Shown one piece after another: positions 1 through 64,000 of a stretch of 64,000 bases of DNA (positions within the stretch are counted from its first letter, which is position 1; the number at the start of each line of letters is the position of its first letter). Under the pieces are notes generated by a model. It had not been told where the DNA came from and ran no database searches. It was given only the letters and a program-made list of their open reading frames with translations. This stretch comes from a virus. The DNA is taken from positions 124,001-188,000 of the IMG/VR virus record IMGVR_UViG_3300044641_009805. One strand, 5' to 3'. A program made the position numbers and the translations under genes.

Positions 1-588
1 AAGATTCAATCTGGTTCTTTAAAACCTAAAGACGAACAAAAAGCAATAGAGAACATAAAAAAAATAAATGGAGCTTTTGCAGGATTTGCCGTGGCAATGA
101 AAAATATTCCAAAAGCAGGAATAGCAATAAAAGACTTCAAGAAAATATTAAAAAAAGAATTAGAAGACAGTAGAAATGATAATAGAACTTCTAAAAAAAT
201 GTCAGAGCTATTTCCAAATGATTATCAGAAATTTTCAGCAGCCTTAAGTTCTTCTTTTAAAACTAAGATTAGCGTTTATGATCCTGTAAAATTGGGAATT
301 CCTTGGGATACAAATGCTGTAGTTTCTGAATTCGTGAACATGCCTGTAAAAGCTTTAAATAGATTTACTGGTAAAGTTCAAGACAGCGAACCGCCTCCAA
401 CTCCTCCTGCACCGACACCACCAGGGTCTCCACCGACACCTGCCGCACCTGATGTGAAAATTAAAGATATTTTCAAAGGTGCAAATGAACAAGACATTAG
501 AAAGTTTAATGAAAAGTTTAAAGAAAAATTTGGATTTGAACTTTCTGATAAAGATGACCTAGCTGCAATACTTGCTAGTATGACATAA
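1..588 (+). CDS. 3' part of an unknown gene with a proline-rich linker
   Basis: The reading frame is open from the first base of the window, so this is the 3' part of a longer gene; a GTG at 91 lies inside the same open frame and is not needed as a start. The visible part is lysine-rich and probably helical, followed by a Pro/Thr/Ala-rich linker (about bases 391-450, motif PPPTPPAPTPPGSPPTP) and a small charged C-terminal domain of about 45 residues. Such a layout suggests two domains joined by a flexible linker. I recognise no family. The stop overlaps the 3' end of the convergent chaperonin-like gene by 14 bases. Confidence 0.75.
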   Translation, partial: KIQSGSLKPKDEQKAIENIKKINGAFAGFAVAMKNIPKAGIAIKDFKKILKKELEDSRNDNRTSKKMSELFPNDYQKFSAALSSSFKTKISVYDPVKLGIPWDTNAVVSEFVNMPVKALNRFTGKVQDSEPPPTPPAPTPPGSPPTPAAPDVKIKDIFKGANEQDIRKFNEKFKEKFGFELSDKDDLAAILASMT

Positions 589-1768
589 TGACAGAGTTAT
601 GTATTACTGCACCTAATGAATTTAATTTTTCAAAAAACAATTTAGAATATAAGTTAGAAGAGACATAAGATCCGTAAAGCTTAGAATCATTTATCACTCC
701 AAATTCTATCATAGATTTTATTGATCTAAGACAATAATCAACAGATTGTCTTTTTACGACAAAATCGCTGGTATCTGGAAGTCTAATAATGACATTATTT
801 GCTGACAAAGATCTTATTCTATCTTCATAGATTTCTTCTACATTTTTTGATTCTTCTCTTTTAGATAATAGAAATTTAATATGAGAATTGACATCAGATT
901 TTGATGATTGATTTTTTATGCAAATTGAATTAACGTAAATAGAGATTTCATCTACTTTTCTTGCATCATCTATAGAAATATTAGAAATCAGTTGGCCTAA
1001 ATTGCTAGAAAACAAAGATGCAGAACAAGCTATTGAGATATCATTAAGTTTGTTTATTCCTTCCAGATTAAACTCAACTACAATAGGATAAACTTCAATA
1101 GCTCCTCTAATTCTATTGACTTTCAGTGTATTTAAAACTTCGTCATGAAGTCCTCTAGCTATTAGAATTACAGGGTGTTTTGTTGAACTTGCTCCTTCAA
1201 GCAATAAATTAATCTCAGAAACAGATTCAACAAATCCATCAATAACGATGACTCTAGGATTTACTATTTTTATTGGTTTTTCTTCAAAAGTTTTTACTTT
1301 AAAGGTAAAACCATCAATAGCTTCAATTGAAGTAAAGTTATTGCTAGACTTTTCTACAGATATTCTGCCACCAAACCCAGCTAAAAGCACAGCGTCAAAT
1401 AATAAGTTGCTTAACGTGTTATCGTCTTTTGTTTGAGAAAAAATGATTTTTTTTAGATCATTCAAAGTAGCCTTGTTTGAAGATCTGGTTTTATCATCAA
1501 GATTAGAGTTTAATATCCTGTGTAACGTAAAGTCAAACCCACCAGGAGATATTTTTTCTGATAAAATACAATGTTCTATAATCAACCTATGAATAGCTAA
1601 TTTCAGTTGATTAGAATATTTTAAATTAAAAATTCCTTGAAATGAAGTTTTTAACAAAACTTGATCTTTTTCAAGGAATAATACTTTTTCTGTATTTAAA
1701 AAATTTCTTAAATCATCGCATACTTCTTTAAATGATTCAAGTATTTCTTTTTTTAGAAAAATTGTCAC
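575..1768 (-). CDS. GroEL-like (group I chaperonin-related) protein, shortened and probably without ATPase activity
   Basis: 397 residues. The middle resembles the GroEL intermediate and apical domains in order: GGRISVE (GroEL GVITVED), PRVIVIDG, a block resembling the GroEL stretch KPLLIIAEDVEGEALATLV, then NRIRGAIEV (GroEL NTMRGIVKV). The later part matches the descending intermediate domain, VDYCLRSIKSMIEFGVI against GroEL VEDALHATRAAVEEGVV. GroEL is about 548 residues; here the N-terminal equatorial part is short, no GDGTTT nucleotide motif is seen, the position of catalytic Asp398 aligns with Tyr, the following AGGG is NDSK, and the C-terminal equatorial domain is almost gone. I infer a non-hydrolysing apical-domain protein, perhaps a substrate binder or a partner of the host chaperonin. 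The GTG start has no Shine-Dalgarno but lies 6 bases after a good promoter. Homology was judged by eye from remembered GroEL sequence. Confidence 0.6.
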   Translation of the reverse strand: MTIFLKKEILESFKEVCDDLRNFLNTEKVLFLEKDQVLLKTSFQGIFNLKYSNQLKLAIHRLIIEHCILSEKISPGGFDFTLHRILNSNLDDKTRSSNKATLNDLKKIIFSQTKDDNTLSNLLFDAVLLAGFGGRISVEKSSNNFTSIEAIDGFTFKVKTFEEKPIKIVNPRVIVIDGFVESVSEINLLLEGASSTKHPVILIARGLHDEVLNTLKVNRIRGAIEVYPIVVEFNLEGINKLNDISIACSASLFSSNLGQLISNISIDDARKVDEISIYVNSICIKNQSSKSDVNSHIKFLLSKREESKNVEEIYEDRIRSLSANNVIIRLPDTSDFVVKRQSVDYCLRSIKSMIEFGVINDSKLYGSYVSSNLYSKLFFEKLNSLGAVIHNSVIMSY

Positions 1769-1774
1769 AAAATC

Positions 1775-1803
1775 ATTGTAGCTTATTTTTGGCTAATGTT
1801 CAA
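1775..1803 (-). promoter_or_regulatory. Sigma70-like promoter at the start of the chaperonin-like gene
   Basis: On the minus strand, TTGAAC (1803-1798), a 17-base spacer and TACAAT (1780-1775) are followed after 6 bases by the GTG start at 1768. The predicted transcription start would fall at or next to the start codon, giving a leaderless or nearly leaderless mRNA. The -35 box overlaps the TGA stop of the upstream gene. Confidence 0.6.
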
Positions 1804-2402
1804 ATAATTTGAATATGCGAATTAATGTAAGCATGTATTATCTTACCAATAGCACCTAAAATTGCTGTACCTACTGCAATTGAAAGCCATCTAGTAAAAG
1901 CTGCTTGTTTTTGATACCAAGATTGTAATTCTTTAATTACTTCAGAATGTTGATTTATAATCTTTGCAAGATTTTCATCATTTAGTTCTTCTTTTTGAGC
2001 TAGTTTTTCTTCATGAATTTTCCAGCTTTGTATCGAATGCAACTGTTCTTCTAACTCTTCAACTCTTTCAATTTCAGCTGTACTATTTTCAACATTCTTT
2101 ATTCTTGCATATAATCCATTATCAGGATTATACAAAACTTCTCTTATTTCGTCAACTTTAAAAACTAATTGAGTCTGTGATTGTTCTATTTTTTCAATTT
2201 TGTACATTAGATTTGAGAATCCACCATTCATTGCGGGAGCTGATAGGATTCTTTTTTGCATCTCTAAAATTTGTTGTCGATTGCTTTCAATAGCATCCAA
2301 AGTTTTTTTTGTTTCAACGTTATCAAGAGGATCTTTTTTGTCAATTTTTGCATCCGAAAAGTTCGGAGAACTTACTTGCGTATTAGTTTTTTTTCTTGAC
2401 AT
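1800..2402 (-). CDS. Coiled-coil protein with C-terminal membrane anchor
   Basis: About 200 residues, starting at the ATG with AGGAGG six bases upstream; an in-frame TTG at 2420 lies before that ribosome-binding site and is rejected. The N-terminus is polar and Lys/Ser-rich, the middle (about residues 35-160) is heptad-rich and Glu/Gln/Lys-rich, predicting a long coiled coil, and near the C-terminus there is one hydrophobic segment (WLSIAVGTAILGAIGKII). This predicts a tail-anchored membrane protein or a rod-like oligomer. I recognise no family. It lies upstream of the chaperonin-like gene on the same strand and diverges from the glycosyltransferase island. Confidence 0.8.
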   Translation of the reverse strand: MSRKKTNTQVSSPNFSDAKIDKKDPLDNVETKKTLDAIESNRQQILEMQKRILSAPAMNGGFSNLMYKIEKIEQSQTQLVFKVDEIREVLYNPDNGLYARIKNVENSTAEIERVEELEEQLHSIQSWKIHEEKLAQKEELNDENLAKIINQHSEVIKELQSWYQKQAAFTRWLSIAVGTAILGAIGKIIHAYINSHIQII

Positions 2403-2441
2403 ATACATCCTCCTAGACAATGTTATTTTTTCTAAGATTAA

Positions 2442-2514
2442 GATTTATAATTTACTAAATCTTATTTCTAAATCTATAAATTTAGATCAATTTACTTATA
2501 GAATTAATTATAAT
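2442..2514. promoter_or_regulatory. Divergent promoter region with T4-late-like boxes
   Basis: Between the divergent starts at 2402 and 2542, TATAAATC lies on the minus strand (2449-2442), 40 bases before the minus start. On the plus strand there is TATAAATT (2475-2482) and TATAAT (2509-2514). The T4 late consensus is TATAAATA, and a gp55-like sigma is encoded at 22.5 kb, so these may be late promoters; the TATAAT box could equally serve host sigma70. AT-richness makes chance matches likely. Confidence 0.4.
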
Positions 2515-2541
2515 TCTTCAGAGAATTTAAAGAGGTAAATC

Positions 2542-4470
2542 TTGCAAACATTCAATAAAAGCATATTCGAAAATAGTTCTAGACCTCTCATCATTCCTGA
2601 TGAAGTTAAGGTTATTTTTGTAGCTGATCTCTTTTCAGAGGATTATGTCGGTGGAGCAGAACTAACCACGCAGGCTTTGATTGATGAGTGCCCTTTGCCT
2701 TACATGAAAATTCGTTCAAAAGAGCTGACCATGCACTTATTAGCTCAAGGAACTAATAAGTTTTGGATCTTTGGCAATTTTGCTCAAATGAACATGGAAC
2801 TAGTTCCAAGCATAATTGGAAATTTGAACTATTCTATCCTAGAATATGATTACAAATATTGCAAGTACAGATCTCCTGAAAAACATTCTGAAAAAACCGG
2901 ATCTCCGTGCGATTGTCATAATCAATTCAACGGAAAATTAATCTCTGCTTTTTACTACGGAGCAAAAGTTTTGTGGTGGATGTCAGAGGCGCAGAAAGAT
3001 CGTTATCACAGAATGTTCCCATTTTTATCTGAAAAAGATAATGTTGTCTTATCAAGCGTATTTTCGAAAAAAACCCTAGGTACCATCAAGTGGCTTAGAG
3101 AAGTTGTTTCTTCATCAGGATCAGATCGAAAAGGATGGGTAGTCTTAGGTTCAGAATCTTGGGTAAAAGGAGCTCAAGCTGCAGAAAAATGGTGCCTGGA
3201 CAACAAAGTAGAATATGAAGTTGTCTGGAATGTAGCTTACGAAGTCATGTTGGAAAAGCTAGCTAATGCAGAAGGGTTTGTATACCTTCCAGCAGGTGCT
3301 GATACCTGCCCAAGAATGGTCATAGAAGCGAAGCTTTTGGGTTGCAAACTTCATTTGAACGAAAACGTACAACATAAAAATGAAGATTGGTTCTCTACAA
3401 ATAACATTGAAGAGATTGAAGAGTACTTGTTTGGAGCACCAACTCTATTTTGGAATTACATAAAAAAGATGATGGAATATCGTCCTAACATCAGCGGATA
3501 CATGACGGTTTATAACGCATTGTCTCAAGAATATCCATTTATACAGTGCGTTAAGTCTATGCTTCCTTTTTGCGAGGAGGTTTGTATTGTTGATGGAGGT
3601 TCTACAGACGGCACTTGGGAGAAGCTTCAAGAATTGTCATCTACGGAAACAAAGATCAAACTGAAGCAAGTGACAAGAGATTGGAGCCATCCTAGATTTG
3701 CTGTTTTTGACGGAATGCAAAAAGCAGAAGCCCGTTCCATGTGCACAGGAGATTTTTGTTGGCAAATGGATTCAGATGAAATAGTGCACGAAGACGATTA
3801 TGAAAAAATATTAAACTTATGTGCAAAATTTCCAGCTAACGTAGATCTTATATCATTACCAGTTGTTGAATATTGGGGAGGTCCTAAGAAAGTTAGAGCC
3901 GACGTTCTTCCTTGGAAGTGGAGATTAAGTAAAAATAAGAAAAATATCACTCACGGAATACCTTCAGATGCTCGTCGAACTGATGAAAATGGAAATCTTT
4001 ATGCGGCTTATGGAGATGGATGTGACATGATAGATTCATCATCTTACGAAAGAATACCTCACGTAACTTTTTACACTTCTGAAGTTGACAGTGCAAGAAA
4101 GCAAGCAGTTTCCGGTGACGCTGAAGCAATAAAGAATTATCAAGAATGGTTCAACAAAGTCGTCGATAATTTGCCTGGAGTATTTCATTATAGCTGGTTT
4201 GATCTGCCCAGAAAGATTAAACTGTATAAGAAATATTGGACCAAACACTGGGAATCGTTGTCTGGAAAATCTTATGAAGATACTTCAGAATCAAATATGA
4301 TGTTTGATGTTCCTTGGTCACAAGTGACAGATGAAATGATAGAAGCTAGAGCTTCTGAACTCTCGGAAAAATTAGGCGGGTGGATTTGGCATCAAAAATG
4401 GGATGGTAAGACGAAAACTCATCATATAACGATAAGCAAATCTCAACCTAAAATTATGTTAGATAAATGA
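2542..4470 (+). CDS. Two-domain glycosyltransferase: GT-B-like N-half fused to GT2 (GT-A) C-half
   Basis: 642 residues, first gene of the sugar island. The N-terminal half resembles a GT4/GT-B protein (GGAELTTQ near residue 38; the later stretch LGSESWVKG, then LPAGADTCPRMVIEAKLLG, like the nucleotide-binding E-rich region). From about residue 315 a GT2 domain follows, with MTVYNALSQEYPFI, the diphosphate-binding region VDGGSTDGTWE and QMDSDEIVHEDD as the metal-binding DxD. Such fusions can add two sugars in succession. The start is TTG at 2542 with AGAGG seven bases ahead; no better ATG exists before the conserved region. It overlaps RmlA by ATGA, so the two genes are translationally coupled. 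Acceptor and donors cannot be told from sequence. Confidence 0.85.
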   Translation: MQTFNKSIFENSSRPLIIPDEVKVIFVADLFSEDYVGGAELTTQALIDECPLPYMKIRSKELTMHLLAQGTNKFWIFGNFAQMNMELVPSIIGNLNYSILEYDYKYCKYRSPEKHSEKTGSPCDCHNQFNGKLISAFYYGAKVLWWMSEAQKDRYHRMFPFLSEKDNVVLSSVFSKKTLGTIKWLREVVSSSGSDRKGWVVLGSESWVKGAQAAEKWCLDNKVEYEVVWNVAYEVMLEKLANAEGFVYLPAGADTCPRMVIEAKLLGCKLHLNENVQHKNEDWFSTNNIEEIEEYLFGAPTLFWNYIKKMMEYRPNISGYMTVYNALSQEYPFIQCVKSMLPFCEEVCIVDGGSTDGTWEKLQELSSTETKIKLKQVTRDWSHPRFAVFDGMQKAEARSMCTGDFCWQMDSDEIVHEDDYEKILNLCAKFPANVDLISLPVVEYWGGPKKVRADVLPWKWRLSKNKKNITHGIPSDARRTDENGNLYAAYGDGCDMIDSSSYERIPHVTFYTSEVDSARKQAVSGDAEAIKNYQEWFNKVVDNLPGVFHYSWFDLPRKIKLYKKYWTKHWESLSGKSYEDTSESNMMFDVPWSQVTDEMIEARASELSEKLGGWIWHQKWDGKTKTHHITISKSQPKIMLDK

Positions 4471-5189
4471 AAGGCGTAATATTAGCAGGTGGTACTGGAA
4501 GTCGTTTATATCCTTTAACAAAATCGACCAACAAATGTTTGCTTCCAATTGCAACCAAGCCGATGGTTTATCATGTTTTAGAATTGATGACTTCTTCAGG
4601 AATTGATGACATCATGTTGATCACAGGTCCTGAAAATGCAGGACAAGTCATGAATTTGTTGGGGTCAGGACTTGATTATTCCTGCTCTTTGACTTATAGA
4701 ATTCAAGATAAAGCTAACGGCATAGCAGCAGCAGTAAATCTTTGCAAGAGTTTTGTTGGAAACTCTAAATTTACCGTGTTATTAGGAGACAATATTTTTA
4801 GCGATTTTTCTAAACTAGCATCGCAAATTCGTGAGTTTTATTCATCGAAGGATGAATTTAGACTTTTCTTAAAAGAAGTAATAGACCCTCAAAGGTTCGG
4901 AGTACCAGTTTATCTTAATGATGAAGTTGTAGATATAATCGAAAAACCAAAATCTCCTCCTAGCAATAAAGCAATAGTGGGATTATACTGTTATTCTTCA
5001 AACGTCTTTGATGTGATTGAAGGTTTAAAGCCTTCTTCTCGCGGAGAATATGAGATATCGGAGTTAAATTCTTATCTAGTGAAAAATTGTAGTGGTAGCT
5101 TTTTTGATGTTGAATGTGAATGGGTAGACGCAGGAACTCATGAATCTTACAAAAAAGCTAATGAAATGATTTGGGAAACTTTAAAATGA
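4467..5189 (+). CDS. rmlA: Glucose-1-phosphate thymidylyltransferase (RmlA/RfbA-like nucleotidyltransferase)
   Basis: 240 residues. Sugar-nucleotide pyrophosphorylase that would join glucose-1-phosphate and dTTP to dTDP-glucose, first step of dTDP-deoxyhexose synthesis. Visible motifs are LAGGTGSRLYPLT (residues 6-18, nucleotide binding), a Lys-containing KCLLPI, LLGDNIF near residue 106 (metal-binding Asp), EYEISELN near 194 and WVDAGTH near 219. Typical RmlA is about 290 residues; this copy lacks the C-terminal extension, as seen in short members of the family. The nucleotide preference is inferred from the adjacent rmlB-like gene. Starts by ATGA overlap with the glycosyltransferase and ends by ATGA overlap with the reductase. 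Confidence 0.88.
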   Translation: MKGVILAGGTGSRLYPLTKSTNKCLLPIATKPMVYHVLELMTSSGIDDIMLITGPENAGQVMNLLGSGLDYSCSLTYRIQDKANGIAAAVNLCKSFVGNSKFTVLLGDNIFSDFSKLASQIREFYSSKDEFRLFLKEVIDPQRFGVPVYLNDEVVDIIEKPKSPPSNKAIVGLYCYSSNVFDVIEGLKPSSRGEYEISELNSYLVKNCSGSFFDVECEWVDAGTHESYKKANEMIWETLK

Positions 5190-6007
5190 AAGTAATCATC
5201 GGATCAGGGAAAGTAGCTAACATTATAAAAGATAAAGAAGACATTGTCTTGTCTCATTCGCAAATAGAGATTAAAGATGAAATGTCGATTGACTCGATTC
5301 TTTCTACATTTCCTGAAAAAACAGTAGTTGTAAACACTGCCGCTAAGATTAATCTAGAATGGTGCGAAGAGAACAAAAAAGAATCTGAACTAGTCAACGT
5401 AGTTGGTGCAGTAAACGTTGCAAAAATTTGCAAAAAATATCATCATCATCTATTACACGTTAGCAGCGGTTGCATTTTTGATGGAATGGAAACAGAAAAA
5501 GAGTATACTGAATTAGATGATCCATCACCAGCTTCTTGGTACGCACAAACTAAAGCAAATGCTGATATTTCGATCTTATCTTTGGGATATCAAAATATTA
5601 CGATAGTTCGACCTAGGCAGTTAATATCAGCTGTTCCTAATCCCACAAATATGTTAACTAAGTTTATGAATTTGCAAAAAGGCAATTTTATTGATTCAAA
5701 AAATTCTATTACTTGTATAGAAGATATGAAACTAATGATTGATCACCTGATTAGTAACAAATGTTATGGAGTCTATAATCTTGCAAACGTTGGTTGGATG
5801 AGCCCGTACCAAATAGCCAACAAAATAAAAGCTAAAATTTTTAGTGATTTTATCATCGATAAGATAAGCTACGATGATTATATAAAGAGTATAAAAGTAA
5901 AAAGAGTTAACACTTTACTAAGCGTAGACAAATTAATATCTACGGGATTTGTTCCCAGAAGTGCAGAGGAAGCTTTAGAATGGTGTTTAGAAAATTACGG
6001 GAATTAA
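5186..6007 (+). CDS. RmlD-like NAD(P)-dependent sugar-nucleotide reductase
   Basis: About 273 residues from the ATG overlapping the rmlA stop; a TTG fifteen bases earlier is not needed. A Rossmann-fold SDR with GSGKVA at residues 6-11, HVSSGCIFDG near 91-100 (the catalytic Ser/Thr strand of RmlD), and SWYAQTK near 117-123 carrying the YxxxK pair. RmlD reduces the 4-keto group of a dTDP-4-keto-6-deoxy sugar. No RmlC 3,5-epimerase is present in the window, so the product may be dTDP-6-deoxyglucose or dTDP-fucose rather than dTDP-rhamnose, unless the host supplies RmlC. The end is two bases from rmlB. Confidence 0.8.
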   Translation: MKVIIGSGKVANIIKDKEDIVLSHSQIEIKDEMSIDSILSTFPEKTVVVNTAAKINLEWCEENKKESELVNVVGAVNVAKICKKYHHHLLHVSSGCIFDGMETEKEYTELDDPSPASWYAQTKANADISILSLGYQNITIVRPRQLISAVPNPTNMLTKFMNLQKGNFIDSKNSITCIEDMKLMIDHLISNKCYGVYNLANVGWMSPYQIANKIKAKIFSDFIIDKISYDDYIKSIKVKRVNTLLSVDKLISTGFVPRSAEEALEWCLENYGN

Positions 6008-6008
6008 A

Positions 6009-6947
6009 ATGAAGGTAATCATTACAGGAGGAGCAGGATTTATTGGAGGTCATGCTGTTAGACATTTCTTAAGCTTAGGAGATTCTGTTCTTAACATAGA
6101 TAAACTTACTTACGCAAGCAAAAAAACTAACTTTGAAAATTCAAATTTTCTTCAGTTGGATATTTGCGAAACAGAGATTTTGATAGAACAAATCAAAAAA
6201 TACAATCCTGACTTTTTAATTCATTTTGCAGCAGAAACCCATGTAGATAATTCCATATTAGATTGTAATGATTTTATTCACTCCAACGTTAAAGGTGTTG
6301 CCTCAGTCTTAAATGCATGTAAAGCAACCGGTACAAAATTGTGTCACATTTCCACTGACGAAGTATATGGTCCAGCATATGATAGATCTTTTGTAGAAAG
6401 TGATCCATTAAATCCTTTAAATCCTTATTCAGCTACAAAAGCTTCAGGAGATTTGTTGATAAAATCTTATAAAAATACTTACGGGTCAGATTACATCATT
6501 GTTAGACCTTCTAACAACTACGGTCCAAATCAACATTCTGAAAAATTTATACCAAAGTTGATTGATTGCTTGAAAAAAGGTATTCAATTCCCTCTTTATG
6601 GAGATGGACGACAAGAAAGAGAATGGACATACGTAGAAGACACGGTAAAGTTAATAAGGATTTTGTTAACTTCTGAATCTGCAGAATGGAATTCTTGTTA
6701 TAATTTAAGTTCTGGAATGACATTCACAAATATAGAGACAGCTTCTCATGTGATAAAGACCTACAATCTTATTACAAATAACAATTTTGATATTTTTGAT
6801 GTGTTAAAAACATCAAAAGATAGACCCGGACATGACAAAAAGTATTGGATTTCTACAAAAAAGCTAAATTCTGTTGTAGATTTCAAATATATTGGATTTC
6901 AATCTGGGATAGAAAAGACAGTTTCTTCTTATGTCCAAGAACAATAG
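6009..6947 (+). CDS. rmlB: dTDP-glucose 4,6-dehydratase (RmlB)
   Basis: 312 residues. Extended SDR that converts dTDP-glucose to dTDP-4-keto-6-deoxyglucose. NAD-binding GGAGFIGGH lies at residues 7-15, the active-site strand STDEVYG at 114-120, the YSATK catalytic pair at 139-143, and RPSNNYGPNQ near 165, all hallmarks of RmlB. The family is usually 330-360 residues; this one is slightly short with full core motifs. It sits after rmlA and the RmlD-like gene and overlaps the next glycosyltransferase by 17 bases. Confidence 0.92.
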   Translation: MKVIITGGAGFIGGHAVRHFLSLGDSVLNIDKLTYASKKTNFENSNFLQLDICETEILIEQIKKYNPDFLIHFAAETHVDNSILDCNDFIHSNVKGVASVLNACKATGTKLCHISTDEVYGPAYDRSFVESDPLNPLNPYSATKASGDLLIKSYKNTYGSDYIIVRPSNNYGPNQHSEKFIPKLIDCLKKGIQFPLYGDGRQEREWTYVEDTVKLIRILLTSESAEWNSCYNLSSGMTFTNIETASHVIKTYNLITNNNFDIFDVLKTSKDRPGHDKKYWISTKKLNSVVDFKYIGFQSGIEKTVSSYVQEQ

Positions 6948-7671
6948 ATTCGTTTTTGTATCACCCATGTATAATGCATCCGAAACCTTGCCTCGGATGC
7001 TTCATTCTATTTGTGGTCAATCTTATGATAATTGGCGAGTTATTTTGATCGATGATCTTTCTTCTGAAGAGCACGTCAAGAACTGCAAAAAAATACAAGA
7101 TGACTTTTCTTCAATGTTGGATCAATCCTACAAAAATAAAATTGAAGTTATATGGAACGTTGAAAAAAAATGGGAAGTTGCAAATGTCTTAATGGGAATC
7201 TCTAAATGCAATGATGATGACATTGTTTGTCGGATAGATGCTGACGATTGGTTAACAGATCTTGATGCATTAACGATTATCAATCATGCATATACTGAGA
7301 CAAATTGCGATGCATTGTGGACAGCGCATAGATGGAGTTTTTCTGATAAAAATATCAGCAGACCAATGCCAGATGATGCTGATGTATACGCTTATCCTTG
7401 GGTTTCAAGTCATTTAAAAACCTTTAGAAAAACTTTGATAAATGAAGTTAAAGATGAAAACTTTAGAGGTGAAGATGGAAACTATATTAGAAGAGCAGGT
7501 GATCAAGCGATATATCTACCAGTTCTTCACAAGTCTAAAAAGAGATTGTTTTTACCAAGAGTAATGTATCATTATACCATCAAAGATGTCCCTGAAACGT
7601 ATCAAACTGATGATGCTAGATTTCAAAAAGACGAAGCTATCTTTTTAAGAAAACGTGGGTTTGTAAAATGA
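6931..7671 (+). CDS. GT2 family glycosyltransferase
   Basis: 246 residues. GT-A fold: an N-terminal strand SPMYNASETLPRML, ILIDDLSSEEH near residues 38-48 (nucleotide-binding Asp pair) and CRIDADDW near 100-107 (DxD metal site). Late region GEDGNYIRRAGDQAIY contains the ED motif often seen near the catalytic base of GT2 enzymes. Single domain, no membrane helix, so probably cytosolic and acting on a soluble or protein-bound acceptor. Begins inside the rmlB 3' end and ends with an ATGA overlap. Donor unknown; a dTDP-deoxyhexose from the adjacent genes is a reasonable guess. Confidence 0.88.
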   Translation: MSKNNRFVFVSPMYNASETLPRMLHSICGQSYDNWRVILIDDLSSEEHVKNCKKIQDDFSSMLDQSYKNKIEVIWNVEKKWEVANVLMGISKCNDDDIVCRIDADDWLTDLDALTIINHAYTETNCDALWTAHRWSFSDKNISRPMPDDADVYAYPWVSSHLKTFRKTLINEVKDENFRGEDGNYIRRAGDQAIYLPVLHKSKKRLFLPRVMYHYTIKDVPETYQTDDARFQKDEAIFLRKRGFVK

Positions 7672-8030
7672 AACAGCAAAATTTTCATGATTCTATCTCT
7701 AAACTATTGGTCGAAAGACTTTCAAAAAGAAAAAATCAAATTTTGAATAAAGCAACTTGCGTTGAGATTTATAATGATATATTTTTCACATTGTCTGAAG
7801 TGATAAAAACAGCTTCGACGCCTTTGTCAAATGAATCCGTGAATTTTTTAGCTCAAATGTACTATGACTCTATAAACATAAACGAGACTCAAGAATTAGA
7901 TCCTAACATCTTTACTCAAAGAGCTAGTTTAAAAAATATTGAAACTAAAGAAATCGCTTTAATGGCTGTCATGCTAAATGGCACTGAATTCGCTACGCCT
8001 TTCATTTCAGAGGTAAAACGAAGATCGTGA
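7668..8030 (+). CDS. Small protein of unknown function in the glycosyltransferase operon
   Basis: 120 residues, no recognised family. It is charged and probably helical in its first two thirds, with no signal peptide and no membrane segment. It overlaps both neighbours (ATGA at its start, GTGA at its end), so it is clearly part of the polycistronic island and co-translated with the transferases. It could be an accessory subunit or simply a conserved phage protein; nothing in the sequence decides this. Confidence 0.75.
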   Translation: MKQQNFHDSISKLLVERLSKRKNQILNKATCVEIYNDIFFTLSEVIKTASTPLSNESVNFLAQMYYDSININETQELDPNIFTQRASLKNIETKEIALMAVMLNGTEFATPFISEVKRRS

Positions 8031-8956
8031 AAATACATTTAGACAACGTGAATATGGGATCTAATTCAGGTCCAAATTCTTTTGCAAAGAGACTTGCAAA
8101 AGGCCTTATAGAATCCGGGCATGAGGTAGAAATTTATGATGGAAGAAATTCAGATGTTTCTTTGGTTTTTATTGAACCTAGTGGTAGACCCTTGGCAAAG
8201 AAAGTCATTCAAAGACTTGATGGAATTTGGTTTTCTCCATCTGAATTTCATGTAAAAAATGTTAACATAAAATCATTGTATCAAAAAGCCGATGGTGTGA
8301 TCTGGCAATCAGAATTTGATAAGAATATGGCATCAAAATGGTGGGGAATTCCAAAAAATGGAAAAATCATATTGAATGGCATAAATGCTGAACCCGTTAA
8401 ACAGTTTAAAATTTCTTCATTAGAACAAATTAGACAAAAGTATGAAATGCTTTTTGTCTGTTCAGCAAATTGGCACTCACAAAAAAGACTTGAATCTAAC
8501 GTTGAGTTATTCAAGCATTTACAAAGTTTTTATGGTTCAGCCGCGCTCATAGTGATGGGTTCAAATCCAAAAATGATTCCTGACGTAGACATATTCTACA
8601 CAGGACCTCAACCTCATGAAGTTTGTCTAGAAGTATTCTCTGCTTCAAATTGGATGATTCACCTTGCTTGGTTAGATCATTGTCCTAATACGGTGGTAGA
8701 ATCTTTATCTCAATTTACTCCTGTTATTTGTTCGGAGCAAGGAGGCACAAAAGAACTAGTTAAGAATTTTGGAGTGATTTTAAAAGAGAATCAACCATAT
8801 GATTACGAACTAGTCAACTATGATAATCCTCCAAAAATAGACGTGAGCCAAATAAAAGAAAAACTTCCAGACCTAAAAGACAAAAAGCCTGACACAGACG
8901 TCTCAATGAATAGAGTCATAAATGATTATCTAACATTTTTTAAAGAACTATTATGA
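8027..8956 (+). CDS. GT-B fold glycosyltransferase (GT4-like)
   Basis: 309 residues, GTG start in a GTGA overlap with the preceding gene. The N-terminal domain has GSNSGPNSFAKRLAKGLIESGH, the start of a GT4 acceptor domain cut down in length. The C-terminal domain has FVCSANWHSQKRLESNVE (the R/K phosphate-binding turn) and HCPNTVVESLSQFTPVI, the E-x7-E-like nucleotide-binding region of GT4 enzymes. The protein is shorter than the usual 360-400 residues. It is probably cytosolic. The next gene overlaps by ATGA. Confidence 0.82.
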   Translation: MKIHLDNVNMGSNSGPNSFAKRLAKGLIESGHEVEIYDGRNSDVSLVFIEPSGRPLAKKVIQRLDGIWFSPSEFHVKNVNIKSLYQKADGVIWQSEFDKNMASKWWGIPKNGKIILNGINAEPVKQFKISSLEQIRQKYEMLFVCSANWHSQKRLESNVELFKHLQSFYGSAALIVMGSNPKMIPDVDIFYTGPQPHEVCLEVFSASNWMIHLAWLDHCPNTVVESLSQFTPVICSEQGGTKELVKNFGVILKENQPYDYELVNYDNPPKIDVSQIKEKLPDLKDKKPDTDVSMNRVINDYLTFFKELL

Positions 8957-9852
8957 AAATAGCCATAAATAGAAAGCCGATAGACGGACCTTGGGGCGGC
9001 GGAAACAATTTTGTTAGAGCAGTATATGCAACTGTTCCTTCTGGCATAACCATTACTAATAATCTGTCAGAAGATGTTGATTCCATATTTCTAATGGATC
9101 CTAGAAAAGAAAATGGAATGTTTGACGCAAATGACGTCTACAAATTTGTATCTTCTGTTAAAAAAATTCCAGTTGTTCAAAGAATCAATGAATGTGATGC
9201 TAGAAAAGGTACTGAACACATGGATAGTTTGCTCTTACAATGTAGCATCTTAAATACAAAAACAATTTTTGTTAGTAACTGGATGAAAGATTACTTCAAT
9301 AAAAAAGGGTGGAATTGTAAGAAACAATACGTTATGCACAACGGAGTAGATGACACTTTCATTGAAAATAGAAAGAACAACTCATATACTCGTTCAGATA
9401 ATAAACTCAAAGTAGTAACTCATCATTGGTCTAACAATTCTTTAAAGGGATTTGACGTATACGAGTTTATTGATTATTTGACCACGAAAGAAAGAAATAT
9501 TGAATTTACTTACATCGGAAGAGAAAGAGGTACCTTTAACAATACAAAAATAATTCCTCCAATTCACGGAGAAGAGTTAGCAAAAGAGTTAGCAAAACAT
9601 GATGTTTATATAAGTGGATCAAGACATGACCCAGGACCTAATCATGTTTTAGAATCTATTGCTGTAGGTTTGCCAACATACGTTCATGTTGAAGGTGGCG
9701 GATCTGTAGAATTCGCAGGCATAGATCATGTCTATAAGAATTTTTTTGAAATTGAAAAGTTGTTGCTTAGCAGAGATTTGAAGAATAATTCTTATGATAT
9801 TTTAAGATGGTCTGATTCAATGAAACATTTTTGGAATATAATTTTTCAATGA
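8953..9852 (+). CDS. GT-B fold glycosyltransferase (GT4-like)
   Basis: 299 residues. N-terminal GPWGGGNNFVRAVY is the Gly-rich loop of a GT4 N-domain; VMHNGVDDTFI at the domain junction is typical of the family; HWSNNSLKGFDVY carries the Lys of the phosphate-binding turn; DPGPNHVLESIAVGLPTYV is the donor-binding E-containing motif. Single, compact enzyme, ATGA-coupled on both sides. Closest in layout to its neighbours at 8.0 and 9.8 kb, which suggests that the three arose from related transferases, but they are divergent in sequence. Confidence 0.85.
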   Translation: MKIAINRKPIDGPWGGGNNFVRAVYATVPSGITITNNLSEDVDSIFLMDPRKENGMFDANDVYKFVSSVKKIPVVQRINECDARKGTEHMDSLLLQCSILNTKTIFVSNWMKDYFNKKGWNCKKQYVMHNGVDDTFIENRKNNSYTRSDNKLKVVTHHWSNNSLKGFDVYEFIDYLTTKERNIEFTYIGRERGTFNNTKIIPPIHGEELAKELAKHDVYISGSRHDPGPNHVLESIAVGLPTYVHVEGGGSVEFAGIDHVYKNFFEIEKLLLSRDLKNNSYDILRWSDSMKHFWNIIFQ

Positions 9853-10751
9853 ATAAGGTGTTTGTCTTACCTCCATCTGAGGATTGGATAGTCGATAGAT
9901 TTGTCAAAGAATGGAATGAAGATAATTCAGACATAAGTGTTAACCACCCAAAAGACGCAAATGTAGTTTGGTTATTAGCTGATTGGGCTTGGCAAAATCT
10001 GTATCAATCAGGTTGGTTAAACGGGAAAAAAGTTTTGACCACCGTTCACCACATTGTTCCTGAAAAATTTAATTCTTTAGCTTATCAAGAATTTATGTTT
10101 AGAGATAAGTTAACGACAGCATATCACGTTTACAACGAACAGACTAAAGACTTTATAAGTAGATTAACAAAAAAAGAAGTATTCGTGGTACCATATTGGG
10201 CAAATCAAAAGATATGGAAAGCAACTGGAAGTAAAAACGATTTAAGAAAAAAATATAATTTGCCGTTGAATTCATACTTGGTAGGATCTTTTCAAAGAGA
10301 CACGGAAGGATCTGATTTGATAAGTCCTAAATTAGAAAAAGGTCCAGATTTGCTGGCCGATTATCTAGAAAAAGTTGTTAAAAAGAATCCTGACTTGCAT
10401 GTTGTTTTGGCTGGATGGAGAAGACAGTATATAATCTCTAGACTAAAAAAATCTGGAATACCATTCACATACGTCGAGAGACCTCCTCATGATGTAATAA
10501 ACGAGTTGTATCAAACTCTTGATTTATATCCTGTGACAGCAAGATGTGAAGGAGGCCCTCAATCTTTGATAGAATGTGGACTATTAAATGTTCCAGTAAT
10601 TTCAAGAAACATAGGAATAGCTACGCAGGTTCTTCCTCTTCATTCTATTCATGACGATGTTAGTTTAGCTATTCCTTCAATTCCTGATGTTGAATCTTGG
10701 AAATTGCCACAAGGATATCAAGGATATCGAAATCTAATATCTGCCATGTAG
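9849..10751 (+). CDS. GT-B fold glycosyltransferase (GT4-like)
   Basis: About 300 residues from the ATG overlapping the previous stop; an in-frame start 18 bases earlier would lie inside the upstream gene. The C-terminal domain shows GSFQRDTEG and KLEKGPDLLADYLEKV (donor phosphate-binding loop), VVLAGWRRQYI, and RCEGGPQSLIECGLLNVPV, an EGGP..E motif like the GT4 donor site. N-terminal VWLLADWAWQN and TTVHHIVPEKF fit the acceptor domain. No membrane segments. Followed by a 14-base gap with a good ribosome-binding site. Confidence 0.83.
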   Translation: MNKVFVLPPSEDWIVDRFVKEWNEDNSDISVNHPKDANVVWLLADWAWQNLYQSGWLNGKKVLTTVHHIVPEKFNSLAYQEFMFRDKLTTAYHVYNEQTKDFISRLTKKEVFVVPYWANQKIWKATGSKNDLRKKYNLPLNSYLVGSFQRDTEGSDLISPKLEKGPDLLADYLEKVVKKNPDLHVVLAGWRRQYIISRLKKSGIPFTYVERPPHDVINELYQTLDLYPVTARCEGGPQSLIECGLLNVPVISRNIGIATQVLPLHSIHDDVSLAIPSIPDVESWKLPQGYQGYRNLISAM

Positions 10752-10765
10752 ATAAGGAGACAAAT

Positions 10766-11680
10766 ATGTCGATTACAATTGCAGTTACAACTTTTAATAG
10801 ACTAAAGTACGCTAAGTCTCTTTTTAAATCTTTAGAAAATGTAAAAAGCAATAATCAACTTATTGTTGTTGATAATTGTAGCACTGAAAAAGGTTTGCAA
10901 GATTATCTCTTTGATCTCAAGAAATCTAACTTGATAGACGATCTATTTTTGAGAGATCCTAAAGAAAGAAATTGGGTAAATGATGAATATGTTGCTAAGA
11001 ACATGATCATCGAGACTGCAAAAAATGACGTGATTTTATTTTTGCAAGATGATTTGCAGCTGATTGTTAATAATGAAGTTTTTGAAAAAACAGTTCAAGA
11101 TTTTATTAGCTTTGATGAGGCGAAAGCATTAGAAGTAAATGCTGTTAGAAACTCGACCGTATCTAACAGGTATGATGCCGATAACTGCGAAGTTTTTAAG
11201 CTCGAAAATTACAAATATTACAAACCGATAGACAATCATTTTCCCACAATGGGATTCTTCAAAAAAGAAGTTTTTGACTTAATTGGGAAATACCCAGTAG
11301 ATTGGCCTCAGACTCAAGATTATTGGGGAAGATCAGAAGACTGGTACGATAACGAAGTAAAATTAAAATTAAAAGATCAGATGAACTATTCTAGTTGGGT
11401 CCCTCTATTTGCTCCTGTGTGGAATGACCCTAGAGGAGGATATGCTTTCATTAGAGGTAATAAGAGGTATGGTTATTATTTAGACGCTCCATCTACTTCT
11501 GGTATGTACTATGAAAAATTGTCTGATGAACAGTATCAACAAAAACAAAATTCTAGGATTCCATTGGGGTTTACTGACGTTTGTAAATCAGATGGTTGGG
11601 AATACAAGGTGGTTAATAAAGACCAGGTAAAATATCCACAAAACAAAATTCTTTTAGAAGGACCTGAAGAGGAATTTTGA
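10766..11680 (+). CDS. GT2-like (GT-A) glycosyltransferase
   Basis: About 304 residues from ATG 10766, chosen because AAGGAG lies seven bases upstream; a start at 10697 inside the previous gene is rejected. N-terminal ITIAVTTFNRLKYAKSLFKS and LIVVDNCSTEKG are the GT2 opening strands; ILFLQDDLQLI near residue 92 supplies the DD metal site. Later NHFPTMGFFKK and DYWGRSEDWYDNE may be the acceptor region. The C-terminal third has several Tyr/Trp-rich stretches and no clear extra domain. Coupled to the next gene through TGATG. Confidence 0.8.
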   Translation: MSITIAVTTFNRLKYAKSLFKSLENVKSNNQLIVVDNCSTEKGLQDYLFDLKKSNLIDDLFLRDPKERNWVNDEYVAKNMIIETAKNDVILFLQDDLQLIVNNEVFEKTVQDFISFDEAKALEVNAVRNSTVSNRYDADNCEVFKLENYKYYKPIDNHFPTMGFFKKEVFDLIGKYPVDWPQTQDYWGRSEDWYDNEVKLKLKDQMNYSSWVPLFAPVWNDPRGGYAFIRGNKRYGYYLDAPSTSGMYYEKLSDEQYQQKQNSRIPLGFTDVCKSDGWEYKVVNKDQVKYPQNKILLEGPEEEF

Positions 11681-12813
11681 TGAACGTTTTAATATTTCCT
11701 ACAGATGATAGAAGTGGACTAGCTTCTATGATCTACCACTATTCAAAATTGGGACATAAAGTTTTTGTTCCTAAAAAAGGAACGCTTGGTCTAAACTGGC
11801 AAAGAATAGCAACTTGGCCTGCTATGCTTTGTAAATCTTTTGAAGACAAAACAAAAAGAAATTTAGAAATTTATCCATTTGAAGAAAATCTTTCTTTTTT
11901 TGGAGAAGATTACTTTTTGAAAGATTTTAAATCTCATAATCTTTATGAAGAAGACATCTATTGTCAAATCATAGATTTGACAAAACAAAAATGTTCAATT
12001 GATGTATTCCACACCTTGCGAGGCGGCGAAAGTTCTTTACGCCAATATTTCAAAATAGCTTCAGAATATTTCCCAAATGCAAAATGGGTATCTTCAACAA
12101 TGAATGCTTGGGATAGTTCACCTGAAAATTACAAAACAAGAAACGCCGCTAAATTTATTCCTGCAAACTATGAAAATAAAAATACAGACGTAAACAATGT
12201 TAATGTCTTTTGTCTGCCATTCGAAAAGTCATTACTTGACATCACGAATGTCTCTATTTCAGGTTACGAAGATGTTTCTTTTGCTTCGTTTAACCACAAC
12301 TTTGAAGTAAGACAACCAGAAGACTATAAGATATTCAAGAAAATGAATTCCTTGCTTAGAGAAATCAATCTACCAGAAGTAATAAACTTCGGTGGAAACA
12401 TCCGTAGCGCAGGAGCTGACATTAGATATTCAAAAGAAAATGGCGTGACTGGTAAATTTCCTACAATCACGCCCAGACAATCTTACAAAATTACGTCTAG
12501 ATTAAAGGCAGCCGTTCATTTCAAGCAGACCGATTGGGGAGGTGGCGTTTTTTATTATTGCTTAAATTCTGGAACTCCCATCATTACGACCAATAGGTAC
12601 GTTAATTCTTCAAACGCTTCAAAGTATCTTATAGATAACATTAATTGTATTCTTGTCGATGATGCTTTAAAAGCATCAAATTCAATTGAAAAATTGTTAT
12701 TTGATGATTCTTACGTTAATAAATTAAGAAATGGAATGTTAGAACTTCAAAAAGAGATTCTTAATAATTCTTATTGGAAAAAGTGGGAAAATTTTATTGG
12801 AGAACTAACATGA
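11680..12813 (+). CDS. Probable GT-B glycosyltransferase, divergent
   Basis: About 377 residues from ATG 11680 (TGATG with the previous stop, GAGGA upstream). N-terminal VLIFPTDDRSGLASMIYHYSKLGH matches the opening Rossmann strand and loop of a GT-B N-domain. The C-terminal part contains RLKAAVHFKQTDWGGGVFYY and NSGTPIITTNRYV, which resemble the donor-site region where a Gly-rich loop precedes a Gly-x-Pro turn, though the classical E-x7-E is not clear. It lies among transferases, overlaps the next gene by ATGA and has no membrane segment. Function is inferred partly from position. Confidence 0.65.
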   Translation: MNVLIFPTDDRSGLASMIYHYSKLGHKVFVPKKGTLGLNWQRIATWPAMLCKSFEDKTKRNLEIYPFEENLSFFGEDYFLKDFKSHNLYEEDIYCQIIDLTKQKCSIDVFHTLRGGESSLRQYFKIASEYFPNAKWVSSTMNAWDSSPENYKTRNAAKFIPANYENKNTDVNNVNVFCLPFEKSLLDITNVSISGYEDVSFASFNHNFEVRQPEDYKIFKKMNSLLREINLPEVINFGGNIRSAGADIRYSKENGVTGKFPTITPRQSYKITSRLKAAVHFKQTDWGGGVFYYCLNSGTPIITTNRYVNSSNASKYLIDNINCILVDDALKASNSIEKLLFDDSYVNKLRNGMLELQKEILNNSYWKKWENFIGELT

Positions 12814-13637
12814 AAGATACTTTATTTCTTTTGGTCACTTGTACGAAAGATGTGACTAGATTTGAGATACTAAAACAAGTTGTTGATAATCTAGTTCATG
12901 TAATTGATAAAAAAACGTTAGATGATTTGTTGGTATTTGATAATGCTTCTTCTTACGAAGGCAGCGTAAAATTATTGACAGACAATTTTGTTAACGTTTA
13001 CCAATCAAAAACCAACATTGGACTTTGGAGCGCAATACATTGGTGCTTAAAAAATTACCAATCTTTGATGAAAAGAGACTACAAATATCTTTACATTATC
13101 GAGTCAGACTTAATTCATTCCAATGACACTCTAAAAAAATTAGAAACATGTGAATCATTTTTAGAATCTAACAGTGAAGTAGGATTTATAAGGACAGAAG
13201 AATTTTTAGTTTCACAAAGACATTTGTACGATAAAGGAAGCCCAAAAAAAGATTCAAGAAAATACGCCTGGGTAACTCAAAATAACTTTATCCAAAACAA
13301 AAGAGTAGAGTTTTTTCAGTCAGATTGTGACGGTATGTATAAATGCAATTTTTTGGCAAAACTACCAGCCCTCAGCAGAATTCAAACTATGAAAGAAGTT
13401 TTTTTAGATCTTTCTAACTTAAAAAAGTTCAATGAGACTGATTATCAAAAGTTGTACTATCAAAGATATAAAATTTCAGCTGTCTTAGACGGAGGCATAT
13501 TTCATTCTAAGTTAGGAAATGAAAATACGGATGTAGTCATCAACGGCAGCAGGAATTACAACCTTAGCATTGATTACAGACCGACTAGATCTGATTCAAT
13601 AACTGAAATTTCTTTAGACGATGTTGTTAAACTTTGA
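12810..13637 (+). CDS. GT2-like (GT-A) glycosyltransferase
   Basis: About 275 residues from the ATG overlapping the previous stop. FLLVTCTKDVTRFEILK and LLVFDNASSYEG resemble the first two strands of GT2 enzymes; YIIESDLIHSND near residue 96 looks like the metal-binding acidic motif (ESD in place of DxD). The end DGGIFHSKLG and a terminal Ser-rich stretch are unassigned. Its TGA stop lies inside the -35 box of the next promoter, so this is the end of the first operon of the island. Confidence 0.7.
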   Translation: MKDTLFLLVTCTKDVTRFEILKQVVDNLVHVIDKKTLDDLLVFDNASSYEGSVKLLTDNFVNVYQSKTNIGLWSAIHWCLKNYQSLMKRDYKYLYIIESDLIHSNDTLKKLETCESFLESNSEVGFIRTEEFLVSQRHLYDKGSPKKDSRKYAWVTQNNFIQNKRVEFFQSDCDGMYKCNFLAKLPALSRIQTMKEVFLDLSNLKKFNETDYQKLYYQRYKISAVLDGGIFHSKLGNENTDVVINGSRNYNLSIDYRPTRSDSITEISLDDVVKL

Positions 13638-13662
13638 ACAGTTTTTTTCGTGAAAGTATAAT
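13634..13662 (+). promoter_or_regulatory. Sigma70-like promoter before the PseB-like gene
   Basis: TTGAAC (13634-13639), exactly 17 bases, then TATAAT (13657-13662), followed after 7 bases by the ATG at 13670. There is no Shine-Dalgarno, and the predicted transcript start coincides with the start codon. The -35 box contains the TGA stop of the upstream gene. Confidence 0.75.
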
Positions 13663-13669
13663 TTGAACG

Positions 13670-14695
13670 ATGAAGTATCTAATATTCGGTGGAACTGGTT
13701 CCTTAGGAAAAAAATTAATTTCTAGATTTTTAAAAAGTGGCGATAAAATCGCTGTTTATTCTAGAGATGAAGCTAAGCATTGGACTATAAAGAACGAACT
13801 CAATTCTTCATCAGAAGTAGAGTTTTTTGTTGGAGACATTAGAGATTATAACCGAGTAAAAGAAGTTATACTTCATTACAAACCTCAAGTCATAATTGTC
13901 GCTGCTGCTTTAAAACAAGTTGATACTTGTGAGCTCAGTCCTTTTGAAAGCGTAATGACCAATTTATTAGGAACTCAAAATGTCGTTAAGTCAGTAAAAG
14001 ACATATCACAGTCTTGGGGATCTGACTGGAGGATAGAAAAAGTTTTGTTTGTTAGCACGGACAAAGCTTGTTCTCCTGTCAACGTTTACGGAATGTGTAA
14101 AGGAATATCTGAACGTCTAGTAACAAGTCAATCTAAAAATGATTCAACTGGCGTTAAATTTTTGTGCACCAGGTATGGAAACGTCCTAGAGTCTAGAGGA
14201 AGCATTATTCCACTTTTCAAATATCAAGCAGAATATTCTGAGAATCTAACAGTGACAGATCCAGATATGACCAGATTTGTTATGACCTTAGATGACAGCG
14301 TAGATCTAATTTTAGAAGCTTTAAAAAGAGGAGAAAGCGGAGAAACCTGGATTCCTAAAATACCTGCAATGAGGATTGGAGATCTAGCTGAAATTTTCTC
14401 AAGTTTGTATAAAAAGCAGATTAAGATCATTGGTCTTAGACCAGGAGAAAAAAAGCATGAAGATCTTATTAATGAGTCAGAGTCTGTTAGAACTAAAGAC
14501 GTAGAAACCCATTACGTAATAGGACCAGCTTATCAAGCAGGTTCTAACGATAGATTCATGTATACAAGCGCTGATGATGTCATGACAAAAGATCAGCTTT
14601 TTGTTAGATTAAAAGAACTTGGAATTATTGATATGTCTTTAGATAATTTTCAAGGATTAAAGATAGAAGAGATTGCAACAAACAGGAAAAACTAA
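13670..14695 (+). CDS. UDP-N-acetylglucosamine 4,6-dehydratase (PseB/CapE/FlaA1-type)
   Basis: 341 residues. SDR of the inverting or retaining UDP-GlcNAc 4,6-dehydratase family, which makes a UDP-4-keto-6-deoxy-HexNAc. GGTGSLG at residues 7-13 binds NAD(P); AAALKQVDTCE and STDKACSPVNVYGMCK (about 129-144) hold the catalytic residues; RYGNVLESRGSIIPLF, DPDMTRFVMTLDD and IPKIPAMRIGDLAEI are signatures of this family. Its length matches the cytosolic PseB/CapE type rather than the membrane type. It heads a second transcription unit with the aminotransferase and acetyltransferase, the order expected for a 4-acetamido-4,6-dideoxy-HexNAc pathway. Inverting or retaining chemistry cannot be settled by eye. 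Confidence 0.88.
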   Translation: MKYLIFGGTGSLGKKLISRFLKSGDKIAVYSRDEAKHWTIKNELNSSSEVEFFVGDIRDYNRVKEVILHYKPQVIIVAAALKQVDTCELSPFESVMTNLLGTQNVVKSVKDISQSWGSDWRIEKVLFVSTDKACSPVNVYGMCKGISERLVTSQSKNDSTGVKFLCTRYGNVLESRGSIIPLFKYQAEYSENLTVTDPDMTRFVMTLDDSVDLILEALKRGESGETWIPKIPAMRIGDLAEIFSSLYKKQIKIIGLRPGEKKHEDLINESESVRTKDVETHYVIGPAYQAGSNDRFMYTSADDVMTKDQLFVRLKELGIIDMSLDNFQGLKIEEIATNRKN

Positions 14696-14696
14696 T

Positions 14697-15839
14697 ATGA
14701 ATAAACAATATCATCTTTTCAAAGTTCATATACCTGTAGAAAAAGCATTGGATCAAATCAAAAAAGTTTTTGAATCAGGATTCATAAATGAAGGAATACA
14801 AGTAACTGAATTAACGGAAAAGTTAAAGTCATATCTAAAGACTGAAAACTTGATACTGGTTAACAGCTGTACTTCAGCTTTAACAATGGCTCTACGTCTT
14901 TGTAATGTCACAAAAGATGATGAAGTTATTTCAACTTCTATGACCTGTGTAGCTACCAATACGCCAATTGACAACTTAGGCGCAAAAATAGTTTGGGCTG
15001 ATGTAGATCCTGAAAATGGAATGTTAGACCCAAACGACGTTCTTAATAAAATTACTGCAAAAACTAAAGCTGTCATTGCAGTTGCTTGGGCAGGAACCCC
15101 ACCAAGACTTCAAGAATTAAGCAAGATTTGTAAAGAAAAAAACGTTAAATTAATCTTGGATGCAGCTCATGCTTTTGGCGCATCTTACGATAACCTTCCT
15201 TTACATCATTGGTGCGATTTTGTTTGTTATAGCTTTCAAGCTATTAAACATGTCACTACAGGGGATGGCGGCGCTTTAATCAGTAAGTCTGATGAAGATT
15301 ATAAACGATCAAAATCGATGAAATGGTTTGGCCTAGATAGGGATGTAGCAAAAGACGCCTCAGGAAATTGGAAAGGCCAGCAATGGGATGTTGATATAGT
15401 TGAAGCTGGGTATAAATTTAACATGAACAACGTATCAGCAGCAATTGGATTATCGCAGATTGAATATTTCGATGAGATAATAAATTCTCACGTAAAAAAC
15501 GCTAAGTTGTATAAACAACTTTTTGAAAATGAAAAGTTTGTTTGTTCTGCTTCTATTCCTGAAGGATCTAACTCTACATTTTGGGTTTATACCATGAAAT
15601 TAAAAAATCCAAAATTAACAAGGGATCAACTATTGAAATCTTTAAATGAATTAGGAATACATGCAGGAGTGGTTCATGTTCCTAACCACGAGTATACTGC
15701 ATTTGAAAGCTTTAACACTAATTTGCCTGGTGTCGAAGAATTTTCAAAGAATCAATTTTCTTTACCTTGTGGGTGGTGGTTGGAAGAAAATGACATAATT
15801 GAGATTGCAACAAAGGTGAAAGAAATTGTCAACTGTTGA
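14697..15839 (+). CDS. DegT/DnrJ/EryC1 family sugar aminotransferase (PseC-like)
   Basis: About 380 residues from ATG 14697, directly after the previous stop. PLP-dependent transaminase acting on keto sugar nucleotides. NSCTSALTMALRL near residue 55 is the cofactor phosphate region; ILDAAHAFGA holds the PLP-nitrogen Asp; SFQAIKHVTTGDGG places the Schiff-base lysine at about residue 184; NMNNVSAAIGLSQ is the conserved family stretch before the C-terminal domain. It follows the 4,6-dehydratase and precedes an acetyltransferase, so I infer amination of the 4-keto product. Length is normal for the family. Confidence 0.92.
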   Translation: MNKQYHLFKVHIPVEKALDQIKKVFESGFINEGIQVTELTEKLKSYLKTENLILVNSCTSALTMALRLCNVTKDDEVISTSMTCVATNTPIDNLGAKIVWADVDPENGMLDPNDVLNKITAKTKAVIAVAWAGTPPRLQELSKICKEKNVKLILDAAHAFGASYDNLPLHHWCDFVCYSFQAIKHVTTGDGGALISKSDEDYKRSKSMKWFGLDRDVAKDASGNWKGQQWDVDIVEAGYKFNMNNVSAAIGLSQIEYFDEIINSHVKNAKLYKQLFENEKFVCSASIPEGSNSTFWVYTMKLKNPKLTRDQLLKSLNELGIHAGVVHVPNHEYTAFESFNTNLPGVEEFSKNQFSLPCGWWLEENDIIEIATKVKEIVNC

Positions 15840-16362
15840 AGCTAAAGAATTAACACATCAAAAATTCTCATTAAGAGAAGTTTGCGATGATGATCATCTT
15901 TGGTTAGTAGAACTTCATAACGATCCTGAAGTTTTGAAAAACTTAACTAATCCTCAACCTATTACTTTAGAATCTCACTTAAATTGGTGGAATTCTTTGA
16001 ATAAAGAAAAAGAAAAAAGATACGTTTTTTGTGTTAATGAAGAAAAAGTAGGATTTTGCAAAATCTATTCAATAGATCGTAATAACAAAAATTGTTTATT
16101 AGGAGCAGATATACACAAAGACTATAGAGGAAAAGGGTTAGCAAAGCACATGTGGCAATTAATGCTTCATGTTTGTTTTAATGAGTTAAGTCTACACAGG
16201 GTTTCTTTAACCACAGCATCCTATAATTTGATAGGACAAAGAGTTTACAAAAATCTAGGATTCAAAGAAGAAGGTAGACAAATTGAATCGTTGTACAGAG
16301 AAGAAAAATATCATGATTCTATATGCATGTATTTGTTAAAACAAGACTGGAATAACAAATGA
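15826..16362 (+). CDS. GNAT-family N-acetyltransferase (PseH-like)
   Basis: 178 residues, TTG start overlapping the aminotransferase by 14 bases, with AAGGTGA about seven bases upstream; no closer ATG fits the fold. GNAT fold: FSLREVCDDDHLWLVELHND at the N-terminus, WWNSL.., then the acetyl-CoA motif DIHKDYRGKGLAKHMW (R-G-K-G-L/A loop) and RVSLTTASYNLIGQRVYKNLGF, typical of ribosomal-protein/PseH-like GNATs. By position it would acetylate the 4-amino group of the UDP-sugar made by the two preceding enzymes. Confidence 0.88.
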   Translation: MSTVEAKELTHQKFSLREVCDDDHLWLVELHNDPEVLKNLTNPQPITLESHLNWWNSLNKEKEKRYVFCVNEEKVGFCKIYSIDRNNKNCLLGADIHKDYRGKGLAKHMWQLMLHVCFNELSLHRVSLTTASYNLIGQRVYKNLGFKEEGRQIESLYREEKYHDSICMYLLKQDWNNK

Positions 16363-17063
16363 AAATTTTCGTTGGAACGATGGAACATGGAGAACTAGAT
16401 TTTCAAGCTTCTAAAGAATCAATTCAAAATCAAGTTGGTTTTGAAATAACTCATCACATAGTTTCAAATCATCCAGAAAAAGAAGCTCATGAAAAATTAT
16501 TTTCCGCGTGGAATGAAGCTAAAAAAGATCATCAACTTTTCTTGAAGGTTGATGCCGATACTGTCTTGTCTCATAATGAAGTTATAAAAAACTTTGTTGA
16601 AGTTTTTGAAAGTAACTCTAGAGTAACAGGTGCGCAAGCTTGGTTACACGATTATTTGACAGACAGCTTGATATATGGACTAACTTGCTTAAAAAACACT
16701 GTCAATGTTGCAACAAAAGTTGATAAGTTGTATCCTGATCGAGCAGACACGGGTCATGATATCGTTTTACGCGGAAATCAATTACCTGAAAAGTTAATAC
16801 CTGCCGGGAAGCATTGCTGGTACTCTTCAGAATCTCAAGCATTTCATTACGGCTTTCATAGAGGTAAAAAGAACCAATCAGACATTCTTAATAAGGTCTA
16901 TTCTGCTTGGGAAAAAAACGATTTTGACAGAATCAGAGGCATGTGTCTAATGGGATTTAAGTTGTCTTTATCGTACGAAAATGTTGATTATAGAGATGAA
17001 GATTTTCAAAATGCTTTTGAAATTGCTAAGAGAACTTACTCAAAAGAAAAAGTAAAAAGATGA
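16359..17063 (+). CDS. Probable GT-A fold glycosyltransferase
   Basis: 234 residues. IFVGTMEHGELDFQASKESI at the N-terminus is followed by LFLKVDADTVLSHNE near residue 60-74, a DxD motif in the GT2 position. GAQAWLHDYLTDSLIYGL and the late HYGFHRGKK resemble acceptor-side features of small GT2-type enzymes; His residues near the end may take part in catalysis. No membrane segment. ATGA overlaps on both sides. The family call rests mainly on the DxD and the context. Confidence 0.65.
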   Translation: MKIFVGTMEHGELDFQASKESIQNQVGFEITHHIVSNHPEKEAHEKLFSAWNEAKKDHQLFLKVDADTVLSHNEVIKNFVEVFESNSRVTGAQAWLHDYLTDSLIYGLTCLKNTVNVATKVDKLYPDRADTGHDIVLRGNQLPEKLIPAGKHCWYSSESQAFHYGFHRGKKNQSDILNKVYSAWEKNDFDRIRGMCLMGFKLSLSYENVDYRDEDFQNAFEIAKRTYSKEKVKR

Positions 17064-17965
17064 AATTGCATGTATTGATTGACAACTTGTCTTACATTCA
17101 GTCTAACTGTTATCAACATCAGTTATTCAAAACTTTAAGTCAAGAGTGTGAATTGACCTTTAGCACAATTGATGACATATTGAAGAATAAAAAAATATCT
17201 TCAAACCATGATAGGATATTGTCATGTTTAAAGCTTAGGACAATAAACAACAACGTTCATACAATTAAGAGGTTTTTAGATAATAGAGAAATTTATATCT
17301 ATGAACAGGATCCTTGGGAATCTTTCAAAGATGATTCGCAATATAAGGGTTCATATCATAAGATTTATAACGAGTTGAATGTTTTATCCTTCTTAAATAC
17401 GTCGAAGTGGTGGAGCGACTTTATCAACTCTCAAGGAATAAGGTCTAAATTTGTGAAGATGTGGATGTTGCCAGAATATTGTTCTGCTGTTCCTAATTTA
17501 TCTTCACGACAAATAGATTTAGGCTTTTGTGGCCAACTACATCCTTATAGGAAAAAATTCTTTGATTATCTTAAAAGTGAAGGAATTGTTGTCGAGGTGA
17601 TGAAACCTGCTCCTTACCAAGAATTTTTGCAAAATTTGTCAAATATAAAAATCTATGTGCATAATGAGCAAGTCAATTGGCAGGTGAATGGAAAAAACAT
17701 CTCAGCAAATGCGCTGTGGATTAAAGATGTTGAGGCCGCAGCTAGAGGTTGTATAAGCATCAGAGATTATGAAGAAGAATTAGAAAATTATGTTCCTAAA
17801 AATAATATCTCTACGATAATGACTTATGATTCATTTGAGAATGCAATTGAAGTGATAAGAAGAAACTTGAAAGAAGTGAATCAACTTCAAGACAAAATAA
17901 TTGAATCAGTGAACGCAATAAAGAATGATGTTGGATGGAAAACTGTTATTAAGGCGTTAGAATAA
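17060..17965 (+). CDS. Probable GT-B fold glycosyltransferase
   Basis: 301 residues. LHVLIDNLSYIQSN opens as a Rossmann strand; YIYEQDPWESF and LNTSKWWSDFI are typical of CgeB/GT1-like transferases; DLGFCGQLHPYRKKFFDYL is the donor-domain start and VEAAARGCISI the conserved nucleotide-side helix (family pattern often ..E..A.G...). This layout fits the glycosyl-transferase-1/CgeB-like group. It ends the second operon and is followed by a promoter within 40 bases. Confidence is moderate since motifs were judged by eye. Confidence 0.62.
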   Translation: MKLHVLIDNLSYIQSNCYQHQLFKTLSQECELTFSTIDDILKNKKISSNHDRILSCLKLRTINNNVHTIKRFLDNREIYIYEQDPWESFKDDSQYKGSYHKIYNELNVLSFLNTSKWWSDFINSQGIRSKFVKMWMLPEYCSAVPNLSSRQIDLGFCGQLHPYRKKFFDYLKSEGIVVEVMKPAPYQEFLQNLSNIKIYVHNEQVNWQVNGKNISANALWIKDVEAAARGCISIRDYEEELENYVPKNNISTIMTYDSFENAIEVIRRNLKEVNQLQDKIIESVNAIKNDVGWKTVIKALE

Positions 17966-17967
17966 TC

Positions 17968-17996
17968 TTGATCATTTTTTTATTTTTTCTTATAAT
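17968..17996 (+). promoter_or_regulatory. Sigma70-like promoter before the UDP-sugar dehydrogenase gene
   Basis: TTGATC (17968-17973), 17 bases, TATAAT (17991-17996), then 6 bases to the ATG at 18003. No ribosome-binding site lies between, so the transcript is predicted to be leaderless. T-rich spacer. Confidence 0.75.
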
Positions 17997-18002
17997 CTTT
18001 GT

Positions 18003-18935
18003 ATGAAGAAACAATCTATTGCTGTTGTAGGTCAAGGGTTTGTTGGCGGCTCTCTTACTACTGTCTTTGCTGAAAGAGGATTCGACGTCTTGGTGCATGA
18101 CAAGACAGGAAAAGTCTGTACTGGAGGAAAGCAACCAACAACAACAGAAGGATTACACCCGACTAATGTAAATGAGTTCGTAAAGTCATGTGAAGCATCT
18201 GAAAACTTCTCAAAAGTGTATTTTGTGTGTCTACCGACTCCGATGTATGATGACGGATCTGCGGATCTGTCTATCGTAGAAGGTGTTCTTTCGCAATTGG
18301 CAACTTTACCTGGCGAGAGAATTGCTGTAGTAAAATCCACGGTTCCTCCTGGCTCTACTGAGAGATGGAACAAGATGTTTTCAGAACAAGGCCTTCATGT
18401 AGTTTTTAATCCAGAATTTCTCACAGAGGCCAACGCTCTAGATGACATGAGAAATCAAAATCGTATTATTCTTGGTGGCCCTCGCCCATGGATTAATACC
18501 GTGAAACAAGTTTTTCAAACAGCATTTCCAAAAGTTCCACTCATTAAAACTTCGTCAACGACAGCTGAGATGGTGAAATATGTCACTAATAACTTCCTGA
18601 CAGTTAAGGTTTCGTTTGCAAACGAGATGTATCAGGTTTGTAATGCCCTAGATAAATCCGGATTAAATGTGGATTATGATAAGGTAATTGAATATGCAAA
18701 GTATGATTCTAGGTTAGGATCAAGCCACTGGAGTGTACCTGGACCTGATGGTGACTTTGGCAGCGGGGGTCACTGTTTCCCTAAGGACATCAATGCTATG
18801 ATCGACGTTGCAAAAAATCTTGAAGTTAAACCGACTGTTCTTAAAGCTGCGTGGGAAAAGAATCTTGAGGTTAGAAAAGACAGAGATTGGGAACGTATGT
18901 CTGGCCGCGCAGTTTCTAAAAAATCCAAAGATTGA
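18003..18935 (+). CDS. UDP-glucose/GDP-mannose-type 6-dehydrogenase, C-terminal domain missing
   Basis: 310 residues against 390-450 usual. Oxidises the C6 hydroxyl of a nucleotide sugar to a uronate with two NAD+. AVVGQGFVGG at residues 7-16 binds NAD; CLPTPMYDDG, VKSTVPPGSTE and NPEFLTEANALDD are family signatures; GSGGHCFPKD puts the catalytic Cys at about 258 with Lys261. The chain stops in the central dimerisation helix, so the C-terminal UDP-binding Rossmann domain is absent. Either this is a minimal enzyme with altered substrate binding, or it is inactive. It has its own promoter and is followed by a nuclease gene rather than a transferase. Confidence 0.88.
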   Translation: MKKQSIAVVGQGFVGGSLTTVFAERGFDVLVHDKTGKVCTGGKQPTTTEGLHPTNVNEFVKSCEASENFSKVYFVCLPTPMYDDGSADLSIVEGVLSQLATLPGERIAVVKSTVPPGSTERWNKMFSEQGLHVVFNPEFLTEANALDDMRNQNRIILGGPRPWINTVKQVFQTAFPKVPLIKTSSTTAEMVKYVTNNFLTVKVSFANEMYQVCNALDKSGLNVDYDKVIEYAKYDSRLGSSHWSVPGPDGDFGSGGHCFPKDINAMIDVAKNLEVKPTVLKAAWEKNLEVRKDRDWERMSGRAVSKKSKD

Positions 18936-18941
18936 ACTAAT

Positions 18942-18961
18942 AAGGTAATGTAAATTACCTT
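18942..18961. promoter_or_regulatory. Perfect 8-bp inverted repeat before the nuclease gene
   Basis: AAGGTAAT, loop GTAA, ATTACCTT: an 8-bp perfect stem ending six bases before the ATG at 18968. No T-run follows, so it is not a classical terminator; it could be an operator or an mRNA structure that influences translation. Upstream TTGAAC (18932-18937) with TACCTT 18 bases later is a weak promoter candidate overlapping it. Confidence 0.5.
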
Positions 18962-18967
18962 ATAACA

Positions 18968-19786
18968 ATGCAAGAAAATAATAGTTCCTTCCAAACTTTG
19001 CCTACTGGAAAACCGCATGTTTCTTTTTCTGAGGTAAAGTTATGGAAGGAATGTTCTTTTAGACATCATCTAATTCATATTAAAAAGATTGATTTGTCTA
19101 AACCTTCTCCTGTTTTAGACTTTGGAACCGCTGTCCATGCATCTTGCGAAAAATATCTGTTGACTCGAGAGATGGATCAGCAGGTCGCGTTTAGTCATCT
19201 AGACAATGCTTGGAAGAAGCATGAAGACAATCCTGATTTTTCTAAATCTGCTTTAGAGAAAGCTAAAGTTGAAGTATCTCAAATTCTATCTGAGGTTCCT
19301 GCATTTTTAGATAAAGAGTTTCCTGAATGGCAAGTCGTTGATGCAGAGCATCAACTTTATGAAGCCGTTGAAGGTCATCCTCATGCATTCAAAGGTTTTA
19401 TTGATGGAGTCATTAAAGCCAAGGGTAAAAGAGGAGAAACAGTCTATTGGATTCTCGATTGGAAAACTACTATAAGAGGGTGGTTTCGAGAAAAAAGATC
19501 AGACGACATGGTAAAAGCCCAGCTGGCTCTTTACAAAAACTATTGGTGTCAAAAAAATCCTAATGTTCCATTCAAGGATGTTAGATGCGGTTTTGTGCTT
19601 TTGAAAAAGTCAGCAAAACCAGGAGAACATTGCGAGTTATTTTCTGTTTCTCTTGGTGAGGTCCCAATTAAGAAATCTCTTAAGGTTGTTGGAAACATGT
19701 TGACCTCTGTCAAACGAGGCATTGCCATCAAAAATAGAGATGCATGCACATACTGTGAGTATAAAGGCACTGAGCATTGCACATAA
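18968..19786 (+). CDS. PD-(D/E)XK superfamily nuclease (RecB/Cas4-like) with C-terminal cysteine cluster
   Basis: 272 residues. Core motifs of the RecB-like PD-(D/E)XK nucleases: SEVKLWKECSFRHHL near residue 20-34, His57 in FGTAVHASCE, Asp146 in GFIDG, Asp164 and Lys166 in ILDWKTT, and the QxxxY-type helix KAQLALYK. Three cysteines at 260, 263 and 271 (C-x2-C-x7-C) near the end, with Cys29 available as a fourth, resemble the Fe-S cluster of Cas4/AddB-type enzymes. Likely a DNA exonuclease or recombination nuclease. It is out of place between sugar genes and has its own upstream region. Confidence 0.85.
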   Translation: MQENNSSFQTLPTGKPHVSFSEVKLWKECSFRHHLIHIKKIDLSKPSPVLDFGTAVHASCEKYLLTREMDQQVAFSHLDNAWKKHEDNPDFSKSALEKAKVEVSQILSEVPAFLDKEFPEWQVVDAEHQLYEAVEGHPHAFKGFIDGVIKAKGKRGETVYWILDWKTTIRGWFREKRSDDMVKAQLALYKNYWCQKNPNVPFKDVRCGFVLLKKSAKPGEHCELFSVSLGEVPIKKSLKVVGNMLTSVKRGIAIKNRDACTYCEYKGTEHCT

Positions 19787-19812
19787 TTTTTTGTTAGTTT
19801 GATGAATTTTTA

Positions 19813-19839
19813 TTACAACTTTTGAAAAGTAGGTAATAT
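19813..19839 (+). promoter_or_regulatory. Possible promoter before the GT4 gene
   Basis: TTACAA (19813-19818) and TAATAT (19834-19839), seven bases before ATG 19847. The 15-base spacer is short and the match is imperfect; it is listed because the -10-to-ATG distance equals that of the better promoters in this window. Confidence 0.3.
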
Positions 19840-19846
19840 ATCGTTG

Positions 19847-21091
19847 ATGCAGAAAAAGACAATATTGTTACTTTCAGATCACCCACTTTCTACGAGCGGA
19901 GTAGGAACTCAAGCTAGATGGTTGATTAATGGATTGATTTCTACAGGAAAATATAAGTTTAAGTGCTTCGGCGGTGCAATGAAGCATGAAGACTATAGAA
20001 CGATTGTAGTAAATGAAGATTTCATTATCAAACCGACTAACGGATTTGGTGACAGAAATCTTTTGCGACAAGTCCTTGCGACTGAACGACCAGACGCTCT
20101 AATGCTATTTACCGATCCTAGATTTTTTATTTGGGTTTGGGAAATGGAGGATGAAATACATCAAATATGTCCAATCGCATACAATCATCTATGGGATAAC
20201 GGTCCTTGGCCAGAATTCAATAAAGTGCTATATGAATCTACTGATTTAGTCAATTGTATAAATTGGCCCACCTATCAAATGGTTAAGGAAAGATTTCCAG
20301 AAAAAACCAACTATATTCCTCATGGAGTTCCAAAAGAAATCTATTATCCTCTACCTGAAGATAATTCTAGAAAAAACAAAGTTAAGATCTTAGGTTCCGA
20401 TAGAGCAGATCACTTTGTGGCTCTATATGTCTCTAGAAATGCTAGAAGAAAAATGCCAAGCGATATTTTAGTGTCTTGGAAGCAATTTTTAGATGCTTTG
20501 CAAGAAAAGCATGGTCATAAAAAAGCTACACTTTTGATGCATACAGATCCTCTTGATCATGAAGGTCCTAATCTTTATCATGTTATTGAGATGCTTCAAA
20601 TAGAAAATCATGTGAAATTTTCTAAGAGTAGAGTTGATTTTAATGAAATGAGAGAAGTTTATTCGGCATGTGATACAATCGTTAATAGAAGCTCTAATGA
20701 AGGATTTGGTTTACCCACTTTAGAAGCTATGATGTGTGGAAAGCCCATTATTGCTATTAAAACCGGAGGGTTAACTAGACAAGTTGAAGATCTAGAGACT
20801 GGTGAACAATATGGGATTGCATTAGAACCTGACGTTAAATCTCTGGTTGGTAATCAAATGGTACCTTTCATTTACGAAGATTTAGTTACTCATGAAAAAT
20901 TAGCAAATGCATTTTTAGAAATGTATGAATGGGGTCCTGATAAGAGAAAGCAAGTCGGAATGAGAGCATTAGAACACGCTCACAAAGACTATGATCTAAA
21001 GAAGATTGTTTCTGATTGGGATGTTTCATTGACAAAACTGATTGAAACTTGGAAAGACCAAAGAAAAGCTTGGGAGGTAAATTCTCTATGA
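19847..21091 (+). CDS. GT4 family glycosyltransferase
   Basis: 414 residues from ATG 19847; the TTG just before is not required. Full-length GT-B enzyme: HPLSTSGVGTQARWLINGL is the Gly-rich N-domain loop; YIPHGVPKEIYYP is the domain junction; YVSRNARRKMPSDI provides the phosphate-binding Arg/Lys; RSSNEGFGLPTLEAMMCGKP is the E-x7-E donor motif; IAIKTGGLTRQVED follows as expected. This is the most canonical transferase in the island. It overlaps the next GT4 gene by ATGA. Confidence 0.92.
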   Translation: MQKKTILLLSDHPLSTSGVGTQARWLINGLISTGKYKFKCFGGAMKHEDYRTIVVNEDFIIKPTNGFGDRNLLRQVLATERPDALMLFTDPRFFIWVWEMEDEIHQICPIAYNHLWDNGPWPEFNKVLYESTDLVNCINWPTYQMVKERFPEKTNYIPHGVPKEIYYPLPEDNSRKNKVKILGSDRADHFVALYVSRNARRKMPSDILVSWKQFLDALQEKHGHKKATLLMHTDPLDHEGPNLYHVIEMLQIENHVKFSKSRVDFNEMREVYSACDTIVNRSSNEGFGLPTLEAMMCGKPIIAIKTGGLTRQVEDLETGEQYGIALEPDVKSLVGNQMVPFIYEDLVTHEKLANAFLEMYEWGPDKRKQVGMRALEHAHKDYDLKKIVSDWDVSLTKLIETWKDQRKAWEVNSL

Positions 21092-22248
21092 AAACTGTAG
21101 TTCTCAGGGGTCCTGTGATGACGCAATCTGGATACGGAGTTCATAGTAGACAGGTAGCAAAGTGGTTAATTAATCAACCTGATATTTCCGTGAAATTTAT
21201 GGCAACTCCTTGGGGAGATACTCCATGGATTTTAGATAAAGATTTTGATGATGGATTGGTCGGAAAAATAATGGAAAGAACGGTTGGTCCTGATTACAAG
21301 GCAGACGTTTCTTTTCAACTTCAGCTTCCTAATGAATGGGATCCAAAATTATCTTTAAAAAATATAGGTTTGACAGCATCAGTAGAAACAGACAAGGCTC
21401 ATCCGTCTTGGGTGACTGCTTGCAACAGCATGGATGCAGTTGTTTTTCCTTCTAATCATGCAAAAGAAAGCATTACTTCAATAGGCGAAGTAACTAAACC
21501 AGTTCACGTAATACCAGAATCTTTTTGCGAAGAAATATTAGGTAATGATCACAACTTAGATTTGTCAAAAGTTGACACTGAATTTAATTTTTTAGTGTTC
21601 GGACAACTTACGGGAAATAATCCACACAATGATCGAAAGAATATTCTGTTTACCATCAAATGGTTGTGCGAAGTTTTTAAGGATGATCCTGATGTTGGAA
21701 TAGTTCTAAAGACTAATTCAGGAAGAAATACTAAAATTGATAGAAATCTTATCATTAAGATTCTAAAAAATGTTTTATCTGAAGTTAGAAAAGGTCCATA
21801 TCCTAAATTACATCTTTTGCATGGCGAACTAAGTAATAAAGATGTAGCTGGTCTTTACACGAATCCTAAAATTAAAGCTTTGGTAACTTTGACTAGGGGA
21901 GAAGGATATGGATTACCAATTTTAGAAGCCGCCGCTTCTGGATTACCAGTCATTGCTACAAATTGGTCAGGACACTTAGATTTTTTGAAGCACACCAAAT
22001 TTACTAAGATTGATAGTAAGATCGTCCCAGTCCATCCGTCGCGCATAGATGATAAGATCTTTGTAGCAGGAGCTAAATGGGCTGAACCCCTAGAGTCAGA
22101 TTTTAAGAAAAAAATTGCAAAGTTTAGATCATCTCCTACTTTGCCTAAAGAATGGGCGTTAGAAGGAGCTAATGTGATTAAAGAGAAATATAGGTTTTCA
22201 GAAGTTGCGAAAATTTATGATGATCAATTAGGACATTTCTTAAAATGA
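21088..22248 (+). CDS. GT4 family glycosyltransferase
   Basis: About 386 residues from ATG 21088 in an ATGA overlap, with GGGAGG about 11 bases ahead; an in-frame start at 21049 lies within the preceding gene. N-terminal GPVMTQSGYGVHSRQVAKWL is the acceptor-domain loop; SVETDKAHPSWVTACN and PVHVIPESF are at the junction; LTRGEGYGLPILEAAASGLP is the E-x7-E donor site; ATNWSGHLDFL follows. Likely paralogous to the adjacent enzyme in function. It ends the glycan island and is ATGA-coupled to a small membrane protein. Confidence 0.92.
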   Translation: MKTVVLRGPVMTQSGYGVHSRQVAKWLINQPDISVKFMATPWGDTPWILDKDFDDGLVGKIMERTVGPDYKADVSFQLQLPNEWDPKLSLKNIGLTASVETDKAHPSWVTACNSMDAVVFPSNHAKESITSIGEVTKPVHVIPESFCEEILGNDHNLDLSKVDTEFNFLVFGQLTGNNPHNDRKNILFTIKWLCEVFKDDPDVGIVLKTNSGRNTKIDRNLIIKILKNVLSEVRKGPYPKLHLLHGELSNKDVAGLYTNPKIKALVTLTRGEGYGLPILEAAASGLPVIATNWSGHLDFLKHTKFTKIDSKIVPVHPSRIDDKIFVAGAKWAEPLESDFKKKIAKFRSSPTLPKEWALEGANVIKEKYRFSEVAKIYDDQLGHFLK

Positions 22249-22538
22249 TTTATTTTTTGATATTTTCTAATCTTTTAACATTTTCATGTTTGTTTCTCTT
22301 AGTAAAGAGGCACATGCAGACGTTAGAACAGTTTGAAGATTTGACTGAAAGAATTGAAGAATCTTTAGACGTGCTCGATTTTTCTTATGGAAGAATGACA
22401 AAGTTGTTAGAAACACCAGTTGCATTTGATGATCCAATTGCTGTCGAATTAGTACAAAGCGCAAAGAATGCCCGCGATGCCATGCTTTTAGTAGCTAACA
22501 ACATAGTAAACGAAAAATTACAACCGAACAATGAGTAA
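22245..22538 (+). CDS. Small N-terminally anchored membrane protein
   Basis: 97 residues: one hydrophobic segment at residues 2-20 (YFLIFSNLLTFSCLFLLV) followed by Lys/Arg/His and an acidic, helical cytosolic part. By charge rule the C-terminus would stay inside. Small one-pass proteins with similar layout are common next to T4-type regulators in marine myoviruses, but I recognise no function. ATGA overlap with the GT4 gene and an 8-base overlap with the sigma gene. Confidence 0.75.
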   Translation: MIYFLIFSNLLTFSCLFLLVKRHMQTLEQFEDLTERIEESLDVLDFSYGRMTKLLETPVAFDDPIAVELVQSAKNARDAMLLVANNIVNEKLQPNNE

Positions 22539-23316
22539 AATTGTGGAAGAAACAAAAACAAAAAAAACTAGAAAAAAGAGAAAAAGTGCGCAAACTGATT
22601 CACCCAATGAAGAAGGAACGCAACAAAATCCTAAATTTTATTTCACTTCCAACACTCAAGAAGCTATTTGCAAGTTTCAAAGTTCGGTGGATAAGATTGA
22701 AAGAGAAAGATTGTATGTAGATGAAATAATGCCAGCTTTTGAAAAGCTGGTTGAAAACCTTATTAACATTCATAAGTTTAGCAGCATGTATGATTCTTAT
22801 GAGGACTTAAAGAGTGATTGCGTAAATTTTTTGTTTGAAACAATTCATAAGTTCAACCAATCAATGGGTACCAATGCATTTTCTTACTTTAACGTTGTAG
22901 CAAAGAACTGGTTGATCATAAAAACGAAACAAAAAGCTCAAAAAACAAAGAGAATGGTTAGTTTGAGCGATGTCGAGATGCTTTCAAACAGTGAAATACA
23001 AATAATAGAAGAGTACAACATGGTACCTTCTCAAGATCATGATCTGGATAAGGCCGCATATACCGCTAAGATACTTAAGATGTTGTATGATATCCGCGCC
23101 AAGGTAAAAGTTGAGAATGAACTAGCATGTATCAATTCGGTTATAACAATCTTTGAAAATATTGATGATATTGACATATTGAATAAAAGCGCAATTTTTA
23201 TTTACATGCGTGAGTTATCAGGTTTAAGCCCTAAACAACTGACGACATCAATACAATCGATAAAAAAGCATTATAACAAGCTAAAATTTAATTCCTTAAA
23301 CGATATCTTCGAATAA
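22531..23316 (+). CDS. 55: T4 gp55-like late-transcription sigma factor
   Basis: 261 residues. After a basic, Lys-rich N-terminus the central part resembles region 2 of group 55 phage sigma factors: PAFEKLVENLINIHKF, YEDLKSDCVNFLFETIHKFN, then NAFSYFNVVAKNWLI (the T4 protein has an equivalent aromatic -NPHAYITQACFNAF- stretch). T4 gp55 is 185 residues; this protein has extra N- and C-terminal parts. It would direct host RNA polymerase to late promoters of TATAAATA type. It precedes the structural genes it would control. Assigned by pattern, not by alignment. Confidence 0.65.
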   Translation: MSKIVEETKTKKTRKKRKSAQTDSPNEEGTQQNPKFYFTSNTQEAICKFQSSVDKIERERLYVDEIMPAFEKLVENLINIHKFSSMYDSYEDLKSDCVNFLFETIHKFNQSMGTNAFSYFNVVAKNWLIIKTKQKAQKTKRMVSLSDVEMLSNSEIQIIEEYNMVPSQDHDLDKAAYTAKILKMLYDIRAKVKVENELACINSVITIFENIDDIDILNKSAIFIYMRELSGLSPKQLTTSIQSIKKHYNKLKFNSLNDIFE

Positions 23317-23324
23317 TTTCAATT

Positions 23325-23696
23325 ATGACTACAGATCTACATGATGCTTTGGAGTTGAGCGACAAGACCATACAGGAAAAAGTAAAAGATTTTAGCACGC
23401 TATTAAATCAAATAGAATCTTTGACTGATAAGAAAAAGCAACTATGGAAAGAGATATACGAAAACGCTATTTGTGATCGACAAAATGCGTACATAATGTT
23501 CACAAAATTGGTGATGATTGTGCATGATAAGAGCACAGAACATGCAGTGCATGGAAGAAACATTTCGTCATACATTGAAAGAATGAGTAAGGCGAACGAT
23601 CAGCTTATCAAGCTAGCTGAACTCGTAGCAAAGGCTGAGACAGCTTCTGAGACCATAGATCCTGATGAAGTGTTTAGTAAAATAAGGGACAACTGA
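23325..23696 (+). CDS. Helical protein of unknown function next to the late sigma gene
   Basis: 123 residues, almost wholly charged helix with heptads (IQEKVKDFSTLLNQIESLTDKKKQLWKEI). No signal peptide or membrane segment. Its place after the gp55-like gene makes a transcription co-activator (gp33 role) or a small terminase-like helical protein possible, but no diagnostic motif was seen. Upstream, AATAAT lies seven bases before the ATG and no Shine-Dalgarno is visible. It is followed within three bases by the baseplate spike gene. Confidence 0.7.
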   Translation: MTTDLHDALELSDKTIQEKVKDFSTLLNQIESLTDKKKQLWKEIYENAICDRQNAYIMFTKLVMIVHDKSTEHAVHGRNISSYIERMSKANDQLIKLAELVAKAETASETIDPDEVFSKIRDN

Positions 23697-23699
23697 AGA

Positions 23700-25265
23700 A
23701 TGGGTAATTCCAGATTACAATCTGAGATAGCTGAAGGTACCTTTAAGACTAACTCTGCAATTCGTGCTGCTTATAATGAGTTTTCCAACAGCGACATTAG
23801 CCTATTCCCTGTTTTCCAAAAGTTTGTAGTTCTTGAAGTTTTTAATTCTCCTTCTGAATTGACGACTGAATCATTAGATTCGATTCAAAGTGCCTACGGT
23901 GAGTTGACAAACTTTGAATTTTCTAGATCTATGCCTCGTAATTCGATTATTGCTAAGCCTGTTTTATCAGACGTTTTAGCAAATCGAGCTGATGCAGCTA
24001 CAACGATGATATTGTATCCTTTTTTCCCATCTCACTTAGCCATTCCATGTAAGGCAGGCGAGCATGTCTGGGTTGTTTTTGAATCTTTGACTGAAAAGAA
24101 AAGCATAGGCTATTGGATATGCCGAATCGTCGGTTCACAACACATAGATGATGTCAACCACAGTCATGCTCCTCGAGAGTACGATAACAGTTTTAATCCT
24201 ACGTTTTCTCCTGAAACAATTCAAGCGATAAATGAACTTCAGGAACCTACCAAACCTCGTTTTCATTTTAAGAACGGAATTTTTATCAACGTTTTAAACG
24301 AAAATGAAGAACCTGATCAAATCGTAAATGTGGACAGTCAATATATTTTGACAAAACAAGATTTCGTAAATGCTTACGAGAACATTATTTTAAATTCTAA
24401 TGCCGCGTCACTAGAGGTAAGAGAACCGATTCCTCGTTTCAAGAAGAGACCAGGAGATTTAGCCCTTGAAGGAAGTAATAATTCTCTGATTGTGTTGGGC
24501 AGAGATAGGTTCGAAAACTATGGACCCAACCCTTTATCTTCAGGAAATTTTTCTGCTGAAACTGCAGCGGGAGCAATAGACATAGTCGTCGGCCGAGGAT
24601 CAGGAAAAAAATCTGCTGATGAAGAAATCGTAAAGAATGAACAAGGGACATCAGGAAAAATCGTAAATAATGATTTAGGAGAACAAGAACTAGATAAATT
24701 TATAACAAATCTAGAACCTCTTGAAGGTGATCCTGACACGCGTAATGACCGCAGCCGCATCATGATTTCTCAAAGAACATCGCCCGATGCAGCTTTAGGG
24801 TTGAATTTGTATAACAAATCCAACTTTGGTCCTGCAACTGGAGATAACTCAGAAGGAGATGCTGCCATAGTTCTAAAAACAGACAAAGTTAGAATAGTGG
24901 CCAGATCTGACATTCAGTTGTTAGTGAAAGGATTTTCTAGTGATGAAGACGCTAACGGGAACCCGATAAAAGATGAGAGTGATGACTCTACGAAATATGC
25001 ATCTATCACTATAAAATCTAATGGTGACATAGTGTTTACTCCTTCCAAGCTAGGTTATATAAAGCTAGGAGGAGATGATGCAAATAGAGGAATAGTTTGT
25101 TCAGATTTTCCTGTGACACCTACAGGAGGTGGCATCGTGGGAGGACCGTTGCTGACGACCATGGGTGGTCAATTTGCAGGAGCAAAGAGTGCAAATTCAG
25201 CCGGTAACCTAGGGGCTATCGCACCTTCTTTAGGAACCTATGCAAACAAAGTACTAATTAAGTGA
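23700..25265 (+). CDS. Baseplate hub/spike protein with OB-fold (gp5/gpV-like)
   Basis: 521 residues. Residues about 95-145 (TTMILYPFFPSHLAIPCKAG, EHVWVVFE, GYWICRIVG) match the OB-fold that opens T4 gp5-like hub proteins of marine myoviruses. The C-terminal part has repeating short beta strands (ASITIKSNGDIVFTPSK, YIKLGGDDANRGIV) like a beta-helix spike. It would form the central needle tip region of the baseplate. No lysozyme domain is visible, unlike T4 gp5; the hydrolase role may be taken by the next gene. Structural genes follow on the same strand. Confidence 0.65.
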   Translation: MGNSRLQSEIAEGTFKTNSAIRAAYNEFSNSDISLFPVFQKFVVLEVFNSPSELTTESLDSIQSAYGELTNFEFSRSMPRNSIIAKPVLSDVLANRADAATTMILYPFFPSHLAIPCKAGEHVWVVFESLTEKKSIGYWICRIVGSQHIDDVNHSHAPREYDNSFNPTFSPETIQAINELQEPTKPRFHFKNGIFINVLNENEEPDQIVNVDSQYILTKQDFVNAYENIILNSNAASLEVREPIPRFKKRPGDLALEGSNNSLIVLGRDRFENYGPNPLSSGNFSAETAAGAIDIVVGRGSGKKSADEEIVKNEQGTSGKIVNNDLGEQELDKFITNLEPLEGDPDTRNDRSRIMISQRTSPDAALGLNLYNKSNFGPATGDNSEGDAAIVLKTDKVRIVARSDIQLLVKGFSSDEDANGNPIKDESDDSTKYASITIKSNGDIVFTPSKLGYIKLGGDDANRGIVCSDFPVTPTGGGIVGGPLLTTMGGQFAGAKSANSAGNLGAIAPSLGTYANKVLIK

Positions 25266-25274
25266 GGTCTTAAC

Positions 25275-27776
25275 ATGGGAATGGGTTGTCAAGTTGCTGC
25301 TGGCATCTTAAAAGAAGATGACTTGACTTTGACTGAAAAAGCAAAAAACAAATTCATAGAAGAGGTCAAGGACATTGTCATAAATGGATCAGAGAACCTC
25401 ACTATACCATCCCCTTTTCCCTGTGGCGATCCTATTCCACCGAATCCAAATATGGATCCGCAGGCATTTAATTTAGAAGTCGAGTCAATCTTTTCAGATT
25501 TTCACAAGAACACAGTAAAAGGCCAGTACGAAAAGATAGCTAAATCTCTCAATCTAGAGTCGACCTTCAGCTTATTGCCAGCTTTGGCGGACCCCATAGC
25601 ATTAGCTGGATCTTTTGGCATTGAAATGCCAGAATTATCATTTCCTAGCGGTTTTATACCGTATTTTACAGGATTGCTTGTTCCCAAGTTTGCCATAGAT
25701 TTGTTAGCAGCAGGAGTTCCAGATTTTTTCCCTCCAGTTTTATTGGTACCAAAGCTCCTTGAACTAGTCAAGGTCCCATCAATACCTTCATTACCCTTGC
25801 CGCCTGATGTACCTTTTCCGCCGCCAATTCCTGGAATACCTAGCCCTCCAATCCCGGAATTACCAGCTCTCCCTTCCATACCAGGCTTAGAGATTCCTCC
25901 AATTCCTGGAATTCCGAATCCTCTTGAGGCATTTTTAGACTTTGTGGATTTACAGGTTGCTTTAGTTACAGGCATTCCTAACTTGTTGGTTGAGATGATC
26001 GCGAAGATACCTGGTTTTTTGCCTAAATTAGGAGATATAAAAGCGATATTAGCAGAAATATGCGGCATGGTGAGAGACTCTGGTATTTTTGGTAACATCA
26101 AACCCACGTCTTCTGTTCAGGCTGCAGCAACAGTGGTGTTGGCAAGAAAAACAGCTGAATGTTTGTTGAATGCAGCCTTTGCCTCAACGATTGGTATGGC
26201 ACCAGGCAGCGCAGGTTGCGCTATCAACCAGCAAATTTCAGGATATGATGTGGTTAAAAAGAAACCTGCGACAAAGGGACCAGATACACCGTCAGAAAGG
26301 GTTCGTCGTTATGCTCGCAGCCTTGCCGGAGTCAGTGCGGGTCAAAATGACGGAGAACCTTACACATCTTCTTTATACTTTGCCGAAGCCGCGCTATCTC
26401 AAATGAATGATGGTTCTGTGAATTTGATAGGAGAACCAATAGATCCTCAAAATGAAATAACAAAAAATTTTAATATAAATAATATTGAATCATGGTCACC
26501 AGAATTTTCTAAATTAGCTCCTGTCGAGAAAGCTTATGGTCAGTATGAGTGGGCTCGCGCGGCTTCTTTAGCGCATTCTTCTTGTGCCTTATTCGCTAGA
26601 GCCTGTTATTACGCTGGCGGGTTTAACGCGGGATTTTTTACATCATTGTATCCTCCATCCACTGCGCAAGCAGGTTTAAGATTTTCTTTCGTATTGCGAA
26701 ATTATAAATGGTTAAAGGATGACGGGACATTTAACGTAGAACTTTACAACATCATGAACGAACTGTTCAGCGGCGTCAAATCTTCTACAGGAAAAGATTC
26801 TTTTGCTATAGCAAACAATGTGTTAGGTGGATTAGAAATAGACATAGGTCCCGATGGTAGAGCTACAACAGTAACGCCTTCATACAACGAACGTTTAAGT
26901 TCATATATAAAACCCTTTAATGAAAGACCGTACATAGGTACCTATGAATTAGCTAAAATAGCGCAAGGTAAACATCCTGATTGTCCAGATTTTCCAGCTT
27001 TATCACCAGGAGATCTTATATACGTCAAAGGAAAAGCGAACAATGATCACGTTTCGGTGCTGGAAGAACCTCGTCCTGCTGGATTTGAGGCAGATCCTGC
27101 CACTAAACTTCTCAAAGTTCCTTTCATCTCTATCGACGGAGGACAGGTCGATCCGGACAATTTAGGTTCAGTAGAAACTCCTGATGAGTATTACGAAGAT
27201 TTTCCTTATAATTTGAATTACATTGATCCTGATACACAAAAAAAATATCCTGATGGTGCTTATATAAAAGTAGGAGACAAAGTCAGGGTTCTGTTTTATA
27301 CAGAAATTAGAGTTATAACAGTCAAAAGAAATGGAATAGATGTTCCAGATATATCTAACTACTACACAGTAGACATTACGGAGGTTTTAAAGGTCGGTAA
27401 ACCCACAGCGATTTTAAGAGTAAACAGAGATTTAGGCGTCCGTAGCTCTGATGGGTTTTCAATAGGTTCTAGAAATATTACATTGACTAATGGTTCTACT
27501 CTTGCCTATAATGACACTAGAAAAATACAGTATATAGTCAGATCCAATATCATGTTGGATGAGAAAGAGAATAGTCAAGAAAAAAGCCCAGGTGCTGGAA
27601 TTGCGGCAGCTGCCCAAGACGACTTGACAGGTTTCCTCTGGAAACGACGCATTGAATTTAATGGCGGAGATGACCAACGTGTATATAATTGTTTCCCGAC
27701 TTTTGGCGCAAAGCAACTAAAAAAAGCTCAAGACAAAGCTTCCAAAAATAAATCTCCTACTACTGAGACCAAATGA
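25275..27776 (+). CDS. Large baseplate-associated protein with proline-rich segment and CHAP/NlpC-P60-like peptidase domain
   Basis: 833 residues, ribosome-binding site GAGG. Residues about 168-215 form a Pro-rich stretch (PLPPDVPFPPPIPGIP and similar). A cysteine-peptidase pattern follows: HSSCALFARACYYAGG around residue 435 (nucleophile Cys, then a helix) and LSPGDLIYVKGKANNDHVSV near 576-596 (the GD strand and catalytic His). The roughly 140 residues between them form an unusually large insertion. I infer a peptidoglycan-cutting tail hydrolase, consistent with the preceding hub gene lacking a lysozyme domain. The C-terminal 200 residues look beta-rich and unassigned. Confidence 0.6.
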   Translation: MGMGCQVAAGILKEDDLTLTEKAKNKFIEEVKDIVINGSENLTIPSPFPCGDPIPPNPNMDPQAFNLEVESIFSDFHKNTVKGQYEKIAKSLNLESTFSLLPALADPIALAGSFGIEMPELSFPSGFIPYFTGLLVPKFAIDLLAAGVPDFFPPVLLVPKLLELVKVPSIPSLPLPPDVPFPPPIPGIPSPPIPELPALPSIPGLEIPPIPGIPNPLEAFLDFVDLQVALVTGIPNLLVEMIAKIPGFLPKLGDIKAILAEICGMVRDSGIFGNIKPTSSVQAAATVVLARKTAECLLNAAFASTIGMAPGSAGCAINQQISGYDVVKKKPATKGPDTPSERVRRYARSLAGVSAGQNDGEPYTSSLYFAEAALSQMNDGSVNLIGEPIDPQNEITKNFNINNIESWSPEFSKLAPVEKAYGQYEWARAASLAHSSCALFARACYYAGGFNAGFFTSLYPPSTAQAGLRFSFVLRNYKWLKDDGTFNVELYNIMNELFSGVKSSTGKDSFAIANNVLGGLEIDIGPDGRATTVTPSYNERLSSYIKPFNERPYIGTYELAKIAQGKHPDCPDFPALSPGDLIYVKGKANNDHVSVLEEPRPAGFEADPATKLLKVPFISIDGGQVDPDNLGSVETPDEYYEDFPYNLNYIDPDTQKKYPDGAYIKVGDKVRVLFYTEIRVITVKRNGIDVPDISNYYTVDITEVLKVGKPTAILRVNRDLGVRSSDGFSIGSRNITLTNGSTLAYNDTRKIQYIVRSNIMLDEKENSQEKSPGAGIAAAAQDDLTGFLWKRRIEFNGGDDQRVYNCFPTFGAKQLKKAQDKASKNKSPTTETK

Positions 27777-27797
27777 AGTTGGTAAATTTACGAGCAA

Positions 27798-27820
27798 AAG
27801 ACAAGTGGTCTTATTTTTTT
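27798..27820 (+). terminator. Possible weak intrinsic terminator
   Basis: AAGAC, loop of five, GTCTT, then A and seven T. The stem has only five pairs, so termination would be weak or partial. It lies 22 bases after the hydrolase stop and before the gp25 gene. Confidence 0.4.
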
Positions 27821-27854
27821 CTTTAGATATTTACTCTTGCAAAAGATATTTGGC

Positions 27855-28319
27855 ATGGGTAGCTTTAATTTCAAGAGTTCTGGAAAGCTTGCTTCACAAC
27901 CCACTACGGCTGTTGAGCAGACTTTTTTGCAACCTATTGGTATAAAGACCCCCTTGCAGGTTAGCGATAAGGACATATATGCTATGCATTATAGCTTAGC
28001 TGATCAGATACATGATAATTTGAAGAATTTGCTTTTGACTAACTGGGGTGAGCGTTTAGGTTCGTATTATTTTGGCGCAAATTTAAGAGAATTGACATCA
28101 GAGATATCAAATCTCGATGCATTCGATGAACTAGCTATCACAAGAATAAGAAGCGCTGTTGAAAAATGGATGCCTTTCGTTTCTTTGAAAGATTTTTCTT
28201 CTTCTGCCGATAATGTCAACAATTTTTCTACAGCTATTGTTAAGATTACGATAACTTATACTGTCCCTAAGATTAGCACTGAAATTAGATCATTGCAGAT
28301 AGTCTTGTATGCAATATAA
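27855..28319 (+). CDS. 25: Baseplate wedge protein, gp25-like
   Basis: 154 residues from ATG 27855; an in-frame TTG at 27837 is possible. GPW/gp25 family: the core has DQIHDNLKNLLLTNWGERLG then YYFGANLRELTSEISN, the conserved helix and loop of the family, and a C-terminal pair of beta strands (IVKITITYTVP, IRSLQIVLYAI). T4 gp25 is 132 residues. In the virion it joins wedges to the tail sheath initiation site. It precedes gp6 as in many T4-like phages. No strong Shine-Dalgarno. Confidence 0.9.
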   Translation: MGSFNFKSSGKLASQPTTAVEQTFLQPIGIKTPLQVSDKDIYAMHYSLADQIHDNLKNLLLTNWGERLGSYYFGANLRELTSEISNLDAFDELAITRIRSAVEKWMPFVSLKDFSSSADNVNNFSTAIVKITITYTVPKISTEIRSLQIVLYAI

Positions 28320-28337
28320 TGTAATGGTGGAACTATT

Positions 28338-30173
28338 ATGGCAATAAATGATTTAAAGAACTATCGTATTAGGACTTATCTAGCAAAAGATTTTGATTCT
28401 CTTCGAGCTCAGCTTGTTCAATACGCAAGGACTTATTACCCTGATAAGATACAAGATTTTTCTGAATCTTCTATGGGAGGAATGTTATTAGACTTAGCCG
28501 CCTATACAGGCGATGTGATGTCTTTCTACTTAGATCATCAATACAACGAATTAGATTACAACGCTGCGATTGAACCGCAAAACATAGAACGAGCTATCAG
28601 ATCTTCAGGGGTTAAAATAACGGGAGCTTCTCCTTCAATAGTTGATTTAACTTTTGTTATCGAAGTTCCATCATCGATAGTTTCTAACGCCATAGTTCCT
28701 TCTGCTGAAGCTCTACCGATCGTAAGGGCAAATTCTATCTTTACTTCTAACTCAGGAATAGACTTTACGTTGCTTTCAGACGTAGATTTTTCCAGAAAAA
28801 GATCAGATGGTACTTTTTTAGCTGATGTTCAAGTTGGAAAGATATCTGGGGATGGTACTCCTCTTAGCTTTGTCATGGTTTTAGATGGACAATGCATTTC
28901 TGGTAAACAAGAAAAAGAATCTTTTTCGTTAAGCGGAGAATTACCATTTAGGACGATTGAATTATCAAGAAGCAATGTCACGGAAATATTATCGGTGTTT
29001 GATAGCAAAGGTAACGTTTATTACGAAGTTAGTTCGTTGACAGATGATGTTGTCTATCGTAACGTATTGAATTTAGCTAGAGATTCTCAAGAAATATCTG
29101 AAGCTATAAAAGTAATACCAGCTCCGTATCGGTACATCACCAATGTTGATCTAAGCACCAGAAAAACCTATATGATCATGGGTGGAGGTTCAGACACCAG
29201 TCTTGAAGACGATGCGGTTCCTGATCCATCTGAGTTTGCAATTAGCTTTCCTTATTCGAAAACGTTCTCTAGAACAACAGTTAACCCTCTTCAAATGTTG
29301 AAGACGAGGACTTTGGGAGTGTATGCGCCAGAGTCTCAATTAACAGTGGTTTATAGATATGGCGGTGGACTATCTCACAACGTTCCTGCAAAGACTATCA
29401 ACACTATCACTAGTATGACAGTGGATTTTCCGCTAAATCCAAAGCTTTCAGTTATAAACGCAGTTAGAAATGGCATGGTCGTCACGAACAAGAAGGTGGC
29501 TTCAGGAGGAGAAGAAGCACCAGGCGTCGACGAGTTGAAATCCTTAATTCCTTCAGCAAGAAATGCTCAAGAAAGAATTGTGACAAGAGAAGATTTGCTT
29601 GCTAGGATCTATTCTATACCTTCTAACTTTGGTCGAGTATTTAGAGCTGCAGTTCGTTCAAATCCCAACAACCCTCTAGCGACTCAACTTTACGTTGTTT
29701 CAAGATCTGCAAATTCCACTTTAATAAATAGTCCTGATACGTTGAAAGAAAATCTTCGAAAATATATTGCCCCTTATCGTCTGGTGAATGATGCAATCGA
29801 TATATTAGACGCTTACATAGTCAATCTATCGATGATTTTCGAGGTCGTTGCCGATCCTTCCTTGAATAAACAAATTTTACTGCAAGAAATCTTGGTAAAG
29901 TTGATCGATCGTCTCAATATTAAGAATTTTTCTATAGATCAACCAATTGTCATCAACGATTTGCAGAATTTGATATATAACACCCCTGGTGTTATCGCTG
30001 TTACTAATATAGAATTCTTTAATTTAAACGGAAAGATAAACAATCTTCAATACAGCGAAAATTCTTTTGACGTAAAAATGCATCTTAGAAAAGGTATGTT
30101 ATATCCACCAGAAGGTGGAATATTCGAATTCAAATTTCCCAACGTAGACATAATTGGAAGGACTAGCATATAA
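28338..30173 (+). CDS. 6: Baseplate wedge protein, gp6-like (baseplate J family)
   Basis: 611 residues with GGTGG upstream of the start. N-terminal YLAKDFDSLRAQLVQYARTY and SSMGGMLLDLAAYTGDVMSFY are characteristic of T4 gp6-like wedge proteins, as are the middle NAQERIVTREDLLARIYSIP and the C-terminal VKLIDRLNIKNFSID with the NTPGVIAVTNI loop. It forms the inner wedge ring that drives sheath contraction. Overlaps the next gene by one base of its stop. Confidence 0.9.
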   Translation: MAINDLKNYRIRTYLAKDFDSLRAQLVQYARTYYPDKIQDFSESSMGGMLLDLAAYTGDVMSFYLDHQYNELDYNAAIEPQNIERAIRSSGVKITGASPSIVDLTFVIEVPSSIVSNAIVPSAEALPIVRANSIFTSNSGIDFTLLSDVDFSRKRSDGTFLADVQVGKISGDGTPLSFVMVLDGQCISGKQEKESFSLSGELPFRTIELSRSNVTEILSVFDSKGNVYYEVSSLTDDVVYRNVLNLARDSQEISEAIKVIPAPYRYITNVDLSTRKTYMIMGGGSDTSLEDDAVPDPSEFAISFPYSKTFSRTTVNPLQMLKTRTLGVYAPESQLTVVYRYGGGLSHNVPAKTINTITSMTVDFPLNPKLSVINAVRNGMVVTNKKVASGGEEAPGVDELKSLIPSARNAQERIVTREDLLARIYSIPSNFGRVFRAAVRSNPNNPLATQLYVVSRSANSTLINSPDTLKENLRKYIAPYRLVNDAIDILDAYIVNLSMIFEVVADPSLNKQILLQEILVKLIDRLNIKNFSIDQPIVINDLQNLIYNTPGVIAVTNIEFFNLNGKINNLQYSENSFDVKMHLRKGMLYPPEGGIFEFKFPNVDIIGRTSI

Positions 30174-31717
30174 TGTATAAAGTATTGTTAGCGGATAAAG
30201 ACGCTTATATTACTAACAGATTTGTTAGAAACGCAAGTACTTCGTCCATAAAAACTAGTTCAAATGTTGGCGCGGCTTCTACTTTAGATCTTTTTAAATT
30301 GTACGGATCTAATCTTGATGAGAATGGCAATCCAAGAAAAGAACTCTCAAGAATTCTCATTCATTTTGATCTGCAACCCTTAAAAGACCTAATATCGCAA
30401 AATAAGATAAACATTAATCATTCGTCTTTCAATTGCAAATTGCAACTATTTGATGTGTACGGAGGGCAAACAACTCCAAATAATTTCGACATCTCAGCTT
30501 ATCCTTTGTCCAGATCTTTTGATGAAGGAGAAGGAAGAGATGTAGTTTATTACTCTGATATTGATTACTGCAATTTCTTATCTTCATCTTTCTCTGAAGG
30601 ATCATGGTTTGTTACAGGATGTTCGTTGGCGGGTTATGCTGAATCAAGCTGCGATTATATAACATCATCAAATTTGTTGTCTATTTCTAGCTTTGAGTCT
30701 AAACAACATTTTGCTTCTGGAGAAGAAAATCTAGATTTAGATGTTACAACCATCGTGTCAGCTACTCTTTCAGGTGATTTGCCTGATAACGGATTTAGAA
30801 TTTCTTTCTCTAACGTTGAAGAAAACAACGCTTATTCTTACTTTGTTAAAAGGTTCGCTGCTAGAACGGCTTACAATTCTTCAAAACACCCACGAATGGT
30901 TATAAGATATAACGACTCGATTATTGATGATTCAAGGATATTAAGATTCGACACGACATCAACGATGTTTTTAAGAAATTATCGAGATGATCAACTTTCT
31001 AACATCTTGAGTGGATCTTCTTTATCGCATGTGACTGGTAGCAATTGTTTGTTGTTAAAGCTAAAGACAATGAGGTCTGATGGGAGTGGATCTTACTCAA
31101 TATATGCGACAGGATCTCAACATTTCGACGGCTTGAATTATTTTGCAGGATTATATTCTGCATCATTTGTGCTTCCACAATCGGACTCAATTTTATACGC
31201 TGAACTAGCTAAATCAGGTTCTGTTCTTTTCACTCCTATCTGGAGTTCATTAGATGAATCTGTAGTTTATTACACTGGATCTGACTTGTACGCTTATCCA
31301 CCCAACAGAAGTTCTGCTATACTTGATGGAAAAGAATATGTGATCACGACGACAGGATTACAAAACTTGCATAGGTCGAATGAAGACGTGATAGTTCGTC
31401 TTAACATATTCGATTATACTGCACCTTTTATAAAGTTAGTTAAAAAACCAATTAACTTGCCTGGGATAGTGTTAAAAAGAACTTATTATCAAGTAAGAGA
31501 TTTTTCGACAAACGAAGTAATAATTCCATTTGATGAAGTTTATAACTCAACAAGAGTGTCTAGTGACACCGACGGCATGTACTTTAACTTGGATATGTCT
31601 AGTTTACCGCTAGATAGAAGTTATGTAGTTGATATAATGGTTAACGTGATAGGGTACAAAAAAATCTATAAGGCTGTCTCAAATGTATTTAACGTTAGCA
31701 ACTCTCAAGTTTCGTGA
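30173..31717 (+). CDS. Baseplate/tail structural protein with DNRLRE-like N-terminal domain
   Basis: 514 residues. The first 250 resemble the DNRLRE fold of secreted and surface proteins: LIHFDLQPL, LQLFDVYGG, PLSRSFDEGEG, LDLDVTTIVSATL, ending with KHPRMVIRYND. The rest is beta-rich without known motif. In T4 order, gp7 would follow gp6; this is far shorter than gp7, so I do not use that name. Probably a wedge or baseplate-periphery protein with a glycan-binding-like fold. Confidence 0.6.
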   Translation: MYKVLLADKDAYITNRFVRNASTSSIKTSSNVGAASTLDLFKLYGSNLDENGNPRKELSRILIHFDLQPLKDLISQNKININHSSFNCKLQLFDVYGGQTTPNNFDISAYPLSRSFDEGEGRDVVYYSDIDYCNFLSSSFSEGSWFVTGCSLAGYAESSCDYITSSNLLSISSFESKQHFASGEENLDLDVTTIVSATLSGDLPDNGFRISFSNVEENNAYSYFVKRFAARTAYNSSKHPRMVIRYNDSIIDDSRILRFDTTSTMFLRNYRDDQLSNILSGSSLSHVTGSNCLLLKLKTMRSDGSGSYSIYATGSQHFDGLNYFAGLYSASFVLPQSDSILYAELAKSGSVLFTPIWSSLDESVVYYTGSDLYAYPPNRSSAILDGKEYVITTTGLQNLHRSNEDVIVRLNIFDYTAPFIKLVKKPINLPGIVLKRTYYQVRDFSTNEVIIPFDEVYNSTRVSSDTDGMYFNLDMSSLPLDRSYVVDIMVNVIGYKKIYKAVSNVFNVSNSQVS

Positions 31718-31731
31718 TGTAAGGCAAACAA

Positions 31732-34700
31732 ATGGCTAATTACAGTTTCACTCAGTACGTACCTTCTTTTATAAAGGCAGTTGGAGATAACAACAGATCT
31801 TACGTATTGAAGTTTGCAGATTTACCTGAATCTGACTCCAGCAACGAAAACTCATTTGCAAACGACATTCAGGGAACAGGATTAAAATCTACTCAGCAGC
31901 TCGACATAGACTGGTCAAAATTTGAAAATCATACTTTCTTTATGTCAGCGGAAGCTAAAGTTAACTTAGCTTTTGAGTTGATAATTAACTCTTATCCTTT
32001 CGACGGTAGTAAAGAAGAAATAGATTCATTTTTTTCGAACTTGACTGGATTTGAAAAATGGGTTTTTGATCAAATTCCGAAGTACAAAGGAGAGTTGCTT
32101 TTTTCAGGAACCCAGCTATCCGAAACGACTCCTGACAAAGGAACTTATATAGTCGTAAAAGACATCCCGGGATCGATGTTTCCATCACTTAACCCTGATG
32201 CGTTAGTAAAGTCTTCAGTTCTTAATCCAAAGAATGATAAGTCACTAAGCGTAGAAATGCAGCTTTTCATTCCAAGCATACAAACTGCAGGAACGCAAAT
32301 AGTCTTTCAAAAAATAAATGCCAGCAACAACCACGGAATATCTTTGCGATTGAATCCTACAACTTCGACAGATGAAGTTGAGGCACAGTTTGACGTGTTT
32401 TCAGGATCAGCTGCAATGACGGTTTCATCGCAAATTAAAAAAGGCGAATTTAATCATTTATGCGTGGTGTTGGATAAAGAATCTAACAACAATGTTTTAA
32501 GATTTTATAATAATGAAATTTTAAAAGCTACTTCTGATAGCATGTATTTAACCAATCTTGATATCGACTATAATGATTTTGTCATAGGTAGCGGAACGTC
32601 TTACAAGGTAGCTTCTACTATAGTCACCCCGCAACAGACGTTATCAGGGGTTCTTGATGAGTTAAGAGTTTTTCATAGCGTTAGAAGCGTGCTCCAACAA
32701 ACTTCTTACGCAAAAAAATCAATTTTTTCTACTCCTGATTTAAAGTTATATTATCGATTCAATGAACCAGCCCCTCCGCTGTCACCAATCAACAATGACG
32801 TAACGAACACGATCGTTCTTGATAGCTCAGGAAACTCTTTACATTCCTACGTTAGAAATTTCGAAGATTCTTTAAGGATTGACGCTGCTGCTGATACAAC
32901 AAGCAACATGACATATGAAAAGCTGTCGACTTGTCCGGTTCTATTCCCAGCCTATGCAGGAGTCGTTGCTTTAAATAATGATCTTTTAAACGAAGCTGCT
33001 GATTTTGATGCAGAAAATCCCAATTTGATAACGAAGTTAATTCCCAGACACTATCTTTTAGAAGGTGCTGCGTTAGAAGGGTTCAATACTGCGTTACAAA
33101 ATAACGGTTCTCAGTATTCAGGTACAGGAATTCCTGGACAAGGTAAGTTAAATAACGTTCAATTGTTGCTGTCTTTGCTTTATATTTGGGCAAAGTTTTT
33201 TGATGAAATTAAGTTGTTTCTTGACACGTTTAGCACAATCAAGTACGTCTCTTATGATACTAGAGAAAGTGCTCCTGATAATTTTCTTTTTGACATAGCG
33301 AAAAGCTATGGATTCTATATTCCTCCGCTGTTTGCCAATTCTACAGTCGAACAATACTTGCAGGGAGAAAATATCGATCCTCTATTTAAGAGCAATGAAT
33401 CTCTGTCTTTACAGCAAGTTCAAAATTCAATACTACGTAGAGTTCTAGTCAATTTACCGTCGGTCATACGTTCAAAAGGGACTCAACATAGCATAAAATC
33501 ATTTCTCAGAGCAGTAGGAATAGATCCAGACAGCAGCATGAGATTTAGAGAGTACGGTGGACCTACTTACAAAGTTCTATCAAAATCTAGAGAGCTGAAG
33601 TCTGACGTAACTACGATGATTAACTTTACCTCTTCTTCGTTAGTAACGTCTCAATACCTTTCAGGTTCTAGAATAGAGGTAGGAAAACCAAAAATCGCAG
33701 GAAATTATGTTCAAGATCCTTCATATGGATTTCACGGAATTTCTGATGACCCGAATGATGGGCTCTTTACTTCAGGTTCTTGGACTTTTGAGACCGCTGT
33801 CAAATACGGATCAATCAATTCTGGTGTTATATTATCAACGACACAATCTTTAGCTAGATTGTGCGTGACTGGTTCTGGCATACAAAATCCTGGATTGGTT
33901 GCAAATTTGGTTACTTACAACGATGACAATGATCCAAGAATTGATTTGTTTTTGCGGCCTGGCAATTCGACTTCTGCGCCTCTTTTCAAACTACGTTTGA
34001 ATTTAGATAAGTCTTCTATTTTCAATGGAGACGTGTGGAACGTTTCGTTCGGATGTATAAGGAATGATGAGATAGAATCTTTAGCTTCATCTTCTTATTA
34101 CATTCGAGCAGGATTTCAGAACGAAGGAGAAATTCAAGCATATTACACGACTTCATCTTACTTTTTTGAACTAGCTGGGATGGGATCTCCTGATGAAAAT
34201 GCTTTCAGAAGCCTTAATTCAACATTAAATGCTTCTGGAACTTTTTTGAGCGTAGGTTCCAATCAAGTAATTCCAGATGGAACTACTTCGACTTATCTTT
34301 ACCTTAACAACTCTTCAGTTGTTGCCGACGAAGCAGCTAGAAGCGTTGTCTTTGAAGGAAGGTTAGCTAAGACAAGATTTTGGTCAAAGTCATTTACCAC
34401 CAAAGAATGGTCGGAACACATACGAAACTATCAGTCTTTGGGTGTGTCTGATCCATCCAAAAACTACAATTACGTGTACACGGTATCAGGTTCTTTCGAA
34501 AAGCTAAGACTAGATTCTTTATCTAAACAATCGAATAGAACGGCTTCTGCTCCTGACGGAAGCATCACGTTCTTGGATTTCAGTGAAAATAACATGCACA
34601 TGTTGGGAACGGGATTTCCAACGGCCACTGACTTTTTCTTACCTGAAATTATTAGGTATTCACACTTGTCTTCGTACTATGATGAAGCGCTGTCTAACGA

Positions 34701-35232
34701 TAAGATAAGAGTTCGTGGATATCTAGAAGATTCTTTGATTGATGCAAACCCTTGGGCTTCGAGAGCGCCCGTTCATCAGATATCTAGATCGGAAAGCCCA
34801 ACAGATGATACTAGATTTTCAATCGATTTTTCTTTGGTTGATTCTTTAAACAATGACATAGTGAACATGTTCTCAACGTTTGAAGCGCTAGAGAATGCGA
34901 TAGGAAATCCTGATTTAGTCTATTCCCCTGATTATCCAGATCTAGAAACTTTGAGAAACGTGTACTTTAATCGTTTGAAAGAAAAACTAAATTTCAAGGC
35001 TTTTTTTGAGTTCTATAGTTGGTTTGATAATTCGATAAGCAATTTTATAGAACAGTTGATACCTAGAAAGACAGTGTATAAAGGTACTAACTTTATCGTA
35101 GAGTCTCACATGCTTGAAAGGCATAAGCAAGAGTATTATTCTAGCGAGATATATCTAGGCGAAAATGATCGCAATAGAATTAGAGACAATTTGTTGCTTC
35201 AACAAATAGCTGGAACGATAAGGAGATTCTAA
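31732..35232 (+). CDS. Very large structural protein with two LamG/concanavalin-like domains
   Basis: 1166 residues; AAGG upstream of the start. A first jelly-roll (about residues 170-315) shows LSVEMQLFIPS, FNHLCVVLDKESNN and LSGVLDELRVFHSV, the classical LamG order. A second (about 680-900) shows SWTFETAVKYGS and a final RLAKTRFWSKSFTTKEW. The C-terminal 200 residues are helical with FKAFFEFYSWFDNSISNFIEQ. It likely sits at the baseplate edge and binds a surface glycan or stabilises fibres. The call of domains is by pattern. Confidence 0.7.
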   Translation: MANYSFTQYVPSFIKAVGDNNRSYVLKFADLPESDSSNENSFANDIQGTGLKSTQQLDIDWSKFENHTFFMSAEAKVNLAFELIINSYPFDGSKEEIDSFFSNLTGFEKWVFDQIPKYKGELLFSGTQLSETTPDKGTYIVVKDIPGSMFPSLNPDALVKSSVLNPKNDKSLSVEMQLFIPSIQTAGTQIVFQKINASNNHGISLRLNPTTSTDEVEAQFDVFSGSAAMTVSSQIKKGEFNHLCVVLDKESNNNVLRFYNNEILKATSDSMYLTNLDIDYNDFVIGSGTSYKVASTIVTPQQTLSGVLDELRVFHSVRSVLQQTSYAKKSIFSTPDLKLYYRFNEPAPPLSPINNDVTNTIVLDSSGNSLHSYVRNFEDSLRIDAAADTTSNMTYEKLSTCPVLFPAYAGVVALNNDLLNEAADFDAENPNLITKLIPRHYLLEGAALEGFNTALQNNGSQYSGTGIPGQGKLNNVQLLLSLLYIWAKFFDEIKLFLDTFSTIKYVSYDTRESAPDNFLFDIAKSYGFYIPPLFANSTVEQYLQGENIDPLFKSNESLSLQQVQNSILRRVLVNLPSVIRSKGTQHSIKSFLRAVGIDPDSSMRFREYGGPTYKVLSKSRELKSDVTTMINFTSSSLVTSQYLSGSRIEVGKPKIAGNYVQDPSYGFHGISDDPNDGLFTSGSWTFETAVKYGSINSGVILSTTQSLARLCVTGSGIQNPGLVANLVTYNDDNDPRIDLFLRPGNSTSAPLFKLRLNLDKSSIFNGDVWNVSFGCIRNDEIESLASSSYYIRAGFQNEGEIQAYYTTSSYFFELAGMGSPDENAFRSLNSTLNASGTFLSVGSNQVIPDGTTSTYLYLNNSSVVADEAARSVVFEGRLAKTRFWSKSFTTKEWSEHIRNYQSLGVSDPSKNYNYVYTVSGSFEKLRLDSLSKQSNRTASAPDGSITFLDFSENNMHMLGTGFPTATDFFLPEIIRYSHLSSYYDEALSNDKIRVRGYLEDSLIDANPWASRAPVHQISRSESPTDDTRFSIDFSLVDSLNNDIVNMFSTFEALENAIGNPDLVYSPDYPDLETLRNVYFNRLKEKLNFKAFFEFYSWFDNSISNFIEQLIPRKTVYKGTNFIVESHMLERHKQEYYSSEIYLGENDRNRIRDNLLLQQIAGTIRRF

Positions 35233-36128
35233 TGGGAAATGAAGTTAGCAAAGCTTTACAGCTATTGACACCCAAAAAAAATACTAATTTTTTCTATGGT
35301 TTCTTACCTAGAATTAATAAAGAATATTTTGATGATGGTCAGGGTGAAAGCAACGATCTAAAACTCAAGCCTTCGTCAACTGAATTCGTTTTAACTGGTT
35401 CGATGGATACATCTGCCATCGACGCTTTTAGACAAGGCGTAGAGATCACAAGGTCTCAACATTTTGACGCGGGAACTTCTTTAAAAATTCACGCAGGTGA
35501 ACCCGGAGGGGTCGTCAGAAAAAATTCTTATGGATATGATCGTAATTTTAGAAAAGATAATTTTTATAGCGATATTGATTATTTTGATCCTGTCGACTAC
35601 CTGACGTCAACTCGAGTTTTTTCATATCCTATTATTACTGGTGATAATGATGAAACTGAAAATTATAACTTCAACGGCGTAATTGAGCCTTTAACCATAA
35701 GAGCTCTAGTTTCGTTTTTTAGCATTGACGTTCCCTTCGAAGCTCACGACGTGAAAGCCAACCTAGAGGACGGCAACAGCACCATAATTCGATCTAATGA
35801 TAGAATTAAGACGGTTCGAGAAAGAAATGAGAACAGGATTGTTCCTTGGTTGGACATGATAGACATGGTGGGAGAAGTCAAGAAAATCCCAACGATGGGA
35901 TATTTTAACGACGATCGTACTTTTATTGCTCCGTTTAACGATCAAAAGTATAAGTTAGAATTATCATCAAACTTAGAAGGTACAATGCTTTTAGCCGCAA
36001 GACTGTTGAATGGGTCAACCGATAACTACGTTGCTGACGGGTACATATCTGCAACGGCAGGGTGGACGTACGATGACGTGACGGTTCATGGAACTGATTC
36101 GATTGCATTTGGAGGGTTTGGATACTAA
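35232..36128 (+). CDS. Structural protein of unknown type, baseplate region
   Basis: 298 residues, AAGGAG five bases before ATG; stop overlaps the next start. No signal peptide, no membrane segment. It has mixed alpha/beta character, with a stretch SNDRIKTVRERNENRIVPWLDM in the middle and an aromatic/Gly-rich end (GWTYDDVT.. FGGFGY). Its position in an unbroken series of structural genes suggests a virion protein. No family recognised. Confidence 0.65.
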   Translation: MGNEVSKALQLLTPKKNTNFFYGFLPRINKEYFDDGQGESNDLKLKPSSTEFVLTGSMDTSAIDAFRQGVEITRSQHFDAGTSLKIHAGEPGGVVRKNSYGYDRNFRKDNFYSDIDYFDPVDYLTSTRVFSYPIITGDNDETENYNFNGVIEPLTIRALVSFFSIDVPFEAHDVKANLEDGNSTIIRSNDRIKTVRERNENRIVPWLDMIDMVGEVKKIPTMGYFNDDRTFIAPFNDQKYKLELSSNLEGTMLLAARLLNGSTDNYVADGYISATAGWTYDDVTVHGTDSIAFGGFGY

Positions 36129-38986
36129 TGCCTTCCGCAAGATCTTCTAGAACGCCTCCGCAGAGGTTATTCAAAGATTATATTTTAACCAAAGAAATAG
36201 GTAGAGGTCTTTCTGGGGTCGATGCATCGTTATTCGTACCAATCCCAGGTTCAGTTGGACAACCAAGCGCTGATGATGCAGTTTCTTCTGAGCTGGACAT
36301 CGGATTTGGATTTCAGATCAACGGCATCACATACAATAAGTTCGTCGTTTCGACAAACGGATGGATGCTTCTTGTCGATCCTTCGTTCGCATTTTCTTTG
36401 GGTGATATTTTATCTTCAACTTCTGGAGAAAATTGGTCTATAAATTCAAGCTTTGGAGGTAAGCAACATCTCTTGCTTGCCCCATGGTTTGATGATTTAA
36501 AAAACAAATACGATCTAGCTTCTCTCTTCACGACAGTCCAACAAGACTCCGTGAACAAAGGGCTTTTCCCCCTCACTGATGCCTACCATCCTACAGCAAA
36601 TGGAGTGATGTATTGCATCGACAAAAATTCTCCTTTAGGAAAAAGGCTTATCATTAGATGGCATTCAATTTCCTTAGCCGAAGACAACGTTTTGATTTTT
36701 GAATGTATAGTTTATGAGAACGGCCGCGTTGAGTTTAGATACTCACCTCGTTCTGGTTGGAGATTATACACTGGCGGATCGAACGATAATGCGACCGTAG
36801 GAGTCTTTCTTGACGGCTATTATCAAATGCGTGATTTTGCTACTGAACTAGATTATTCTAAGTCTGCAAGAAAATTATCTACTTATGGCGGAGCAGAATA
36901 CGATTCATCCTACTCTGACACCGACACGGCTTTAAATGTAGCTAGTTATTCTATAGGTCTACGTCCTTTGCTTAATTGGCCAGGTCAAAAAAACTTTGGA
37001 TCAACTTTGGTATTCCAACCTCCGTTGAACAAGCGAAGAATATTGCCTAGACAAAGTTTACGAAACCTAGATTGTAAGAGTTCTCTACCCACTACTGCTC
37101 GTACAGGGGATAATAGGCTAGGGAACAAGAATATCATTTTCAATGATAATAATTCTATTTTGTATGGAAAAAGAAAGAACGCAAAATCTGGAATTGTTAT
37201 AGATGGTCAACAGCCCGTTAATTACCCGACAACTTTACCTAGGTTTTACGGAAATTCCACTTCAGATTCAACTCATCGTCAGGATTTGTTTTCAGGAGAT
37301 TTTTTAGTAACAGGAAGTGTCGTGAAATCTTTGGTTCAAGATTTCTTGGTTTTGAAAGATGATTCTAAAGTTCCTGCTTTTGAAGATCACAAAAGGTATG
37401 AGATTGAATCTAGAGAAGACAGCTTTTTTTCTGTTGGAACATCTCCAGTAGACGTAGGGTTTGGTTTCTCTCACCCACTACAGTCGAAAACTCAAATAAG
37501 AATGTCGTTCCGCGTGGATCATAAAACCACCATGTTCGGCGCTTCTTCAAGCATTTATTACTATAACTCCACCACAAAACGATGGCAATATCCGACTTCT
37601 TCTTTTGCAGAGGGATTCGATATAGCTAATCACTATGAAGACACTTATTACAATCGTCTGACTGAGGTAGATAGAGGATTTAACGCATTCGGTTTTAATA
37701 TTTCTTCAGGATCTAATAGTGACGATTTTCGCATCAATTTCAGTTATCCGACTGACGATGTTTTTAATAAAGGTTGGACTAGAGACAATGAAACCTTAGC
37801 TTTAAATAAATACTACAGTAAAAGCATACAAAACGATCCAAGATATGCAGCAATTAAAGATGAAACTATCGTGGTTCCAATTTCTCAACCTTTCTTGTTA
37901 GAAAAAGCAGTTATAGAAATTCCTTTTGAAATGGGTCCAGGATGGTTTAACGATAAAACGCAGTGTTTCTTGCCGATAGGAAATCTTATCGATTCTTCAT
38001 ATAGCCCGTCAGCGTTAAGTACACCTTTTGACATAGGAGGTCCTGGAATAACTTTCGCATTGTTCAACCAAATAAACATAGGAGGAAGAACTCGTAGAGA
38101 TTTAATCATGTCTGGCACAATCACACATTCGTTAGACAATGAAACGAAAATAGTGTATTCTAGATCACCAGACTTAGTTTCTTTAGGTGGTGATGTTTGG
38201 CAAATTATCCCTCAAGGATTTAATGCCTATGGTACACCATCAGCCGTGGTGACAGGAAACTCTGGATCTGTAGGATATTATTTCACCGGTAGTGTTCGTT
38301 TAAAATGCGAATCAGCCATATCTAACGGAGTCCTGGTCAGAGATACAATCTACATGAATCAAACTTTGGGGTATTTGACTGCTTCATTAAAGACAGTTTT
38401 CAACAGTCCAGAATGGAGTTTAATAGGCAGAGGATCAATAGAAAATTTTAATCAAGATCTTGGTGGAAATGGATTTAGAGCAAGAACGATTGTTGCAGCT
38501 AATAACTTAGGTAGAGGTGGCACAGGATTCGAACCATCAGGCAGATCGACGTTTGGTAAAGAGTATGTTACTTCTCAAGGACTTTCTCAAGGAAACTATT
38601 CAAATGTTTTCTACAAGTACAAAGACGGAAATATATTATCTGAGCTAATCGATCTAGCGACAGCAGCCTCTCCAACACCGGAATTTTATGCAACTTCCGC
38701 AATTAACCAACAGAAAACTTTAACTTCTCCTTATTTGTTATTCCCAAACGATAGACTAGTTTTTTCTATCTCCAAATCAAGACCTCATTTCTTTTCCACT
38801 GAAGTCGCTAGGCCATACACCTCTGGGTCAATACAACATGACGTTAAGTTATCAACTGGAAGCATCAACATTACGTTATATGGAAGCTTGATTTCTAATG
38901 GTAGAGAATTTCACGATCCGCTGAACCAAGAACTGTCTTCAGACGCAATTCATGAAGTAGTTATAGGAGAGACAAAAACATGGTAG
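36128..38986 (+). CDS. Large structural adhesin-like protein with NIDO-like N-terminal domain
   Basis: 952 residues. Residues about 57-205 match the nidogen-like fold found in secreted adhesins: FGFQINGITYNKFVVSTNGW, LLAPWFDDL, then KRLIIRWHSISLAEDN and FECIVYENGRVEFRYSP. The rest contains beta-rich repeats and Ser/Gly/Asn-rich strands typical of tail spikes. It overlaps both neighbours. Possible role: a large baseplate fibre or receptor-binding protein. T4 has no clear equivalent. Confidence 0.65.
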   Translation: MPSARSSRTPPQRLFKDYILTKEIGRGLSGVDASLFVPIPGSVGQPSADDAVSSELDIGFGFQINGITYNKFVVSTNGWMLLVDPSFAFSLGDILSSTSGENWSINSSFGGKQHLLLAPWFDDLKNKYDLASLFTTVQQDSVNKGLFPLTDAYHPTANGVMYCIDKNSPLGKRLIIRWHSISLAEDNVLIFECIVYENGRVEFRYSPRSGWRLYTGGSNDNATVGVFLDGYYQMRDFATELDYSKSARKLSTYGGAEYDSSYSDTDTALNVASYSIGLRPLLNWPGQKNFGSTLVFQPPLNKRRILPRQSLRNLDCKSSLPTTARTGDNRLGNKNIIFNDNNSILYGKRKNAKSGIVIDGQQPVNYPTTLPRFYGNSTSDSTHRQDLFSGDFLVTGSVVKSLVQDFLVLKDDSKVPAFEDHKRYEIESREDSFFSVGTSPVDVGFGFSHPLQSKTQIRMSFRVDHKTTMFGASSSIYYYNSTTKRWQYPTSSFAEGFDIANHYEDTYYNRLTEVDRGFNAFGFNISSGSNSDDFRINFSYPTDDVFNKGWTRDNETLALNKYYSKSIQNDPRYAAIKDETIVVPISQPFLLEKAVIEIPFEMGPGWFNDKTQCFLPIGNLIDSSYSPSALSTPFDIGGPGITFALFNQINIGGRTRRDLIMSGTITHSLDNETKIVYSRSPDLVSLGGDVWQIIPQGFNAYGTPSAVVTGNSGSVGYYFTGSVRLKCESAISNGVLVRDTIYMNQTLGYLTASLKTVFNSPEWSLIGRGSIENFNQDLGGNGFRARTIVAANNLGRGGTGFEPSGRSTFGKEYVTSQGLSQGNYSNVFYKYKDGNILSELIDLATAASPTPEFYATSAINQQKTLTSPYLLFPNDRLVFSISKSRPHFFSTEVARPYTSGSIQHDVKLSTGSINITLYGSLISNGREFHDPLNQELSSDAIHEVVIGETKTW

Positions 38987-40419
38987 CCGTCTTAGATCAA
39001 TTTGAAGTAGAGTACAAAGAATCTTATATCTCAGGAACTTATGATCAAGTGGTCATGGGTAATATGATTTTTCTAACGACGGCGGGCGGAAAAAGAAATT
39101 ATGTTTACGGTAACAGGGGAGTAGTCTACGGTTCGATCAATAGCAATCAACCTCAGCAACCTGGGACTAGCATTTTTGACTTTTCTACTTCTGTCTCTTA
39201 TCGGTCTCAACCTTACAAAGAGAAAGCTGGAAATTGCAGAGCGGCTAAGCACACCTGCTACAATGAAAGAATTTATGATACGTTGGCTCCTGATGCTCTT
39301 TCATGTTTTAAGAGAAATGGAGCAGAACCTTTCTTTTTCACAGGGTCTGCAAATGAAATACCAGGAGTCGGTGTATTTTCAGGACTCGATAGTAACAACG
39401 CTGGATTTATCATGTTTGATAATTTTATTCCAACGTCGAATGGTAGCAGAAGCAATTTCAATAAAGGCGTAGACAGAAACTGGACGCGTTCTTTTCCTTT
39501 TGAACCCAGATACTCGGATGTTTCTAGAAAATCTCAACAAAAATTTTTTAATGGTAACGTTGAAGCTGCTTATCATGCTAACTTTTTAGACAACACTGGT
39601 AACAACTTCACAAAAGTAACGAAACGAAGAAAAGTTAAGTCTCTTATAGTAGGCACGGTCGGTCCAAACGCTGTCTACAGTAACAGACATAATACTTTAA
39701 CTTTAAATACAATATTTTTACCCCCTGGTCAAAATTGGTATCATCATTGGGTTGTTGACAGAGATGCTAACAAAAAATACACTTTTTCTGGTAGGTTTTT
39801 GACAGGATCTTGTTCCGACAGTGACACGATGAAAGTGTTATTCGGGTATGGAGACGTCAATACTATAGTTTATTCATCTTCTTACGTAAATTCAAATAAC
39901 ACTTTTGGATATGCGATGAGAGGTTCTAACAACTGGCCTGATTTTAGGTTAAAAGACAGTACGAATGTAGGAGGTGCGCCACTCGGGGGTACATACGAAG
40001 GAGTGACAGGTAGTATTTGGAATATCTCTCCAGTCATACGAGGATGGAAATACGGATTACACAGCGCGTTGGAGGATTATACGTCTGCATATTATCGTCA
40101 AGGTAGATACGGACAATTCAGAGACATGTTGGAGCAAAGAAAATTTACAAAGATCTTTACTCCAAATTCTCAAGATAGACTGCAGACCATTCAACAAACG
40201 GTCTCAAATTCACCAGTTACAGTAAAGTTTGTCGATTCAGAAGGCAAATTAACAACGCCAGAAAATACTCAATCTCAAAATTTAAGCGTGGAAGCTACTT
40301 CTTCTTTACCATATTTTGATTTGATTTCTCGTAATAGACCTGTACAATCGACGATAAAAGCAACGAATCTAAAGCTTATCAATTTTTCAGTAGATGGATT
40401 TGGAAATACGCGGGTGTGA
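38980..40419 (+). CDS. Structural protein of unknown type
   Basis: 479 residues, start within the 3' end of the previous gene, AGGAGAG nine bases upstream. Contains many Tyr/Asn/Arg-rich beta-like strands and a late stretch TSAYYRQGRYGQFRDMLEQR, plausibly a helix that packs against a partner. A Cys pair (NCRAAKHTC) lies near residue 90. It continues the series of baseplate-periphery genes. I recognise no family. Confidence 0.65.
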   Translation: MVAVLDQFEVEYKESYISGTYDQVVMGNMIFLTTAGGKRNYVYGNRGVVYGSINSNQPQQPGTSIFDFSTSVSYRSQPYKEKAGNCRAAKHTCYNERIYDTLAPDALSCFKRNGAEPFFFTGSANEIPGVGVFSGLDSNNAGFIMFDNFIPTSNGSRSNFNKGVDRNWTRSFPFEPRYSDVSRKSQQKFFNGNVEAAYHANFLDNTGNNFTKVTKRRKVKSLIVGTVGPNAVYSNRHNTLTLNTIFLPPGQNWYHHWVVDRDANKKYTFSGRFLTGSCSDSDTMKVLFGYGDVNTIVYSSSYVNSNNTFGYAMRGSNNWPDFRLKDSTNVGGAPLGGTYEGVTGSIWNISPVIRGWKYGLHSALEDYTSAYYRQGRYGQFRDMLEQRKFTKIFTPNSQDRLQTIQQTVSNSPVTVKFVDSEGKLTTPENTQSQNLSVEATSSLPYFDLISRNRPVQSTIKATNLKLINFSVDGFGNTRV

Positions 40420-40422
40420 TAT

Positions 40423-40881
40423 ATGGCTGATGTAAAATCAGATGTAGATAAAAATCTTTTCTTGATTATAAGAAATTCGTTGAACGATGCAGTTAATTTA
40501 GTTGCAAGCCCAGCTAGCTTTCAAGTCGGGTTGAGTGATTCTCCTTCTGATTTAACTTTGATGGGCAGATTTTCGTTATCATCTAAAGTCTATTATGCGA
40601 CAAGCGAGAATGGATATACCGTCAATTTAAGCAATGATGCAAGCATTGCTCTTATATCTATACCCATAAGAAACTCTGCTAAGGTGCTTTTGCCTTCTGG
40701 CCCTCGTGAAGGTCAAATAATCTTTATTAAGGATAGAGAAGGAATATGCTCTTCGGCACCAATGGTTATATCTGCATCTGAAAGTTTAATTGATGGAGCT
40801 TCTTCGATTGCTATAACTTCAGACTATGGTAAGAAGTGTCTGTGCTGGAATACTGACAGGTGGTCTGTCATCTCTGATTGA
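40423..40881 (+). CDS. Small fibre-tip-like structural protein
   Basis: 152 residues. The C-terminal half (EGQIIFIKDREG, APMVISASESLIDGASS, CLCWNTDRWSVI) follows the beta-strand pattern of phage fibre ends, where an I/V-x-D-x-x-G loop, an IDG turn and a final W-x-V-I strand alternate. It may close the preceding structural module. Its 3' end overlaps the convergent minus-strand gene by 63 bases. Confidence 0.65.
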   Translation: MADVKSDVDKNLFLIIRNSLNDAVNLVASPASFQVGLSDSPSDLTLMGRFSLSSKVYYATSENGYTVNLSNDASIALISIPIRNSAKVLLPSGPREGQIIFIKDREGICSSAPMVISASESLIDGASSIAITSDYGKKCLCWNTDRWSVISD

Positions 40882-41019
40882 TTCTATTGTTATCAGCTGC
40901 AACTGAAGTTCATCAATCGTAGTTAAATTTTCTGCTTCTTTATGTTCTTTTTTTGTTGGGGTGATTGTTTCCTCTACGAACAAACCGTCTGATGATTCAT
41001 ATAAGTTTATTGAGATCAT
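40819..41019 (-). CDS. Small protein of unknown function
   Basis: 66 residues with AAAGGGGAA about five bases before ATG, which supports expression. Acidic, without membrane segment. It is the last gene of a minus-strand cassette inside the structural region and overlaps the 3' end of the convergent plus-strand gene. No family recognised. Confidence 0.6.
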   Translation of the reverse strand: MISINLYESSDGLFVEETITPTKKEHKEAENLTTIDELQLQLITIESIRDDRPPVSIPAQTLLTIV

Positions 41020-41043
41020 AAAGTTCCCCTTTTTATATAAGTA

Positions 41044-41523
41044 TCAATTTAATTCACACTGCAAGTTTTTCTTTACGATATCTTCGATAGTTTCATTATC
41101 TTGGAATAAATCAGCAAATTCAAACTGTTCATCTTCTTCAGATAAAGTTTGTATTTTTATTCCTTCTCTAACACCATCGATTAGTCTCAAATGATCGCTC
41201 AATATCCACCCAAAGTGAATCGAGATCAGTGATCCATCATTGGTTTTTTTTGCAGCAGATGCAGCTTTTATTAATCTTAAGAATGTAGTAGAAACGTGCT
41301 TGTTGTCAATGTAATCGATGTGGCACCCGTTCCATTCGACTTCTAACCATTGTCCTCTTTTCAAGGTGATGACTTCAACCTCTGGATGGGTTTTCAATAA
41401 GTTGTTTAAATTTTTCTTTGAAGATTTTTTGACTAAATTGTGAAGGACTGTCGATTCTGGAAACAAATAGAAATATTTTGTCTTTGTTTCGTTATCAGGT
41501 AACGTAATTTTGTGCTTTTTCAT
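41044..41523 (-). CDS. Protein of unknown function in the minus-strand cassette
   Basis: About 159 residues from ATG 41523; an in-frame TTG at 41553 would add ten residues and no clear ribosome-binding site decides. Mixed alpha/beta: LITLKRGQWLEVEWNGC-like strand (VITLKRGQWLEVEWN), STTFLRLIKAAS helix, and an acidic end. No signal or membrane segment. No family recognised; its neighbours are Pth2 and NADAR genes, suggesting a host-takeover or counter-defence role, which is inference. Confidence 0.65.
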   Translation of the reverse strand: MKKHKITLPDNETKTKYFYLFPESTVLHNLVKKSSKKNLNNLLKTHPEVEVITLKRGQWLEVEWNGCHIDYIDNKHVSTTFLRLIKAASAAKKTNDGSLISIHFGWILSDHLRLIDGVREGIKIQTLSEEDEQFEFADLFQDNETIEDIVKKNLQCELN

Positions 41524-41572
41524 TTCATTCTTTGAAATTCTAACACAAATCAATGCAATAGTTTATTCTAAT

Positions 41573-41935
41573 TTAAATGGGTTTTAACTTACTAACAATC
41601 TTTTCAATTAATTTTGTATTGTCAGGTCCTAATGCTACACACACTAATTCGTTACCCTTTGTATTAGAGTGAGCCTCTATTCCCATGAACTCCGCTCGAT
41701 TTAAAATATCATGTAGTTGTTCTTCGGAATCTACCCCTAAGATAATTTGCGAAAAAGACCCAGTTAGCCATGAAACTTCGTCATTCGAGAGATTGACAAA
41801 AACCTGATCTGGTCTGGCGGCTTCATTATTTTCTATTAAAAACTTTACGGAAGCTGCGGCAACTTGTGAAGCGATTTCTCCTCTTCTCATGTTTAGATCG
41901 TTGCGTACCACTATGAATTGTTTTACATCTTCCAT
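41573..41935 (-). CDS. Peptidyl-tRNA hydrolase, Pth2 family
   Basis: 120 residues from ATG 41935, with GAGGTG about seven bases upstream; a longer start at 41977 is rejected. Pth2 pattern: KQFIVVRNDLNMRRGEIASQ (family VVRTDLGMGKGKIAAQ), VAAASVKFL, FSQIILGVDSEEQLHDIL, NRAEFMGIEAHS, and the end VCVALGPDNTKLIEKIVSKL. It would release amino acids from peptidyl-tRNA, recycling tRNAs. Pth2 is the archaeal/eukaryotic form and occurs sporadically in bacteria and phages. Usual length about 115-120 residues. Confidence 0.9.
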   Translation of the reverse strand: MEDVKQFIVVRNDLNMRRGEIASQVAAASVKFLIENNEAARPDQVFVNLSNDEVSWLTGSFSQIILGVDSEEQLHDILNRAEFMGIEAHSNTKGNELVCVALGPDNTKLIEKIVSKLKPI

Positions 41936-41960
41936 TGTAACACCTCGTAAACAAGCCACG

Positions 41961-42446
41961 TCATTCTTCTTGATCATCTTGAAGAATTTCTTTTCTTACT
42001 TCCTCCAATATTTTACCAAGCCAGTTTTCTCCTACACCTCCTACTGTTCCCCAAAATCTATCGTTCCACCGATTTTCATTAATCAGTGGTCTGTTATCTG
42101 TTCCTTTTAATCTACAACGAATAAAAGGATTTTCAAACTTTTTTCTTATCAAATCCTTCATGATAGAGATTTTTTCTTCTTTCCAATCTTCTCTAACAAT
42201 GACAGATTGTCCCAATCTTTTAGCAAGATTGGGATTTTCAGCTTTTCTTATTAGTTCCCTCGTTTCTTGATTCAAGCTTTTTGCAGCTTGATATGCATGC
42301 TCAACAGAGGGATATAACTTTCCTTCAAAAGTTATCGACGAATTATAAAAATTAGAAAGGAACTCAAATCCATTTTTTTTAGAAAATCCTACAATCGGAT
42401 TACTCTCTTCTCTTAAATTCTTTGGATTTTCTAAGTCCTTTTGCAT
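41961..42446 (-). CDS. NADAR/YbiA family protein (N-glycosidase / ADP-ribosyl-processing fold)
   Basis: About 161 residues from ATG 42446. The diagnostic blocks are FLSNFYNSSITFEG, YPSVEHAYQAAK, NLAKRLGQ, IMKDLIRKKF and WNDRFWGTVGGVGENWLG, which match YbiA/NADAR throughout. Known members cleave riboflavin intermediates or remove ADP-ribose from guanine in DNA (DarT-associated NADAR). In a phage, I infer a counter-defence or NAD/ADP-ribose role. It overlaps the upstream lysozyme-like gene by 47 bases. Confidence 0.93.
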   Translation of the reverse strand: MQKDLENPKNLREESNPIVGFSKKNGFEFLSNFYNSSITFEGKLYPSVEHAYQAAKSLNQETRELIRKAENPNLAKRLGQSVIVREDWKEEKISIMKDLIRKKFENPFIRCRLKGTDNRPLINENRWNDRFWGTVGGVGENWLGKILEEVRKEILQDDQEE

Positions 42447-42936
42447 ATAAATTTGATAATGCAATTGAGTAATCTTCTTGATTCGATCTATAATAATTAC
42501 ATCTTTTCAACGAAAGAGACGCCTCTTTAGGATTGCCTGATCTAAAATTTTTCAAAGCGATTGAACATCTTGACATGAATCTCCAATACTCTTCTCCGCC
42601 CGTTACGAAGTTTTTATGAGATCTATATTTCGCTTTCCCAAAATGACTATAATACGGACCGGGAGTACCAGCAGGTAAATTTCCTATATTACCTAAATTA
42701 TGATTCCAGATTTTACGACCATGTTGGTTTTCCAACGCAATATGTGACCATGCACCTGCTAGCAAATTTTCATGCGGCAAGTTTCCGTAGACATTTACAT
42801 AAGATTCATTTAAAATTTTTACAAGATCATCGCTATCGATCGGCGTAAGTTTTCTCTCTACTTTACATTCTTTTGCTGGAAAAGCTAGAATGGAAAAAGA
42901 GATTATCAAATTCATAAAAATCGTCGCGTTAATCAT
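42400..42936 (-). CDS. Secreted or signal-anchored lysozyme/glucosaminidase-like protein
   Basis: 178 residues. Residues 1-20 form a hydrophobic leader (NATIFMNLIISFSILAFPA) followed by Lys/Cys, consistent with a Sec signal or signal anchor. The mature part has SHIALENQHGRKIWNHNLGN (Glu in the position of the catalytic acid in lysozyme-like and FlgJ-type glucosaminidases), a Tyr/Gly stretch, and YYRSNQEDYSIALSNLYAKG, the late helix of that fold. It could serve as an endolysin exported by Sec. TATAAT lies eight bases before the ATG and no ribosome-binding site is visible. Confidence 0.65.
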   Translation of the reverse strand: MINATIFMNLIISFSILAFPAKECKVERKLTPIDSDDLVKILNESYVNVYGNLPHENLLAGAWSHIALENQHGRKIWNHNLGNIGNLPAGTPGPYYSHFGKAKYRSHKNFVTGGEEYWRFMSRCSIALKNFRSGNPKEASLSLKRCNYYRSNQEDYSIALSNLYAKGLRKSKEFKRRE

Positions 42937-42944
42937 AGATTGTA

Positions 42945-42950
42945 ATTATA
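42945..42950 (-). promoter_or_regulatory. TATAAT box before the lysozyme-like gene
   Basis: TATAAT on the minus strand eight bases before the ATG at 42936, with no Shine-Dalgarno. The -35 region is poor at every normal spacing, so this is weaker evidence than the promoters at 1.8, 13.6 and 18.0 kb. Start-to-box distance is similar to theirs. Confidence 0.4.
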
Positions 42951-43018
42951 CAATGTAATACAAAAGTATACATAAATGGAATTTCATTAATTTGTGTGGT
43001 CGTGTATTTGTGCGGGTA

Positions 43019-43026
43019 GATAAATA
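43019..43026 (+). promoter_or_regulatory. Possible T4-type late promoter before the fibre genes
   Basis: GATAAATA differs from T4 late consensus TATAAATA by one base. It lies 82 bases before the fibre gene start in the 170-base divergent gap, and a gp55-like sigma is encoded at 22.5 kb. The remaining gap holds nothing else I can identify. Confidence 0.4.
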
Positions 43027-43108
43027 CTGAAAGTATGGTTTTGTGTATTTAACGTTTTCCGGAATGTCATACATTTGATGATACGTGCCTGGAGCATTAA
43101 GAATTTAA

Positions 43109-44866
43109 ATGTCAACAAACGACAAGAATAGATTTAGAAAAACTTATTCTTTTTTTAGACAGCAACCCATCTTTGCTTCAGGCGGTGGGGGCGGCGGCGG
43201 TGGTGGGGGTAATGGAGATCAATTTTGGTATTCTACCACCAATGATTCGATCTATACTACTGGGTCAGTTATAATTCGAGGAGATGAAACGGGGTTAGAC
43301 TCTCCTTTTGATGTTGGATCTGACGTATTTTTCTATGTCAGCGGTTCTATAGACGCCATTAATCCTAATGACAGCAAAGTGGCAGTTTTTGGTGGAGATC
43401 TTGTTGTCAGTGGTGCCTTTTTACTAGAAAGCGATTATCTTGAAATAACTGGCACGTTGGTCGTTACAGAAGGTGTCAGCGGATCCATTACAAAACTTGC
43501 TGATGGCACTTCTTATCTTGTAGCAGGTAGTAACATTACGATAACTTCTCAATCTAATGGATCTATTGTAATCTCTTCAACTGGTGGTGGTGGATCTTCA
43601 ATTAACTTTTTTGATTCTACGACTGCCGGATCAGTTTACACGACGGGATCATTTGCCTTTAGAGGTCAAGAGCTAATAGATTCTCCTTCTGACGTTGGAA
43701 CTGACGTCTTCTTTTTTGTCAGCGGTTCTACGGGCGCGGTCAGCAATCAAAAATCTCTTTTTGGAGGTGACGTAGTCGTAAGCGGTTCTTTCTTTGCGGA
43801 AGGCGACCGCCTAGAGATGACAGGAACTATCCTGGCGACTTCAGGGTTTAGCGGTTCGTTAACAAAACTCACTGATGGTACGTCTTATTTAGTCGCAGGA
43901 AACAATGTTAACATCGTTTCACAGTCCAATGGATCGATAGTAATATCTTCAACAGGTGGCGGAGGAGATAGCTTCTTTTCCTCAACGACGGCTGGTTCAA
44001 TTTATACAACGGGGTCAGCTGCATTCAGGGGTCAAGAATCTATAGATTCTCCAATAGACAAAGGTACGGACGTATTCTTTTATGTCAGCGGTTCCAAAGG
44101 TTCTCGAGACACGTCCGTAGCAGGCTCTTCGCTATTTGGAGGAGATGTAATAGTCAGCGGATCGACTTACATGTTGTCGGGTGCCATTGTACAAAATGGT
44201 CTCAGGGTCACAGGATCGTTAGATGTCGAAGGAGACATCGTCGACATATCTGGCTCTCTCATCGTCACGGGTTCCACTTACCTATCTGGTACTTTATTCC
44301 TTACGGGATCTATGTTTTCTGAAATGGGCAGCATTACAGCTGTTCAAGGATTCAGCGGATCATTAACAAAGTTGGCAGATGGAACTTCATACCTGGTGGC
44401 AGGAAACAATGTTAACATTGTTTCGCAGTCCAATGGTTCTATTGTGATCTCTTCTACGGGAGGAGGATCAAGCACAGTAAATCTCCAGTTCCTTGCTGGC
44501 ACGGTTTCTTCAGCAGCGCCGTCAGGGTCTATGGAATCGATCGGGATGGATTATCTGAATCTTTCAGCATTACCACCGGTTCCAACAAACTACACATTCT
44601 CAGCAATTTTAGCTACAACAGTTGGCACGACTGCATACATGGATCTTTACGATTACAATGGAATATTCAGCGGCGGTTCTCCTGGGCCCATATCCGGATC
44701 GGTGTTGACAGGATCGAGTCAGTCTTATACTTACCTAACAGCAAACTTGACGACTGCGATGTCTTCTCCTTCTGGCAACGGAATAATAGAAGCGAGGATA
44801 TGGTGCGATCCGACTGGATCAAATTTGAACGCAATATGTAAGTCAGCTAAACTGACGATAAGTTAA
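43109..44866 (+). CDS. Tail fibre with poly-glycine linker and three repeated modules
   Basis: 585 residues. An N-terminal motif (RKTYSFFRQQP, residues 10-20) may be a virion anchor, since it recurs in the gene at 49.9 kb. Ten consecutive glycines (25-34) form a flexible hinge. Three copies of a roughly 110-170-residue module follow, each with IYTTGS near its start, D-V-F-F-x-V-S-G-S, F-G-G-D-x-V-V-S-G, and a closing stretch SYLVAG then SQSNGSIVISSTGG. The last 120 residues are a distinct C-terminal domain, probably receptor-binding. The third module carries an insert of extra G-S strands. Confidence 0.75.
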   Translation: MSTNDKNRFRKTYSFFRQQPIFASGGGGGGGGGGNGDQFWYSTTNDSIYTTGSVIIRGDETGLDSPFDVGSDVFFYVSGSIDAINPNDSKVAVFGGDLVVSGAFLLESDYLEITGTLVVTEGVSGSITKLADGTSYLVAGSNITITSQSNGSIVISSTGGGGSSINFFDSTTAGSVYTTGSFAFRGQELIDSPSDVGTDVFFFVSGSTGAVSNQKSLFGGDVVVSGSFFAEGDRLEMTGTILATSGFSGSLTKLTDGTSYLVAGNNVNIVSQSNGSIVISSTGGGGDSFFSSTTAGSIYTTGSAAFRGQESIDSPIDKGTDVFFYVSGSKGSRDTSVAGSSLFGGDVIVSGSTYMLSGAIVQNGLRVTGSLDVEGDIVDISGSLIVTGSTYLSGTLFLTGSMFSEMGSITAVQGFSGSLTKLADGTSYLVAGNNVNIVSQSNGSIVISSTGGGSSTVNLQFLAGTVSSAAPSGSMESIGMDYLNLSALPPVPTNYTFSAILATTVGTTAYMDLYDYNGIFSGGSPGPISGSVLTGSSQSYTYLTANLTTAMSSPSGNGIIEARIWCDPTGSNLNAICKSAKLTIS

Positions 44867-44883
44867 TGAAAGAATGAAATAAC

Positions 44884-46080
44884 ATGGCAAAGTATAGAGC
44901 AAGAGTAGATTGTTACTTAGAACCTACGTTGGCAGATAGCGTCGGTGTTAACTCTAGAGCTAATGGCGAGTTCTTCGTGAATCTGGTACAACATATTTCA
45001 TCCAGTATGAATGACCTTGGGATCGAGATGCTTGCCTGGAACTATGGTCAAGGAGGTTCAGATTGGTCTTTTTGGAATGAACCTGGGTCGACAGGTCGAT
45101 ATGCTTTTGCTTGTTTTAGATTTCATTCGGCGTCTTTCGGCAAGTTTGATTGTTTGATCTACGAAAACACGGGTTCTTTCAACGGTCATACAGGCTCTAT
45201 TTATGTAAACAATCAAAACAGTAATTATTTTCAAGAAACATGTTTTTTTCAGGTTGGTATAGCGTTTGCATGTCATCCGAGTGGATCAGTACCTGACGTT
45301 TATCCATATACAGGAGGTCCTTGGGATGGCAGCTATGGACCTGGTGCGGATATTCAGACAGTAACAGAACTTTGGAAAACCACACCAGAAAGCAAAGGTG
45401 CTTTCTTCCCACGCCCAAATGGAATTTCAGGAGAAAGCTCTGGTTCAAGGGCCACCCTACAAGGTCTCGGCGGATATGACATGAATGGATCTAGAAATCA
45501 CTTCATCGTGTCCGAAGACAGTTTGACGATTCTCACGGATTCAGCAATGGATGGCCGTCATAGAATCATGCATTTCGGCCCATACACACCTCGTTCAGGT
45601 ACGACACCTACTCCTGAAAGCCCATACGTCATGTGGTCAAGTAACAATCCAGACAGCTTCTCACCATGGGTTCACTTCTATGGTGGTCAAATAGGCACAA
45701 CCTCTAGAAACGATGACAACATATACCAAGGAGCTCTTGCGCATCCTGATCTGTTGTCGGGATCAAGACGTTTCAGTTGGAATACTGTCGTAACAAGTGA
45801 CATGTTTTTAGGGTTGAATAAGTTTGTAGAGAATGGATCGTACGAAAAATTCCCTGTATGGGTCACTCTCAATGAAGGAACCGACTGCGGGACTTTAGGG
45901 ATCTTAAATCATCTCTGGTATGGAATAGGAATGCCAAATCTAAGCGTCTCTGTAGTCTCTTCATCAGCTGCATTCGGTAGAATGACGATGAATGAAAACA
46001 AGGTCATTGTTCCTTGGAGCGGAGATCCTCCAACCACCACGCCGTGGACGAGAAAAGGTAGAAACTTTAGCATAGGATGA
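44884..46080 (+). CDS. Fibre-region protein, first of a tandem paralogue pair
   Basis: 398 residues, about 60 percent or more identical by eye to the next gene over its whole length; both begin with KYRARVDCYL and end in GRNFSIG. Beta-rich with many Gly/Ser/aromatic residues, no signal peptide. Conserved blocks in both are NDLGIEMLAWNYG, FRFHSASFGKFDCLIYENTG and VGIAFACHPSGS. Probably a fibre-associated or receptor-binding virion protein; no family recognised. The ribosome-binding site is weak. Confidence 0.7.
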   Translation: MAKYRARVDCYLEPTLADSVGVNSRANGEFFVNLVQHISSSMNDLGIEMLAWNYGQGGSDWSFWNEPGSTGRYAFACFRFHSASFGKFDCLIYENTGSFNGHTGSIYVNNQNSNYFQETCFFQVGIAFACHPSGSVPDVYPYTGGPWDGSYGPGADIQTVTELWKTTPESKGAFFPRPNGISGESSGSRATLQGLGGYDMNGSRNHFIVSEDSLTILTDSAMDGRHRIMHFGPYTPRSGTTPTPESPYVMWSSNNPDSFSPWVHFYGGQIGTTSRNDDNIYQGALAHPDLLSGSRRFSWNTVVTSDMFLGLNKFVENGSYEKFPVWVTLNEGTDCGTLGILNHLWYGIGMPNLSVSVVSSSAAFGRMTMNENKVIVPWSGDPPTTTPWTRKGRNFSIG

Positions 46081-46095
46081 CAAGAGGAATCTAAC

Positions 46096-47286
46096 ATGAC
46101 AAAGTATAGAGCAAGAGTAGATTGTTATTTACAACCCGCAGTGGGAGATTCAGCTGGTGTCAATTCCAGAGCAAACGGTGAATTCTTTGTTAATTTGATT
46201 CAACACATGTCTTCTAGCATGAACGACCTTGGAATCGAGATGCTAGCCTGGAATTACGGCGATGGCGGATCAGATTGGTCTTTTTGGGATGAACCTGGAG
46301 CGACAGGCAGAAATGCTTTTGCATGTTTTAGATTTCATTCTGCGTCTTTTGGAAAATTCGATTGCTTGATCTATGAGAACACTGGGTCCAATACTTCCGT
46401 ACGTACGCACACAGGATCTATCTTCATAGACAATCAAGACAGGCAATTCTTCGAGCAAGAAGGTTACTATCAAGTAGGTATTGCCTTTGCATGTCATCCA
46501 AGCGGATCTGTTCCTAACACATATCCTTATGTCGATGGCCCATGGAATGGTGGTTACGGAATGAGCGCTTCTATAGAGACCGTAGGTCCTGTTTGGAAAA
46601 CAACTCCAGCCGGCAAAGGAGCATTCTTCCCGAGACCGAACGGTGTACTAGGTCAGCTGTCTAGCTCAAGATCTTCTCTATCTGGAATTGCGGGTAGCAG
46701 TATGGATCAAAGCAAAAATCACTTCATTTTGTCTGAGGACAGCGTCACGATTCTTGTTGATGATGCTTCTGACGGTTATTCTAGAGTGATGCACTTTGGT
46801 CCTTACATTCCGAGGTCTGGATCTAACCCTGAAAGTCCGTATGTCATGTGGAACACGGGAGATGATAATGTTGCTCCTTGGATTCACGGATACGCCAACA
46901 CAATTGGAAGCTTCACCCTCGTTAGCAATGCACCACAAGGAGCCATTGCACACCCAGACTTGTCCAAAGGAGCTTTAAAGTTAAGCTGGGGGTTTTTAGC
47001 TCATGATTCTTCTAACGGATATAACAATTTCATCAACAGCGGATCATTTGAAAAATTCCCTGTGTGGGCTATTGTTAACGAAGGTACAGAAAGAGGAATC
47101 CTTGGTACTCTTAAACATCTAACACTTGGCGTTGGGATGAATAGTCTCACTGTCTCTACACTTTCTTCTTCAGCCGCGTTTGGACGTCCGACCACAGCAG
47201 AATCAAAAGTGCTGGTTCCGTGGGATGGAGTTCCTCCTCAATCATCTTCGCCTAATAGAACTGGTAGAAACTTTAGCATAGGTTGA
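46096..47286 (+). CDS. Fibre-region protein, second of a tandem paralogue pair
   Basis: 396 residues, paralogue of the preceding gene with conserved core and divergent loops (the region between residues 100-125 and the middle SSSRSSLSG). The first ~36 coding bases are nearly identical in both copies, and the leaders differ, with AGAGGAA here. Tandem copies with divergent loops are consistent with diversification of adhesin proteins or two subunits of one complex. Confidence 0.7.
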   Translation: MTKYRARVDCYLQPAVGDSAGVNSRANGEFFVNLIQHMSSSMNDLGIEMLAWNYGDGGSDWSFWDEPGATGRNAFACFRFHSASFGKFDCLIYENTGSNTSVRTHTGSIFIDNQDRQFFEQEGYYQVGIAFACHPSGSVPNTYPYVDGPWNGGYGMSASIETVGPVWKTTPAGKGAFFPRPNGVLGQLSSSRSSLSGIAGSSMDQSKNHFILSEDSVTILVDDASDGYSRVMHFGPYIPRSGSNPESPYVMWNTGDDNVAPWIHGYANTIGSFTLVSNAPQGAIAHPDLSKGALKLSWGFLAHDSSNGYNNFINSGSFEKFPVWAIVNEGTERGILGTLKHLTLGVGMNSLTVSTLSSSAAFGRPTTAESKVLVPWDGVPPQSSSPNRTGRNFSIG

Positions 47287-47288
47287 TC

Positions 47289-47651
47289 ATGTCAGGAAAC
47301 GACTTTGCAGATTTCTTTCCGCCTGAAGTACAAAATCAGGTCTTTCCAGAAGTGTTCCAATCTAATGGTCAACACTCTTCTGCTGCTGAATTTACAAACT
47401 TAATTCCTGAGATTTTTCAAGATGCTGGTGCTTTAAAGACCGCAACTGAATTTGACCACACGACTCCTGAGGTATTCAAATATCAAATAATCACCACGAC
47501 GGGAGGAGCTCCTGCAATCAAGTATCGAATGAGAGGATACTATGTTGGAGGTTCAACGTACGAATTTTGGATTACAACGAATCCTGATTCAGCCAATCCC
47601 AGCGGGAATCCTCTTATCAACAAAGTTATCGACTCGATCATTGCATCATAA
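47289..47651 (+). CDS. Small fibre-region protein with internal repeat
   Basis: About 120 residues from ATG 47289, two bases after the previous stop; an in-frame TTG at 47283 is possible. N-terminal half has a degenerate repeat, PEVFQSNGQHSSAAEF then PEIFQDAGALKTATEF, followed by TPEVFKYQ. The C-terminal part has beta strands (IKYRMRGYYVGGSTYEFWIT). No family recognised; context suggests a virion accessory. Confidence 0.6.
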   Translation: MSGNDFADFFPPEVQNQVFPEVFQSNGQHSSAAEFTNLIPEIFQDAGALKTATEFDHTTPEVFKYQIITTTGGAPAIKYRMRGYYVGGSTYEFWITTNPDSANPSGNPLINKVIDSIIAS

Positions 47652-47686
47652 AAGTATTATAATGAGACAATAAAAGACAAATTTAT

Positions 47687-48664
47687 ATGCCTGTCAAATT
47701 TAGAAGAATTGGAATAACCAACAACATTTATAATTCTGGATTCCCAGTTGGAAGACCAGTTCTCGGTCCTACTGGGCCGCAAGGGGAAACAGGGCCAGCT
47801 GGTCCGACAGGCCCCACCGGTCCGACAGGTCCTACCGGACCAACTGGTTCCGCCGGTTCAATAGGTCCTGTTGGTTCTACTGGGCCAACAGGACCGACTG
47901 GTCCATCAGGATCAACTGGCCCACAGGGAGATAAAGGTGAAACAGGCGCTACGGGTGATCGAGGCGAAACAGGCCCAGCAGGACCTACTGGTTCGACCGG
48001 CCCGCAAGGCGACCGAGCAGACAATGGCGCAACTGGTGCCACAGGTGATCAAGGTCCCACAGGCGCAACTGGCCCCACCGGTCCGACGGGACCTCAAGGT
48101 GACAGAGGAGATAATGGTGCGACCGGTGCCACAGGAGACAGAGGCGAAACAGGAGCAACTGGGCCCACGGGTCCGACGGGACCTCAAGGTGACAGAGGAG
48201 ATAATGGCGCAACTGGCGCAACTGGTGCAGCGGGCGATCGTGGTGCGACAGGAGCCACAGGTGCTACAGGCCCGACAGGAACAGCGGGTGGTAGTTTCTT
48301 GTTTTACTTCGGTGCCACAAGCATAAGCGTTGATGCGACGAGATATTTGTATCCTGGAAGTTCTACTTCAGCAGCATCATCTACTATCATTGAAATTCCG
48401 ATGCCGATAAGAGGTAATGTCACTAAGATGTATCTTGCTCAATTGGCTGGTTCAGGAACTAGATCCATCGACTATAAACTATTCGTAAATGGATCTGCAT
48501 CAGGCATGGGTGTGTCAACAACCACAAGCGGCACTGGCGCAAATACGACGGACTCAATAGCGATATCATTTGGTGATAAAATTTCCGTGGCGTCAGTACC
48601 AGCTTCAGGAACAGGCACAACCCCATCTAATATAATGATAGTCATAGTTCTTGAGCCGACATGA
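47687..48664 (+). CDS. Collagen-like fibre protein with BclA-like C-terminal domain
   Basis: 325 residues. Residues about 27-203 are nearly unbroken Gly-x-y triplets, mostly GPTG, GATG and GDRG, predicting a collagen triple helix of roughly 58 triplets; one triplet at about residue 111 has Ala for Gly (ADN), a helix break. The C-terminal 120 residues ([34 protein letters not shown]) resemble the compact trimerisation heads of Bacillus BclA-like proteins. The protein would be a trimeric thread on the virion. Triplet Thr/Pro residues are typical glycosylation sites in collagen-like phage and spore proteins; linkage to the island is inference. Confidence 0.85.
47765..48292 (+). repeat. Collagen-like coding repeat
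   Basis: Nine-base-periodic GGN-rich coding repeat with near-identical longer units, for example about 40 bases around 48087 and again around 48174 (GACGGGACCTCAAGGTGACA at both). The longer identity between units suggests recent expansion by slippage or recombination. Confidence 0.8.
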
Positions 48665-48708
48665 TTCAATTAATTTACTTTAACAAAAACAGAAATAACA
48701 TATAAGTC

Positions 48709-48888
48709 ATGCCAGCAACAACAGACGTATTATTGATGAAGATAAAGCAATTAGAGCTTCAAATTCAAGAAACCATCAAGCAAGGTCAAGATGCTTCTGC
48801 TTTGCAAGAACAATTGAACGAAATGAAAAGTTCTTTTATGTTAAAGAATGAAGCTTTGAGCAACAAATCTAACATTCTAAAAGGGTAA
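48709..48888 (+). CDS. Small helical protein
   Basis: 59 residues, from ATG 48709 to TAA 48888. Nearly all helix: LLMKIKQLELQIQETIKQG then ALQEQLNEMKSSFML, with heptads that suggest a coiled-coil dimer or trimer. No clear ribosome-binding site. It sits between the collagen-like gene and another small gene and could be a fibre chaperone or assembly protein, which is a guess. Confidence 0.55.
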   Translation: MPATTDVLLMKIKQLELQIQETIKQGQDASALQEQLNEMKSSFMLKNEALSNKSNILKG

Positions 48889-48902
48889 TAGAAATAAATA
48901 AT

Positions 48903-49121
48903 ATGCAAAAGGTAGACTTATATCAACCAATGATCAGCAATCGAGTCGGAGCACCTCCGCTAGTTCTCAACGTGGGTGTACAAAGAAGTTCTGCTGAAGT
49001 TATGGGAGGCCCAGTGGAGAATGCTCTGCGTGCAGAACACTATGTGTTGTTGTCAGCTCTTCCTGATGAACTTAGAGAAAGAGTGAAGACTGCGGTTCAA
49101 GCTTTGTTGTCTTCCATTTGA
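48903..49121 (+). CDS. Small protein of unknown function
   Basis: 72 residues. N-terminal half has LYQPMISNRVGAPPLVLNVG, the C-terminal half is helical (DELRERVKTAVQALLSS). No signal or membrane segment, no family recognised. Packed between small structural genes, 15 bases after the previous gene and five before the endolysin. Confidence 0.6.
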   Translation: MQKVDLYQPMISNRVGAPPLVLNVGVQRSSAEVMGGPVENALRAEHYVLLSALPDELRERVKTAVQALLSSI

Positions 49122-49125
49122 TATT

Positions 49126-49914
49126 ATGAAAACGTTATATCCAGGAATGAAAGGTGCCGATGTAAAACGTTGGCAAATTTTTCTTAGAGGGTTATCCAAC
49201 GACTCTAATGTAATCGTCAATGGCGATTATGATTTGATTACGCTTGATGCGACAAAAGCATTCCAAACTTCTAAGGATCTCGACGCGGATGGCATAGTAG
49301 GTCCTAAAACCATATCTGCAGCTTTGTTAGATGGATTTGACGTAGTAAAAGATAATTCAGATGGTGATCTCGGACCTAATTGGCCCCCACGGCCTGATAA
49401 TAATCCGCTGACTATTCTTGAAAGAATGAAATTATTTGGAAAGTTCTCTTTTGTTTCTTCCCCGACGCAGACAAATCCAGAGGCAATAAAGATCACTGAC
49501 GATTGGTCAAAAGATAATATAGTCGTGGTGCAAGTCCCTCAACTAATTGGAGTACCAGGGTCTTTACAAAATGGTGCCGCCCATGTTCACAGGAAGATAT
49601 CAAAACAATTCTTAAAATTGTTTGATGATTGGCAATCAGCGAATTTAAATGAAAAAATTCTAACCTGGGGTGGATCATGGGTGCCTCGGTTTGTGAGAGG
49701 ATCAAGAACTTCTCTATCAAACCATGCTTGGGGCACAGCATTCGACATAAACCACCAGTGGAATGGGTTGGGCATACGTCCTGCTCTTCGGGACGAAAAG
49801 GGATCAGTCAGAGATCTGGTTGACATCGCATACCAAAACGGGTTTTATTGGGGCGGATGGTTTAAGTCCAGACCTGATGGAATGCACTTTGAGGCTTATA
49901 AAATAATCGAGTGA
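49126..49914 (+). CDS. Endolysin: peptidoglycan-binding domain plus VanY-type D,D-carboxypeptidase (M15)
   Basis: 262 residues. N-terminal PG_binding_1 domain (residues 4-65): GADVKRWQIFLRGL and LDADGIVGPKTISALL-like stretch (DADGIVGPKT). The C-terminal domain has SNHAWGTAFDIN near 198-209 (zinc His and Asp), and GMHFEA near 250-255 (third zinc His), the M15/VanY pattern. It cuts peptide stems of the cell wall to release virions or to aid entry. No Sec signal, so cytosolic endolysin with a holin elsewhere, or delivered with the virion. Confidence 0.9.
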   Translation: MKTLYPGMKGADVKRWQIFLRGLSNDSNVIVNGDYDLITLDATKAFQTSKDLDADGIVGPKTISAALLDGFDVVKDNSDGDLGPNWPPRPDNNPLTILERMKLFGKFSFVSSPTQTNPEAIKITDDWSKDNIVVVQVPQLIGVPGSLQNGAAHVHRKISKQFLKLFDDWQSANLNEKILTWGGSWVPRFVRGSRTSLSNHAWGTAFDINHQWNGLGIRPALRDEKGSVRDLVDIAYQNGFYWGGWFKSRPDGMHFEAYKIIE

Positions 49915-49932
49915 TTATTTAATCAACATCAT

Positions 49933-50316
49933 ATGGCATTTAGAGACGCCTCACGAACTAGAAAAGCATATTCGTATTACAGGCCACGTCCGCGTTTGCA
50001 ATACGTATCAACTCCTGAAGAGACGCAACAATTATTACAGACAATCAATAATTTAGCGTCATTGACAACGGTGACCATGATATGGAATGAGACTTTAACT
50101 GGTGTGACCGATGATTTGAACACCATTTTTGAACTGTCTTATACTCCCGTCGCTGACACTGAAGTAATGTTATTCGTGAACGGAGTTCTTCAACACAGAA
50201 ATAATGGAGAAGCTAAAGATTTTAGCATATCAGGCAAAGTAATCACCATGAATTTTCCTCCGCACACGGGAGATGAAGTCACCGCGACGTACGCATACGA
50301 TCCTAACGATCCTTAG
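49933..50316 (+). CDS. Short fibre or virion-attached protein
   Basis: 127 residues. The N-terminus RKAYSYYRPRP (residues 10-20) matches, at identical positions, that of the fibre at 43.1 kb, which suggests the same docking site. The C-terminal domain (FELSYTPVADTEVMLFVNGV, VITMNFPPHTGDEVTATYAY) is a beta-sandwich pattern found in many phage fibre proteins, where an FVNG turn is common. Just after its stop, CAATAA and TTATTG form a small hairpin (50318-50334) without a T-run. Confidence 0.65.
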   Translation: MAFRDASRTRKAYSYYRPRPRLQYVSTPEETQQLLQTINNLASLTTVTMIWNETLTGVTDDLNTIFELSYTPVADTEVMLFVNGVLQHRNNGEAKDFSISGKVITMNFPPHTGDEVTATYAYDPNDP

Positions 50317-50379
50317 ACAATAATTCAGTTATTGGTTCTCAGCAAACGAAAATTATTGTGTTCGAAGATACGTAGTATT

Positions 50380-51555
50380 ATGTCTACGTTTTCAACGACG
50401 ATTGGTCCTACGCCGTTCGGATTTTTTGATTCGGACGCAACTTTTCAATCAGAAGCCGACGCAATGGTCTTGTTCGTCAAGCGCAAACTCGGTGATGATG
50501 TGTTGTCTGTAGAATTGACCAAAAAAGAGATATGGGCATGTTTTGAAGAAGCTTGTTGTGAATATAGTCGTTTAATACATGAGACAAAAATAACGTCCGA
50601 ATTGACAAACTTGTTGGGCTTGCCTACAGGAAGTGCAGATCTGACGAACAAATATGCCAGACAAACGCTGGAACACTTGTTACGTATGGCAGAACCATAC
50701 GCTTCCCAAGCTTTCGTAGGAGGATCTTACGATGCGACGTTAGGGTATCTTGACCTCGCCACTGGTCGACAAGATTATGACATTTATTCTGAAGTAAAAG
50801 ACAACGAAACAGGAATTGGAATCTATGATTCCATGGTATCAGGATCAAAAGGCAAGTTGAAGATTGCTGAAGTTTTTCATTTTGAGCCCCTTGCCGCTCA
50901 ACACTTTTTATTAAATGCATCTAATATTACTAACTTTTTGGCAACCAATTTTAATTACGAATCTTATGTTAACTCTACAGTTTTTTATGTGTTGCCTGTT
51001 TTTGAAGACGTGTTAAGAAGAGGGATGCTAGAGACAGCTTTTAGGGTTAGAAGGTCAAATTATAGCTACGAAATTATGGGCAGAAAGTTGAGAATTTATC
51101 CCATACCCACCACAGATTTGCAGACAGGAAGGCTGTACATCAAAGTCGTAAAACCGCAGAATCCTCTTATGCCAGCTTACCATGATGATTCAATTTATGG
51201 TATATCTGGTCCCAGTAACGTTCCTTTAGGTAATATTCCATTCGCGTCGATAAATCAACCTGGGAGACAATGGATTAGACAGTTTACTTTAGCCTTATGT
51301 AAAGAGTTGTTAGGATTGATTCGATCAAAATTTCAAACAGTTCCCATACCTAATGCCGATCTTCAGCTTAATGGCGAGGCTTTAATTACTCAAGCTCGCG
51401 AAGATAAAGAGAGATTAAACACTCAGATGAAAGAATTTTTGGCAAATTTGACATATGCAAAATTGCTTGAGACAGACGCCCTCGCCGCTGAAAACTTGAA
51501 CAAGCAGCTTAGATTTATCCCTATGCCGTTAGGCAAGGCTATTTCGATAGGATAG
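50380..51555 (+). CDS. 13: Neck protein, gp13-like
   Basis: 391 residues from ATG 50380; an earlier in-frame start at 50332 lacks a ribosome-binding site. FGFFDSDATFQSEADAMVLF and KRKLGDDVLSVELTKKEI at the N-terminus, with the helical end ITQAREDKERLNTQMKEFLA, fit neck (head-completion) proteins found before gp14/gp15 in T4-like phages. The order neck, neck, tail terminator, sheath, tube is the T4 module order. Assigned chiefly on order and general features. Confidence 0.55.
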   Translation: MSTFSTTIGPTPFGFFDSDATFQSEADAMVLFVKRKLGDDVLSVELTKKEIWACFEEACCEYSRLIHETKITSELTNLLGLPTGSADLTNKYARQTLEHLLRMAEPYASQAFVGGSYDATLGYLDLATGRQDYDIYSEVKDNETGIGIYDSMVSGSKGKLKIAEVFHFEPLAAQHFLLNASNITNFLATNFNYESYVNSTVFYVLPVFEDVLRRGMLETAFRVRRSNYSYEIMGRKLRIYPIPTTDLQTGRLYIKVVKPQNPLMPAYHDDSIYGISGPSNVPLGNIPFASINQPGRQWIRQFTLALCKELLGLIRSKFQTVPIPNADLQLNGEALITQAREDKERLNTQMKEFLANLTYAKLLETDALAAENLNKQLRFIPMPLGKAISIG

Positions 51556-51570
51556 ACTGGAGAATAATTT

Positions 51571-52236
51571 ATGGCTCGTCTTTTTATCACACAAAGAGAA
51601 ATTAATTTCATTTCTGACATCACAAAAGAAGTGATAAAAGATGTGATCGGCCAAAAGATCTATTACTATCCTATCTCAGAAACTAAGACCAAGACTCATG
51701 AAGTTTATGCTGAAGCTATGCAAAAAATATTCGATAATCCAATCGTTATTGATGTTTTAGTAAGCAATGAATTTCAGATCGATACAAAGATAGATAAGTT
51801 TGGAGTAGACACTAATTTTAAATCAGAGGTTTACATCCAACATAGAGACATGATAGAAAAAGGTATTAATCCTGCAATCGGCGATTATTATTCTTTTAGC
51901 GATGTTTTTTATGAAATAACTGAATACAGATTCATGAGAAACATTTACGGACAGGCTGAAAACATTGACGGAGTCGCGTTGGTGGGACTCAGGGTACGTG
52001 ATAGTCAATTCAAGGCTCTTGTTAAAGGCCCGACTGGCATTGAGTACACCGATAAAGATGCTACGCAAACCACATTCGTACAGCAAAGAGGTGTTGAAGA
52101 AAATGCCGAAGGTCCGACAGCCGACGTTAGAGATTTGGTGAAGCAAGGGGTTCTTGACCCACCAATCTCAGGTCCCAGAGAAGTTTCCAGCAAAGGAGAT
52201 TCTACTGGTGCTGGTAATTCTTTTTATGATGAATGA
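51571..52236 (+). CDS. 14: Neck protein, gp14-like
   Basis: 221 residues, GGAGA before ATG. QKIYYYPISETKTKTHEVYAEA, IEKGINPAIGDYYSFSDVFY and EITEYRFMRNIYGQAE fit a beta-rich virion connector; T4 gp14 is 256 residues. The C-terminus is low-complexity, acidic and Gly/Ser-rich. Overlaps the tail terminator gene by three bases. The name follows the module order and is moderately sure. Confidence 0.5.
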   Translation: MARLFITQREINFISDITKEVIKDVIGQKIYYYPISETKTKTHEVYAEAMQKIFDNPIVIDVLVSNEFQIDTKIDKFGVDTNFKSEVYIQHRDMIEKGINPAIGDYYSFSDVFYEITEYRFMRNIYGQAENIDGVALVGLRVRDSQFKALVKGPTGIEYTDKDATQTTFVQQRGVEENAEGPTADVRDLVKQGVLDPPISGPREVSSKGDSTGAGNSFYDE

Positions 52237-53573
52237 GCAGAACTATGCCTACCAGATTTAATTCTAACAGCAATCCTCAGTTTGGCGTGCCAGGGTTAAT
52301 TGATAAAACGCACCAAGGAACGGCTGAATTTACAATCCCTCCCGTCGGATTGGAAGACGTTGATGTTTCGATTTTTAATTTGTTTGATAAAGAGTTAACC
52401 TTGCAAGTCAATGGTGATAATTCAGTACCAAAAAATGTTCCTGTTATCTTTGCGTCGGGAGAAAAATGGGCAATCTTGAAGAAGAGAAAAGCCTTAAGAG
52501 ATAGAAATAATTCTTTGATACTTCCTTTGATCACTATCGTAAGGACGGGAATTTCCCAAAATTCAGACGAAGACATCGCCGGTAGAGGTATAAATCAACA
52601 AACCGGTGAAATCATCATAAAAAGACGCCTTGATAAATCCGATAGAAAATATCAAAATCTTATTAATCGATTTTTATTAAAAAACCAACTGAATGTAGCG
52701 ACTAATCCCAACAAAGAATACGTCGATGGTCAGATCTTGACTGACAGAACTGTCGGAGAAGATGAAGAATCATCAGCCATAATAGATGGAGCTTGGCTTG
52801 CAGATATCAAGAAAAAAAATATCTATGAGACCATAGTCATTCCTGCTCCTCAATTTTATAACATTCGTTATGAGATTACTCTGTGGACTCAATACACGCA
52901 ACATATGAATCAGATTTTAGAAAATATTGTTGCTTCTTTTTTACCGCAAGGTAATTCTTGGAAGCTTAACACGACCAAAGGATACTGGTTCATCGCTAAA
53001 GTTGAGGATAATTCATACGAACCCGAAAATAACGTCGATGACATGTCACAAGAGGAGAGAATCATCAAATATAAATTTAATGTAAAAGTTCTCGCTTACT
53101 TGTTTGCCACGCAGTCTCCTGGAACTGGGGTTCCAATAAAACGTTATGTTTCATCTCCGATTATAAAATTTGAAACCGTTGCGCCAAAAGACGATGATCC
53201 CGCGTCGCCTATCAATTTAGTTGAAGATCCTTTCCTCGGATCCGATGATCCGACTCTTCCGTTGTCTGACACCAAAAATAATAGAGAAGATCAACGCAGA
53301 AGCGGTACTAAACTATATTCTCCAACGGACTCTGCTGTCTCAAATGATCCTGCACTACAAACCAGGTCATCCAAACAAAATAGACCAGTGTACCAAAAAA
53401 TAATTACTCAAAACTCTTCAGGTAAAAATGTTGCGACTTACGCTAGGGTTTTTAGAACATCCAATGCGTCAGGAGAAACTGTCATAAAACCGTCAAATGA
53501 TTTTTCTTCAAAATCTAATCCTGCGGCTGCTGACACGCTACTAGGTGATCTAACATACGAAACTACTAAGTGA
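52233..53573 (+). CDS. 15: Tail terminator / sheath stabiliser, gp15-like
   Basis: 446 residues, ATGA overlap with the previous gene (a second ATG at 52245 is possible). Matches T4 gp15 features: PVIFASGEKWAILKK (gp15 PITYASKEHF..), LPLITIVRTGI, APQFYNIRYEITLWTQYTQH, MNQILENIVASFLPQ and IKYKFNVKVLAYLF. T4 gp15 is 272 residues; the extra length is a Ser/Asn/Asp-rich C-terminal tail of about 150 residues. It caps the tail tube and binds the sheath. Confidence 0.75.
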   Translation: MSRTMPTRFNSNSNPQFGVPGLIDKTHQGTAEFTIPPVGLEDVDVSIFNLFDKELTLQVNGDNSVPKNVPVIFASGEKWAILKKRKALRDRNNSLILPLITIVRTGISQNSDEDIAGRGINQQTGEIIIKRRLDKSDRKYQNLINRFLLKNQLNVATNPNKEYVDGQILTDRTVGEDEESSAIIDGAWLADIKKKNIYETIVIPAPQFYNIRYEITLWTQYTQHMNQILENIVASFLPQGNSWKLNTTKGYWFIAKVEDNSYEPENNVDDMSQEERIIKYKFNVKVLAYLFATQSPGTGVPIKRYVSSPIIKFETVAPKDDDPASPINLVEDPFLGSDDPTLPLSDTKNNREDQRRSGTKLYSPTDSAVSNDPALQTRSSKQNRPVYQKIITQNSSGKNVATYARVFRTSNASGETVIKPSNDFSSKSNPAAADTLLGDLTYETTK

Positions 53574-53648
53574 CCACTCCAGTTTTTTAGAATTCTCTTG
53601 AATACTTATACGAAGAAATTCCCAGTGTATTCATGAAGGAGCAGGAGA

Positions 53649-56600
53649 ATGGCTGAACAAGTTTTTAGATCACCTAATTTTTTTGAAAGAGAAATTGAGC
53701 TTAAGGCACCGCCTCCGTCAGGACCCGTCGGAGTTCCTGCAGGCGTGATTGGTACTTCTAAAAAAGGACCGGCTTTCGTACCAGTTGCTGTTTCTAACTT
53801 TAACGAATTCGTAAGCATTTTTGGCGATCTAGATCCAAAAAAGTTTGGTCCCTATGCCGTCAATGAGTTTTTGAAAAATAGAACAGCGTTAACGTATATG
53901 CGCGTCCTAGGCGGAGGCTCTAATCGTTCTTTAAGCGACGTGCAAACGACGCTTATAACTGGTAAGGTAAAGAATGCCGGATTTAAGACGATCGGGACTA
54001 AAACTGATTTAACCGAGGATCAATACAAACGACATGTCGGGGGTGTGCAGTTCATCGTAGCTGATCACACGATCGATACGGCGGATGAACCAGCAGGAAT
54101 GCCTATGTTCACTGACAATGATTCTAGGACTCAAACCAGCAACGTTTCGCTTGTTAGAGGCGTCGTTCTTATGGCATCTGGCGCTAGAATGCTTGTTTTA
54201 GACGGAGATCAAAGCATAGGAACCAGCTTCGATGGTGTGGTTTCTGTTGATGATGAAGGAGCTGTAAAGAGCGGAAAAGTCAAGTTAGTCATTTCATCCA
54301 CTTTAGGATCAGCTTTCTCTTATGATGATGGGAAAGCAGGATTGAAGGTTTATACAGCATCTCTTAACCCTACTAGCGCAGATTACTTTGGTAAAGTGTT
54401 AAATAAGGATCCTGAAAAATTTGCGCAGTATCAGCACTTGCTATACACGGACTTTGCTGTAGATGATGAAGTTGCCTCGGTTCTTGATAATGATAAGGTA
54501 GCAATATTATCAGGATCAAGCTTTAATAGTCCAGCATCTGGAGATCCATCACTTCATTTCAGCGGAGCATTTGGTTCATTCGATACTAGATTCACGGCAC
54601 CCAAAACTCCGTACTTTATTTCTCAGCCTTTCGGAACGTCAGAATATGATTTGTTTGCCGTTGAATCTATCGACGATGGAGAATACGCAAACAGTCTTTA
54701 CAAGGTGTCGATCAGCAATCTTAAGGTTTCTGAGAATGACGCATATGATTATGGAACATTCAATCTACAAATTCGCGATTTTAATGATACGGACGTAAAT
54801 CCAGTTATCATAGAAGAGTTTGTAAATTGTTCACTCGATCCCGACGCCGACAACTATGTGGCAAAGTTAGTAGGAGATCGCAAAGTGACTTATGACTTTG
54901 ATCAAGACATATTGGTAGAAAGACGCATCGTTACGACAGGAAAGTACCAAAATATTTCAAAGTTTGTCAGAGTAGTCATGTCTCCCGCTGTGGAAGAGAA
55001 AAAAATCCCTGCAAAATCTTTGCCTTTCGGTTTCAGAGGGTTTGAGCTTCTGAAGACAAACGATAATTTGAAAGATTCTGTTCCAACAAGAAATAGACTA
55101 TGGGGATCAGTAGGTACCGGAGGCTCAAGTTTAGCAAGTTCTATTCTTCCTCCTGTACCTTACAGATATAAGGTAACCCGCGGCGCAGTTTCATCCGCTG
55201 CAAACTGGAGTGGCGAACCTGGACCTCTTGAGTCTACAAATCCAGCTTATTACTGGGGCGTGAAGTTTGAAAGGAATACAGAACCCTTAAACAACAACCT
55301 GAGTGAAGAAAAGAACGTTCTCATTGAAAGCTTCACAAAGTTCATGGGAATCAAAAAGCTAGATGTTCTAGTCACGGGTTCTGGTGCTGACACTTTCAAT
55401 AACAACAAATTCAGCCTTTCCAAGGTCGCTTTTGCAAATGGATCTATAGCTGAGTTAACTGGCACAGTTAGAACTCACATGAGAGAAGCAGCATATATCA
55501 GAAATGCCAAGGTTGATCCATCAACTTACACGATCTACGATTCAGGATTCGGAGATAGAATCACTTTAGCGAGCTTACTATCAAATGGAGAATCCTATCA
55601 GTTCAACAGATTCTCAACGTTTGCAAAGTTCTCAACATTCATGTGCGGAGGATTCGACGGATTGAATATCCTAGACCCAGCTGCCCGTCGAATGAATGAT
55701 AAAGCAACTTCATTTGAAACTCCTAAGGGAGCAGCCTCAACCACATATACATCACCAGGTCTTGCTTCTAACGTGGCTGGAACTGGAGTTGACAATAACT
55801 CAGTTAGTTCTTATGTCACAGCAATTGACGTAATGACTGATCCTCTGCAGGTCAATGTGAATCTGCTTGCCCTCCCAGGTATTCGTGAGGATTATCTCAC
55901 GAATTACACATCAAAGAAAGTAAGAGATTATGGATTGGCCATGTACATCATGGACATACCAAATTATGACGACAACAGTGATAGAATCTATGATGATTCT
56001 ACGAACAGAATCAACATCGAAAATACAGCAGCTATCTTCGAAGAAAGAACGTTCGATAACAACTACGTCGCGACCTACTTCCCCAACGTCTATGTCAATG
56101 ATACGACGAACAGCAGATACGTGAAAGTTCCTGCGTCTGTTGCAGCTCTCGGTGCATTAGGGTTCAACGACTTTATTGCATATCCTTGGTTTGCACCTGC
56201 AGGATTCAACCGCGCCGCGCTTGACTTCGTTAACAACGTAGAGGTCAGATTGAACGTCTCGGATAGAGATCGTCTATACGACGCTAGAATCAATCCTATA
56301 GCGACATTCCCAAGATTGGGATTCGTTATCTACGGACAGAAGACGTTACAAATAAGAAAGTCTGCTCTTGATAGAGTTAATGTGAGACGTTTGCTCTTAG
56401 AGGTTAAGAGATTAATCATCAACATAGCTAACAGGATCATATTTGAACAGAACACACCAGCCGTCAGAAACAAGTTTGTGGCGGATGCAATTCTTCAACT
56501 CAGCCTTATTCAGACCCAGGCAGGCATTGAGGCCTACCAGGTCATCATGAATGAGACGAACAACACACAAGAGGACATCGATCTCAATCGTTTGAATGGT

Positions 56601-56684
56601 CGAATCGTCGTCGTCCCAACGAGAGCAATTGAATTTATTGCGATCGATTTCATCGTAACAAACGCCGGCGTCGAATTTGTCTGA
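53649..56684 (+). CDS. 18: Tail sheath protein, copy 1 (most divergent)
   Basis: 1011 residues, with AGGAG upstream. N-terminal SPNFFEREIELKAPPP and VPAGVIGTSKKGPAFVP are typical of sheath proteins, and the C-terminal end shows GQKTLQIRKSALDRVNVRRLL (the final helix motif) and IEFIAIDFIVTNAG. T4 gp18 is 659 residues, so about 350 extra residues are inserted as outward-facing domains. This copy is the most distant of three tandem paralogues and differs in the middle domains. Confidence 0.9.
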   Translation: MAEQVFRSPNFFEREIELKAPPPSGPVGVPAGVIGTSKKGPAFVPVAVSNFNEFVSIFGDLDPKKFGPYAVNEFLKNRTALTYMRVLGGGSNRSLSDVQTTLITGKVKNAGFKTIGTKTDLTEDQYKRHVGGVQFIVADHTIDTADEPAGMPMFTDNDSRTQTSNVSLVRGVVLMASGARMLVLDGDQSIGTSFDGVVSVDDEGAVKSGKVKLVISSTLGSAFSYDDGKAGLKVYTASLNPTSADYFGKVLNKDPEKFAQYQHLLYTDFAVDDEVASVLDNDKVAILSGSSFNSPASGDPSLHFSGAFGSFDTRFTAPKTPYFISQPFGTSEYDLFAVESIDDGEYANSLYKVSISNLKVSENDAYDYGTFNLQIRDFNDTDVNPVIIEEFVNCSLDPDADNYVAKLVGDRKVTYDFDQDILVERRIVTTGKYQNISKFVRVVMSPAVEEKKIPAKSLPFGFRGFELLKTNDNLKDSVPTRNRLWGSVGTGGSSLASSILPPVPYRYKVTRGAVSSAANWSGEPGPLESTNPAYYWGVKFERNTEPLNNNLSEEKNVLIESFTKFMGIKKLDVLVTGSGADTFNNNKFSLSKVAFANGSIAELTGTVRTHMREAAYIRNAKVDPSTYTIYDSGFGDRITLASLLSNGESYQFNRFSTFAKFSTFMCGGFDGLNILDPAARRMNDKATSFETPKGAASTTYTSPGLASNVAGTGVDNNSVSSYVTAIDVMTDPLQVNVNLLALPGIREDYLTNYTSKKVRDYGLAMYIMDIPNYDDNSDRIYDDSTNRINIENTAAIFEERTFDNNYVATYFPNVYVNDTTNSRYVKVPASVAALGALGFNDFIAYPWFAPAGFNRAALDFVNNVEVRLNVSDRDRLYDARINPIATFPRLGFVIYGQKTLQIRKSALDRVNVRRLLLEVKRLIINIANRIIFEQNTPAVRNKFVADAILQLSLIQTQAGIEAYQVIMNETNNTQEDIDLNRLNGRIVVVPTRAIEFIAIDFIVTNAGVEFV

Positions 56685-56736
56685 TGCAAACGTCGGGAAT
56701 CTTATACTTATCATGCAAAGCGTAGGAGCGATATAA

Positions 56737-59700
56737 ATGGCACAGCTCAAATTTGGAAGCGCAGGAGTAACAACAAGAGAAATAGACTTAACGGGCCCCG
56801 TCGAAACAGGACCGACGGGGGTCCCCGCGGGGGTCATCGGCACGTCATTAAAGGGACCAGCATTCGTACCACTAACTTATGGAACGCTCAAGGACTTCTT
56901 CGCGAAGTTCGGTGAGAGCGATTCTAAGAAGTTTGGACCGATAGCTGTCTCTGAATGGCTGAGCCGTTCAACCGCAGTGACTTACCTTAGAGTCTTAGGC
57001 GTTGGTGATGGAAAGCAACGTCTTAAAACTGGAACAACCGCTGGTGAAGTTAACAATGCAGGATTCGTCGTAGGCGAAGAACAACCTGCAGAAGACGGAA
57101 CTTTATCACCGAATCCATATGCTGTTTCAGGAGGACCACTGGGTAGAACATACTTCTTAGGATGTTTTATGTCAGAGTCCGTAGGGTCAACTTTCTTAAG
57201 TGACGCTGGTCTTCAAGGAACAAGAAGGGTTAACTCTCCTTCTGTCTTATCAGCTTCAGTTCCAATCGTCAGAGGCGTGTTGATGGCTCCTTCAGGAGTC
57301 GTCTTGCGCTTGTCGGCAAGCTATGCTACGTCCGCCGTTCCTGGTTCTGCAACACCTGCAACACCCGCAAACCTGTTTGGAGCTTCGGTGGGAACGATCG
57401 TTCTTTCTGCTTCCAACGCACCTTCCAAACAAGAGTTCACGATGTTGCTTTACGGGCACAAAGGAACAGACGTTGCGTATCCAAACGTTCTAACTGCATC
57501 TTTTGACGTTAACTCAGCGAACCACATATCCAAGGTTCTTAACACAGATCCTTATAAGATGCAGCAAGCAGGTCACTATCTTGCAGCAAGCTGGGATATA
57601 CATCCTTCGTTGGCAGTCATTACTGGAACAGGATTCTTACCAGTAGACGCAGGATATAACTGTGTATCTAGCTTAACACACTCACTTGGATCAGAGAATT
57701 CGGTCTTCTTGTTAACTTCGTCTTTGGCAAGAAACTCAGGATCACAGACTGTACCCAATTACGAGTCCTTCCGCGATAGATTCTCCAATGCCAAGACCCC
57801 TTGGGTTATCTCTCAAAAGTTCGGCGGAAAACCAGTTAACTTGTTCAGATTCCACGCTCTAGACTCTGGAGCCAACATCTCTAACAAGGTCAAGATTGGA
57901 ATCGCCAACATCACTCCTTCAAATGCGGCTAATTACAAATACGGTTCATTCAACGTCGTTCTTCGTCGCATGGATGATACGGATATCGAACCTAAGGTTT
58001 TGGAGAGCTTTAATGGAGTCAACCTCGATCCATCTTCTGATCGTTACATCGGAAAAGTAATGGGCGACATAAATGCCTACTACGATTTTGATCGTGATGA
58101 CTCAAGCCAAAAATTGGTCATTGAAGGAAATTACACATTAAGATCCAGACACGTTAGAGTTGAGGTTTCTGATGAAGTGATAGATCTATCAGTCGATCCA
58201 ACTGCATTGCCAATGGGTTTCAGAGGTATTGCTCACCTCATGACATCAGGATCAGCTATCTTTAATGTGGATAATGCGGCATTAATAGACGGCGGATTGA
58301 TCCATAACGTGGTTGAACCACCTCTTCCATTCAGAAAGAACATTTTTGATGGCGTCGGTGCTCAAGCTCAAGAAAATTCTAGGTACTACTGGGGTGCAAA
58401 GTTCGAACACGTCGTAGATGTGAACGACCAAAACAGCAACGTAACACCAGACAAATCATTCAACAGCTTCACAAGCTACTTCCCGAATTTCTCGACTGCA
58501 TTCATGAACTTCGTGGTGGGTGACAACGCTGGTGCTGCGACGACTGACGAAAATGGAATCGTAGATTCTGACAAATTCTGTAACAACTTGTTCTCTCTAG
58601 AGCATGTTCAGATCAGAACAGGTTCTAACGGTACCGTTGAGCAAGCTGACGATTGGAAACATGCGACATACGTCAGAAATGGTGATATACAACCAGACGA
58701 TGGTGCCAAGACAAGAGCAGTGAAGGTCGACGATCTATCATTCTCGCTGAACAGAAGATTCCTTAAGTTCTCTTTGATCATGCAGGGTGGATTTGATGGC
58801 GTCAATATCTTTGATGAGGATGAACATCAGATCAATAATGCTGCTGTCACAGCAGACATGAACGACGCTGATAGAGGTCGCGAAAAGGGTCCCAACGTAT
58901 CCGCTTATCTCAAGGCCCTCGAGGTCATGAAGAACACGACCAATGTTGATATTCAGCTTCTCGCGATACCCGGCATCAGAACGCCTGTCGTTACAGATGC
59001 TGCAATCACGGCGACTGAAGAGCGTTTCGATGCTCTGTACATTATGGACATGGAACAGGTAGACAAGGACGGAAACCTGATCGATATCACGGGAGTCGTC
59101 AAACCTTCAGTCACGGAAACAATCCTGCAGCATAAGGCACGTAACCTCAACACGTCCTTCGCGGCAGCTTACTTCCCAGACGTTCTAATGAGAGATCCTT
59201 CAAAGCAATCGAACACAGTGGTCGTTCCACCTTCGGTCGTGGTCCTCGGAGCTCTAGCCTTGAATGACTCACTAGGATATCCTTGGTTTGCTCCAGCAGG
59301 TCAAACCCGCGGCGCTCTCCCCACGACTCTTGAGACAAGCATACAGCTCAAGGATCAGGACCTAGATTCGCTTTACGATGAGGACATCAACCCCTTGTAC
59401 GCTCAAATTATAAACGCACAAGGCGGATTGAACCCACGCGGCGGAGTGGTTGTTTGGGGTCAAAAGACGATGCTACAAGCTGCTTCTGCTCTTGATAGAA
59501 TCAACGTCCGCCGTCTCCTCATCGACGTTCGTCGTCAGGTTCGCGAGATTGCTCAAACGATCATCTTCGAGCCCAACCGCGAAGCAACCCTCGCAAGGTT
59601 CTCTGCAGCTGTCACACCACGTCTCCAGAGAATCCAAGCCCTCGCCGGTCTCGATCGTTTCAGAGTCATCATCGATTCTTCTACGACCACACAGGCCGAC

Positions 59701-59808
59701 GTCGAGAACAACACGGTCAGAGGTAAGATATTCCTGCAGCCAACAAAGACAATCGAGTTCGTCTCACTCGACTTCGTCGTTGCAAATAACCTGCAGTCAG
59801 TGACCTGA
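56737..59808 (+). CDS. 18: Tail sheath protein, copy 2
   Basis: 1023 residues, GGAGCGATATA leader. The N-terminus FGSAGVTTREIDLTGPV and the loop VPAGVIGTSLKGPAFVP, the mid-region GPLGRTYFLGCFMSES, and the C-terminal GQKTMLQAASALDRINVRRLL show close kinship with copy 3 over the full length. Codon use becomes markedly GC-richer toward the 3' end (Arg by CGT/CGC, many C-ending codons), as expected for highly expressed or newly acquired sequence. A strong terminator follows. Confidence 0.92.
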   Translation: MAQLKFGSAGVTTREIDLTGPVETGPTGVPAGVIGTSLKGPAFVPLTYGTLKDFFAKFGESDSKKFGPIAVSEWLSRSTAVTYLRVLGVGDGKQRLKTGTTAGEVNNAGFVVGEEQPAEDGTLSPNPYAVSGGPLGRTYFLGCFMSESVGSTFLSDAGLQGTRRVNSPSVLSASVPIVRGVLMAPSGVVLRLSASYATSAVPGSATPATPANLFGASVGTIVLSASNAPSKQEFTMLLYGHKGTDVAYPNVLTASFDVNSANHISKVLNTDPYKMQQAGHYLAASWDIHPSLAVITGTGFLPVDAGYNCVSSLTHSLGSENSVFLLTSSLARNSGSQTVPNYESFRDRFSNAKTPWVISQKFGGKPVNLFRFHALDSGANISNKVKIGIANITPSNAANYKYGSFNVVLRRMDDTDIEPKVLESFNGVNLDPSSDRYIGKVMGDINAYYDFDRDDSSQKLVIEGNYTLRSRHVRVEVSDEVIDLSVDPTALPMGFRGIAHLMTSGSAIFNVDNAALIDGGLIHNVVEPPLPFRKNIFDGVGAQAQENSRYYWGAKFEHVVDVNDQNSNVTPDKSFNSFTSYFPNFSTAFMNFVVGDNAGAATTDENGIVDSDKFCNNLFSLEHVQIRTGSNGTVEQADDWKHATYVRNGDIQPDDGAKTRAVKVDDLSFSLNRRFLKFSLIMQGGFDGVNIFDEDEHQINNAAVTADMNDADRGREKGPNVSAYLKALEVMKNTTNVDIQLLAIPGIRTPVVTDAAITATEERFDALYIMDMEQVDKDGNLIDITGVVKPSVTETILQHKARNLNTSFAAAYFPDVLMRDPSKQSNTVVVPPSVVVLGALALNDSLGYPWFAPAGQTRGALPTTLETSIQLKDQDLDSLYDEDINPLYAQIINAQGGLNPRGGVVVWGQKTMLQAASALDRINVRRLLIDVRRQVREIAQTIIFEPNREATLARFSAAVTPRLQRIQALAGLDRFRVIIDSSTTTQADVENNTVRGKIFLQPTKTIEFVSLDFVVANNLQSVT

Positions 59809-59831
59809 TAACCTCTGTCAAAACAGACAGG

Positions 59832-59864
59832 AACCGCCTCTTTTAACGGGGCGGTTTCTTTTTT
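59832..59864 (+). terminator. Rho-independent terminator after sheath copy 2
   Basis: AACCGCC (59832-59838) and GGCGGTT (59850-59856) pair perfectly over seven bases around an 11-base loop and are followed by a T-rich run (TCTTTTTTG). It should end or attenuate transcription between sheath copies 2 and 3. Confidence 0.88.
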
Positions 59865-59881
59865 GTCGAGGGCATTAATTA

Positions 59882-59974
59882 ATGTCAACAATTGCACGTG
59901 GTAAAACAATCAAGGACATATTGCAAAATATTCCCATGACATCTGATGATGATTCTTACATGTCAGATGTCTGA
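59882..59974 (+). CDS. Very short open frame between sheath genes
   Basis: 30 codons from ATG 59882 to TGA 59974, reading MSTIARGKTIKDILQNI with an acidic end. No ribosome-binding site. The last codons lie in a perfect inverted repeat. It may be a short peptide gene or chance; I favour chance or a decayed remnant. Confidence 0.2.
   Translation: MSTIARGKTIKDILQNIPMTSDDDSYMSDV
59938..59971. promoter_or_regulatory. Perfect 9-bp inverted repeat before sheath copy 3
   Basis: GACATCTGA (59938-59946) and TCAGATGTC (59963-59971) pair over nine bases with a 16-base loop, 40 bases before the sheath 3 start. No T-run follows, so this is a candidate protein-binding site, RNA stability element or attachment-type site. 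Confidence 0.5.
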
Positions 59975-60010
59975 AGCAGGATTATAGTTATGGAACGTAG
60001 AGCGATATAG

Positions 60011-63000
60011 ATGGCTAAATTCGAATTTTCAAGCGCAGGAATATCAGCACAAGAGATCGGGACGATTGGTCCTGTCAAGACCCAACCGAGTGGTCTTTCG
60101 GCTGGCGTCATTGGAACTTCAAATAACGGTCCCGCTTTCGTTCCCTTTACGTTAGGATCTCTCACTGATTTTATCGACAAGTTTGGGACCATCGACGGCA
60201 AAAAGTTTGGTCCCCTTGCGGTCGCAGAGTGGATGAGAAATGCAAACTCTATCACCTACATTCGCATCCTCGGAGCAGGCGACGGAAATAAACGCCTGAC
60301 GTCTGGCGAGGTCACCAACGCAGGTTTCACTGTCGGAGAAGAACAACCTATCAACTCTAGTTCCTTAGGGTCCAATCCATATGCAAATCTCAATGGTCCT
60401 CTAGGCAGGACTTACTTTTTGGGATGCTTCATGTCAGAATCTGCAGGATCAGTCGTGTTCAGTTCGGCTGGGCTGCAAGGAACAGGCAGCATCAATGGGA
60501 TAACGGCAGGAGCCGTTCCCATCATCAGAGGAGTTCTGATGGCACCTTCGGGGGTGATCTTACGTTTATCTTCATCAGGAGGAGGATACGATTCATCGGC
60601 TCCCTTATCAAACTTTGTAGCCGATGAATCAACGGCTCACGGTACGACTTTAGGCTCCATCTCGCTTAGAAAAGATCAAACGCCATCACAGGAATTCGTT
60701 CTGCTGATGAATGGTCACAAAGGCACGACCTCAGCTCCTAATTTCATCACGGCTTCCTTCGATATGTTCTCCACCAACTACATATCGAACGTATTCAATC
60801 TCACGGCTTCATTGATACAAGAAAAAGGTCACTACCTTGCAGCTCATTGGGACATCTACCCCTCTCACGCTGTCGTGACTGGTACGGGAGTCGTATCTGC
60901 TGGCGCCGACGTGGCTTCAGATTCAAATAGAATACTAGACACTGAGAGATCAGTCTTTTTGATCACGTCTTCGTTGTCTAGAAACGTTGGATCGACGACG
61001 GTCCCAAATTATGAATCTTTCAGAGATCGATTCACTCACGCATCCACGCCTTGGATAATTTCTCAAAAACTTTTAGGAAAGCACGAAAATCTTTTCAAGC
61101 TCCATGCCCTTGACGCGGGGGCGAACGTATCCAACAGCTACAAGGTGACAATTCATGACGTACGTCCTAAGTCAGAAGGAAGTCCATACAAGTACGGTTC
61201 GTTCAGCCTGTCTGTGAGGTTGATAGATGATCCAGATAACGAAGACTCTAAACCGCTTGAAACCTTCAACGACCTGACGCTGGATCCATCTTCTGCCACT
61301 TACATCTGTAAAGTGATAGGAGACGTAAACGTCTACTACGATTTTGACAGACCTCCTGACGACCAAAGGATGGTGATCGAAGGCAATTATCCCTTAAAGT
61401 CTAGATACGTTAGAGTTGAAGTATCTGAAGAGGTTCATAACGCTACTCTGAATCCTGCGGCCATCCCGATGGGGTCCCGAGGAATTTCACACATAGTTAC
61501 TTCCGGCTCGGCTCCGCTAGCTCCATTGGGCGGCTCGGATATTCTACCTCTGGTCGATCAATACTACCTGCGAAATTCCGTGGTTCCTCCTCTACCAATG
61601 AGGCTAAACAACAAGGCAGCAGGTAACAACACGGACCCCCCGACGAAGAAGCCTTGGGGACCTATATTCGTTCACTCAAGTCCATTCGACTCGAACGATT
61701 TGCCAAACTCAAATCTCAATAAATCTTTCAACGCTTTTGCGCTTCACTATCCTGACCACTCGACGACAACTCTAAACTTTTCCGTGAGAGACAACGAGGG
61801 AACGCCCGACTCTACCACGAATGGGATATTGGACGCCGATAGGTTCTGTAACAACCTATTCACTTTAGAAAATGTCAAGGTGTTGACCGGTAGCAGCGGA
61901 ATCATCGAGTGGGGCTCTGCCGAGTATGTTCGTCACGGCTTCGTCGCGGTCGATGATGATGCAAAGACACGAGGGATCAACGTCTCTGATCTTCTATTGA
62001 AGAAAAACAGAGACTATCTAAGCTTTAATGTGATGTTCCAAGGAGGATTCGACGGGATCAACATCTTCGACTCTGATGAAGCTGCCATCAATGACGTCGC
62101 CGTCAGAGGAGACATGGAGGACATTGCACGAGGCGGATTGAACGGTTCAGCCGTGGTCTCTCACAGAAAAGCGATAGACATCATCAAGAACACAGTCAAT
62201 GCGGACATCGGCGTCATGGCCATCCCTGGAATAAGAGAACGCGTGATCACTGACGTCGCCGTGCAGGCGGCGGAAGAAAGAATGGACACTCTCTATATCA
62301 TGGACATAGAACAGTACGATTCAGGCTCAAATCCCATGTCCATGTCGGCTCTAGGCAAGTCCAACGCACCCTCAACGTCATTGACCATTGCGGCTCTTAA
62401 AGAACGCGGCGTGAACTCATCCTATGCAGCCGCATACTACCCCGACGTGATAATAACCCCTGATCAATTGCCTGATCAGGAGATAATCGTCCCACCCTCC
62501 GTGGCCGTCCTCGGCGCCATCTCACTCAATGACTCTGTCGGAGCTCCATGGTTCGCTCCCGCCGGCATGACCCGAGGCCGTCTCACAACGGCCCTACAAC
62601 CCGTGATCAACTTCGACGAACCCACGATCGATAACCTGTACATCAACAACATAAATCCACTCTACGCGACGACAAACATAAAACAACTATCCCCAGCCCA
62701 AACGTCAGGCGTCGTCATCTGGGGTCAAAAGACGCTGCTGCTATCGACAGAATCTTCTCTAGGCAGAATAGCCGTCCGCAGGCTTCTCATCGACGTACGC
62801 AAGGCCGTCAGACAAATCGCGCTACAATTCCTCTTTGAACCAAACGTAGAGAGAGTGTCAACCGTCTTCGCCTCACAGATCACAGAATACCTGTCGTCCG
62901 TCCGCGCCCGCAACGGCCTCCAATCCTTCAAGGTGAACATAGAATCACCCCTAAAATCTAGACAAAACGTCGAAAACAACTTGCTCAAGGGCAAAATCTA

Positions 63001-63076
63001 CCTCCAACCCCCAAAGACCCTTGAATTCGTCTCACTGGATTTCATCATCTCGAACGGTCTACAGTCCGAGATTTGA
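60011..63076 (+). CDS. 18: Tail sheath protein, copy 3
   Basis: 1021 residues. Shares FSSAGISAQEIGTIGPV, AGVIGTSNNGPAFVPF, GPLGRTYFLGCFMSES, RVEVSEEV and GQKTLLLSTESSLGRI with copy 2. Its leader (GTAGAGCGATATAG) parallels that of copy 2 (GTAGGAGCGATATAA), so the duplication included upstream sequence; the weakened Shine-Dalgarno may lower its expression. The 3' half is GC-rich, with CGC/CGT Arg codons. The tail tube gene follows. Confidence 0.92.
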   Translation: MAKFEFSSAGISAQEIGTIGPVKTQPSGLSAGVIGTSNNGPAFVPFTLGSLTDFIDKFGTIDGKKFGPLAVAEWMRNANSITYIRILGAGDGNKRLTSGEVTNAGFTVGEEQPINSSSLGSNPYANLNGPLGRTYFLGCFMSESAGSVVFSSAGLQGTGSINGITAGAVPIIRGVLMAPSGVILRLSSSGGGYDSSAPLSNFVADESTAHGTTLGSISLRKDQTPSQEFVLLMNGHKGTTSAPNFITASFDMFSTNYISNVFNLTASLIQEKGHYLAAHWDIYPSHAVVTGTGVVSAGADVASDSNRILDTERSVFLITSSLSRNVGSTTVPNYESFRDRFTHASTPWIISQKLLGKHENLFKLHALDAGANVSNSYKVTIHDVRPKSEGSPYKYGSFSLSVRLIDDPDNEDSKPLETFNDLTLDPSSATYICKVIGDVNVYYDFDRPPDDQRMVIEGNYPLKSRYVRVEVSEEVHNATLNPAAIPMGSRGISHIVTSGSAPLAPLGGSDILPLVDQYYLRNSVVPPLPMRLNNKAAGNNTDPPTKKPWGPIFVHSSPFDSNDLPNSNLNKSFNAFALHYPDHSTTTLNFSVRDNEGTPDSTTNGILDADRFCNNLFTLENVKVLTGSSGIIEWGSAEYVRHGFVAVDDDAKTRGINVSDLLLKKNRDYLSFNVMFQGGFDGINIFDSDEAAINDVAVRGDMEDIARGGLNGSAVVSHRKAIDIIKNTVNADIGVMAIPGIRERVITDVAVQAAEERMDTLYIMDIEQYDSGSNPMSMSALGKSNAPSTSLTIAALKERGVNSSYAAAYYPDVIITPDQLPDQEIIVPPSVAVLGAISLNDSVGAPWFAPAGMTRGRLTTALQPVINFDEPTIDNLYINNINPLYATTNIKQLSPAQTSGVVIWGQKTLLLSTESSLGRIAVRRLLIDVRKAVRQIALQFLFEPNVERVSTVFASQITEYLSSVRARNGLQSFKVNIESPLKSRQNVENNLLKGKIYLQPPKTLEFVSLDFIISNGLQSEI

Positions 63077-63142
63077 AATATTTTTTGTTATATCATCTTT
63101 TGTGAATAATTATGTTAGTTCCAATAGCAGGAGAATTCTACA

Positions 63143-63631
63143 ATGGCCGAAACTCTTGACGTCACGTCAATGATTCCAAACAAGTTTGAACCAAAGCGTA
63201 AGAACCGCTGGGTCCTCATGATTGAAGGCATCGACGCCTACATCATCAAGACAGCGGCTCGTCCACAAATCACGACAGAAGAAGTCCCAGTCCCGTTCAT
63301 CAACTCAACCCGCTACCTCGCAGGCAAAACGACGTTCAGCACCATGGGCGTCACCCTCCACGACCCAATCGCTCCATCAGGCGCGCAACAGGTCATGGAA
63401 TGGATCCGCCTCCACTTCGAATCGGTCAGCGGCCGCGCGGGCTACGCCGACTTCTACAAGCGTGACATCCAACTCAAGATGCTCGACCCCGTCGGCACCG
63501 TCATCGAACTCTGGGACATCAAAGGCGCATTCATCACGGATGCTAACTTCAACGAGGTCACCTACGAGGACGGAAACCCAACGGAAATATCACTAACTCT
63601 CCGTTTCGACAATTGCGTGCTGCAGTTCTAG
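63143..63631 (+). CDS. 19: Tail tube protein (gp19)
   Basis: 162 residues, T4 gp19 is 163. KRKNRWVLMIEGIDAYIIK, NSTRYLAGKTTFSTMGVTLH and the C-terminal DANFNEVTYEDGNP with a final beta strand TLRFDNCVLQF are the family pattern. AGGAG lies before the ATG. Strongly GC-biased codon use (CGC/CGT for Arg, CTC for Leu) in contrast with the AT-rich genes on the left. It forms the inner tube enclosed by the sheath. Confidence 0.93.
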   Translation: MAETLDVTSMIPNKFEPKRKNRWVLMIEGIDAYIIKTAARPQITTEEVPVPFINSTRYLAGKTTFSTMGVTLHDPIAPSGAQQVMEWIRLHFESVSGRAGYADFYKRDIQLKMLDPVGTVIELWDIKGAFITDANFNEVTYEDGNPTEISLTLRFDNCVLQF

Positions 63632-63662
63632 AAAAAGTCTTATACCAAATCATAAAGTGATG

Positions 63663-63668
63663 TATAAT
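63663..63668 (+). promoter_or_regulatory. Promoter-like box before the endonuclease gene
   Basis: TATAAT at 63663-63668 (extended TATAATTA, one base from the T4 late TATAAATA). A transcript starting about seven bases later would begin inside the 5' arm of the hairpin at 63670-63696. Confidence 0.5.
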
Positions 63669-63669
63669 T

Positions 63670-63696
63670 ACCTCTGTGGCGTCAAGCTGCAGAGGT
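63670..63696 (+). promoter_or_regulatory. Hairpin covering the ribosome-binding site of the endonuclease gene
   Basis: ACCTCTG (63670-63676) pairs perfectly with CAGAGGT (63690-63696), the 3' arm of which contains the AGAGG Shine-Dalgarno for ATG 63700. Read-through mRNA from the tail genes would fold this stem and hide the site. It is followed by TTTT, so weak termination of tail transcripts is a second possibility. Confidence 0.65.
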
Positions 63697-63699
63697 TTT

Positions 63700-64000
63700 A
63701 TGCTTAAATGTCCCCAATGCGACTTTCAAATTGAAAGCATCAATTCCCTTAGAATTCATGCTTCAAAAAAACATGATATTTCAAGCGAAGATTTATACAT
63801 TCAAGTTGTGCTAAAAGGAATTAAACCAACGTGCGAATGTGGGTGTGGTTCCGATACAAAATTTAACGGATTGGTGAATGGATACTCTAAGTTTGTATGG
63901 GGTCATGCTTCGAAAGTGAACAATAATTGGGGTCACAACAAAGAAGCCTTCAAGAAAAGTCTCACAACCAGAAGAAAAATGTGGGAAAATGGTGAAATTC
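63700..64000 (+). CDS. Probable homing endonuclease, 5' part (runs off the window)
   Basis: At least 100 residues, open to the window end. An N-terminal zinc finger is visible, with Cys4, Cys7, His20 and His25 (C-x2-C-x12-H-x4-H). A second Cys cluster (CECGCG near residue 45-50) and GYSKFVWGHASKVNN, then SLTTRRKMWENGE, are typical of the DNA-binding part of phage free-standing homing endonucleases of the HNH or VSR-like type; the nuclease domain would follow beyond the window. It sits between the tail tube and the next structural gene, a usual place for such intruders. AT-rich, unlike the GC-rich tube gene before it. Confidence 0.6.
   Translation, partial: MLKCPQCDFQIESINSLRIHASKKHDISSEDLYIQVVLKGIKPTCECGCGSDTKFNGLVNGYSKFVWGHASKVNNNWGHNKEAFKKSLTTRRKMWENGEI

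Follow-up and report, generated by a model that had tools for sequence, protein, structure and literature searches.

A third tandem tail sheath gene, added to an old two-type pair in an uncultured phage lineage

The DNA analysed here, a 64,000-nucleotide stretch (the window) of the IMG/VR virus record of an uncultured jumbo phage, carries three consecutive tail sheath genes. The first two belong to types A and B, and the third (B2), judging from trees and substitution rates, is a later, lineage-specific duplicate of B that is intact and under strong purifying selection. We propose, with about even confidence, that the sheath is built from three subunit types, with A and the original B copy (B1) forming the trunk and B2 serving as a minor, specialised subunit at a restricted position, for example one or a few end rings.

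The three open reading frames lie on the plus strand, start with ATG and contain no internal stops. They encode copy 1 (type A, 53649..56684, 1011 aa), copy 2 (type B, B1, 56737..59808, 1023 aa) and copy 3 (the type B duplicate B2, 60011..63076, 1021 aa). All three match the tail sheath family PHROG_23 within a range of E = 1e-39 to 1e-53 (1.8e-52, 9.9e-53 and 3.2e-39 in gene order), and also give weaker matches to Pfam Phage_sheath_1/1C. They sit in the neighbourhood expected of the sheath family, flanked upstream by a T4 gp15-like gene for the tail sheath stabiliser/terminator (52233..53573, plus strand, 446 aa; Pfam PF16724, E = 3e-13; phrog_227) and downstream by a gp19-like tail tube gene (63143..63631, plus strand; phrog_4542, E = 3e-30). 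A search of the whole 278,435-bp record returned exactly three sheath genes and this one tube gene, with no second tube gene. A sequence-only reading of the window had described three consecutive intact sheath paralogues of these lengths, copies 2 and 3 close and copy 1 divergent, sharing an N-terminal AGVIGTS and a C-terminal GQKT..RRLL motif, and the present analysis bears this out: both motifs are invariant in the alignment, and pairwise identity is 53% between copies 2 and 3, 36% between copies 1 and 2 and ~32% between copies 1 and 3. Assembly duplication as the source of the triplet is ruled out, since identity among the copies is no more than 32-53% and the order A-B1-B2 recurs in the independent IMG/VR contigs L085, L086, L088 and L107.

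Structure prediction, which the same reading had suggested, gave AlphaFold2 (AF2) models with a sheath fold for copy 1 (pLDDT 88.4, pTM 0.89) and copy 3 (pLDDT 83.7, pTM 0.86). Foldseek searches with both models returned T4 gp18 as the best solved structure, with T4 and KP1 sheaths as the top matches. The PDB profile match to gp18 covers the N-terminus (profile positions 5-96) and the core and C-terminal part (712-999), and the surplus length relative to T4 sits mid-protein between them, in a region that presumably points outward. Elsewhere in the window, a gp25-like protein is encoded at 27837-28319, a pair of neighbouring paralogues (398 and 396 aa; 44884-46080 and 46096-47286) without a PHROG match lies in the structural region, and ~20 kb (2542-22248) is occupied by mostly same-strand genes of 240-640 aa, of which the three sampled (at 2542, 19844 and 21049) are glycosyltransferase-like.

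A scan of IMG/VR with the three window sheaths as queries recovered a large uncultured clade, with sheaths mostly of about 950-1200 aa and some larger. In the tree, genes in first position (A) split from genes in second position (B), and these two types and the single-sheath phages also stayed apart when outside groups were added under a mixture model, with strong support for A and for B. Among distinct loci with complete context up to the tube gene, 49 carry two sheaths, nearly all of them A plus B, a count that takes in an independent pair (L046/L158) and a locus with an extra C-type gene past the tube (L044). Another 24 carry one sheath, almost all on other branches, and in two one sheath gene is broken by a frameshift; three sheaths occur in the window strain group only. 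Large records agree: seven relatives have exactly two sheaths, and the records of the window and of L086 exactly three. The tandem A and B types are descendants of an old duplication. The baseline of one sheath gene in a T4-like phage, from which the sequence-only reading had started, is correct for T4 and unsuitable as a yardstick here, where relatives normally have two; with two types the norm in the clade, only the third copy is exceptional. The idea that the sheath is made from two or three subunit types is supported as an interpretation, A and B occurring together in dozens of complete loci.

Other records show further variation among sheath genes. The tandem pair at L046:5693-11525 (also L158) arose independently, both copies clustering together next to clade A. 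In a 484-kb uncultured huge phage (L245; LR756508.1, 202-209 kb), two sheath genes in tandem encode ~830 aa each, and one of them sits on a very long branch; this is probably another independent multi-sheath case. Some type B sheaths reach 1400-1800 aa through very large insertions (L022:3491-8884, L047:2532-7436, L056:13202-17629, L059:13292-17728, L191:7998-12521 and L192:5272-9474), whereas most A copies are near 1050 aa. One subclade carries a C-type sheath paralogue past the tube gene (L047:8038-11373, L064:3150-6374, L070:3157-5889 and L044:10100-11620). In L047, L064 and L070 its strong sheath-profile match is confined to the outer domains (~24-774), with none over the contractile core or C-terminal domain, so the C-type may be a protein of the sheath surface that lacks the motor part. 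No C-type homologue was found elsewhere in the window phage, where only the three sheaths match. Free-standing genes resembling homing endonucleases (GIY-YIG-like and HNH/Vsr-like by eye) lie between sheaths or between sheath and tube in L045, L049, L055, L056, L061 and L075, which suggests that these gaps are an insertion hotspot.

Copies 2 and 3 are sisters within clade B (SH-aLRT 95 and 98), and B2 was found nowhere but in the window phage and strains close to it, which are independent assemblies 97-100% identical. Comparison of the window with L086 gave dN/dS values of 0.062, 0.056 and 0.047 for copies 1, 2 and 3, and comparison with L107 gave 0.034, 0.045 and 0.049, the last from a partial copy 3. 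These low values confirm the earlier impression that no copy is decayed, and rule out copy 3 as a pseudogene. The stem branch leading to B2 measures 0.92 against 0.32 for B1, almost threefold, while A, B1, the gp15-like protein and the tube evolve at ordinary rates in the window lineage, which indicates that only B2 adapted; no compensating acceleration was detected among the tube, gp15 and neck proteins tested in that lineage. The long branch shows a past burst of change, and copy 3 is constrained at present, as its dN/dS indicates, despite the long stem. Synonymous divergence between the window and L086 falls from 0.85 in copy 1 to 0.56 in copy 2 and 0.18 in copy 3, which points to mosaic exchange inside this gene cluster.

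The changes in copy 3 are concentrated in its C-terminal domain (residues 905-1021; 62723..63073, plus strand). Of the positions at which the other B proteins reach 90% conservation or more, 19 of 50 are changed in this domain and 15 of 193 in the rest of the protein (Fisher p = 8e-7); at the same positions copy 2 is changed at 1 of 50 and 1 of 193. The boundary at residue 905 was set after the windowed profile had been seen, and agrees with Pfam Phage_sheath_1C, which covers 914-1009. Within the domain, 6 of 11 conserved sites are changed in residues 941-970, where AF2 places a helix (947-966; 62849..62908, plus strand), and 8 of 14 in residues 971-1000, where residues 978-993 (62942..62989, plus strand) form the loop and first strand of the handshake platform. 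In other contractile machines, the attachment helix of the sheath binds the tube (PMC8894135, PMC9700779), and the arms of the ring above, or the tail terminator, rest on the sheath C-terminal domain as their platform (PMC10457771). From its position and the first two of these precedents, we infer that helix 947-966 is a candidate tube-attachment helix.

Fourteen alignment columns discriminate A from B, five of them inside the C-terminal domain. Copy 3 carries a third residue at four of these five (950, 981, 982 and 993) and at none of the nine outside (p = 0.005), where it always has the A or the B residue. It is conceivable, if doubtful, that these four residues act as a subunit-identity code that places each type in a three-zone sheath, B2 having gained a third code after the duplication; if so, the evolution of a new sheath position would be traceable step by step. 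Change focused on the C-terminal domain is not unique to copy 3, and is similarly concentrated in the B sheath of L055 and the A sheaths of L023, L061 and L025, so specialisation may have arisen in this domain more than once. Acquisition of the copy 3 domain by recombination from a distant sheath is unsupported, its top non-self matches being B1 (52%) and other type B sheaths. The sequence-only reading had named inactivating changes at subunit contacts as evidence against its proposal. Many copy 3 changes do lie on the surface presumed to make contacts, in the tube-facing/platform domain, but they have become fixed and purifying selection on the gene is strong, so that they look like specialisation, not inactivation.

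The gap between copies 2 and 3 contains an intrinsic terminator with a 12-bp stem and a T-rich tail (59829..59865, plus strand), the top hit of the terminator scan. Its stem is kept in L107 and identical in L085, L086 and L088. The scan found no terminator in the copy 1/copy 2 gap or the copy 3/tube gap, and the same script, applied to 19 two-type relatives, found none between B and the tube gene. The Shine-Dalgarno sequence in the copy 3 leader, TAGAG, is weaker than the TAGGAG of copy 2. The layout of A-B1, terminator and B2-tube suggests separate dosing, and from the terminator and the weaker Shine-Dalgarno we infer that B2 may be expressed at a lower level. No convincing late-promoter motif shared upstream of the structural genes was found. 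The copy 3 leader also holds a 30-codon ORF (59882-59974) and a second hairpin (GACATCTGA...TCAGATGTC; 59938..59971, plus strand), recognised from sequence and fold, and both are conserved in the divergent strain L107.

In the proposed three-type sheath, A and B1 would form the two-component trunk that is usual in the clade. B2 arose when B was duplicated later, in the window lineage, and lies past the terminator of B1 and in one unit with the tube gene. It retained the sheath fold and both terminal arms, while its C-terminal domain, which would contact the tube and carry the neighbouring ring (or the neck/terminator) as a platform, was remodelled; B2 would then be confined to part of the sheath, for example to one ring, or a few, at one end. 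Because the C-terminal contact domain is remodelled with fold and arms kept, a restricted position appears the most likely one for B2. Its placement at an end would follow by analogy, and the two available guides differ as to which end: the domain geometry points to the head-proximal end, and the precedent of extracellular contractile injection systems (eCIS) to the baseplate.

The strongest competing explanation, which we consider rather unlikely, is that all three types co-polymerise along the entire trunk, alternating from ring to ring or mixed inside single rings, B2 having no special position. The full sheath profile and both arms in all three copies, the sheath fold of the two modelled ones and the regular companionship of A and B across the clade would fit such a sheath, as would CP220, with at least two sheath types in its virions (PMC2853527). 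A general trunk role sits poorly, however, with the absence of B2 from every sampled two-type relative, with the unaccelerated A, B1 and tube of the window lineage, and with the clustering of B2 changes in the contact domain behind a terminator. A role for copy 3 as an assembly aid, regulator or decoy, or a course towards dispensability, in place of a bulk or end-ring subunit, would account for the long branch and the many changes at conserved sites; it is improbable given the dN/dS of ~0.05, the intact copies in the strains and the complete fold in the AF2 model. Alternative tails, a possibility raised by the sequence-only reading in which each virion would use one sheath type and the copies would be tail variants in the population, were deemed possible for CP220 (PMC2853527) but are very improbable here, with a single tube gene, A and B conserved together in complete relatives across the clade, A and B1 as direct neighbours whose gap yielded no terminator, and nothing switch-like seen between the copies on inspection of the sequence.

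It is usual to regard sheaths as homopolymers. A broad clade in which two sheath types are regular, together with a lineage that adds a third, offers a natural series for studying how subunits are assigned to positions in a helical machine. It also allows one to ask what a multi-type sheath gains, for example in the baseplate trigger or the neck anchor. For annotation, and for phylogenies in which the sheath serves as a single-copy marker, 'one sheath gene' is a poor assumption.

Among known systems, T4 gp18 has the same fold and is the best match in sequence and structure, but T4 has a single sheath type of 659 aa. With PaBG and CP220 the window phage shares the possession of more than one intact sheath gene per genome, here three, all under purifying selection. 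PaBG, a Pseudomonas jumbo phage, has two sheath paralogues, both identified in virions (PMC7412058, citing Kurochkina 2018). The PaBG genes encode ~545-550 aa and are unlinked, and a third copy is not reported there; the PaBG sheaths form a clade of their own, so the pair represents an independent duplication. The Campylobacter phage CP220 likewise has several sheath-annotated genes, with at least two Gp18 types in virions and three bands labelled Gp18 (PMC2853527), but its loci are scattered, one beside an insertion element, it has two tube types as well, and CPT_0052 is annotated with Ig-like domains in place of sheath domains. According to a survey, there are genomes that encode two sheath copies (PMC9230969). 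A three-type sheath is established in eCIS (PMC10598620), where Afp2/Afp3/Afp4 and Pvc2/Pvc3/Pvc4 provide three sheath paralogues per contractile machine and, as in B2, the third paralogue diverges at the C-terminal domain. The Afp4 profile match ends at 942, structures of the baseplate region are the source of the listed Afp4 and Pvc4 chains, and Pvc4 is described as a sheath initiator required for particle formation (PMC12210884). The eCIS differ in having no head, in sheaths of 350-466 aa and in separate duplications; in the tree, B2 lies inside phage clade B and the eCIS triplet of L236 apart from it, so that common descent is not indicated. At most, B2 would work like Afp4/Pvc4 by analogy. 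Beyond the multiple Gp18 genes of CP220, the open literature, as far as our incomplete coverage extends, yielded no description of a tandem three-type phage sheath that goes back to an old A/B pair. Multi-type sheaths are thus already known from PaBG, CP220 and Afp/PVC, and what is new here is a tandem third type added to an old A/B pair.
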